In this document: piece after piece, positions 1 to 36,420 of the stretch
How positions within the stretch are numbered: position 1 is the stretch's first letter
Layout: the number at the start of each line of letters is the position of its first letter
NCBI GenBank assembly: GCA_007096045.1
Contig: SFAU01000095.1
Location: 1-36,420 of the forward strand
Source: Microcystis novacekii Mn_MB_F_20050700_S1
GTDB lineage: Bacteria > Cyanobacteriota > Cyanobacteriia > Cyanobacteriales > Microcystaceae
Direction: 5' to 3'
Length of the DNA stretch: 36,420 nt
Made by a program: the position numbers and the translations under genes
The notes under the pieces: model-generated
Told to the model about the DNA's origin: nothing
Seen by the model: the letters and a program-made list of their open reading frames with translations, nothing else
Database searches by the model: none

Positions 1-341
1 GTAGCGGCATCAAAAGCAATATTAGACGCTTGCACAACGCGGTCATCAGGAGTAAACTTGATGTAATTGGTATTTAATACCAGTCGATTAACTGCTTGAT
101 GAGTGACGATAACACCCTTAGGTATTCCTGTAGAACCAGAAGTATAAATAACGTAGGCTAAATTATCCGCAGAAACCGCGCTGTTAAGATTCTCCTGACT
201 TGCTTGATTAATTTGTTGCCAATCTTTATCTAAACAGACAACACTGGCCTGATGATTTGGCAGGGAAGTCGGTAAAGATTCGCAGGTTAATATTATTTTA
301 ATCTGAGTATCTTGGAGCATGAAGCTAATGCGTTGGAACGT
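1..341 (-). pseudogene. Out-of-frame continuation of the mcnC module-5 adenylation domain
   Basis: Read on the minus strand in a different frame from the upstream mcnC reading frame, this stretch encodes the middle of an adenylation domain. It starts with RISFMLQDTQ, continues through the A3 core motif YVIYTSGSTGIPKG (about positions 125-165) and reaches the A4 region with FDAAT at the window edge. It is therefore the missing part of the fifth module of the synthetase, detached from its start by a deletion and frameshift near 336. It has no start codon or ribosome binding site of its own and must continue beyond the left edge. The first two specificity residues would be Asp235 and Ala236 (GrsA numbering); the rest lie outside the window. 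Either the gene is genuinely broken or the assembly has an error here. Confidence 0.85.
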
Positions 342-3300
342 TCAAGGCAAATGCCGACTAACGTATCAGCTTTTACCCCCAAAGATTGTAAATAATGTGC
401 TAACTGATTAGCACGACAATTTAACTCATTGTAGGTTAATTGTTGACCTTTAAAAACCACTGCTACTGCGTCGGGTGTGCGTTTTACCTGTTCCTCAAAT
501 AATTGATAAATACACTTATACTCAGGATAGTCAACTTGAGTATTATTCCACTCAATTAATAACTGATTAGTCTCGCTTTCTGTCAGTAAGGGTAATTGGG
601 AAATCTGCGCTTGAGGATTGGCCACAATTCCCCCTAATAAGTTGAGAAAATGCCCTGACAATCGCTCAATAGTGCTACTCTCAAACAAATCAGTATTATA
701 TTCCCAGACACCTTTTAAGCCATCATCGGTGTTAACCATAGCTAAGGTTAAATCAAACTTAGCTGTGGTATTTTCTGGAGGCAAATCTGTCACCGTTAAT
801 CCCGTCATTGCAATCTCAGACTTGGGTGTATTTTGCAGGACAAAAGCGACTTGAAATAGGGGAGTATGGCTCAAATCCCGCTCTGGTTGCAACGCTTCGA
901 CTAACATTTCAAAGGGTAAGTCTTGGTGCGCGTAAGCATCCATTGTCACTTCTCGAACCCGGGTTAATAACTGACTAAAACTCGGATTATCTGATAAATC
1001 CGTCCGCATCACTAAAGTATTCACAAAGAAGCCGATTAAACCCTCAATTTCGCCGCGATTACGGTTAGCAATGGGAGTTCCTACCAAAATATCACTTGAC
1101 CCTGTATAACGATACAATAAAGCATCAAAAGCCGCCAACAGCGTCATAAATAATGTCACCCCTTGTTGGCGACTTAATTCAGTCAAAGCTTGGCTAAGTT
1201 GGGGGGAAAGGGAAAATTCTTGCTGAGTACCGACAAAGCTTTGCACCGCAGGTCGAGGGTGGTCTGTGGAAAGAGATAATAAAGGGGGTGCAGCTGTTAG
1301 TTGATTTTGCCAGTAATTTAATTGACTTTGTAGGACATCCCCTTGTAACCATTGTTTTTGCCAGAGTGCAAAATCTCCATATTGAATCGGTAAAGGAGCT
1401 AAATTTGCGGGTTGATTTTGAACATAAGCATTATATAAGCTGGTCAATTCGTGAATCAACACTTCGATTGACCAACCATCACTAATAATGTGGTGCATAC
1501 ACACTAATAAGATGTGTTCCGTCTCCGATAGCACCACTAAAGTGATTCTGATTAAAGATTCTTTGGCTAAATCAAAGGGTTGAGTCGCTTGTTTTTGCTT
1601 TAATTGCTGTGTTTTTTCTGCTTGCTCCTGGATGGGTAAATCTTGTAAATCAATGACCGATATTGTCTCCCTTGTTGTTTGAATAACCTGAGTCGGTTGT
1701 CCATCAATCGTGACAAAATTAGTCCGTAATACCTCATGGCGATCGCAAATTTCTTGGAAACTTTGTTCTAAGGCCTTTTGATTGAGGTTGCCTCGGAAAT
1801 GCAACACCATCGGTATATTATATAAAGCACTATTTGGTTGCAATTGATCTAAAAACCATAAACGCTGTTGAGCAAAAGATAGAGGTAGTTCTGTATCCTT
1901 AGTTCTCGGTAAAATGGGGGGTACTGTTAGAGTGAGATTTTGCTGCTGTAATTGTCCAATAAGATGCGCTAATTCGACTACCGTAGCTGCTGCAAATAAA
2001 CTCCGCAAAGGTAGTTCTATTTTAAATAAACTCCGAATCCGGGAGACTAATTGAGTTGCGAGGAGAGAATGGCCGCCAATTTCAAAGAAATTATCATAAA
2101 TTCCCACTTGCTCTACTTTGAGTATTTCTGTCCAAATTTGCACCAACATCTCTTCAATTCCATTGCGTGGTGCTACATATTGGTCTCGGCGATTCCCTAT
2201 CTTATCTGGTGCGGGTAAAGCGCGACGATCTACTTTACGATTAGTAGTAAGGGGTAAAGATTCCAGAAAAACAAAAGCTTGAGGAACCATATACAAAGGC
2301 AATTTACTGGACAGAAACTGACGCAGTTCACTAATCATCGGTATCCGTTCGTAATGAGCTACTATGTAGGCGACTAAATATTTATCCCCGGGAGTATCTT
2401 CCCGAATAATTACACAAGATGTTTGTACATCAATATTTTGGTTAAGTACCGCTTCAATTTCTCCCAACTCAATACGGAATCCGCGAATTTTAACCTGATT
2501 GTCAATCCGGCCAAAACATTCAATATTACCATCAGGTAAATAACGCGCTAAATCTCCGGTTTTATACAACCGATTGAAAGCTGCATTAGCAAAGGGATTG
2601 TTAATAAATTTTTCAGCAGTCAATTCGGGCCGATTCAGATAACCCCGCGCTAAACGAACACCGCATAAATGCAATTCTCCCTTCACGCCAATGGGTACAG
2701 GTTGCAGATTTTGATCCAAGATATATGCTTTTGTGTTAGCAATAGGACGACCAATCAGCACCGAATTGATTTTTTCTGACTGATAATCTAGCAAGTCATG
2801 AACTATAGCGGTTACAGACGCTTCTGTGGGGCCATAGACGTTAATACATTGAACCCGTTTTCCGACCATTTGTCGCCAAATATTGACGGTTTCTGGTAAC
2901 ACTGCATCCCCTCCCACGGCCACAACTCGCAGACTTGATGGTACAGTAGCTAATGATTGGGAAACGGCGATTGCCCATTCATGCCAATAGGCGGGGGTAA
3001 TATTTAAAAGGGTGAGGCTTTCTTGTTCGATAAAATCGGCAAAATCAGTCAAAGTTGCGAACATTTGCCCCGGTCTTAAGACCACTGTACCACCTTTTAA
3101 CCAGGTGGGAAAAATTTCTTCGGCAGCGACATCAAAGCCAAAGGAAGCAAACTGTAAAACGCGATCAGATTCTGTTAAACCGAATACTTCACTAATGCCC
3201 CAACTATGATTAACTAAGGCTGCGTGGGTTAACATCACTCCTTTAGGTTTACCAGTTGAACCAGATGTATATAATAGGCATAATAGATTTTCTGGTGCTA

Positions 3301-6300
3301 CTTCACTGAGGGGATTTTCTGAACTTTCAACCGTCAATTTTTCGGCTAATTTATCTAAGACAATTACCCCCACATCTTCTACTGGCAAAGAATCGAGTAA
3401 ACTTTCTTGAGTTAGCAGTAGAGAAATTTGGGCATCTTCTGCCATATAAGTCAACCGTTGCTGGGGATAATCTGGGTCTAAAGGTAGATAGGCTCCCCCA
3501 GCTTTGAGAACTGCCAATAATCCGACAATAACTAACAGTGACCGCTCTAGATAAATGCCAACTAAAACTTCTGTTCCTACCCCCAAAGATTGTAAATAAT
3601 GAGCTAATTGATTCGCCTGAATATTTAATTCTTGATAGGTTAATTCTTGACCTTCAAAGACCACTGCTACTGCATCCGGTGTTCGTGCCGCTTGTTCTTC
3701 AAATAAATGATGAACACACTGATGGAAAGGATATTCTTTTTCGGTAGCATTCCAGTCTTGTAATAATTCTTTTGCCTCGACTCCAGTTAATAATGGTAGT
3801 TGAAAAATTGGCTGCTGCGGATTAGCAACCAATGCTTCTAGTAAGGTGATGAAATTTCCTGTTAATCGCTCAATGGTACTGCGATCAAATAAATCGGTAT
3901 TATATTCCCATACCCCTTTTAATTCTGCACCGGTATTCTCCATCGCCAGGGTTAGATCAAATTTGGCGGTGTCATTTTCTGTGGTGAGGGGAGTGGCGGT
4001 TAAGTCTATTAGTTCTAAGGGAGACGGGGGACTATTTTGCAACAGAAAATCCACTTGAAATAAAGGCGCGTGACTTAAATCTCGTTCAGGTTGTAGGACT
4101 TCTACTAACATTTCAAAGGGCAAATCCTGATGAGCATAGGCATCCATTGCCATTTCTCGTACTCGACCCAATAACTGATTAAAATTGGGTTTACCTGACA
4201 AGTCAATTCGCAGGACTAAAGTATTGACAAAAAAGCCGATTAAACCTTCAATTTCCCTGCGATTACGGTTAGCAATGGGAGTACCAATTAAGATGTCTTC
4301 CTGTTCCGTATAACGGTAAAGTAAGACAGCATAAGCTGTTAACAGGGTCATAAATAAGGTGACACCCTGTTCCTGGGTCAATTGGGTCAGTTTTTCGGTT
4401 AATTCTAGGGAAAGGCTAAAGGGTAAATGTCCCCCAGCAAAACTTTGTTGATTGGGTCGAGGTCTATCTGTTGGTAAAGATAGAAGGGCCGGTGCATCTG
4501 CTAACTGTTTTTGCCAGTAGTCTAGTTGCTGTTGCAATACCTCTCCCTGCAGCCATTGTCTTTGCCAAAGGGTAAAATCTCCATACTGGATAGATAGGGG
4601 ATTTAGAGGCGAAGATAAACCCTGAATATAGGCATTATAGAGGGCGGTTAGTTCCTGAATAAATACCCCCATTGACCAGCCATCACTGACAATGTGGTGC
4701 ATACAGACTAATAAATGGTGTTCCGTTTCAGATAACACCAATAAAGTGGTTCTGATTAAGGGTTCACTTGCTAAGTCAAAGGGTTGAATCGCTTGATTTT
4801 GTGCTAACTCTTGGGACGCAATTGCTTTTTCACTACCAGATAAATGCTGTAAATCCACAACCGTAACTGTCCAGGGTTGCGTTTGTATAACCTGGGTAGG
4901 GATACCATCAACGGTAATAAAGTTGGTGCGTAAAGCTTCATGGCGATCGCAAATTTCTTCTAAACTCTGAATTAAGATTTCTGAGTTCAGGTTTCCCTCT
5001 AAACGCAAGGCTAGGGGGATATTATAAAAAGAACTATTTGACTCAAATTCAGCCAAAAACCAGAGACGAGTCTGAGCAAAAGATAAGGGTAATTCTGCTG
5101 TTTTGTCCCTAGGTAAAATCGGCAGTTCAGTTAGTTGTTCTCCTTCGGAAAGCCATTTTATTTCCTGGGACAATTCGGCGATTGTCGGTGCAACAAATAA
5201 CTCCCGTAAGGGTATTTCTACCCGAAAAGCCTCACGGATGCGCGAAATTAGTTGCGTTGCTAATAATGAATGTCCGCCTAACTCAAAGAAGTTGTCGTGA
5301 ATCCCCACCTGTGCAACTTTTAATACTTTTGCCCAAATCGAGGATAATATTTCCTCAATGGGGTTACGCGGCGCGATATACTGCTCTTGGCTTTGGAATT
5401 CGGGAGCCGGTAAAGCACGGTAATCAGTCTTACCATTAGGCGTTAAAGGTAGGGATTCCAAAATAACAAAAGCACTAGGAATCATATACTCTGGTAACTT
5501 GGCTTTCAGGAATTGCCGCAGTTGAGTAATATTAAGGGAATCTTGCTCTTTTGGAGTGGAAATAATCTCTATTTGGGGAATAATATAGGTGACTAAACGT
5601 TTCTGATTTGTCTCATCTTCCCGGGCAATCACAACAGCCGTTTTTACCGCACTGTGCTGACTAAGAACAGTTTCAATTTCTCCCAATTCAATGCGGAAAC
5701 CGCGAATTTTTACCTGATTGTCAATCCGTCCTAAATACTCAATATTACCATCGGGTAAATACCGACATAAATCCCCCGTTTTATATAATTTTGACGGCCC
5801 ATTGCCCCCCTTATTAAGGGAGGTTGGGGGGATCACTTCATCCTTCTCAAAAGGATTAGGAATAAACTTCTCTTGAGTTAATTTGGGACGATTAAAATAA
5901 CCCCTAGCTAACCCGACACCACCAATATGTAATTCTCCAGCTACCCCCACAGGAACAGGTTGTAAGCAAGCATCAAGAATATAAACCTGAGTATTACTGA
6001 TGGGTCGTCCAATGGGAACATTGGTGGTATTTGGTGAAGTAAATTCGCAAAAAGTCGCCGCAATGGTTGCTTCCGTTGGTCCGTAAGCATTTAATAGTCG
6101 AGGAAGGGGTGAATATTGGCCCGTAACTGTTTGCCATTGCTGTACTTTTGCCGGTTGAATGGCTTCCCCACCAATGACAATTAGTTTAATCTTTGAGAGA
6201 ATTGGCAGGGTATCAGGGGTTAATTCAGAGGCTAATTGATGCCAATAAGCAGTAGGAATCCCTAAAACTGTTAACTGCCATTTTTGACAACATTGCCAAA

Positions 6301-8368
6301 AATCCTCACTAGAGCGCAACATCTCTTCTGTTCGCAATACCAAGGTTGCACCCGATAACAAACTAACAAAGATTTCTTCAACAGAAGCATCAAAGCAGAT
6401 AGAAGAAAATTGCAAAATTTGATCCTCTGAGGTAATACCATACTCCCGAATAGTAGTCAGGATATAGTTGACTACTGAGCGATGTTCAATCATTACCCCT
6501 TTGGGTTGACCTGTCGAGCCGGAGGTGTAGATAATATAGGCTAAATTGTGCTGTTCAACTGCTACCAAAGGTTTAACTGTACTCTGTTTGGCAATTGTTG
6601 ACCAGTCTTGGTCTAAACAGATAGTATTCGCTGGAAATTGGGGAAGTTGCTCGATAAATTTAGATTGCGTCAATAAAATACTAAGTTGACTATCTTCAAG
6701 GAGATACTCAATGCGCTCTTGGGGATAATCAATATCTAAAGGAATATATGCTCCCCCAGCTTTAAGGATTCCCAGGATTCCAATGATCATATCTAGGGAA
6801 CGTTCAACAAAAATACCTACTAAACTATCGGCTTTTACTCCCAAAGATTGTAGGTAATGTGCCAATTGATTAGCACGATTATTTAATTCTTGATAGGTGA
6901 AAAACTCATTTTCTAATTTAATTGCGATCGCCTGTGGATTTAGTTCTACTTGTTGTTCAAACAACTGATGCAGACACAAATCATTTTTGTAGTCAATTTG
7001 AGTTTGATTCCAGGTAAATAATAACTGATTGCTTTCACTTTCTGTCAGTAAGGGTAATTGACTAATTGCTTGTTCTGGATTAGCAATAATCCCAGTTAAT
7101 AGGTTAACAAAATGCCCTGATAGTCGCTCAATTGTGCTTTGATCAAATAGATCTATATTATATTCCCAAATTGCAGTTAATCCAGCTTCTTTTACCTGTA
7201 TAGATAAACTTAAGTCAAACTTAGCCGTCTTAAATTCCAAAGGCTGACGAGTGGCTTTTATTCCTTCTAAATCTATGCTATCTACAATTTCATTATCTAA
7301 GCCAAACATTACCTGAAACAAAGGAGTATAACTCATGTTTCTTTCAGGTTGTAAGGCCTCTACTAACATCTCAAAAGGCAAATCTTGATGGTCGTAAGCA
7401 TCCGTTGCTGTTTCTCGTACCTGTTTTAATAACTCGCTAAAACTGGGATTTCCAGCTAAATCTGTTCTTAAGACTAAGGTATTGACAAAAAAGCCGATTA
7501 ACCCAGCTAGTTCACTACGAGTACGGTTAGCGATGGGAGTACCGACTAAAATATCTTCTTGTCCCGTATAGCGATAGAGTAGAGTCTGAAATGCGGTTAA
7601 GAGGGTCATAAATAAGGTGACACCTTTTTCCCGACTCAGCTTATTTAAGCCTTGACTAAGTTCTGGAGAAAGGATACATTTTATCCTATCTCCCTGAAAA
7701 CTTTGTTCTAGAGGACGGGGATAATCTGTAGGTAGATGTAATAAAGCGGGTGCGGCTGCTAACTGTTTTTGCCAGTAATTTAACTGTTTTTCTCGGATTT
7801 CTCCCTGTAAATATTCCCTTTGCCAAATGGCAAAATCTGCGTATTGGATTGGTAACTCTTGTAAAAGAGGTTCTAAACCTTTAGTATAGGCATTATAAAG
7901 GGTTGTCAATTCCTCAATAAATACCCCCATTGACCAACCATCAGAGACAATATGGTGCAGACAAATCAGCAAGAAATGTTTTGTGTCTGATAACTTGAGT
8001 AGGGTGGACCTAATCAGGGAGTCATTGGCTAAATCAAAGGGTTGATGGCTGTGAATTTCTAGCCATTTTTTGATTTCCTGCTCTTCTCGATATTTTGGGC
8101 TGTCGTTACCATTGACAAGCGTTAATTGCCAATTACTTTCTGGTTTAATTACTTGTACAGGATTTCCCTCAACCGTGGCGAAATTTGTGCGGAGGGATTC
8201 ATGGCGCTGAATAATTTCTTGTAGGCTTTTTTCGAGGACATCTACCTGGAGATTTCCTGCTAAATGCAAGGCCAGGGAAATATTATAAAAGGGACTGTTG
8301 GGTTCTAATTGATCTAAGAACCATAAACGCTGTTGGGCATAAGATAGGGGTAATTCTTCAAAATTCAT
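293..8368 (-). CDS. mcnC: Cyanopeptolin-type NRPS, modules 3-4 plus truncated module 5 (C-A-PCP-C-A-PCP-C-A')
   Basis: This is a modular non-ribosomal peptide synthetase. Condensation domains begin near residues 5, 1075 and 2135, each with the active-site motif (HHIVSDG or HHIISDG near 137, 1225 and 2290). Adenylation A3 motifs YTSGSTG(Q/K)PKG lie near 615 and 1699. Carrier-protein motifs (DNFFELGGHS, DNFFEIGGHS) lie near 1025 and 2092. The code of the first A domain reads D-A-E-G-V-G-A-I-A, which I cannot assign. The second reads D-V-E-N-A-G-V-V-T, recalled as the Ahp-forming module of anabaenopeptilide and cyanopeptolin synthetases. The start codon overlaps the mcnB stop by 4 bases, so the genes are translationally coupled. 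The frame ends prematurely in the third A domain after ICLERS, where about 79 bp including motif A2 is missing. The product as written would stall after module 4. Later modules and the thioesterase are expected beyond the left edge. The symbol is inferred from module order and codes. Confidence 0.85.
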   Translation of the reverse strand: MNFEELPLSYAQQRLWFLDQLEPNSPFYNISLALHLAGNLQVDVLEKSLQEIIQRHESLRTNFATVEGNPVQVIKPESNWQLTLVNGNDSPKYREEQEIKKWLEIHSHQPFDLANDSLIRSTLLKLSDTKHFLLICLHHIVSDGWSMGVFIEELTTLYNAYTKGLEPLLQELPIQYADFAIWQREYLQGEIREKQLNYWQKQLAAAPALLHLPTDYPRPLEQSFQGDRIKCILSPELSQGLNKLSREKGVTLFMTLLTAFQTLLYRYTGQEDILVGTPIANRTRSELAGLIGFFVNTLVLRTDLAGNPSFSELLKQVRETATDAYDHQDLPFEMLVEALQPERNMSYTPLFQVMFGLDNEIVDSIDLEGIKATRQPLEFKTAKFDLSLSIQVKEAGLTAIWEYNIDLFDQSTIERLSGHFVNLLTGIIANPEQAISQLPLLTESESNQLLFTWNQTQIDYKNDLCLHQLFEQQVELNPQAIAIKLENEFFTYQELNNRANQLAHYLQSLGVKADSLVGIFVERSLDMIIGILGILKAGGAYIPLDIDYPQERIEYLLEDSQLSILLTQSKFIEQLPQFPANTICLDQDWSTIAKQSTVKPLVAVEQHNLAYIIYTSGSTGQPKGVMIEHRSVVNYILTTIREYGITSEDQILQFSSICFDASVEEIFVSLLSGATLVLRTEEMLRSSEDFWQCCQKWQLTVLGIPTAYWHQLASELTPDTLPILSKIKLIVIGGEAIQPAKVQQWQTVTGQYSPLPRLLNAYGPTEATIAATFCEFTSPNTTNVPIGRPISNTQVYILDACLQPVPVGVAGELHIGGVGLARGYFNRPKLTQEKFIPNPFEKDEVIPPTSLNKGGNGPSKLYKTGDLCRYLPDGNIEYLGRIDNQVKIRGFRIELGEIETVLSQHSAVKTAVVIAREDETNQKRLVTYIIPQIEIISTPKEQDSLNITQLRQFLKAKLPEYMIPSAFVILESLPLTPNGKTDYRALPAPEFQSQEQYIAPRNPIEEILSSIWAKVLKVAQVGIHDNFFELGGHSLLATQLISRIREAFRVEIPLRELFVAPTIAELSQEIKWLSEGEQLTELPILPRDKTAELPLSFAQTRLWFLAEFESNSSFYNIPLALRLEGNLNSEILIQSLEEICDRHEALRTNFITVDGIPTQVIQTQPWTVTVVDLQHLSGSEKAIASQELAQNQAIQPFDLASEPLIRTTLLVLSETEHHLLVCMHHIVSDGWSMGVFIQELTALYNAYIQGLSSPLNPLSIQYGDFTLWQRQWLQGEVLQQQLDYWQKQLADAPALLSLPTDRPRPNQQSFAGGHLPFSLSLELTEKLTQLTQEQGVTLFMTLLTAYAVLLYRYTEQEDILIGTPIANRNRREIEGLIGFFVNTLVLRIDLSGKPNFNQLLGRVREMAMDAYAHQDLPFEMLVEVLQPERDLSHAPLFQVDFLLQNSPPSPLELIDLTATPLTTENDTAKFDLTLAMENTGAELKGVWEYNTDLFDRSTIERLTGNFITLLEALVANPQQPIFQLPLLTGVEAKELLQDWNATEKEYPFHQCVHHLFEEQAARTPDAVAVVFEGQELTYQELNIQANQLAHYLQSLGVGTEVLVGIYLERSLLVIVGLLAVLKAGGAYLPLDPDYPQQRLTYMAEDAQISLLLTQESLLDSLPVEDVGVIVLDKLAEKLTVESSENPLSEVAPENLLCLLYTSGSTGKPKGVMLTHAALVNHSWGISEVFGLTESDRVLQFASFGFDVAAEEIFPTWLKGGTVVLRPGQMFATLTDFADFIEQESLTLLNITPAYWHEWAIAVSQSLATVPSSLRVVAVGGDAVLPETVNIWRQMVGKRVQCINVYGPTEASVTAIVHDLLDYQSEKINSVLIGRPIANTKAYILDQNLQPVPIGVKGELHLCGVRLARGYLNRPELTAEKFINNPFANAAFNRLYKTGDLARYLPDGNIECFGRIDNQVKIRGFRIELGEIEAVLNQNIDVQTSCVIIREDTPGDKYLVAYIVAHYERIPMISELRQFLSSKLPLYMVPQAFVFLESLPLTTNRKVDRRALPAPDKIGNRRDQYVAPRNGIEEMLVQIWTEILKVEQVGIYDNFFEIGGHSLLATQLVSRIRSLFKIELPLRSLFAAATVVELAHLIGQLQQQNLTLTVPPILPRTKDTELPLSFAQQRLWFLDQLQPNSALYNIPMVLHFRGNLNQKALEQSFQEICDRHEVLRTNFVTIDGQPTQVIQTTRETISVIDLQDLPIQEQAEKTQQLKQKQATQPFDLAKESLIRITLVVLSETEHILLVCMHHIISDGWSIEVLIHELTSLYNAYVQNQPANLAPLPIQYGDFALWQKQWLQGDVLQSQLNYWQNQLTAAPPLLSLSTDHPRPAVQSFVGTQQEFSLSPQLSQALTELSRQQGVTLFMTLLAAFDALLYRYTGSSDILVGTPIANRNRGEIEGLIGFFVNTLVMRTDLSDNPSFSQLLTRVREVTMDAYAHQDLPFEMLVEALQPERDLSHTPLFQVAFVLQNTPKSEIAMTGLTVTDLPPENTTAKFDLTLAMVNTDDGLKGVWEYNTDLFESSTIERLSGHFLNLLGGIVANPQAQISQLPLLTESETNQLLIEWNNTQVDYPEYKCIYQLFEEQVKRTPDAVAVVFKGQQLTYNELNCRANQLAHYLQSLGVKADTLVGICLERSNALASCSKILRLK
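5797..5850. repeat. Palindromic repeat inserted in frame in the mcnC module-3 A domain
   Basis: A C/G-block palindrome (ccccccttattaaggg followed by ggttggggggatc) lies inside the coding sequence. It translates on the gene strand as extra residues (DEVIPPTSLNKGG) between PNPFEK and the A7 motif LYKTGDL. A domains without it, such as the one in mcnA, have only a short linker at this point. The same element recurs at 9048-9102 at the equivalent site. Confidence 0.8.
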
Positions 8369-11300
8369 TTTCTTTTTCTTGGTAAAATAGTTGGAACGAT
8401 GGTATCGGATTTTTGCTGTTTTAACTGTTCAATCCCTTGGGCTAATTCTGCTAGTGTGGCCGAGTTAAATAACTGACGTAAGGGAAGTTCAACTTTCAAG
8501 TGATCACGTATCTGTGCTACTAATTTAGTGGCTAGGAGGGAATGGCCTCCCAGTTCAAAGAAGTTATCATTTATACCCACTTTCTCGACTTTTAGCGCTT
8601 CTGACCAAATAGTTACTAATATATCCTCGATTGGGTTACGCGGAGCAACATATTTGTCTGATGTTTCACTACTAGATTCTGGTGGAGGTAAAGCTCGACG
8701 ATCTATCTTACCATTAGCAGTAAGGGGTAAGGCATCTAAAATAACGAAAGCATTAGGTATCATATAACCGGGTAATTTAGCTTTCAGAAATTGCCGTATT
8801 TCGTTAATGGTAATCGTTTTTTCCGATTGTGGCACAATGTAGGCCACAAGACGCTTATCTCCTGTTGTATCATCCCTCACTATTACTACTGTTTCCCAAA
8901 TCTGGGGATGAGATGCTAATAATGCTTCGATTTCCCCTAACTCAATCCGAAAACCGCGAATCTTAACTTGATTGTCAATGCGTCCTAAATATTCTAACTC
9001 TCCCTTGGGTAAATAACGGGCTAAATCTCCCGTTTTATACAATTTTGACGGCTCATTACCCCCCTTATTAAGGGGGGTTGGGGGGATCACTTCATCCTTC
9101 TCAAAAGGACTAGAAATAAACCTTTCTGTTGTTAATTCAGGACGATTGAGATAACCTTTTGTTACTCCTGCACCCCCCACATACATCTCCCCCGGTACAC
9201 CAACCGGTACAAGTTGTAAATATTGGTCTAGTAAATATACCTGTAAGTCAGGAATGGGACGACCAATCACACTAGCTGTACTATCCAAGTCGGTTATACT
9301 TAATGGTCGATAGGTGACATGAACGGTAGTTTCCGTAATTCCGTACATATTAACTAATTGAGGGCATTGGTCGCCATGGCGCTGAAACCAAGGCTGTAAA
9401 CTATTAATTTCTAAAGCTTCTCCTCCAAAAATAACTAAACGTAAGCTTAAATCGTTATCTGTTGTCGATGAATGATCCCCCCTAACCCCCCTTGATAAGG
9501 GGGGAAAACTTCCTTTTAAGGATTCTTCAACTTGAATTAACTGACGAAAAGCGGTAGGAGTTTGATTGAGAATTGTGACTTTTTCTTGACATAATAACTC
9601 ATAAAATGCTTCGGGAGAACGAGTCACTAAGTAGGGGACAACTACCAAGCGTCCACCATATAACAAAGCTCCCCACATTTCCCACACCGAAAAGTCAAAA
9701 GCGTAGGAATGAAATAGACTCCAGACATCTTGACTATTGAAATTATACCAAGCATCTGTAGCGGCAAATAATCTCACGACATTGAAGTGATTGACTAACA
9801 CCCCTTTCGGTTTACCTGTGGAACCAGAAGTGTAGATAACATAAGCTAGGTTATCTGGAGTGACCGTGTTTTCTAGATTGGAATGGCTGTTTTCGGCGAT
9901 TTTTTCCCAGTCGGTATCTAAGCAAATAATCGAAGCTTGATGTTGGGGGAGAGTTTCTTTTAACTTTTGTTGCGTTAACAGCACTGATAATTGAGCATCT
10001 TCTAACATGAAGCTTAACCGTTCAATCGGATATTCAGGGTCAAGAGGTAGATATGCACCACCTGCTTTTAATATCCCCAATAACCCCACTATCATCTCTA
10101 AAGAACGTTCAAGACAAATCCCGACTAAAGTATCAGGTTTTACCCCCAAAGATTGTAAATAATGCGCTAACTGATTAGCTCGACAATTTAACTCATTATA
10201 GGTTAATTCTTGCTCTGAATATACAACTGCTAGCGCTTCGGGTGTGCGTTTTACCTGTTCTTCAAATAATTGATGAAGACACTTAGTAACGGGGTAATCA
10301 CTCTGAGGATCATGACGGTCTATTAATAATTTGTTTTTCTCAAATTCTGTCAGCAAAGGTAATTGAGAAACTTGCGCTTCTGGATTGACGATAATTCCCT
10401 CCAATAAGGTTTGAAAATGTCCCAGTAGGCGAGTAATTGCTCCATCATCAAATCGGTTACTATCATAGCTAATTCTCACCAGCAATTGCTCCCCCGGAAG
10501 AACAATTAGGGTTAGAGGATAATTAGTTTGTTGAGAAACCTGAATATTTTCCAGACAAAAACTATCATTACCTAAGACCGCAGTAGCATCAACTGGATAA
10601 TTCTCAAAAACAACTATACTGTCAAATAAAGATGCACCCCTAGTAATTTCACTCCAAGTTTGAATCTCTGCTAATGAACTATATGAGTATTGATTAGAAT
10701 CAACTAACTGAGCTTGTAAATCTTTCAATAAAGTCAGTGCTGAGGTGTCTGGTTTAACTTTAATTCGCATTGGTAAGGTATTAATAAATAATCCCACCAT
10801 TGCTTCAATACCAGCAATAGATGTCTCACGGCCAGATACAGTCGCACCAAATACTATGTCTGTTTCTTGGCTGTAGCGAGATAGCAATAATCCCCAAGTT
10901 GCTTGCACTAAATTATTGAGTGTCAAGCGATTTTTCCTAACAAAAGATTGTAAGGTGGCTGTGGTTGAATCAGAAAACTGAATTTGCTGTTTTTTATAGA
11001 CGTTGCTATTTTTTGAGCTTAATAGTTTTTCTATTACTAAAGGAGTAGGAGCAGTGAAACCTTCGAGTTTTTGTCGCCAAAATTCTTCGGCTGGTTTTTG
11101 TTCCTGTTGCTGTAGCCAAGCAATATATTGACGATAGCTGACAACAGGTTGATCAGCAATAACCTGATTTTGAGAAATTTCTTGATAAATCTTTAAAAAA
11201 TCTTTAATCACTAAAGATACAGACCAACCATCAAGTAATAAATGATGACTACTCCAAACAAATTGATAGTTATTTTTGTCTAATTTGATCAGATGTAGGC

Positions 11301-11694
11301 GCATCAATGGAGCTTCAGACAATTGTAGTGATTTTTGCCGATCAATTTCCCAAAAAGCCGGTAATTCCTGTTCTTGTTGTTGTGCGGTTAAATGTTGCCA
11401 ATCATAAGTAGCGACTCTCACAGTTACTTGTCGATACACTACTTGTACAGGTTGGCTCAATGATTCCCAAATAAAAGCTGTACGGAAAACCACATACTTT
11501 TCTACTAATCTTTGCCAAGCTTGCTCGAATATTGTTGTATCGACATTGCCCTTTAAATTACAACTAAATTGGACGAAATATACATCTGCATCTGGCTCAT
11601 ACAAGCTATGAAACAACATCCCCTGTTGCATCGGCGATAGGGGATAAATATCGGCTACATTTTGTCTATTTGTGTTATTCATCTGGGAGTTCAT
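8365..11694 (-). CDS. mcnB: Cyanopeptolin-type NRPS, module 2, threonine-activating (C-A-PCP)
   Basis: A single elongation module of 1109 residues. It has a condensation domain (opening DIYPLSPMQQGMLFHSL, active site SHHLLLDGWS), an adenylation domain (A3 YTSGSTGKPKG) and a carrier protein with the phosphopantetheine serine at about 1052 (DNFFELGGHS). The GrsA-aligned code is D-F-W-N-I-G-M-V-H, the canonical L-threonine code. In cyanopeptolins this Thr supplies the hydroxyl that closes the ester ring, so the assignment fits the cluster. The start lies 2 bases beyond the mcnA stop and the end overlaps the mcnC start, so the three genes form one tight operon. Two in-frame repeat insertions interrupt the A domain, one between VEESL and LRLVIFGGEAL and one before LYKTGDL. 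Both fall in loops and leave the core motifs intact. Confidence 0.9.
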   Translation of the reverse strand: MNSQMNNTNRQNVADIYPLSPMQQGMLFHSLYEPDADVYFVQFSCNLKGNVDTTIFEQAWQRLVEKYVVFRTAFIWESLSQPVQVVYRQVTVRVATYDWQHLTAQQQEQELPAFWEIDRQKSLQLSEAPLMRLHLIKLDKNNYQFVWSSHHLLLDGWSVSLVIKDFLKIYQEISQNQVIADQPVVSYRQYIAWLQQQEQKPAEEFWRQKLEGFTAPTPLVIEKLLSSKNSNVYKKQQIQFSDSTTATLQSFVRKNRLTLNNLVQATWGLLLSRYSQETDIVFGATVSGRETSIAGIEAMVGLFINTLPMRIKVKPDTSALTLLKDLQAQLVDSNQYSYSSLAEIQTWSEITRGASLFDSIVVFENYPVDATAVLGNDSFCLENIQVSQQTNYPLTLIVLPGEQLLVRISYDSNRFDDGAITRLLGHFQTLLEGIIVNPEAQVSQLPLLTEFEKNKLLIDRHDPQSDYPVTKCLHQLFEEQVKRTPEALAVVYSEQELTYNELNCRANQLAHYLQSLGVKPDTLVGICLERSLEMIVGLLGILKAGGAYLPLDPEYPIERLSFMLEDAQLSVLLTQQKLKETLPQHQASIICLDTDWEKIAENSHSNLENTVTPDNLAYVIYTSGSTGKPKGVLVNHFNVVRLFAATDAWYNFNSQDVWSLFHSYAFDFSVWEMWGALLYGGRLVVVPYLVTRSPEAFYELLCQEKVTILNQTPTAFRQLIQVEESLKGSFPPLSRGVRGDHSSTTDNDLSLRLVIFGGEALEINSLQPWFQRHGDQCPQLVNMYGITETTVHVTYRPLSITDLDSTASVIGRPIPDLQVYLLDQYLQLVPVGVPGEMYVGGAGVTKGYLNRPELTTERFISSPFEKDEVIPPTPLNKGGNEPSKLYKTGDLARYLPKGELEYLGRIDNQVKIRGFRIELGEIEALLASHPQIWETVVIVRDDTTGDKRLVAYIVPQSEKTITINEIRQFLKAKLPGYMIPNAFVILDALPLTANGKIDRRALPPPESSSETSDKYVAPRNPIEDILVTIWSEALKVEKVGINDNFFELGGHSLLATKLVAQIRDHLKVELPLRQLFNSATLAELAQGIEQLKQQKSDTIVPTILPRKRK
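9048..9102. repeat. Palindromic repeat inserted in frame in mcnB (before A7)
   Basis: Nearly identical to the copy at 5797-5850, including flanking bases (ttttgacgg before, atcacttcatccttctcaaa after). It adds DEVIPPTPLNKGG ahead of LYKTGDL. The shared flanks show that the two A domains exchanged this segment by duplication or gene conversion rather than by two independent insertions. Confidence 0.8.
9472..9512. repeat. Same palindromic repeat in the opposite orientation, in frame in mcnB
   Basis: The plus strand reads gatcccccctaacccccctt followed by gataagggggg. The copies at 5797 and 9048 read gatccccccaacccccc on the minus strand, so this copy is inverted relative to them. In the gene it encodes FPPLSRGVRGDHS within a loop before the LRLVIFGGEAL strand, adding about 20 residues. 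Confidence 0.75.
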
Positions 11695-11696
11695 CG

Positions 11697-14600
11697 TTAC
11701 AGTTGAGCTAATATTTGTTCTAGTTCTATTTGGTCGATTTCTAATAAGGGGAAATCTTGGGCGGTGTAATCTCGATTATCCGCTTCAGACGGCGGAGGAT
11801 TCACTATTTCTGGTTCTGTTTGTGACTGGGTGACTCTTGTTACTACTGTGGCTAATTCGGCGATATTTTGATGGGTAAATAATTGCTTGGGGGTTAACTC
11901 TAATCCTGCTTTTCTGGCTCTGGTAATGATTTGAATAGTTAGGATGGAATCGCCCCCCAGTTCAAAGAAGTTATCATAGATACCTACTAGCTCTACTCGC
12001 AAAACTTGTGACCAGATTTTAGCTAATATTTCTTCTTCTAGGTTACGAGGAGCGACAAAATTCAATTCTATCTCCCCACGCAAGTTGGGTTCAGGTAAAG
12101 CACGATGGTCTAATTTGCCATTGGGAGTTAAAGGTAGGGCATCTAAGGTAACAAAAGCACTAGGAATCATGTAATCTGGGAGCCTAGCTTTGAGAAATTG
12201 CCGCAGTTCACTTGTGCTTGGGGTGACATTTTTGGGCGGGACAATATAAGCAACTAGGCGTTTTATTCCTGGACTATCTTCACGAGCGGTGACACAAGTT
12301 GTTTCTACATAATTATGCTGACTCAGAACCGCTTCAATTTCTCCTAATTCAATGCGAAAACCTCGTATTTTAACTTGGTTATCAATGCGTCCTAAGTATT
12401 CAATATTGCCATCGGGTAAATAACGAGCTAAATCTCCTGTTTTATATAATCTGCTTTCTGTTGTTTGATGGAAGGGATGAGGGATAAATTTCTCGGATGT
12501 TAACTCTGGATGATTTAGATAACCCCGTGCTAAAGATGCACCGCCAATATAAAGTTCTCCTTGTACACCAATTGGTACTGGTTGAAGATTTTGGTCTAGG
12601 AGATAAATTTGTGTGTTCCCTAAGGGACGACCGAGAGGAACATTTTGTGTAGAGGAATCTCTCTGATGTTGAGATATTGATTGAGAGTCCACTGCAAAGG
12701 TCAGCACACCAACAGTAGCTTCTGTCGGACCGTAATGGTTGAATATTTTGCATTGTGGGGCATGAATTATTACTTTCTCTACTAAATTCCAAGTGGTAGT
12801 TTCACCACCTAAAATTAATTTTTGCCAGGGTAATCTTGTTTCCAGTTGAGCCGCAGATAATAAAGCCGCCAAGTGAGAAGGAACGATTTTCAGATAATCA
12901 AAGGGATGTTGTTGGCAATATTCTAAAAAGGCATTTGAATCAGTTGTTCTAGCCTCTGATAATAGGTGCAGACATCCACCATTAATTAAACTAGGAAAAA
13001 TCACTGTATTTCCTAAATCAGCCGCAAATGTGGAGACTAAAGCAAATTGTCCCCCCGGTTTCGACAAGCATTTTTCCTGAATGCCATTGAGATAGTTGAG
13101 TAATTGCCTGTGTTCTATGGCGACACCTTTAGCTTTACCAGTTGAACCAGAAGTAAAAATTGTGTAAATTAAGTTTTTGGCAGTTGTTGTATTTTCTGGA
13201 TTCTCTTCTTCAAATTCAGCTATTTTCTGCCAGTCAGAGTCTAAATAAACTACAGGTAGGTGAGTGAATCTCGCCGCTAGTGAGGATTGGGTTAATAGAA
13301 CCTGTGCCTGACTTTCTCCTAGCATAAAATCTAGACGTTCTTGGGGATAAGCTGGCTCTAAAGGTACATAACCTCCACCTGCTTTCAAAATACCTAGCAG
13401 TCCTACCATCATTTCTAGGGAACGCTCGACACAAATTCCCACCAACACATCTGGTCCCACCCCCAAATTTTGCAGGTAATGAGCTAACTGGTTCGCTCTG
13501 GCATTCAACTCCCGATAATTCAATTGCTGGTCTTCAAACACGACCGCCACATTATCAGGAGTTCGTTCCACCTGTTCCTCAAATAATTGATGAATACACT
13601 TATCTAATGGATAGTCAGTCTGACTATTGTTCCACTCAAAAAGTAACTGCTGTTGCTCAACTTCTGTGAGCATTGATAATTGGGAAATGGGCTGCTGTGG
13701 GTTAAGCACAATAGAGTTGAGCAGTCTGACAAAATGCTTGGCCATACGCTCAATAGTAACAGCTTCAAATAAATCAGTATTGTATTGCCAACACGGCTCA
13801 ATCTCCCCTTTTGCTTCCCTTACCATTAAACTCAAATCCAAGTGTCCGCCTCTTTGTCCTAACAAATATGGCTCCATTGGTAACACTGATTTTTGCCAAT
13901 GCAAGGAATTATTTTTTGCTTCACACCAAGTTTGTGCTTGCCAGGCAAAACTGACTTGACATAAAGGCGAACGGCTAGTATCTCGTTGTGGCTGGAGTTT
14001 ATCTGCTAACAGAGAAAATGGGTAATCTTGATGCTTTTGTGCTTGTCTAACTATTTTGCCAACTTGAGCCAGAAGTTCTGTAAATGTGGCATTCTCCTGA
14101 ACAGAAATTCTTAAAACGGTCAGGTTGGAAAAGTAGCCAACAATCTCTTTAAATTCTTTAGCCGTCCGACCTCTCATCGGACTACCTATAAGAATATCTG
14201 TTTGATTAGTGTAGCGGTAAAGTTGCACATAAAATGCTGTGAGCAGAATCTGATAAAGGCTGGTGTTCGAGGTTAAAGCTAGATGCCCGAGTTTTTCGGT
14301 TAACTGTTCATCTAGCTTGGCAATGTATGAGGCTCCTTGATAAGTCTTTACTGGAGGGCGAGGTTTGTCGGGAAGCAGATGCAAAATTGGCAATTCGCCA
14401 GCTAATTGTTGTTGCCAATATTGCCACAGTTTTTCTCCCCTAGAACCAGATAGCATTTCTGACTGCCATTGGACAAAATTTGCATAAGTTTTATTTTCAT
14501 TCCAAGAATCTGGGGCTGTTTCTGTCTGCTGTTGACTAACTTGCTCCACTTCCTCGGGATATAAAGATTGAAATTCCCTCAGCAGTAAATCATAAGACCA

Positions 14601-15041
14601 CATATCACTAGCAATGTGGTGCATTGTTAGCAAGAGAATATGTTCTTCATCTGAACGAGTAAATAAATTTACCCGCAAAACTGAATCTTTTTCTAAGTTA
14701 AAAGGGGTGTCAGCTATAGCATAGATTTTCTCTCTCAATTGTTCTTCGCTCCACTCCCTAGCATCTGTTACCTCAACAATAAAATCCTCTTGTTGGTTAA
14801 CCTGCTGCACTGGTTTGCCTTCATGATTGGTATATGTGGTTCTCAGAATCTGGTGCTTTTCAATAATTTTTTGCCATACACTATTGACAACAGCAATCTC
14901 TAAATAAGAATAAATTTTTGCAGTAATAAATATGTTATAAGCAATGTTTTCTGGAGCAATCTGGTAGATTAACCACATTGCTTCTTGACCACGGGAAAGC
15001 CCAGATGAATTTGGGGAAATTGTTTCGATATTTCTACTCAT
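11697..15041 (-). CDS. mcnA: Cyanopeptolin-type NRPS, starter module, aspartate-activating (C-A-PCP)
   Basis: First gene of the synthetase operon, 1114 residues. The N-terminal condensation domain (active site MHHIASDMWS) on the first module suggests a starter C domain that acylates the first amino acid; cyanopeptolins carry short fatty acids on Asp. The A domain has A3 FTSGSTGKAKG. Aligned with a two-residue insertion before the anchor Asp (TFAADLGNT), the code reads D-L-T-K-I-G-H-V-G, the canonical L-aspartate code. The carrier protein has LGGDS with the active serine at about 1032; the GGDS form is more often seen before epimerisation domains, but none follows. The last 20 residues (LLEIDQIELEQILAQL) look like an acidic helical docking segment for the next synthetase. 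A promoter lies about 150 bases upstream. The symbol rests on module order and codes. Confidence 0.88.
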   Translation of the reverse strand: MSRNIETISPNSSGLSRGQEAMWLIYQIAPENIAYNIFITAKIYSYLEIAVVNSVWQKIIEKHQILRTTYTNHEGKPVQQVNQQEDFIVEVTDAREWSEEQLREKIYAIADTPFNLEKDSVLRVNLFTRSDEEHILLLTMHHIASDMWSYDLLLREFQSLYPEEVEQVSQQQTETAPDSWNENKTYANFVQWQSEMLSGSRGEKLWQYWQQQLAGELPILHLLPDKPRPPVKTYQGASYIAKLDEQLTEKLGHLALTSNTSLYQILLTAFYVQLYRYTNQTDILIGSPMRGRTAKEFKEIVGYFSNLTVLRISVQENATFTELLAQVGKIVRQAQKHQDYPFSLLADKLQPQRDTSRSPLCQVSFAWQAQTWCEAKNNSLHWQKSVLPMEPYLLGQRGGHLDLSLMVREAKGEIEPCWQYNTDLFEAVTIERMAKHFVRLLNSIVLNPQQPISQLSMLTEVEQQQLLFEWNNSQTDYPLDKCIHQLFEEQVERTPDNVAVVFEDQQLNYRELNARANQLAHYLQNLGVGPDVLVGICVERSLEMMVGLLGILKAGGGYVPLEPAYPQERLDFMLGESQAQVLLTQSSLAARFTHLPVVYLDSDWQKIAEFEEENPENTTTAKNLIYTIFTSGSTGKAKGVAIEHRQLLNYLNGIQEKCLSKPGGQFALVSTFAADLGNTVIFPSLINGGCLHLLSEARTTDSNAFLEYCQQHPFDYLKIVPSHLAALLSAAQLETRLPWQKLILGGETTTWNLVEKVIIHAPQCKIFNHYGPTEATVGVLTFAVDSQSISQHQRDSSTQNVPLGRPLGNTQIYLLDQNLQPVPIGVQGELYIGGASLARGYLNHPELTSEKFIPHPFHQTTESRLYKTGDLARYLPDGNIEYLGRIDNQVKIRGFRIELGEIEAVLSQHNYVETTCVTAREDSPGIKRLVAYIVPPKNVTPSTSELRQFLKARLPDYMIPSAFVTLDALPLTPNGKLDHRALPEPNLRGEIELNFVAPRNLEEEILAKIWSQVLRVELVGIYDNFFELGGDSILTIQIITRARKAGLELTPKQLFTHQNIAELATVVTRVTQSQTEPEIVNPPPSEADNRDYTAQDFPLLEIDQIELEQILAQL

Positions 15042-15098
15042 TTATGAATCGGCTTTGTCTTACTAAATAGCTTGGTCTAATTAAATGTAAGATGTAGT

Positions 15099-15115
15099 GC
15101 GGGCATATTGCCCGC
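15099..15115. repeat. Perfect 7-bp hairpin in the mcnA leader
   Basis: GCGGGCATATTGCCCGC forms a perfect 7-bp stem with a 3-base loop, inside the predicted untranslated leader of mcnA. No T-run follows, so it is unlikely to be a terminator. It may be an interspersed repeat or an RNA-stability element. Confidence 0.6.
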
Positions 15116-15192
15116 TAGGGCTATCTACGAAATAACCTACATTACCCCATCATGAAGGATGTGGATTAGCGGTTTCACGGAATTGCTCTGAC

Positions 15193-15221
15193 ATTGTACC
15201 TAATGAGCCTTTCTGTGTCAA
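15193..15221 (-). promoter_or_regulatory. Sigma70-type promoter of the mcnABC operon
   Basis: On the minus strand a perfect -35 TTGACA (15216-15221) is followed after exactly 17 bases by -10 TACAAT (15193-15198). Transcription would start near 15186, giving a leader of about 145 bases before the mcnA ATG at 15041. Confidence 0.75.
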
Positions 15222-15665
15222 CTCTTGAGGTTGATGCGTTTCATTTTTGAATTGGCGAGGTCATATGTGTCCTGCCATACTATCATGGAAAAGAAAAAAA
15301 AATTTGTCATGGTCAACGAAATTCGGTAATATGTGGTAGTCTGATCAGCACTCACTAGCTTTAGCTTCAAAACAATGGTTACTTGTAGTAAGATAACAAG
15401 GGTTAAAAAAGCAGTAGCAGGGGTGGCTGAGAAAGCCATCTCTTTATACTGACAGATAAAGCGACGGGAGTATGTTAGCACAACTCAAACACAATAACCT
15501 TAAAATTGTCGGGGGGCCTTAGATTTTCGCCAATTGCCTTCTACACAGGGGAGGGTTTCTCCTGAAACTAGAACCTAAAAGACAACCGCATGATCACCTC
15601 CGCCAATTCAACCAAAATCTAAAATCATTCCGGCAAAATTTCCACAACTCCAATATAAATGCTAT
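15222..15665. other. Divergent intergenic region between mcnA and the ABC transporter
   Basis: About 440 bases without a convincing gene. An 87-codon open frame on the minus strand here is of biased composition and overlaps the mcnA -35 box, so it is not called. No clear plus-strand promoter was found for the transporter beyond an AT-rich TATAAA-like stretch close to its ATG. Confidence 0.5.
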
Positions 15666-17735
15666 ATGTCCGCCAAAGTCCCTCAAGATCGATCGACGAC
15701 TAATCTTATCTCCGATGTCAATAAATTTTGGCACAGTGTCAAGCTGATTGCTGCTCCCTATTGGTATCCTACTGAATCGGGGGGAAGGACTTTTGCCGAT
15801 GTGATGAAAGCTTGGGCAATGCTCATCCTACTAATCGGGGCAATCCTAGGAGTTGTAGGCTTAAATGCCTTCAATAGCTTTGTTAGTAATTACTTAGTTG
15901 ATGTCATTCTTGAAAAAAATGATTTTGATAAATTTGTCAGAACTTTGGTAGTTTTTGCGGTTGGACTGCTCTTTGTCACCATTTTAGTTGGCTTGCTTAA
16001 ATTTCTCAGAAAAAGAATCGCCCTAGATTGGTATGCTTGGCTCAATGACTGGATTCTCTCAAAATATTTGCATAATCGCGCCTATTACAGAATTAATTTT
16101 AAATCCGATATCGACAACCCAGATCAGCGTTTATCCCAAGAAATTGAGCCGATTACCAGTAAAGCTCTCTCCTTTTTTGCAGTTTCCCTAGAAAATGTCC
16201 TAGATATGATCACTTTTTTAGTGATTCTTTGGTCAATTTCTTCCTCTGTTGCCATTATTTTAGTCATTTGGACAATTCTCGGTAACGTCATTGCTATCTA
16301 TTTTAACCAAGCCTTAAATAAAATTACTCAAGAAGAATTAGAACTTAAGGCTAACTACAATTATGCTCTAACTCATATTCGTAATCATGCGGAGTCGATC
16401 GCTTTCTTTGAGGGAGAAAATCAGGAATTAAATATTATTCAGCGGAGATTTAATAAACTCTTAAGCAGTGCTAAACGTAAAATTGATTGGGAGAGAGGCA
16501 CAGAAATTTTTCGTCGAGGCTATCAGGCGGCAATTCAAGTATTTACTTTTGTCATTTTGGGTCCTTTGTATATCAATAGTGAGGGCATTAGTTTCGGACA
16601 GGTTGGGCAAGCCTGTTTAGCGGCTAATTTGTTTGCTACGGCACTGGCGGAATTAATTAGTGAATTTGGCACTTCGGCACAATTTAGCAGTTATGTTGAA
16701 CGTCTATCGCAATTTTCCCAAGCCTTAGAAGAAGTCATTAAACACCCGGAAAATTTAAGCACGATTAAAACCATCGAAGAAACCCAATTTTCCTTTGAAG
16801 ATGTCACCTTGCAAACCCCCGATTATGAACAGGTAATTGTCGAAAACCTCTCCCTTTCTGTTCAGCCTGGACAAGGTTTATTAATTGTCGGTCCGAGTGG
16901 TCGGGGTAAAAGTTCTTTGCTACGCGCAATTGCCGGTTTATGGAATGCCGGAACCGGCCGATTAGTGCGTCCCCCCCTAGAAGAAGTATTATTTCTGCCC
17001 CAACGTCCCTATATAATATTAGGAACCTTGCGAGAACAGTTACTTTATCCCAATCGCAATCAAGAAACCAATGAGATAAAACTAAGGGAAGTTTTGCAAG
17101 AAGTCAATCTCCAAAATTTACTAAATCGAGTCAATAGCTTTGATACAGAAGAGCCTTGGGAAAACATTTTGTCCCTAGGAGAACAACAACGTTTAGCTTT
17201 TGCTAGGGTATTAATTACCCGTCCCAGTTTTACTATCCTGGATGAAGCCACAAGTGCTTTGGACTTAAACAATGAGGAAAATTTATATCGGCAATTGCAG
17301 AAAACTCACACAACTTTTATTAGTGTCGGACACCGGGAAAGTCTCTTTAAATATCATCAATGGGTTTTAGAACTCTCTAGTAATTCCCATTGGCAACTGC
17401 TGACAGTGGAGGAATATCGCCGACAAAAAGCCAAAGAAATTATTAATATTTCTGTCGATAATTCTCAAGCTAGGCTCGAAGATTTACCGAATCAGGAAAC
17501 CGAGGTCAATCCTAAAATCAATCCTGCCGGGGAACCACCCCCCGAATCGCCAACGACAACAATCTTAACAGAACCCCTAGAAGGACTTTCCCATGCACAA
17601 ATGAAGGAATTAAGCGACTATTCTCTCAGTAGCATTAGAAGCAAAGCCAGTCAGGGAAAATCAATTACGGGGAAAGATGGACTGACCTATCGCTATGACA
17701 AAGACCCTAAAATCTTAAAATGGCTAAGAGTTTAG
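15666..17735 (+). CDS. SbmA/BacA-like ABC transporter, fused permease and ATPase
   Basis: A 689-residue half-transporter with a membrane domain followed by an ATP-binding domain, of the SbmA/BacA (ABC_membrane_2) type, a group known to move peptides or cobalamin-like compounds across the inner membrane. Hydrophobic segments lie in the first 310 residues (for example AMLILLIGAILGVVGLNAF). The family-like motif NPDQRLSQEIEPIT follows the second membrane segment. The Walker A motif is GPSGRGKS (409-416). The signature is LSLGEQQR near 502 instead of LSGGQ, and Walker B is TILDEATS near 524. The last 60 residues form an extra tail ending DYSLSSIRSKASQGKSITG and YDKDPKILKWLR, shared with the paralogue at 23741-25804. 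It is divergent from mcnA and followed 61 bases later by a HEXXH protein, probably in one operon. Substrate and direction cannot be read from sequence. Confidence 0.85.
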   Translation: MSAKVPQDRSTTNLISDVNKFWHSVKLIAAPYWYPTESGGRTFADVMKAWAMLILLIGAILGVVGLNAFNSFVSNYLVDVILEKNDFDKFVRTLVVFAVGLLFVTILVGLLKFLRKRIALDWYAWLNDWILSKYLHNRAYYRINFKSDIDNPDQRLSQEIEPITSKALSFFAVSLENVLDMITFLVILWSISSSVAIILVIWTILGNVIAIYFNQALNKITQEELELKANYNYALTHIRNHAESIAFFEGENQELNIIQRRFNKLLSSAKRKIDWERGTEIFRRGYQAAIQVFTFVILGPLYINSEGISFGQVGQACLAANLFATALAELISEFGTSAQFSSYVERLSQFSQALEEVIKHPENLSTIKTIEETQFSFEDVTLQTPDYEQVIVENLSLSVQPGQGLLIVGPSGRGKSSLLRAIAGLWNAGTGRLVRPPLEEVLFLPQRPYIILGTLREQLLYPNRNQETNEIKLREVLQEVNLQNLLNRVNSFDTEEPWENILSLGEQQRLAFARVLITRPSFTILDEATSALDLNNEENLYRQLQKTHTTFISVGHRESLFKYHQWVLELSSNSHWQLLTVEEYRRQKAKEIINISVDNSQARLEDLPNQETEVNPKINPAGEPPPESPTTTILTEPLEGLSHAQMKELSDYSLSSIRSKASQGKSITGKDGLTYRYDKDPKILKWLRV

Positions 17736-17796
17736 CCGATGAGAGACGGGTCAAAAAACAACTTTAAACCATTACACCAACTTAGCTACCCAAAAA

Positions 17797-18966
17797 ATGA
17801 ATCAAACTCTGGTCAATCAACAACAGTTCTTCCAAGAAATCGTCCAAGATATTGAGGAAAATAAAATTGCAATTGCGGCGAAAAAACTGCGTCAACAGGA
17901 AGCAGATAGCTGTGAAATTCCGGCTCAGTGGCTCTGGAAAACAGCAGAGGCTTTAGAAACCAACGACTGGAGCATTTTATCAGAAGATTTCATTAATTTG
18001 AATTTTATCGGTAAAAATGGTTATTTTCTGATGATTGCTCCCTATCGCATCAATCGTCAAGGAGAAAGACAACTCACGTTGAGTGCGATTTACGGAAAAA
18101 TTCACCAAAATAGTCAACCTTCTATTGAACAACTAGAAAGCTTAACTCGTGAAAAATTTGGCAGTCTAAGACAACCGATTCCCAGAAATTTGTCCTTTAC
18201 TGAAATTGCTAGTTGTGGCACGGTTAAAGGTGAAAAGGGGGAAGCTTTTATCGTTCCCCATAGGTGGACTTTTCCCAATAGTGTTCAGGGGCCAGCTTTA
18301 AATAATGCCAGTGAGCAAAAAAGACGCTTTTCTGGTTCTAGCTACGAATGTATCCGAAAAATTTTTGAGCCAGAAACGGCCGATTTACTATTAGAACCCC
18401 TAGAGGATCAAATTAATGGTGAACGCTATCGTCATCTCGATACCCAATTCCATGAAGCGGGTCATGCTACTGGGTTAGGATTTGACTTGAAACTCAAAAA
18501 TAAACTGTTTCAAAACTATACCTATGCCGGAGTCGAGGAGTGGCGCTCAGATAGTTTAGGCTTTGAATTTGCCGATTGTGCTTTACCAGCCGAAGAAGCG
18601 GGAAAATTAGTCGCTGTTAATTTCTGTATTCGCTTTGGTTTAGATGCTCACCGTTTAGGGGGTTTAGAAAAAGATGTGGATGTTCACGCTAGTTTGATTA
18701 GTTTGGAATATCTCTTGCAAAATGATGCTATTTATCTCACCAAAAATGGTCAATTGGCCTTGCGGAATATCAGTTATCCAGGCTTACTAAAAGCGGTGGA
18801 AATGCACCGAACACAAGCTTTGTCTCTAACGCGAAGGGAGTTGAATCTAAATAGTCCAACGGGTCTTTTTGCTCTGTATAAAGTGGAGATTCATCCCGCA
18901 ACCCAATTAATTTTTCAGGGACTAATTGTAGAGCGATGCCGCGGAATTTGGTCAGAGTTACAATAA
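17797..18966 (+). CDS. Putative zinc metallopeptidase with HEAGH motif, family unknown
   Basis: A soluble protein of 389 residues with no signal peptide or membrane segment. The sequence FHEAGHATG gives a HEXXH zinc site (His219, Glu220, His223). About 25 residues later VEEWRSD (Glu247/Glu248) provides a candidate third ligand, the gluzincin arrangement. The pairing of HExxH...G with EE-x-R-[S/A]-[D/E] recalls dipeptidyl peptidase III (M49: HELLGH and EECRAE), but the spacing and the rest of the chain differ, so this is only a resemblance. A 61-base gap from the SbmA-like transporter and the same orientation suggest co-expression, perhaps to cut or mature a transported peptide. I do not recognise the N-terminal 200 residues. 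Loss of function would be suggested if the metal ligands were not conserved in homologues. Confidence 0.65.
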   Translation: MNQTLVNQQQFFQEIVQDIEENKIAIAAKKLRQQEADSCEIPAQWLWKTAEALETNDWSILSEDFINLNFIGKNGYFLMIAPYRINRQGERQLTLSAIYGKIHQNSQPSIEQLESLTREKFGSLRQPIPRNLSFTEIASCGTVKGEKGEAFIVPHRWTFPNSVQGPALNNASEQKRRFSGSSYECIRKIFEPETADLLLEPLEDQINGERYRHLDTQFHEAGHATGLGFDLKLKNKLFQNYTYAGVEEWRSDSLGFEFADCALPAEEAGKLVAVNFCIRFGLDAHRLGGLEKDVDVHASLISLEYLLQNDAIYLTKNGQLALRNISYPGLLKAVEMHRTQALSLTRRELNLNSPTGLFALYKVEIHPATQLIFQGLIVERCRGIWSELQ

Positions 18967-19113
18967 GTACCTAGGGTTTGCTGATAACCGGCCCGGGGAG
19001 GGATGTCAATCAGCCATCTGCATCCCACCAAAGCCTATTGATGGCCATGGGGATTGGGGTCAACTCCTCTGAGTTTCTGGCCACAGCAAGTGCCGGCCTG
19101 GGAATATTAGTCG
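18967..19113. other. Intergenic spacer, no gene seen
   Basis: GC-richer than its surroundings (ccggcccggggaggg; gtgccggcctggg). A weak GGATG/CATCC inverted repeat lies just downstream of the peptidase stop, with no T-run. No open frame or RNA gene was recognised. Confidence 0.4.
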
Positions 19114-19165
19114 TTGACTTCTACACATTTATTTATATATATATCGCTAGATAACTAAAATGTGT
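19114..19165 (+). promoter_or_regulatory. Promoter with overlapping inverted repeat, upstream of LamG-DUF2235 gene
   Basis: The -35 box TTGACT (19114-19119) is followed after 17-18 bases by an AT-only -10 (ATATAT/TATATA, 19137-19143). An inverted repeat with 8-bp arms ACACATTT (19123-19130) and AAATGTGT (19158-19165) covers the spacer and the start region, where a repressor could block transcription. The leader to the ATG at 19277 would be about 125 bases. Confidence 0.5.
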
Positions 19166-19276
19166 TAAACTAGGGGGTAGCATTCTGGGAAATCACGACA
19201 GATAGATCAGTCTCTTATTAGTCAGAATCCCTGAACCCCTGATTACCTCTTTCTCCCCTGGGCGATTACAAAACCA

Positions 19277-21289
19277 ATGGCTGAACAACGCTCTGTACTA
19301 AAATTTAATGGCATTGATGATCATATTGATCTATCCCACGGATTTCTTGACATCGATCAGAGTATTACCATTACATTTTGGGCAAAAGGGGAAAATAATT
19401 TAGCTACAGAAACGACTCTTTTAGAAGCTGTTAATCGGGAAAATAACCGGGTTCTACATATTACCCTGCCTTGGGGCGCTCCCGTGAAACCTGCGATTTT
19501 TTGGGATGCGGGAAATGAAGAAGGTTTCGATCGAATTGAGAAAAAAGTCAAGCTTAAAGATTATAGTGATTGGACTCATTGGGCCTTTGTCAAAAATGCG
19601 ACCACAGGCCGAATGTTGATCTATCGTAATGGTATCATTTGGCATCGTGGCAACGGTCATAACCGGGCCTTAACTGGGATTGAAAAAATCATCTTGGGAG
19701 CCTCTGTTAATCTCTCCCATTATTGGCAAGGTTGTCTTGCAGAACTTTCTCTTTGGAATCAAGCGCGTAGCCAAGAAGAAATCCAGAAAACTATGTATCA
19801 ATCTCCTGGGTTTGATGACCTTGGCTTAGTCACTTATTTATCACTCAATGGCAGTGCCGAGGATCAAACAAGTTATAGCAATCATGGTATTCTTCATGGG
19901 ACAACCTGGCAACTAGATAGTCTTCCCTCTAAACCGACCTCGATCCCTAAATCAAAAATTCAGACTAGCAGTAAAGCTAGAAGGAATGCGAAAAGGATAA
20001 CAATGGTCAACGAAATTTTTAACTCTTTTGAAAAAGAAGAAGTGGTTGAACAAGATGCTCCAGCCGAACATCAAGAACCTGCCCCGGAAGAGAATCCAGA
20101 ATCAACTATAATCACCGAAGAAGCTACTCTTGCCAGCAATGAAATTGAGGAGATTACTAAAACGGCAATTTCTGCACCAGATATCCTGACTTATTCAAAC
20201 CAGAAAAAACGGTTAATTATTTGTTGTGATGGTTCTTGGGAAGACTCTGCCAGTGCTTACCCCACCAATGTGGTTAAATTCGCCGAATCTATTAAGTATA
20301 TTGCCGAGGATCAAACCCCCCAAATCGTCTTTTTGTCAGGTTCTGGCAGCGCCGAAGATAACGAATTTATTAAAAGTTTAGGGAATGAAACTTTTGGCTG
20401 GGGACTCGATCGAATGATCCAAGATGCCTATCGTTTTCTTGTCCTTAACTATAATCCCACAAGCGAGGATGAAGTTTATTTGTTAGGTTTTAGTCGCGGA
20501 GCATATATCGTTCGTTGTTTGGCTAGTTTTATCGATAAATGTGGAATCCTAAAACGCTCTAAGATTAAAGAAATTCCCCTAGCTTATCAACTATATCGAG
20601 ACCACAGCGTTAGTTCCGATAGTGCCAAAGCTCAACAATTTCGTGCCGCTAATGCCAAAAAAATTGAGACAGAAAAGGAAGATTTTCAAGATCGTATTCC
20701 AGTCAAGATGTTAGGTTGTTGGGATACAGTTGGTCATTTTGGTATTCCTGATTTAACCCCTTGGTTTCCCCTAGCTAAGTTTTATCATAAAAAATATGAA
20801 TTTAGTAACACAACATTAAGTCCGATTATCCAGAATGCTTTTCATGCTGTTGCCATTGATGAAAAACGTAAAAACTTCCCTTCCACTCCGATCAAAGCCA
20901 ATCCCGAAAATCCCGAACAAGTTGTCAAAGAAGTTTTATTTGTCGGTGAACATACCTGTCTAGGTGGTGGCAAAAAAGAATATCAAGGACTTTCCGACTA
21001 CCCGTTACAATGGATGATTAATCAAGCCAAAAAATTGGGATTAGAGTTTGACTCAACCACCTCTGAATTTGAGGAATTCCCAATTAAACTAGACCCGACC
21101 ATTAAGTTCGATAATACTGTTAAAGGATTGTCGGCCTTGGGAGGTGAGCAATGGCGATATTTCAATACAAAAGTTGTCACTGTTCATCACAGTGTGGTAA
21201 AACGATTAAAGGCTTTTTCCGATTATCGTCCCAAAAGTCTTGAACCTTTTCTTCAAGCTTTACTTGACGGCGATCAACAGACAGATTAA
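19277..21289 (+). CDS. LamG domain-DUF2235 (Tle1-like phospholipase fold) fusion protein
   Basis: The 670-residue protein has two domains. Residues about 1-215 form a concanavalin/LamG-type beta sandwich (VLKFNGIDDHIDL, ITITFWAKGENN, WTHWAFVKN, CLAELSLWNQARSQEEI). After an acidic, Glu/Pro-rich linker (about 225-310), residues 312-660 form a DUF2235 alpha/beta-hydrolase. This opens with LIICCDGSWED and has the nucleophile elbow GFSRGAY with Ser406. DUF2235 contains the Tle1 lipase effectors of type VI secretion and related cytosolic hydrolases. WDTVGHFG and VGEHTCLGGG (the latter a likely Asp/His-region loop) match the family pattern. There is no signal peptide. The gene leads a likely three-gene operon with a membrane protein 51 bases downstream. 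A fused carbohydrate-binding-like sandwich suggests a recognition-plus-hydrolysis role; the substrate is unknown. Confidence 0.8.
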   Translation: MAEQRSVLKFNGIDDHIDLSHGFLDIDQSITITFWAKGENNLATETTLLEAVNRENNRVLHITLPWGAPVKPAIFWDAGNEEGFDRIEKKVKLKDYSDWTHWAFVKNATTGRMLIYRNGIIWHRGNGHNRALTGIEKIILGASVNLSHYWQGCLAELSLWNQARSQEEIQKTMYQSPGFDDLGLVTYLSLNGSAEDQTSYSNHGILHGTTWQLDSLPSKPTSIPKSKIQTSSKARRNAKRITMVNEIFNSFEKEEVVEQDAPAEHQEPAPEENPESTIITEEATLASNEIEEITKTAISAPDILTYSNQKKRLIICCDGSWEDSASAYPTNVVKFAESIKYIAEDQTPQIVFLSGSGSAEDNEFIKSLGNETFGWGLDRMIQDAYRFLVLNYNPTSEDEVYLLGFSRGAYIVRCLASFIDKCGILKRSKIKEIPLAYQLYRDHSVSSDSAKAQQFRAANAKKIETEKEDFQDRIPVKMLGCWDTVGHFGIPDLTPWFPLAKFYHKKYEFSNTTLSPIIQNAFHAVAIDEKRKNFPSTPIKANPENPEQVVKEVLFVGEHTCLGGGKKEYQGLSDYPLQWMINQAKKLGLEFDSTTSEFEEFPIKLDPTIKFDNTVKGLSALGGEQWRYFNTKVVTVHHSVVKRLKAFSDYRPKSLEPFLQALLDGDQQTD

Positions 21290-21340
21290 CCTTGCTTTAA
21301 AATTAAATTAATCCTTCGCTAGAAATTTGAGGTGATTTTT

Positions 21341-21826
21341 ATGGAACTCGATAACATTATCAAAAAAGTGGCAGGTACTTATTTAGCTTCGGCTATTATT
21401 GCTGTCATCGTGCTAATTGTGACCCTCGGACAACCCTTTGTAGTTTTTCTGGGTATCGGAGCGATGGGGTTGGTTAGTGTCTTAGGAGATGCGATCGCTC
21501 AGTACGGAATTGAAGCGGTTCTGAATGCTTTTTACACTGAGCGAAGTAAAAAAGAATCCCTAGAAACACTTTTGGCTGAAATTGATGCTTTACCTCTGAC
21601 TGATGACCTGAAATTAAAAACTAAAAAATACTTGACTGACTATCAAGAACAGACAGCAAAGCAGCAAGAAACGGTAACTGAGCCAACTCCTGAAAGTCCT
21701 CAAACAGTTGTTATTGAAAAGGAACCAGTTATTGAAAAGGAACCAGTTGTGGAAAAGGAACCAGTTGTGGAAAAGGAACCAGTTATTGAAAATGAACCAG
21801 TTGTTGTTGAAGTTGAAAATGTTTAA
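21341..21826 (+). CDS. Small membrane protein with acidic six-residue repeat tail
   Basis: The start is placed at the ATG at 21341, which has a GAGG ribosome site 8 bases upstream; a GTG at 21332 overlaps that site. The 161-residue protein has two hydrophobic segments near residues 12-60 (YLASAIIAVIVLIVTL and FVVFLGIGAMGLVSVLG). A charged helix follows (TERSKKESLETLLAEID), then a Gln/Glu-rich stretch and a tail made of five copies of V(I/V)EKEP-type hexapeptides. It is not a family I recognise. The tail looks extended and charged, like a stalk or spacer. Its place 51 bases after the LamG-DUF2235 hydrolase suggests it anchors that enzyme or protects the cell against it. Confidence 0.75.
   Translation: MELDNIIKKVAGTYLASAIIAVIVLIVTLGQPFVVFLGIGAMGLVSVLGDAIAQYGIEAVLNAFYTERSKKESLETLLAEIDALPLTDDLKLKTKKYLTDYQEQTAKQQETVTEPTPESPQTVVIEKEPVIEKEPVVEKEPVVEKEPVIENEPVVVEVENV
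21710..21799 (+). repeat. Five tandem 18-bp units in coding sequence
   Basis: Units begin at 21710, 21728, 21746, 21764 and 21782, with consensus gttattgaaaaggaacca. They differ only at att/gtg and in the last unit (aat for aag). The near-identity at DNA level points to recent slippage expansion, so unit number is likely to vary between strains. Confidence 0.9.
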
Positions 21827-21834
21827 TTAGGTAT

Positions 21835-21861
21835 TGCTCCCTCTTGCAATAACTGGGAGCA
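21835..21861 (+). promoter_or_regulatory. Hairpin between membrane-protein gene and GUN4 gene
   Basis: TGCTCCC (21835-21841) and GGGAGCA (21855-21861) form a 7-bp stem with a 13-base loop just after the membrane-protein stop. There is no T-run, so it is more likely an mRNA processing or attenuation element than a terminator. Confidence 0.35.
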
Positions 21862-21910
21862 GCGAATGATTATTGCTAAGTACTGAGGAATTTTTTGGTC
21901 TAAGATAGCT

Positions 21911-23599
21911 ATGCTAAATAGGAACTCTCCACATCTGATGACCTATAAAAAAATTGCCATTTATGAGCAAAGCTATCAACTTCCTGTTTTTAAAAATAGA
22001 TACTTAAAAAATTTTCATAAAATCATCAAAGAACGTCGGAAATTAATTCAAGAAGGAGTTCGCTACCATTACTATTTTGGTAAGATTATTAAACGAAAAG
22101 AAAAAATTACTCAACAAGAAATCTTGATTGAGACTCAGTTATTAATCAAAGACTATAATTTATTAATTAACGGACTAGAAATCTATCAAGACGGATATTA
22201 TCGTTTTTTACTACAACTCAGTGACAATCTTAAAATTTTATTTTCCCAAAAATATCAAGAATTAAAAATCTTAGACTACGAGAGAATAAAGTTAGAAATT
22301 AAAAATAATAATAATCAAAATATTCTCAATCAACTCAAGCTGGAAAAACAGGAAAATTTTCGGGCAATTTTGCTACTGGGAAAAACATCTTTTTTGATGT
22401 TGAGAAAAACTAAATTACTAGGGGAAGGAGTTCAGAAATTAGCCGAGGATACTCAAAAGCAGAAAAAAATTGTGCAAGCAATTATTCAAGAACTCAAAAT
22501 TTATGAGGAATTAAATCATTACCAACTCAAATCTCAACGAGTTCGCCAAGAAATTGCGGATCTTGCCCAAAATGCGATTAATTTTGAAAACTACCTACAG
22601 GACTATTTTGCTCCTTTTCAATTATTAATAGAAGAAGTCATTAAGGTGGATGAAGAATTTTATGCAACAGTGGGAGAAATTAAGTATTTGGTAGATAATA
22701 TTTTTCCACCTCAGCCTGATCTCTTAGAAACGTCAGATTCCGCCATAAATTCTGAGTTTTTGCTAAATTTTCTAGCGACTGGTTACGAGAAAGACGCAAG
22801 GTTAAAAGAGGCTTTTTCCTCTGATCAATTTAATGACTACTTATTCAATGAAAGTGAATGGTCAGAACAATTTATTTCCCTAGAAAAAACCATCAATAAA
22901 TTATCTGATCATTTAGCAGAACAAGAGACTTGTCAAAAAGACACTATCCCCAAAACTCCCCTAGCAATAGTTGTCTCTCAATTCACTCAAAACAATCTTG
23001 ACAAATCTTCTAGTTCTAAAAATCCCCAGACTTCCCCAAATATCTTAACTCAAGAATCGGCTGATCTTGATTATAATCAATTACAAGATTTGCTAAGAAA
23101 GCAACAGTGGCAAGCAGCCGATCGCCAAACAACCAAACTACTATTAAAAATTTTGGGTAGGACTTACTGGAATGAGGTTTATCCTCAAGATATTGCTCAA
23201 TTACCTTGTTCAGAACTGAAAAAAATTGATCAACTTTGGCTGCATTATAGTAATGGTCATTTCGGGTTTAGTATTCAGCAAGCTATTTTCTCTAGTCTCG
23301 GTGGTTTAGTGGATTATGAAACCCAAAAGAAACTTGGTGATCGCCTAGGTTGGCGGAAGGAAGGTAAATGGCTCAATTATGAGCAACTAAACTTTCAATT
23401 AGAGCCGAATTCTCCCCTCGGTCATTTACCCGTTCATTGGTTGATTTTTGAAGAAAATCTTTGTTACCCATCTGCCGAGGTTGCTGACAATCAAAACTCC
23501 CTAGCTTTTTGGAGAGTTGGCGATTGGTTATTGTGGCAACTTCACCTGGTTTTAAGCAAAATTCAAGCCTGTGGAATTATTCCTCTGTCTGACTTTTAA
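21911..23599 (+). CDS. Coiled-coil protein with C-terminal GUN4 domain
   Basis: Of the 562 residues, about 1-340 are highly charged and helical with coiled-coil character (KNRYLKNFHKIIKERRKL, EDTQKQKKIVQAIIQELK). A short Ser/Pro-rich linker follows. Residues about 385-525 match the GUN4 fold (LDYNQLQDLLRKQQWQAAD, LPCSELKKIDQLWLHYSNGH, FGFSIQQ, then WRKEGKW and LPVHW). GUN4 itself binds porphyrins and assists Mg-chelatase, but many cyanobacterial GUN4 domains are fused to kinases, caspase-like or coiled-coil modules and probably act as sensors; that is the likely role here. It is third in the likely operon with the LamG-DUF2235 hydrolase and the membrane protein, with an 84-base gap. The start ATG has only a weak ribosome site. 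Confidence 0.75.
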   Translation: MLNRNSPHLMTYKKIAIYEQSYQLPVFKNRYLKNFHKIIKERRKLIQEGVRYHYYFGKIIKRKEKITQQEILIETQLLIKDYNLLINGLEIYQDGYYRFLLQLSDNLKILFSQKYQELKILDYERIKLEIKNNNNQNILNQLKLEKQENFRAILLLGKTSFLMLRKTKLLGEGVQKLAEDTQKQKKIVQAIIQELKIYEELNHYQLKSQRVRQEIADLAQNAINFENYLQDYFAPFQLLIEEVIKVDEEFYATVGEIKYLVDNIFPPQPDLLETSDSAINSEFLLNFLATGYEKDARLKEAFSSDQFNDYLFNESEWSEQFISLEKTINKLSDHLAEQETCQKDTIPKTPLAIVVSQFTQNNLDKSSSSKNPQTSPNILTQESADLDYNQLQDLLRKQQWQAADRQTTKLLLKILGRTYWNEVYPQDIAQLPCSELKKIDQLWLHYSNGHFGFSIQQAIFSSLGGLVDYETQKKLGDRLGWRKEGKWLNYEQLNFQLEPNSPLGHLPVHWLIFEENLCYPSAEVADNQNSLAFWRVGDWLLWQLHLVLSKIQACGIIPLSDF

Positions 23600-23622
23600 A
23601 ACCATCATTTATCAGCTTGTAG

Positions 23623-23684
23623 GGTGCGTTAGGCGGTAATAATCTTTGACAAAAACCAAAATTAACAATCCGCCGTAACGCACC
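23623..23684. repeat. Inverted repeat with GGTGCGTTA arms between convergent genes
   Basis: GGTGCGTTAGGCGG (23623-23636) and CCGCCGTAACGCACC (23670-23684) are inverted copies differing by one unpaired base, separated by 33 bases. This type of GTGCGTTA..TAACGCAC repeat is common in cyanobacterial intergenic DNA. It lies where the GUN4 gene and the second transporter converge and could serve as a two-way transcription stop. Confidence 0.75.
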
Positions 23685-23740
23685 ACTTTAACATTTCTGA
23701 AACCCTTGAATTGCAGCCAAAATAAATTAGCGAGAAAATT

Positions 23741-25804
23741 CTAGATTCTCACCCATTTTAAGGCTTTTGGGTCTTTATCGTAACGATAATTAACCCCATC
23801 TTTAGCAGTAATGATTTTACCTAAACTGGCACGACTCCGGACGTTACTTAAAGAATAATCAGTTAGGGACTGCATTTGTTGATGGGACAAACCTTCAGTT
23901 ATTTCAGAAACTCCTGCAATTTCCGCATCATGCTCAGTTTTAACCTCAGACAAAGTCTCTATTTTTACCGCTGAGAAATTTTCTGATTTTTTTGACATCA
24001 TGGCCATATTATTAACTTTTTGACGCTGATAATCTTCTACAGTTGACAGCTGCCAATGGGAATTTTCTGTTAACTCTAAGACCCATTGATGATAATTAAA
24101 TAAACTTTCCCGATGACCAACACTAATAAAAGTAGTTTCGCTTTCCTGTAATTGCCGATATAAACTGGCTTCATTTACTAAATCTAAAGCACTGGTTGCT
24201 TCATCTAAGATAGTAAAAGTCGGTTTAGTGATTAATAGTCGAGCAAAAGCTAATCTCTGCTGTTCTCCCAGAGATAAAATCTGTTCCCAATTGACTTCTT
24301 TATCTAAGCTATTTTGGTCAGTTAATAAATGTTGAAGATTGACTTTTTTTAAGATATTTTCTAATTCTTCATCGCTCAGCTGCTCCTTGGTATGGGGATA
24401 AAGTAATTGCTGGCGTAAAGTGCCAAGAATAATATAAGGACGTTGGGGTAAAAATAACATTTTAGCTAAAGGAGGACGCACTAAACGACCACTACCCGCT
24501 TTCCATAAACCGGCGATTGCTCGTAACAAGGAACTTTTTCCTCGACCACTGGGGCCGATAATGAGTAGGCTGTCTCCCAAAGGAACAGAAACCGATAAAT
24601 TCTCCACAATTACCTTTTCATAATCGGGAGTTTGTAGGGTGAAATTTTCAAAAGCTATACGCTCATCTTCCAGGGTGGTAATACGACTTAAGTTTTTCGG
24701 CTCTTCACTGGCAACTTTTAAGGCATCTGTCAAGGTAGCTAACCGTTCAATATAACTTGAAACTTTACCCGATGTTCCCCATTCGGTAATTAATTGTCCC
24801 AAGGCATTAGAAAAAAGGAAACAGCATAAACTCGCTTGACTAATTTCCCCATAATCGATTTCGTTTTTAATAAACATCGGGGTCAAAATAAACATTGAAA
24901 ATACACTAATCGCTGACTGATAACCTCGATTAAAAAGATTATTAAACCGTTCCCAATTTATCAGTTTTTCCGAGCTTTGAATAAGCCGTTCAAAACGGCC
25001 TTCAATGATTTTTTCTTCCTGCTCTTCTCCCTGAAAAAAAGCAATGGATTCGGCGTGGTTACGCACATGGGTTAAAGCATAATTATAATCCGCCTTATCA
25101 TTAAGTTCAGATTGATTAATTTTATTTAATTCTTGAGTTAGATAAATTGCTATTAAATTTCCTGTGATCGTATAAATTATCAAATAGACTGCAATTTGTG
25201 GGGAAATTGTCCAAAGAATAATCGCAAAAGTAATCATTTGTAACCCTTTTTCCACGAAGGTAATTAAAAACCTCAGGGTCATGGTCGTAATTGGTTCAAT
25301 TTCTTGAGATAATCTTTGATCGGGATTTTTTAAGTTCGAGGTAAAATCAATGTTATAATAAGCGCGATCATTGAGATATTTTTTAACGGTTTGTTTCGTT
25401 AACCACTTATACCAATCCAATGCTACTTGGCGACGAATAAATTGAGAAAAAGCAAATAAACCTGTTGTTACTATAATCAAAAAACTGGATAACCACAGTG
25501 TATTTAGATATTTAGAAAGGTCTCTATCTTCAATAATAATGTCGAGTACATAACGATTCCAGTAGCTGCTAAAAGCTTCTACCCCCACCGTTGCCAAGAT
25601 ACTTAAAAGAATCAAAGCTGACATTCCCCAAGAAATGATCACATCTCCAAAGGCACGTCCATTTAACTCCGTTGGATACCAATAGGGTTGAGCCACAATT
25701 TTTAGGCTTTCCCAAAATTGACCAAATAGTGAAAAGGGATTATTGGAGGATTGAGCGGACACAACAGGGTTTTCCGTCGCTTTTTTAGTAGTATATTGGG
25801 CCAT
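23741..25804 (-). CDS. SbmA/BacA-like ABC transporter, second paralogue
   Basis: This 687-residue fused permease/ATPase is closely similar along its whole length to the protein at 15666-17735. It shares PYWYPTE near the start, NPDQRLSQEIEPIT, TGNLIAIYLTQELNKI, ALTHVRNHAESIAFF, Walker A GPSGRGKSS, the signature LSLGEQQR and Walker B TILDEATSALD. The variable linker differs (about 590-635), but the C-terminal tail is again conserved (LSHQQMQSLTDYSLSNVRS, then YRYDKDPKALKWVRI). The gene is convergent with the GUN4 operon, and no partner gene is attached to it. Paralogues at both ends of the block could be two exporters or importers with different peptide substrates, or form a heterodimer. Function is inferred from family only. 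Confidence 0.85.
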   Translation of the reverse strand: MAQYTTKKATENPVVSAQSSNNPFSLFGQFWESLKIVAQPYWYPTELNGRAFGDVIISWGMSALILLSILATVGVEAFSSYWNRYVLDIIIEDRDLSKYLNTLWLSSFLIIVTTGLFAFSQFIRRQVALDWYKWLTKQTVKKYLNDRAYYNIDFTSNLKNPDQRLSQEIEPITTMTLRFLITFVEKGLQMITFAIILWTISPQIAVYLIIYTITGNLIAIYLTQELNKINQSELNDKADYNYALTHVRNHAESIAFFQGEEQEEKIIEGRFERLIQSSEKLINWERFNNLFNRGYQSAISVFSMFILTPMFIKNEIDYGEISQASLCCFLFSNALGQLITEWGTSGKVSSYIERLATLTDALKVASEEPKNLSRITTLEDERIAFENFTLQTPDYEKVIVENLSVSVPLGDSLLIIGPSGRGKSSLLRAIAGLWKAGSGRLVRPPLAKMLFLPQRPYIILGTLRQQLLYPHTKEQLSDEELENILKKVNLQHLLTDQNSLDKEVNWEQILSLGEQQRLAFARLLITKPTFTILDEATSALDLVNEASLYRQLQESETTFISVGHRESLFNYHQWVLELTENSHWQLSTVEDYQRQKVNNMAMMSKKSENFSAVKIETLSEVKTEHDAEIAGVSEITEGLSHQQMQSLTDYSLSNVRSRASLGKIITAKDGVNYRYDKDPKALKWVRI

Positions 25805-26011
25805 CTAGATGCAATTGGCAGTTCTTTTACTGTTCTCTTGACAACTCGCTATCATATTGTAGCGGAAGAATTACCTGTTGTTGTCTTTTGTTGACATTTT
25901 TATCTCGAAGTTGAAGTTTTAGGGGTGCAGTAGGCTGCCCGCTCATTTAAATTGCTTGTGGAGATGAGGCACTCTTGCAACAGTAAAGGGATTGGGGGAG
26001 ATTCAGCTAAT
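25805..26011. other. Intergenic region upstream of second transporter
   Basis: A TACAAT -10 box on the minus strand lies about 50 bases before the transporter ATG, but no good -35 accompanies it. No gene or long repeat was recognised. Confidence 0.35.
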
Positions 26012-26173
26012 CTAAGGATAGGCGGTTAAAATGCGTCTTAGCTGACTTTGATTTTTTGACAAAATACGAAAGACCACATCAGGGACGGGGCGTTGAGTAG
26101 GGGTTGGATGAGAAGTTTTTTCTCGATTCAACTGGTAGGATAGTAAGCATTCCACAAGCCAAAATAAAGATAT
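26012..26173 (-). pseudogene. C-terminal fragment of a protein, possibly a transposase
   Basis: A 53-residue open frame with no start codon, bounded upstream by an in-frame stop. It reads like real protein: FWLVECLLSYQLNREKTS, then PTQRPVPDVVFRILS and QLRRILTAYP at the stop. The P-x-x-x-V-F-x-x-L pattern near the end recalls the PTLRWVFQ ending of some cyanobacterial DDE transposases, but this is a weak likeness. It lies between two host genes and is probably debris of a mobile element or another lost gene. Confidence 0.4.
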
Positions 26174-26190
26174 TTATCAGGAGAGTCACT

Positions 26191-26289
26191 ATGAAAGAAT
26201 CAGTTTTAAAGAGTCATTTGGCAATTATTTTAATTAGAAAATATTTTACACAATCATTGCCAGATAAGAAAGACGGCTCAACACTATAA
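26191..26289 (+). CDS. Possible 32-residue small protein
   Basis: ATG at 26191 follows a good ribosome site (CAGGAGAG) after 6 bases, and the frame encodes 32 residues beginning MKESVLKSHLAIILIRKYF. The sequence is basic in the middle with a short hydrophobic run. No family was recognised. The strong ribosome site is the only support, and it could equally be a decayed leader. Confidence 0.25.
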   Translation: MKESVLKSHLAIILIRKYFTQSLPDKKDGSTL

Positions 26290-26343
26290 CCAAATTACTA
26301 CTAATTTATTGACCGATAGTTAACTCTTAATCAACAAAATATC

Positions 26344-26381
26344 GAAAAAAATCCCCCCTTTTTAAGGGAAATAAAAAGGGG
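26344..26381 (-). terminator. Rho-independent terminator of gnd
   Basis: On the minus strand, CCCCTTTTT and AAAAAGGGG (arms at 26373-26381 and 26355-26363, 9-base loop) are followed by ATTTTTTT. This lies about 20 bases after the gnd stop. Confidence 0.75.
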
Positions 26382-26399
26382 AGAAGATATTAGATAGCT

Positions 26400-27827
26400 T
26401 TAGGATTCAGTCATCCATTCCGTATGGAAAAACTCACCTCTGGGTTTATCGGTACGTTCGTAGGTATGAGCGCCAAAATAATCCCGTTGTGCTTGGGTGA
26501 GATTTTGCGGTAAATTGGCCCGACGATAACTATCAAAATAGTCCAAAGAAGAACTAAAAGCTGGGACAGGAATTCCCAACTTATTAGCCAAGACTAACAC
26601 CTCACGCCATGCCTCTTGGCGATCGAGGATACTTTGCTTAAATTCCGGCGCTAACAACAAATTTGGCAGCCCCGGATTTTCCGCAAAAGCTTTGCGAATT
26701 TTATCCAAGAAACCGGCCCGAATAATACAGCCGCCCTTCCAAATCCGGGCCGATTCCGGCAGACTGATATTATAGTTAAACTCCTGAGAAGCTTTCGCAA
26801 TTAAAGCCATACCCTGGGCATAGGAACACATTTTCGAGCAGTAAAGAGCATCACGCACCTTATCCACAAATAGTGCCGCATCCCCCGGATAGGTTTCCCC
26901 GGGTCCGGGTAACTCTTTTGCGGCTGCCACCCGTTCATCCTTATAAGCGGACATCACGCGAGCATTAACCGCAGCATAAATGGTCGGAATTGGCACCCCC
27001 AACTCCAAGGAACTTAACACAGTCCAGCGTCCTGTTCCCTTTTGTCCCGCCGAATCCAAGATTAAATCTATCAGATGATGACCGGTTTCTGGGTCAACAC
27101 ACTTAAAGATATCGGCGGTAATTTCAATTAAATAAGAATTAAGCTCATCGGTGCGATTCCACTCGGCGAAAGTTTCCTGTAACTGCTGATTGCTTAGTCC
27201 TAGACCATTTTTCAGCACATCGTAGGCTTCCGCAATTAACTGCATATCGCCGTACTCGATGCCATTGTGAACCATTTTCACATAATGGCCCGCACCACCA
27301 GACCCCACATAGGTGACACAGGGACCATCATCGACTTGGGCGGCAATTTTGGTTAAAATCGGCTCTAATTCCCGATAGGCGAACTCTGTACCCCCCGGCA
27401 TCAGGGAAGGACCGTGCAGAGCGCCTTCTTCGCCACCACTGACTCCCATGCCGACAAAACCCAGTTTAGTGGTCGATTCTAGGTCGCGGGTGCGTCTTTC
27501 CGTGTCCTCGTAGAGGGAGTTACCGCCATCGATAATCATATCTCCTTCTTCGAGAAGGGGTTTTAATTGTTCGATCACGGCATCCACCGGCGGGCCAGCT
27601 TTTACCATGACCAGAATTTTGCGGGGACGCTCTAAATTTTGGACGAATTCTTCTAAACTATAGGCCGCCTTGACATCTTTGCCTACGGCGCGAGTTTCCA
27701 TAAATTCTTTAGTTTTGCTGGCGGTGCGATTGTAAACAGCGATAGGAAAACCCCGACTCTCCACATTGAGAGCGAGATTTTCTCCCATGACAGCTAGTCC
27801 AATAACACCGAAGGTACGTTTAGTCAT
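26400..27827 (-). CDS. gnd: 6-phosphogluconate dehydrogenase, decarboxylating
   Basis: The enzyme converts 6-phosphogluconate to ribulose 5-phosphate with NADPH production in the oxidative pentose phosphate pathway, in the cytosol. The 475-residue length is normal. The N-terminal nucleotide-binding motif is GVIGLAVMGENLALN (near residue 8), followed by NRT at the NADP phosphate site. The substrate loop GVSGGEEGALHGPSLMPGG lies near 130. The catalytic segment GAGHYVKMVHNGIEYGDMQ holds the catalytic Lys and Glu near 185-192. The C-terminal half carries the expected helical dimer region with QRDYFGAHTYER near the end. The gene stands alone with its own terminator downstream. It is a core gene next to accessory DNA, so it marks a boundary of the variable block. 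Confidence 0.97.
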   Translation of the reverse strand: MTKRTFGVIGLAVMGENLALNVESRGFPIAVYNRTASKTKEFMETRAVGKDVKAAYSLEEFVQNLERPRKILVMVKAGPPVDAVIEQLKPLLEEGDMIIDGGNSLYEDTERRTRDLESTTKLGFVGMGVSGGEEGALHGPSLMPGGTEFAYRELEPILTKIAAQVDDGPCVTYVGSGGAGHYVKMVHNGIEYGDMQLIAEAYDVLKNGLGLSNQQLQETFAEWNRTDELNSYLIEITADIFKCVDPETGHHLIDLILDSAGQKGTGRWTVLSSLELGVPIPTIYAAVNARVMSAYKDERVAAAKELPGPGETYPGDAALFVDKVRDALYCSKMCSYAQGMALIAKASQEFNYNISLPESARIWKGGCIIRAGFLDKIRKAFAENPGLPNLLLAPEFKQSILDRQEAWREVLVLANKLGIPVPAFSSSLDYFDSYRRANLPQNLTQAQRDYFGAHTYERTDKPRGEFFHTEWMTES

Positions 27828-27922
27828 AGAAATTCAGTCTCGGCTGATGCGTTCTTCTTCCCCTTTTAGCACCTACTTTCCCTAAGATAGCTAAACTTTC
27901 CCTATTTCTTAAGCCTTGACTC

Positions 27923-27955
27923 ATCAGTAATCAGTAATCAGTAATCAGTGATCAG
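27923..27955. repeat. Tandem heptamer repeat (STRR type)
   Basis: Four adjacent copies of atcagta (last one atcagtg) plus a partial fifth. Short tandem heptamers of this kind are frequent in cyanobacterial intergenic DNA. It lies between the divergent gnd and metallo-beta-lactamase genes. Confidence 0.85.
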
Positions 27956-28070
27956 ATTTGGGTTTTCAGTGAGAAGCATTAAGTGAGGAGTGTTACAGCG
28001 TTTCTCCTCAAGATGCAGAAAAATTAATGCTAATGTTAAATTAAATTAAGAAAATCCTCATTCTTCTTAT

Positions 28071-28853
28071 ATGCAGTTAACTTGGCTTGATAGTAATTCT
28101 TGGTTAATCGAAATCGGGGGAAAACGCCTGCTTCTCGATCCTTGGTTGGTAGGTTCCCTGACTTTTGGTAATTTAACTTGGCTATTTGAGGGCAAAAAAA
28201 CCTCTAATCATGCCATTCCCGAACATATCGATCTGATTCTTCTCTCCCAAGGTTTGGAAGATCACGCTCATCCTCCTACTTTACAGGTACTCGATCGCCA
28301 AATTCCCGTGGTAGCTTCTCCTAATGCCGAAAAAGTCGTTAAATCCCTTAATTATACCCATCCCATCCCTTTAACCCACGGTGCTAGTTATATCTTTGAC
28401 AATGCGATCAAAATTACTGCCGTCCCCGGTTCTCCAGTAGGGCCGACTCTGGTGGAAAATGGTTATATTATCAAGGAATTAGCGACCAATCAAACCATCT
28501 ATTACGAACCCCACGGATATCACTCTCCTAGCCTCGATAACTACGGTAAAATCGATGTAATTATCACTCCTTTGATTGACTTAAAAATACCTTTCCTCGG
28601 ACCGGTAATCAAAGGACAAGAAAGCGCCTTAGCAGTCTGTCAACGCTTGCAACCCCAATATATTATTTCTACGGCTGCCGGTGGTGATATTGAGTTTAAA
28701 GGTTTATTAATGGCGGTGTTAAGTGCTGGGGGTACTCCCGAATCTTTTCAAGAATTATTAACATCCCATGCTTTGCCGACAAAAGTAATTGATCCTCGTC
28801 CTTGGCATCCTTTTACAGTGGAATTAGGCGAGTGCGTTCCGGGGTTGAGCTAA
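28071..28853 (+). CDS. Metallo-beta-lactamase-fold protein (UlaG-like) with altered metal motif
   Basis: A 260-residue cytosolic protein with the opening of UlaG-like hydrolases (LTWLDSNSWLIEIGGKRLLLD, then PWLVG). The canonical metal motif T-H-x-H-x-D-H is here S-Q-G-L-E-D-H (LLSQGLEDHAHPPTL, near residue 60), so the first two zinc-binding histidines are replaced by Gln and Leu while Asp-His remain. Later metal-site positions are suggested by VPGSPVGP and YEPHGYHSP. SQGL(D/E)DH, as I recall, also occurs in plant and cyanobacterial relatives, so it is probably a family trait, not damage. The protein may use one metal or none. It is monocistronic with no informative neighbour, and the substrate is unknown. 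Confidence 0.8.
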   Translation: MQLTWLDSNSWLIEIGGKRLLLDPWLVGSLTFGNLTWLFEGKKTSNHAIPEHIDLILLSQGLEDHAHPPTLQVLDRQIPVVASPNAEKVVKSLNYTHPIPLTHGASYIFDNAIKITAVPGSPVGPTLVENGYIIKELATNQTIYYEPHGYHSPSLDNYGKIDVIITPLIDLKIPFLGPVIKGQESALAVCQRLQPQYIISTAAGGDIEFKGLLMAVLSAGGTPESFQELLTSHALPTKVIDPRPWHPFTVELGECVPGLS

Positions 28854-28863
28854 TCTGAGTTAA

Positions 28864-28898
28864 GGGAAGAATAGAAAAAAAACTGACTATTTCTTCCC
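28864..28898 (+). terminator. Hairpin after the metallo-beta-lactamase-fold gene
   Basis: GGGAAGAATAG and CTATTTCTTCCC pair with one bulged base over a 12-base A-rich loop, 10 bases past the stop. Only a weak T-stretch follows, so termination activity is uncertain. Confidence 0.4.
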
Positions 28899-29012
28899 GA
28901 TCTTTATCTAAAACAGTAGAATTTTTTAATTGTTTGAAAAGACTGGCTCTCTTAAATATTGGATGTAAAATGGGGAGATGCCAATTGTACTATAAATAAA
29001 AATACTTATGGC

Positions 29013-29120
29013 TTATTGAATAACTGGGGTGATAGCTTGTAAAACTTCCACTTTACAAAGTCCGAAATCTTTGAGATTTTTAGTACAGAAAATTATATAA
29101 TTAAAAGTGGCTCTTCTCTG
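29013..29120 (-). pseudogene. C-terminal remnant of a PIN-domain (VapC-like) toxin
   Basis: A 35-codon open frame without a start reads FNYIIFCTKNLKDFGLCKVE followed by VLQAITPVIQ and a stop. The pattern of a hydrophobic strand, then T-(K/R)-N-x-K-D-F and a final strand V-x-V-L is typical of the C-terminus of PIN-domain nucleases of type II toxin-antitoxin pairs. The rest of the toxin and any antitoxin are gone. The remnant stops abruptly at the methyltransferase start, which suggests the methyltransferase segment replaced the toxin's 5' part. Confidence 0.5.
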
Positions 29121-29131
29121 CTAAATTGTCT

Positions 29132-30085
29132 ATGAATCAGTTGCCCTTATTTTCTCAGTCAAAATCAGTGCGGGACTTTTATCAACCTGATGCCGAAATA
29201 ATTCTTTATCAAGGAGATAGCAATAATTTTATCAAGACTATACCAGATAATTCTGTGAGCTTGATTATTACTTCTCCTCCCTACAATTTAGGAAAAGACT
29301 ACGAAAAAAAAATCTCTTTGGATACCTATCTGGAAACCCAAACCAAAATTCTGCGAGAATTCTCTAGAATCTTGCAAGATAATGGCAGTATTTGCTGGCA
29401 GGTGGGAAATTTCGTTCAAGAGGGTGAAGTTTATCCTTTAGATATTTTTTATTATCAGCTATTTAAACAAATGGGTTTCTTTTTAAGAAATAGAATTGTC
29501 TGGCATTTTGGTCATGGATTACATACTTCTAAAAGATTTTCTGGCAGATATGAAACTATTTTATGGTTGACAAAAACCGATAAATATACCTTTAATCTTG
29601 ATCCAGTGAGAATTCCCGCTAAATACCCCGGTAAGCGTCATTTTAAAGGTAAAAATATCGGTAAACCCTCTGGTCATCCTTTAGGGAAAAATCCCAGCGA
29701 TGTTTGGGAGTTTTTAGCACAAGAATGGGATGAGTTACTGTGGGATATTCCTAACGTTAAATCTAATCATCCAGAGAAAACTATCCATCCTTGTCAATAT
29801 CCAATCGAATTAGTAGAAAGATGTATTTTAGCCTTGACAAATGAGGGGGATTGGGTTTTTGATCCCTTTGCTGGGGTGGGAACTTCTCTGATTGCTAGTA
29901 TTATGCACAATCGTCGAGGGATGGGAAGTGAAAAAGAAGCAGAATATGTGAAAATTGCCAGGGAAAGAATCGCCGCTTATTTTCAAGGTAATCTCAAAAT
30001 TCGTCCTTTAGGAAAACCTATTCATCAACCTACTGGTAAGGAAAAAGTCGCTCAAATTCCCGAAGAATGGCACAATAATATATAG
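29132..30085 (+). CDS. Site-specific DNA methyltransferase, beta class (N4-C or N6-A), orphan
   Basis: The 317-residue enzyme transfers a methyl group from S-adenosylmethionine to a DNA base. The catalytic motif IV, TSPPYN (within SVSLIITSPPYNLGKDYE, near residue 45), precedes the AdoMet motif DPFAGVGTS (near 250), which is the beta-class order. The TSPPY form is typical of N4-cytosine enzymes but is also used by some N6-adenine ones. The start is placed at the ATG at 29132; an in-frame TTG six bases earlier is also possible, and neither has a clear ribosome site. No restriction endonuclease lies beside it, so it is probably solitary. The upstream flank is a toxin remnant and the downstream flank a MITE-like element, which fits acquisition by transfer. 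Confidence 0.9.
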   Translation: MNQLPLFSQSKSVRDFYQPDAEIILYQGDSNNFIKTIPDNSVSLIITSPPYNLGKDYEKKISLDTYLETQTKILREFSRILQDNGSICWQVGNFVQEGEVYPLDIFYYQLFKQMGFFLRNRIVWHFGHGLHTSKRFSGRYETILWLTKTDKYTFNLDPVRIPAKYPGKRHFKGKNIGKPSGHPLGKNPSDVWEFLAQEWDELLWDIPNVKSNHPEKTIHPCQYPIELVERCILALTNEGDWVFDPFAGVGTSLIASIMHNRRGMGSEKEAEYVKIARERIAAYFQGNLKIRPLGKPIHQPTGKEKVAQIPEEWHNNI

Positions 30086-30111
30086 GAAGTAACACTAAAT
30101 CTCCACCCCAG

Positions 30112-30137
30112 GTAGATGGATTCATGAATCCACCTAC
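30112..30137. repeat. Near-perfect 26-bp palindrome centred on ATTCATGAAT
   Basis: The arms read outward from GGATTCATGAATCC to GTAG and CTAC with one mismatch pair. It is the same family as the perfect palindrome at 34038-34065 and sits just left of the first MITE-like copy. Confidence 0.8.
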
Positions 30138-30146
30138 TATGAGTTG

Positions 30147-30264
30147 ATGCTAAATCTGGTTATTAAAAACTGATTATTTATTCCCCCTGTTGCCTTTTGC
30201 ATGAGTAGAAAACGGGTTTCTCCGAGAAACCCGTTTTCTGTGCGTTACTCAACGGATTTAGTAT
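30147..30264. mobile_element. MITE-like element, copy 1
   Basis: Terminal inverted repeats ATGCTAAATCTGGTT (30147-30161) and AACGGATTTAGTAT (30251-30264) bound 118 bases without coding capacity. The first 40 bases match copy 2 at 34214-34305 almost exactly (ggttattaaaaactgatt). Inside it, 30207-30239 forms a perfect 15-bp hairpin with loop ccg, arm agaaaacgggtttct, that copy 2 lacks. It lies between the convergent methyltransferase and glycosyltransferase genes, where the hairpin may also stop transcription. Confidence 0.75.
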
Positions 30265-30305
30265 AACCCATCCTACAATGATTGATAAGTTTTTTGTCAC
30301 CATTT

Positions 30306-31376
30306 TTAGAGAAAACTTTGCAGAATTGTGGCGGTTTCTTGTCCAGTTTTTTCCCAACTAAAAAGCTCGGCGCGTTGGAGACTCAAGGATTTTAAATTTA
30401 AGCGCAATTGGTTATTTTTAGCGATTTGCTGCATTGCCTCTCTCATCTCATCAATGCTATAGGGATTAATTAAAATTGCCGCATCTCCCGTGACTTCCGG
30501 GAGAGAGGAAAGATTAGAAGTAATCACAGGAGTTCCACAGGCGATCGCTTCTAGTACAGGTAATCCGAAACCTTCCCAAAGGGAGGGATAAACTAAAGCA
30601 GTTGCTTGGTTTAAAAGTTGCGGCAATTCTCCATAGGAAACATAGTTTAAAAATTGCACTCGTTGAGAGATTGATAATGCTTCTACCTGTTGCTGTAAAG
30701 CAGGGGTAAAACGGGGGTCAAATTGACCGACGATTAATAATTGATATTCGGAGTCGATTTGGGAAAAAGCAGTAATTAAACGACCGAGATTTTTATGAGG
30801 ATCATAACGACCAAGATAGAGAAAATAGGGACGAGTCGCCAGATTTAGAGGACGAAAATTATGAGAATCATATCCAGAAAGAATCACGGTTATTTTGTCA
30901 AGAGGGATGTTAAAAAACTTATTAATATCCGAGGCAGTTGCTTGGGAAACAGCGATAATATGTGTGGCTTTTTTCAGGACTTGGGGTAAATAGTATTTAT
31001 TATAAAAAGTTAGGGGAGAAAATTTCGGGAATCGCAGGGGAATTAAATCATGAACTGTGACAATATAGCGGCAATTTCCATAAATAGGTGCTTCGGGAAT
31101 GGGGGTAAATAGCAGGGAAGACTTTAATCGTTGATAGGTTTGATCGAGTTGGGTTTCTGTCCAAATTAAGCGCCTAATATTGCCTTTGGTTCCCTGTTCT
31201 TGGGTGAGGTTTGCCGACACAGGATAGGTGTTAAAATCTGGGTAACTATTAGAAGTGATTAGGGTAGGATTTAAGTTAGTTAATTGGGGAATGAGATTTT
31301 TAGTATAGGTAGTCAATCCAGTATATTTAGTACCAAGAAAAGCGAGATTGATTAATAATTGATGATTTCTATTCAT
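30306..31376 (-). CDS. Glycosyltransferase family 4 (GT-B fold), second gene of a pair
   Basis: A 356-residue GT-B glycosyltransferase transferring a sugar from an NDP-sugar, probably in exopolysaccharide or cell-surface glycan synthesis. The N-terminal half carries the acceptor-side motif [14 protein letters not shown] (near 105). The C-terminal half has the donor-site strand [18 protein letters not shown] and the E-x7-E motif [17 protein letters not shown] (near 265), ending with GDAAILINP. No membrane anchor is seen. It begins 16 bases after the upstream glycosyltransferase stop, so they form a two-gene operon. The two proteins share fold and C-terminal motifs but differ in the acceptor half, suggesting successive sugar additions. 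The sugar specificity is unknown. Confidence 0.9.
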
Positions 31377-31392
31377 AGATATTAGCTAGTTA

Positions 31393-32523
31393 TTATAAAA
31401 GAGAACGATAAGCTTTTATAGTAGCTTGTGCGGTTTTTTGCCAAGAGAATTTTACTGCTTGTTTTTTTCCTTTAGTGATTAACTCTTGACGGAGAGAGGT
31501 ATCACTAATAACTTGATAGATTGCCGCAGCAATTTCTAGGGGATTATCGGGATTAATTAATATTGCTGAGTCTCCGGTGACTTCGGGTAAGGATGCAGTA
31601 TTAGCAGTTACCACCGGACAACCTAAAGTCATTGCTTCTAAAACTGGTAATCCAAAACCTTCGTAAAAAGAAGGATAGACAAAAACATCGGCTTTTTGAT
31701 AATAATCCGCAACTAAGTCATCAGCAAGATAATCAAGATGTTGGATACTATCTCGAAAAGGAGACTGAGATATTTTATCAAAAATTGGTTGATACTTCCA
31801 TCCTTTTTTGCCAATCAGAATCAGATTATGGTCTAATTTATACCTGTCCTTGAGATAATTAAAAGCGGTGATAAGATTAATAATATTTTTTCTTGGTTCT
31901 AGGGTACTAACAAAGAGTAAATAGGGTTTAGTGATAGTTAGAGATGAGGGATTATTGGGAAGAGAAGAATAACGACTTGCGAGGGGAGTAACAAAAATTT
32001 TCTCTGGGGTTACATCTAAATATTCGATAATATCTCGTTTGGTACTTGCGGAGTTAGCAATAACTAAATCTGTCCATTGTAGAGATTGTTTAATGCGTTG
32101 GGTGTAGGTTTTGACAATCCCCGTGACAAACTCAGGATATTTAATAAAAGTAACATCATGAATAGTCATAACTTTACGACTCTGACCACAAGGATACACC
32201 ACATGATCCAATCCGTGGAGAATATCGGGAGAATCAAGAAAGTTTTCTAGATAGGGAATTAGAGGATTAGGAAATCGGGTTAAGATATTGCTAAGACTGA
32301 CGGGAATTGGTAAACATTTAACCTCTGGATAGGATTGCAGTTTTTCGGGGATAGAAAAATTACCCCGCAGCCAATTTTTTACCGATGGTTGAAAACAGAG
32401 GGACAGGGAAAAGTTTTCTTGGTTTTGTAATTTGGCTAATTCGGCAATCAGGTGATAAGCATATAATCCAATTCCACTAGGATTTTGTCTTATCGGTGTA
32501 CCATCAACTAAAATTTTGAGCAT
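31393..32523 (-). CDS. Glycosyltransferase family 4 (GT-B fold), first gene of a pair
   Basis: A 376-residue GT-B glycosyltransferase. Its opening VDGTPIRQNPSGIGLYAYHL has the glycine-rich acceptor loop of this family. KVMTIHDVTFIKYPEF lies near 120 and PYLLFVSTLEPRKNIINLI near 200. The E-x7-E motif is in [18 protein letters not shown] (near 285), followed by [15 protein letters not shown]. The ATG at 32523 is the first good start, and the 419-base region upstream probably holds its promoter. Its role is probably surface polysaccharide assembly with the next gene. The operon is flanked by two copies of a MITE-like element (30147 and 34214), so it may have moved as a unit with the WD40 gene. 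Confidence 0.9.
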   Translation of the reverse strand: MLKILVDGTPIRQNPSGIGLYAYHLIAELAKLQNQENFSLSLCFQPSVKNWLRGNFSIPEKLQSYPEVKCLPIPVSLSNILTRFPNPLIPYLENFLDSPDILHGLDHVVYPCGQSRKVMTIHDVTFIKYPEFVTGIVKTYTQRIKQSLQWTDLVIANSASTKRDIIEYLDVTPEKIFVTPLASRYSSLPNNPSSLTITKPYLLFVSTLEPRKNIINLITAFNYLKDRYKLDHNLILIGKKGWKYQPIFDKISQSPFRDSIQHLDYLADDLVADYYQKADVFVYPSFYEGFGLPVLEAMTLGCPVVTANTASLPEVTGDSAILINPDNPLEIAAAIYQVISDTSLRQELITKGKKQAVKFSWQKTAQATIKAYRSLL

Positions 32524-32942
32524 TTGCGGTTAGATGAGATTGACGGGATAGATATTTTTAAAATTACACATTCAATTGTCAATTTTGCTCGGTTAGGACA
32601 AGATTAAAATTGGCAATAAACTCCACCCTAATAGTTAATCTTACCCTATAGCGTCCCTAAATAGCAGCCTTTTTGGGCTAGGTTCTGGCGAATACTTAAT
32701 TTATCGGGCAATTTTTTCGATTATTGTCCCCTCACCCACCCTATTACTATGATTGTCAACGGGTACTTATTAAGCTATGAATCTCCTTGACGAAAAACAT
32801 GATAATTAGTTATAATTACGGAAGAATAGCTTCCCCGTACTTGTGCTGATCGGAAAAAGTTATCTCAGGGATGAAGTAGTCCCCCAGAGAAAAACTAATA
32901 TCTGGTAATGCCGAAAAATCTTGATTAACTAATATTTTCACT
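32524..32942. other. Divergent intergenic region between glycosyltransferase and WD40 genes
   Basis: 419 bases without an open frame of note. It carries the WD40 promoter near its right end. A short AGCC-t5-GGGCT hairpin-like stretch lies around 32666-32681. No RNA gene was recognised. Confidence 0.45.
32787..32816 (+). promoter_or_regulatory. Sigma70-type promoter of the WD40 gene
   Basis: TTGACG (32787-32792), an 18-base spacer, then a consensus TATAAT (32811-32816). Transcription would start near 32823, leaving a long leader of about 120 bases before the ATG at 32943. Confidence 0.7.
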
Positions 32943-33881
32943 ATGTTTAATCCCTTAGTATCTTTTAAATCCTTAGAAGGCCATGAAGGTGAGGTTAAAT
33001 GTCTAACTTTTTCCCAAGATGGTAAACTTTTGGCTAGTGGAGATAACGAGTTAACTGTTATTGTTTGGGATTGGCAAAAAAATCAAAAATTTATTTTACA
33101 AGGACATGAAAAAGCCGGTTGGTGGGATAAGGGAGTTAACTCTGTTGCTTTTAGTCCCTGTCAAGGATTTTTAGTTAGTGGAGGAGATGATCAAACTGCA
33201 AGAATTTGGTCACTGGAAACTAAAAAATTAATCTCTACCTTAACGGGACACCAAGATAAAGTTACAGCAGTAGCTGTTCATCCCGATGGGGAAATTATTG
33301 CTAGTGGTAGTGAAGATAAAACGGTGAAAATATGGTCAGTAAAAACTGGAGACATTCTTGCCACATTACAAGGTCATAGCGATAAAGTCCTAACAGTTAA
33401 ATTTAGTCAAAATGGTCAACTTTTAGCCAGTGGTGGCGGTGAAAATGACAAAACGGTAATTATTTGGAATCTGGGAGAAAAAAGCAGTATTACCCTGAAA
33501 GGTCATTCCGATTGGTTTGGAGGTATTTTATCGGTAGATTTCGGCAGTAATAACAAATTTTTAGCCAGTGGCAGCAAAGACAAAACTATTAAAATCTGGG
33601 ATATTAAAAGAGGTACAGAGGTAAAAACTCTCAGCGAACATAGTGTTCATATAAATTCAATTAGTGTTAGTCCTAATAATCAACTATTAGCCAGTGGTAG
33701 TGATGATAAAAGCTTAAAATTATGGGATTTAAAAGCAGGAAAAGCCATTATTTCTATTCCCCATCCCCAGAAAATCTATTCGGTTTGCTTTAGTCCCGAT
33801 GGTAATTATATCGTCACGGCCTGCCAAGACAAAATCGTTAGAGTTTATGCCACTTCCGAACTACAATCTTTAGCAAGTTGA
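32943..33881 (+). CDS. Seven-blade WD40 repeat protein
   Basis: All 312 residues are taken up by seven WD40 repeats, enough for one closed beta-propeller. GH dipeptides and WD-type ends mark the blades: LEGHEGEV..VWD, LQGHEKA..IWS, LTGHQDKV..IWS, LQGHSDKV..IWN, LKGHSDW..IWD, LSEHSVHI..LWD and PHPQKIYSV..VYA. No enzymatic domain, signal peptide or membrane segment is attached; many cyanobacterial WD40 proteins carry a kinase or NB-ARC ATPase, which this one lacks. It is therefore likely to be a binding scaffold. Blades 2, 4 and 5 have insertions in the first loop (WWDKG, ENDK, WFGG) that could form the partner surface. No partner is evident among the neighbours. Confidence 0.92.
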   Translation: MFNPLVSFKSLEGHEGEVKCLTFSQDGKLLASGDNELTVIVWDWQKNQKFILQGHEKAGWWDKGVNSVAFSPCQGFLVSGGDDQTARIWSLETKKLISTLTGHQDKVTAVAVHPDGEIIASGSEDKTVKIWSVKTGDILATLQGHSDKVLTVKFSQNGQLLASGGGENDKTVIIWNLGEKSSITLKGHSDWFGGILSVDFGSNNKFLASGSKDKTIKIWDIKRGTEVKTLSEHSVHINSISVSPNNQLLASGSDDKSLKLWDLKAGKAIISIPHPQKIYSVCFSPDGNYIVTACQDKIVRVYATSELQSLAS

Positions 33882-33984
33882 GCAATCTTTGAGCAGGTGC
33901 ATCTCATTTTTGTAAATCTACTAACTTGGGATTTTTAAAGGGAAACTATCTGCCAAAATTGATCGTTACTTGCGATTTTATTAC

Positions 33985-34031
33985 TCAATCCAAGCTTTTG
34001 GGGGGTAGAACCCCCCAAAAGCTTGGATTGA
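33985..34031. repeat. Perfect hairpin with 22-bp stem and 3-base loop
   Basis: The arms at 33985-34006 and 34010-34031 are exact reverse complements (start TCAATCCAAGC, G6 run before the loop AGA). It lies 104 bases past the WD40 stop and could end transcription from either side, although T-runs are absent. Confidence 0.9.
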
Positions 34032-34037
34032 TTCATC

Positions 34038-34065
34038 GTAGGGTTGATTCATGAATCAACCCTAC
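34038..34065. repeat. Perfect 28-bp palindrome
   Basis: An exact self-complementary sequence without a loop, centred on TTCATGAA with ends GTAGGGTTG and CAACCCTAC. It is the same family as the imperfect copy at 30112-30137. Confidence 0.9.
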
Positions 34066-34077
34066 CCAAACCCCCCG

Positions 34078-34101
34078 TTGGGGGCGTGGCGCCGCCCCCA
34101 A
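34078..34101. repeat. GC-rich hairpin
   Basis: TTGGGGGCG (34078-34086) pairs with CGCCCCCAA (34093-34101) across a TGGCGC loop. It lies in a GC-rich patch that contrasts with the AT-rich surroundings. It is the third palindrome in a 117-base stretch. Confidence 0.85.
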
Positions 34102-34213
34102 ACCCCGGAGCGCATGAGCTTTTCGGTGGGATGCTTACACGCAGCTGCTGATATATTTGTAATAATTTAAGAGTCACTAATAATTGCTGATTGTCGATAT
34201 TTCTGCAAATGTG

Positions 34214-34305
34214 ATACTAAATCCGGTTATTAAAAACTGATTATTTATTCCCCTTTGCATGAGTGCCTCTCCTCATAACTAGCCTGTACTCAACCGATTT
34301 AGTAT
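34214..34305. mobile_element. MITE-like element, copy 2
   Basis: Terminal inverted repeats ATACTAAATCCGGTT (34214-34228) and AACCGATTTAGTAT (34292-34305) bound 92 bases. It has the same orientation as copy 1 and near-identical left 40 bases. The middle differs and lacks the 15-bp hairpin. There is no coding capacity, so movement would need a transposase from elsewhere. Confidence 0.75.
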
Positions 34306-34314
34306 AATTATCCA

Positions 34315-35655
34315 CTAGAGACCGCTGCCGGTCTGTTCCTCTCGGAAGTAAAGCTGATATAATTGACAGCTAGGCTGGGCTAGATCGCCTTTTAACTGAA
34401 TTAAACCCATACTTTCCAGTTTATAGGCAGTAATCGGTTCTAATCGCACTCCCTTATCGTAAGAATTAACCACTTCCCCCATCGCTGTCAATAATTCCGG
34501 CTGTTTTTGCAGACTATCCCAGTGATGACGCAAGTGTGCCGCATAAATTCCCCCTTGGGTAGCAGCATTAGGGAGAATATTTTTTTCCCCGCGTACTCGC
34601 GCTTCCAGGGCCAAACGACTAAGATAGGGATGACCAGCGACTAGAGCGATTAAATCGCTAATAAAACGCTGATTATCCTCATTTTTAGGCAATCCGTGGC
34701 GACTAGCCAAGTTTTCCAGTTGTTCGAGACTAAAACCGGGTAATTTAATCGCGCGACCGACATTAAAGGGAGATTGATTAGCGTCCAATTGAATATAGAT
34801 TTCCGTGGAATTAGCAATCGCTAACCGCAAATTCTGCCAGATTTCCAAATTATTAGCTTCTTCGTGCCAACAGCGCAAAAGCGGCAAAAAATCCCTAGCG
34901 ATGTCGGGATACTCGAAAATTCTGTCTAAATTATCTAGGGCCAAAAAAAGAGGTCCGTTAATCTGTTCCAAAAGATAGGACTGAAAATAGGTTTGACAAC
35001 TGATTAAACTGCCAAATAGTTCCTCATCCCAATATTCATCTAATTGAGGCTTTAAACCCAATTCTCGGCTGACATTTGCCGAAAACCAGCGACAAAATCG
35101 GTCTAAACTGGCAAACATCGCCTTTTCTGCCACTTGACAATTAATATAAACTGTGCTGTGTCCCCAACTCTCTGCCTGAGCGAGCAGATGTTTAAGGAGA
35201 GAAGTTTTACCAGTTTTTTCGGGAGCTTTAATGCGAATGAGTGACCCCGGACGATTAATTTCTTGATAACAGTCGCTTTCGACGGGAGGGCGGCTAATAT
35301 AAGTATCTATAACTGATTTTTCTGCTACTATCGGGGTGGGGGAATTTTTCCATTCAGGATATTTGAGATCTTTGAACCATTCTCGGAGGATTTGGAACTT
35401 ACCCGGCCCTTTACTACCTAATTCGAGTTCGGGACAGCCATTATCTTTATCTACCGAGAAATAGCTATAGATTTTAGTCATCTGTTTTTTATAGGTTTCA
35501 TGGCTGGCGGCCTCGGCCATTTCCCAAATTTCCTCATCCGGTTTGCGCCAATTTTCGTAGGCAAAACGAACTAAAAAAATCTCCTTTAATTTGCCTTGAA
35601 CACCGTATTCTCTAGCTAGATGTTTAAGAAACTCGTCCCATCCCTGTGGTTTCAT
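34315..35655 (-). CDS. AAA-like ATPase with N-terminal vMAP-type domain
   Basis: The protein has 446 residues. The N-terminal ~80 (GWDEFLKHLAREYGVQGKL, FLVRFAYENWRKPDEEIWEM) resemble the small helical domain found at the start of vWA-MoxR-associated proteins in cyanobacteria. This is followed by an AAA-like P-loop ATPase domain. The P-loop is APEKTGKTS, with Gly149-Lys150-Thr151 and Ala in place of the first Gly. Walker B is LFLALDNLDRIFE near 225, and a sensor-like region IQLDANQSPF with a winged-helix-like end follows. Relatives combine the same ATPase with caspase, WD40 or TPR modules in signalling or conflict pathways; none is fused here. The WD40 gene is convergent, not co-transcribed. 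The role is probably signal-dependent ATPase or scaffold; the target is unknown. Confidence 0.75.
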   Translation of the reverse strand: MKPQGWDEFLKHLAREYGVQGKLKEIFLVRFAYENWRKPDEEIWEMAEAASHETYKKQMTKIYSYFSVDKDNGCPELELGSKGPGKFQILREWFKDLKYPEWKNSPTPIVAEKSVIDTYISRPPVESDCYQEINRPGSLIRIKAPEKTGKTSLLKHLLAQAESWGHSTVYINCQVAEKAMFASLDRFCRWFSANVSRELGLKPQLDEYWDEELFGSLISCQTYFQSYLLEQINGPLFLALDNLDRIFEYPDIARDFLPLLRCWHEEANNLEIWQNLRLAIANSTEIYIQLDANQSPFNVGRAIKLPGFSLEQLENLASRHGLPKNEDNQRFISDLIALVAGHPYLSRLALEARVRGEKNILPNAATQGGIYAAHLRHHWDSLQKQPELLTAMGEVVNSYDKGVRLEPITAYKLESMGLIQLKGDLAQPSCQLYQLYFREEQTGSGL

Positions 35656-35727
35656 TCGGTTCTACTTTATTCTACTTATATTCCCTTTTTTTCCATGTTA
35701 ACCCCTTTTTCCCTCTTGACAATGGGA

Positions 35728-35756
35728 CTGACATCCGAGAGGGAAGGCCCTATAGT
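35728..35756 (+). promoter_or_regulatory. Promoter of the small secreted peptide gene
   Basis: CTGACA (35728-35733), a 17-base spacer and TATAGT (35751-35756). The start would be near 35763, about 37 bases before the ATG at 35800, which has AGGGAG 7 bases upstream. Confidence 0.6.
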
Positions 35757-35799
35757 AAAAATAGGTCAATTACCTGATGGTGTCTAAGGGAGTAAAGCC

Positions 35800-35964
35800 A
35801 TGAAAATCTCGTTAACCTTGTTTGTTGTGGTCTCCTTGCTGTTAGGTTCAATTCCTCACACTTTAGCGGTTAATAGTCAAGATAACCATTTTGACCGTTC
35901 CTCTTCGCCGCTAATTTTACAAAACCGTGACTGTAAGGGTGATAAGGACGATAATTGCAATTAG
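35800..35964 (+). CDS. Small secreted peptide, 54 residues, unknown function
   Basis: The start is fixed by AGGGAG 7 bases upstream of the ATG. The N-terminus MKISLTLFVVVSLLLGSIPH is a clear Sec signal peptide (Lys, long hydrophobic core), with likely cleavage after TLA at residue 23. The mature part would be about 31 residues: NSQDNHFDRSSSPLILQNRD, then a charged end with two cysteines (DCKGDKDDNCN). The two Cys bracket an Asp/Lys-rich loop that could close by a disulfide or bind a metal. A promoter and a rho-independent terminator frame it as a single-gene unit. No family is recognised. It could be a periplasmic or exported signal or structural peptide. Confidence 0.65.
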   Translation: MKISLTLFVVVSLLLGSIPHTLAVNSQDNHFDRSSSPLILQNRDCKGDKDDNCN

Positions 35965-35990
35965 TCCTGATTATCTCGGTTAAGGCCATT

Positions 35991-36030
35991 AATCCCCTAC
36001 CAATGACACAATCGTGGTCGGGATTTTTTT
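35991..36030 (+). terminator. Rho-independent terminator of the small peptide gene
   Basis: AATCCC..ACCA pairs with TGGT..GGGATT and is followed directly by a run of eight T. It ends 66 bases after the peptide stop. It also overlaps the stop codon of the minus-strand fragment at 36030. Confidence 0.75.
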
Positions 36031-36251
36031 TAAACCCAGTCAATGGGAGGAAATTGCCAAAGATTGACTTTTATCTTGCTCTTAATAGCTAGGGATTGTC
36101 CAGAGGTTAAAATTTGTCTAGGGGTGGCTTCTGAATGTAAACAGCCATTTTTGTCGATAGATAAGGGTATAACCGCATATTTGTCAAGATTTTTGGGAAA
36201 ATTAAAAGCTTGCAGAATCCATCGAGCCGAATTGATAGATAGCTCCTGTTT
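36030..36251 (-). pseudogene. 3' fragment of an unrecognised gene
   Basis: On the minus strand, 73 codons without any ATG, GTG or TTG read like protein: [20 protein letters not shown], then [20 protein letters not shown] and [12 protein letters not shown] at the stop. The frame is blocked upstream by a stop inside a CTCCTG/CAGGAG hairpin (36243-36261). One fewer A in the run at 36249-36253 would extend it by about 13 codons, so a single-base shift is possible. The same bases also carry a 73-codon plus-strand frame, which I think is a shadow. Function unknown. Confidence 0.35.
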
Positions 36252-36264
36252 TTACCAGGAGTAA

Positions 36265-36420
36265 TCTAGAGACTAGATCAGCTTTCGACCTTCATATATA
36301 CTAGACCTCTTGCAAAAGTCTTAAGTCGATCCTTGTACAGCAACATTTTTGAAGATGATCAACTACTAATAAATAATTAACTGAAAGTCCCTCCCATTAT
36401 TGTTTCTATCGTTTGTTTTC
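36265..36420. other. Right-edge sequence, no gene recognised
   Basis: It contains ctagacctcttgcaaaagtc (36301-36320), which I recall as a recurrent motif next to insertion elements in Microcystis-like genomes; this is from memory and not supported here by a second copy. The window ends before any structure can be completed. Confidence 0.25.

Follow-up and report, generated by a model that had tools for sequence, protein, structure and literature searches.

We know of no settled account of the timing and manner in which cyanobacteria release the protease-inhibitor peptides that they make in abundance. In the NRPSs that make cyanopeptolins, N-methylation sits in module six. The accessible part of PMC2739229 gives seven modules as the number described earlier for the cyanopeptolin NRPS and eight for its own Planktothrix strain. 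A scaffold role has been proposed for the microviridin transporter MdnE (PMC7823629, in its accessible text). Two findings that bear on the present locus are already in print, as far as the available portion of each source goes: GUN4-superfamily proteins, given no function there, in the mvd clusters of Fischerella PCC 9339 and Nodularia CCY9414 (PMC4558948), and a patatin-like protein, orf2, which adjoins the ABC transporter orf1 in the puwainaphycin cluster of Cylindrospermum and has no role assigned to it there (PMC4219810). Among the matches listed in the cyanopeptide, GUN4, and cluster-transporter literature, we found no account of the whole set described below, and the accessory part of protease-inhibitor peptide clusters is recurring but little described.

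The window is the whole stretch of Microcystis DNA that was analyzed, 36,420 nucleotides long. The initial annotation had treated a locus in it as separate from the neighboring synthetase operon, but we find that it is the accessory end of that NRPS cluster, and the stretch is very probably the transport and accessory end of a cyanobacterial protease-inhibitor peptide cluster. The features are as follows.

293..15041, minus strand: NRPS genes, the biosynthetic core to which T1 belongs; four modules and a partial one toward the contig end
15666..17735, plus strand: T1, NRPS-linked ABC transporter, probably McnF-type; ABC_membrane_2 and ABC_tran, Walker A 409-416, signature 502-509
17559..17732, plus strand: conserved C-terminal tail of T1, possibly HTH-like, from alignment and genome search
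17797..18966, plus strand: DUF6014 putative metallopeptidase (Pfam); HEAGH at 18451-18465, invariant E247/E248
19129..19276, plus strand: conserved leader 5′ of the lipase gene, alike after DUF6014 and after another transporter type
19277..21289, plus strand: LIP, LamG plus Tle1-like phospholipase; N-terminal LamG 19310-19786, Tle1-like 20207-21025, GFSRG at amino acids 404-408
21332..21826, plus strand: MEM, small membrane protein; hydrophobic N-terminal stretch at amino acids 9-56, charged C-terminal tail
21911..23599, plus strand: GUN, N-terminal domain (21911-22930), GUN4 (23057-23434, Pfam), and conserved C-terminal extension
23589..23702, no strand assigned: junction of a rearrangement; matches at 77% the intergenic DNA that separates mdnD (GNAT) from MEM in the microviridin locus, L207:6818-6913
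23741..25804, minus strand: T2, microviridin ABC transporter (MdnE), probably displaced; ABC_membrane_2 and ABC_tran, tail 23744-23908
25805..25919, minus strand: DNA 5′ of T2, moved along from the microviridin locus; 92-97% over 111-115 bp to L069, L070, and L207

The six genes of the initial annotation (T1, the peptidase, the LamG-lipase, the membrane protein, and the GUN4 protein on the plus strand, T2 on the minus strand) are real, and each of the six reading frames is open at the coordinates that it had given. The intergenic distances from T1 through the peptidase, LIP, MEM, and GUN to T2 are 61, 310, 42, 84, and 141 bp; as a correction to the operon-like spacing that it described, the 310-bp gap parts T1 and the peptidase from the lipase, MEM, and GUN. 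The 3′ half of this gap is kept in two different contexts. The leader forms a block that is present in 7 of 8 Microcystis intergenic regions, four per context, with much of the block absent from L053. No RNA families were found in the window, and promoter-like sites in it numbered 28 versus 30.6 in shuffled sequences, which is no excess, so we claim no promoter.

The transporters had been called SbmA-like. Their family is ABC_membrane_2 (ABCD-like): PF06472, with a fused ABC ATPase, matches T1 and T2 at 139.7 and 117.5 bits (Pfam cut-off 24.4), and in the PDB they come closest to ABCD proteins and to entry 6tqe. We rejected SbmA/BacA membership for both, as SbmA_BacA (PF05992) matched neither at E ≤ 0.01. 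One Nostocaceae relative of these transporters reaches 20.8 bits with the SbmA_BacA model, below its cut-off of 24. T1 and T2 do stand at both ends and are 56% identical (blastp), but they are not a pair; T1 belongs with the NRPS cluster and T2 with microviridin. T2 is about 95% identical to orthologs adjoining MvdC/MvdD in L069 and L207, and in a tree it falls in the MdnE clade (36 rows, support 100/100), where MvdC/D lie within 6 kb in 26 of the 30 named rows outside Microcystaceae. Seven transporters outside this clade bear the same label because a second T often precedes MvdC. MvdC, MvdD, and a microviridin precursor are found on another contig of this genome (G000:C18), which ends in NRPS, the contigs being unjoined. 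T2-type genes lie elsewhere, at another place or on another contig, in eight other Microcystis genomes, and in four (G001, G002, G009, and G011) gnd comes right after GUN, with no T2 there. We conclude that T2 is an MdnE transporter that has probably been parted from its microviridin genes in this genome, and thus the bracketing by two transporters is peculiar to this genome.

Of the 388 genomes of the order that were surveyed, 52 carry the C-terminal tail, at 115 places in all, with short fragments counted. In a PDB sequence search of the tail, the top two matches were repeat proteins (E 0.003 and 0.04), followed by sigma-E region 4 (E 0.06), and this last likeness, ranked under the other two, hints weakly at an HTH-like character. 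Seven transporters in named loci stop short of the tail (L166, L169, L171, L172, L173, L191, and L194), and those of L195 and L203, flagged as tail-less by pattern, actually carry it.

Both T1 and the gene for DUF6014 belong to the NRPS cluster. The window holds part of this cluster, with about four modules. In a relative, the complete genome G008, a protein 95% identical to NRPS1 is part of a seven-module set with an N-methyltransferase in the sixth module and an ABC transporter (Pfam and motif counts), and with a terminal thioesterase seen by motif only. Modules in the window were read by Pfam for the two single-module proteins and by motif counts for all three. The relative's seven modules are the cyanopeptolin layout, and the cluster with T1 may be of that kind, T1 being probably an McnF-type transporter. 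The DUF6014 protein has the HExxH motif and downstream acidic ligand of a zinc metallopeptidase and is a putative enzyme; H219, E220, H223, E247, and E248 are invariant in 21 of 21 aligned sequences, an alignment limited to at least 66% identity that leaves out homologs of 42–51%. A PDB sequence search with it gave a single match that is not significant (E 2.2). Among 27 of its 28 places in the genomes, the weak one in G232 being left out, a tailed transporter lies within 2.5 kb in 15 and within 10 kb in 18, with 9 farther than 10 kb or having none.

LIP matches the Pfam models Laminin_G_3 and T6SS_Tle1-like_cat, the latter at 251.7 bits, and its Ser406 is invariant in 14 of 14 aligned sequences, including the window's own. 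A simple scan of LIP found no hydrophobic segment, and a PDB sequence search found no relative at E ≤ 0.001. MEM has no Pfam match. Of 39 LamG/phospholipase genes, 37 have MEM as the very next gene. The domain behind LamG is either Tle1-like or patatin, and the type of hydrolase varies between loci. In Nostocaceae, LamG is fused to patatin and not to a Tle1-like lipase, and the set adjoins MvdC/MvdD or NRPS genes. In G002, a LamG-sulfatase adjoins a second MEM.

Each of 44 genomes has a single strong copy of GUN and, in addition, several other GUN4 proteins. Its GUN4 domain is related to PDB entries 1z3x (E 5.6e-17) and 1y6i (4.7e-12). The N-terminal domain looks helical by eye, and its PDB sequence search gave nothing significant (best E 0.062; glycolipid-transfer proteins at 0.14-0.28). 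A paralog of this N-terminal domain is fused to an FGE-sulfatase and adjoins a bAvd gene in L072.

The genes form a neighborhood that recurs across families with the same strand and order, and to this extent the initial annotation, which is supported in part, was right. Across the 388 genomes, GUN and the tail occur together in 43, GUN only in 1, the tail only in 9, and neither in 335; GUN and MEM occur together in 44, GUN only in 0, and MEM only in 9, co-occurrence that is far above chance by Fisher values, although these values ignore relatedness and the counts likewise ignore shared ancestry. The GUN census comprises 44 places at E ≤ 3.9e-80, leaving out 10 genomes with weaker matches only and scoring at most five candidates per genome, and the MEM census comprises 76 places at E ≤ 2.8e-15 in 53 genomes, leaving out 95 of the 148 genomes that match at E ≤ 0.001. 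Homologs scattered without adjacency, which would have spoken against the initial annotation, are not what we observe: a tailed transporter lies within 10 kb of 34 of the 44 GUN genes, where about 0.37 would be expected by chance at an assumed 5.5 Mb per genome. Among the other 10, six have no tail on the same contig, G016 has a tailed transporter 32 kb away, and G142, G204, and G249, of the genus Planktothrix, are clear exceptions with the tail 0.4-3.3 Mb from GUN. Of the 76 strong MEM places, 20 have neither a tail nor a GUN on the same contig within 40 kb.

Within 10 kb of GUN in 63 named loci we find T in 54, MEM in 42, phospholipase in 37, MvdC/D in 28, and NRPS in 23, by gene labels that were chosen from these same loci and could miss other recurring genes. 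These loci (L141-L203) overlap partly with the G genomes, so their counts and the 388-genome census are not independent. Where at least 8 kb is available upstream of GUN, in 47 non-Microcystis loci, T lies within 10 kb in the direction of GUN in 41, T or a biosynthetic core is near GUN in 44, and neither is in 3. Phospholipase or LamG, MEM, T, and GUN are co-directional in 22 of 28 microviridin loci. From these counts, we conclude that the LamG-hydrolase, MEM, and GUN make up a set, and that in several families this set is found repeatedly next to NRPS and microviridin clusters. The co-occurrence that the initial annotation had proposed to look for is found for these three genes with a T transporter. 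Among 56 non-Microcystis named loci, not one has DUF6014 within 10 kb of GUN.

A mechanism for the set can be proposed. The T transporters would keep the enzymes that make the peptide at the cytosolic side of a membrane and export the product, and their shared tail would dock a partner that all such clusters of the cell have in common. The LamG-hydrolase would be tethered to this membrane by MEM and would act on membrane lipid, and so permit or regulate peptide release. Control would lie with GUN, whose GUN4 domain would sense a tetrapyrrole, and hence the photosynthetic state, and whose N-terminal domain would relay the signal. In the clusters that carry it, DUF6014 would serve as a peptidase that trims the peptide or turns it over. 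We hold this particular mechanism, a membrane-held biosynthesis and export complex that includes a regulator responsive to tetrapyrrole and a hydrolase of lipids, to be tentative and less likely than not; the explanation as a whole is on balance the probable one. A bolder version, which we put forward as speculation that is rather unlikely to be right, has graspetide and NRPS protease-inhibitor clusters wired to one control unit per cell: the GUN4 protein, through the tail and the MEM anchor, would switch the LamG-phospholipase so that, upon failure of photosynthesis or damage to the cell, the membrane opens locally and lets the peptide stores out, with lipase folds exchangeable because only cleavage of membrane lipid matters. 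In the accessible part of a Microcystis transcriptome study under Daphnia grazing (PMC5311399), the cyanopeptolin, microviridin, and aeruginosin genes were little affected, which gives no support for a grazing trigger, release being outside that study's scope. A gene set that clusters differing in chemistry have in common, and that combines a sensor domain with hydrolases that can be exchanged, supplies defined targets for deletion, and MdnE-type transporters gain the shared tail as a candidate docking site.

The LamG-hydrolase, DUF6014, and perhaps GUN could instead tailor or mature the peptide itself, by deacylation or leader removal, and not act on membranes. They do stand inside the clusters, the hydrolase type varies, DUF6014 keeps HEAGH in all 21 sequences and often neighbors a tailed transporter (the 15 of 27 above), and the protease that removes the microviridin leader is left unsettled in the available text of PMC7823629. 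The same LamG/MEM/GUN set would nevertheless have to serve unrelated products of microviridin and NRPS types, the paired MEM would have no obvious tailoring role, and DUF6014 is near GUN in none of the 56 non-Microcystis named loci. We regard this reading as unlikely.

The initial annotation had also suggested defense, and a defense or abortive-infection unit, with GUN as sensor, a phospholipase as effector, and a membrane protein, might travel with peptide clusters through common variable regions. The patatin reaches 172 bits against a CBASS phospholipase model with a cut-off of 200, the FGE-sulfatase paralog of the GUN N-terminal domain adjoins bAvd, and GUN4 and FGS domains are among the cyanobacterial conflict-system domains listed in the accessible part of PMC7159879. 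Against this, PADLOC found no system among the six window proteins, giving ABC-ATPase cross-hits and one PD-T4-6 match that covers the GUN4 domain alone, and we rejected a known defense system by homology. The set is attached to T and to biosynthetic cores with strand and order kept, the FGE paralog loci (L071 and L072) lack a T-type transporter, and the weaker N-terminal paralogs in L131-L138 show at most 25-31% ABC matches; defense is thus quite improbable. The unit first envisaged, two paralogous transporters and the genes between them engaged in peptide import or export and signaling, has in its favor that both transporters flank the genes. We rejected this pairing because T2 is an MdnE, probably a displaced one, by its clade, by the microviridin upstream DNA that it carries, and by its position elsewhere in other Microcystis, and GUN runs directly into gnd in the four genomes named above, which leaves the unit hardly credible. 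A chance neighborhood with no functional link is equally hard to credit: flanks differ among Microcystis genomes and Planktothrix GUN genes are far from tailed transporters, but the genes are found together again across families, on the same strand and in the same order, which contradicts it, within the limits of relatedness.

Compared with known systems, the accessory end of the peptide cluster shares features with several. LIP has the Tle1-like catalytic domain and serine nucleophile (GFSRG) of T6SS Tle1 effectors but fuses it to LamG, and no type VI secretion genes were found by Pfam among the eight window proteins scanned. CapV-type/CBASS phospholipases likewise have a patatin or Tle1-like catalytic domain with a nucleophile motif; here it is fused to LamG, and the patatin score stays below the CBASS cut-off. 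GUN shares its GUN4 domain with the Mg-chelatase cofactor GUN4 but joins it to an N-terminal domain with no significant PDB relative. The puwainaphycin cluster, compared by description only, has a patatin-like protein beside an ABC transporter, whereas GUN4, MEM, and LamG are not mentioned in the accessible part of PMC4219810. With the cyanopeptolin mcn/oci clusters, the likeness lies in the seven modules, the N-methyltransferase in the sixth, and the ABC transporter, all in the relative G008, and the difference in the roughly four modules of the window; in the accessible literature among the matches listed, the LamG-lipase, MEM, GUN, and DUF6014 were not found as described parts of these clusters. 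The microviridin mdn/mvd clusters have MdnE/MvdA, the MvdC/MvdD ligases, and GNAT: T2 is about 95% identical to, and in the clade of, Microcystis transporters adjoining MvdC/MvdD, and the whole group of phospholipase or LamG, MEM, T, and GUN is present in 22 of the 28 named microviridin loci. The window differs from them in that T2 appears cut off from its ligases and in that the accessory set is also common to NRPS clusters.

The six open reading frames of the locus were confirmed in the sequence at the coordinates that the initial annotation had assigned to them, and Pfam searches gave the following.

15666–17735 (+), ABC transporter T1: ABC_membrane_2 and ABC_tran
17797–18966 (+), putative metallopeptidase gene: DUF6014
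19277–21289 (+), lipase: Laminin_G_3 (LamG) and Tle1-like lipase
21332–21826 (+), small membrane protein MEM: no Pfam family matched
21911–23599 (+), GUN, an N-terminal domain followed by GUN4: GUN4
23741–25804 (−), ABC transporter T2: ABC_membrane_2 and ABC_tran

A simple hydropathy scan found a hydrophobic stretch in the N-terminal part of MEM, and neither the lipase nor GUN showed a membrane segment. The window spans all of contig C291 of genome G000. The named records with GUN domains 96–98% identical are from Microcystis.

We searched 30 relatives, including 11 other species of the window's genus, and found lipase, MEM and GUN in constant order (the cassette) in 11 of the 12 genomes of the genus. 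T1 and DUF6014 precede the cassette in G000 (the window's genome), G001, G003, G004, G005 and G008, while in G010 they end one contig and the cassette starts another. A transporter 62–64% identical to T1 lies directly before the lipase in G002, G009 and G011, and likewise at a contig edge in G006; DUF6014 was not found in these genomes in the search of 30 relatives, and in G002, G009 and G011 the cassette-side transporter adjoins an NRPS cluster different from that of T1. With four regions compared per context, the final ~150 bp before the lipase are similar in both contexts (locus L053 lacks much of this block) and the DNA further upstream differs, and because of this the cassette looks like a unit of its own to which different clusters are attached. 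In G007 (100% complete, 2 contigs), the transporter tail described below, MEM and DUF6014 were unmatched at E ≤ 0.001, the GUN match is only a partial 35% paralogue and the lipase match is a 43% paralogue.

Window positions 26400–36000 make up a chromosomal stretch that recurs and includes gnd, a beta-lactamase-fold gene and the gene of an N6/N4 DNA methylase. Five of the 12 Microcystis genomes show the cassette next to gnd, whereas G003, G004, G005 and G008 do not; G006 and G010 are uninformative on this point, and in G007 (L243), which has no cassette and no full GUN, the gnd region runs on into other genes.

Across the 30 relatives and the mapped loci, the domain behind LamG is Tle1-like in Microcystis (Tle1-type relatives also occur in Planktothrix L148 and G154), patatin in Nostocaceae and others, and sulfatase in the second LamG–MEM pair of G002. 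The nucleophile serine is retained in 14/14 Tle1-type and 41/41 patatin-type aligned sequences, and MEM directly follows the LamG/phospholipase gene in 37 of 39 cases. Second LamG–MEM pairs lie at the opposite end of the NRPS cluster in L206:4302-7560, where LamG is fused to a sulfatase domain, and L209:8652-11903. Two Microcystis loci (L071:7430-9208 and L072:8834-10840) carry a 33–34% paralogue of the GUN N-terminal domain fused to an FGE-sulfatase, and the end of the L072 fusion gene overlaps with bAvd, an accessory gene of diversity-generating retroelements.

T1 and T2 both terminate in the same ~50-residue domain behind a variable linker. Among the 388 genomes of the order, 52 carry this tail, at 115 places in all, and 44 of the 388 have strong GUN orthologues. 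Uncorrected for relatedness, 43 genomes have both GUN and tail, 1 GUN only (73% complete), 9 tail only and 335 neither; for MEM and tail, likewise uncorrected, 50 have both, 3 MEM only and 2 tail only. Of the 44 GUN genes, 34 have a tail no more than 10 kb away. Six others sit on contigs that carry no tail, in G016 the distance is 32 kb, and in G142, G204 and G249 (Planktothrix genus) it is 0.4–3.3 Mb. With up to five candidates scored per genome, each of the 44 genomes has one strong GUN copy, and tailed transporters average ~2, copy numbers as would be expected of a shared partner. The tail sequence hints at an HTH-like shape; its match to sigma-E (E 0.06) ranked behind two repeat-protein matches. 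Seven transporters of named loci stop before the tail. In G001, T1 appears broken (G001:C1:2963060-2965125), with the tail in another reading frame than the remainder, and a 128-aa ORF at G001:C1:558304 bears the tail.

We mapped 40 further stretches and 63 named loci (from Microcystis, Planktothrix, Nostoc, Scytonema, Brasilonema, Calothrix, Dolichospermum, Westiellopsis and others), with labels based on reference proteins chosen from these same loci. Common orders were MvdC-MvdD-LamG/patatin-MEM-T-(GNAT)-GUN-small protein and NRPS-T-GUN-small protein, where T is a transporter of this kind. Within 10 kb of GUN, the 63 named loci, short contigs included, hold T in 54, MEM in 42, phospholipase in 37, MvdC/D in 28 and NRPS in 23. 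Of the non-Microcystis loci, 47 extend 8 kb or more upstream of GUN; in 41 of these T runs in GUN's direction, at most 400 bp away in 32. Among the 47, both T and biosynthetic core genes are missing from L170 and from the Planktothrix loci L160 and L162. Phospholipase or LamG, MEM, T and GUN all share one direction in 22 of 28 microviridin loci, and in several NRPS loci MEM is ~25–35 kb off, at the opposite end of the NRPS genes. A conserved small protein (~136 aa; L118:8226-8636 and many Nostoc loci) matched no Pfam family at E ≤ 0.01. It is encoded no more than 10 kb from GUN in 45 of the 63 named loci, and was seen in none of the seven from Microcystis.

T2 orthologues (~95% identical) adjoin two ATP-grasp genes scoring above the equivalog cut-offs for MvdC and MvdD. 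T2 itself falls inside a clade of 36 rows with support 100/100; this clade has 30 named rows from outside Microcystaceae, and 26 of them have MvdC/D within 6 kb. Contig C18 of G000 carries MvdC, MvdD and a precursor with microviridin-like leader and core, then MEM, then NRPS at the contig end. In the window, the DNA between GUN and T2 is a 77% match to the intergenic region that separates the GNAT gene from MEM in the microviridin locus, and 111–115 bp upstream of T2 likewise match the microviridin locus; no close match to an mdnD-type GNAT was found in G000 (best 35%). On the evidence of separate contigs, a split microviridin cluster most likely encloses the NRPS cluster and cassette in G000.

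According to review PMC7823629, lack of MdnE leads to misprocessing and incomplete cyclisation of microviridins, and MdnE may anchor enzymes at the membrane, while its export function is described as not demonstrated; GUN4 domains fused to other domains are proposed in PMC7159879 as sensors of photosynthetic state via tetrapyrrole. From these statements and the gene anatomy, we propose a model in which each step beyond gene association is inferred: a peptide biosynthesis/export complex would be bound to the membrane, GUN would regulate it, and the lipid hydrolase would aid peptide release. Two microviridin clusters have been noted to contain GUN4 (PMC4558948), and the puwainaphycin cluster a patatin and an ABC gene (PMC4219810), in each case without a function. 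GUN4-like domains are also on record in cyanobacterial DGR variable proteins (PMC7517822), and grazing is reported to change the transcription of these clusters little (PMC5311399). Among the matches listed in searches of the open-licence literature, a coverage that takes in few subscription papers, we found no account of the full gene set.

The large NRPS gene at the window start (NRPS1) breaks off after 2691 aa, close to where the contig ends (window 1–400), and its relative in the complete genome G008 is a single 4724-aa frame; the break may be either assembly error or decay. T1 belongs with the NRPS genes, and in G008 these divergent genes encode proteins of 1102, 1105, 4724 and 1418 aa with 1, 1, 4 and 1 adenylation motifs. 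The large protein carries an N-methyltransferase in its fourth module, and the last one (1418 aa) has a thioesterase-like motif. Cyanopeptolin N-methylation is located in the sixth module. Genes mcnF and mcnG are named in PMC5311399, and NRPS ABC transporters evolve together with their clusters according to PMC2739229. The latter paper gives seven modules as the previously described number for cyanopeptolin clusters, its own strain having eight, and the G008 set has seven, as in the previously described clusters.
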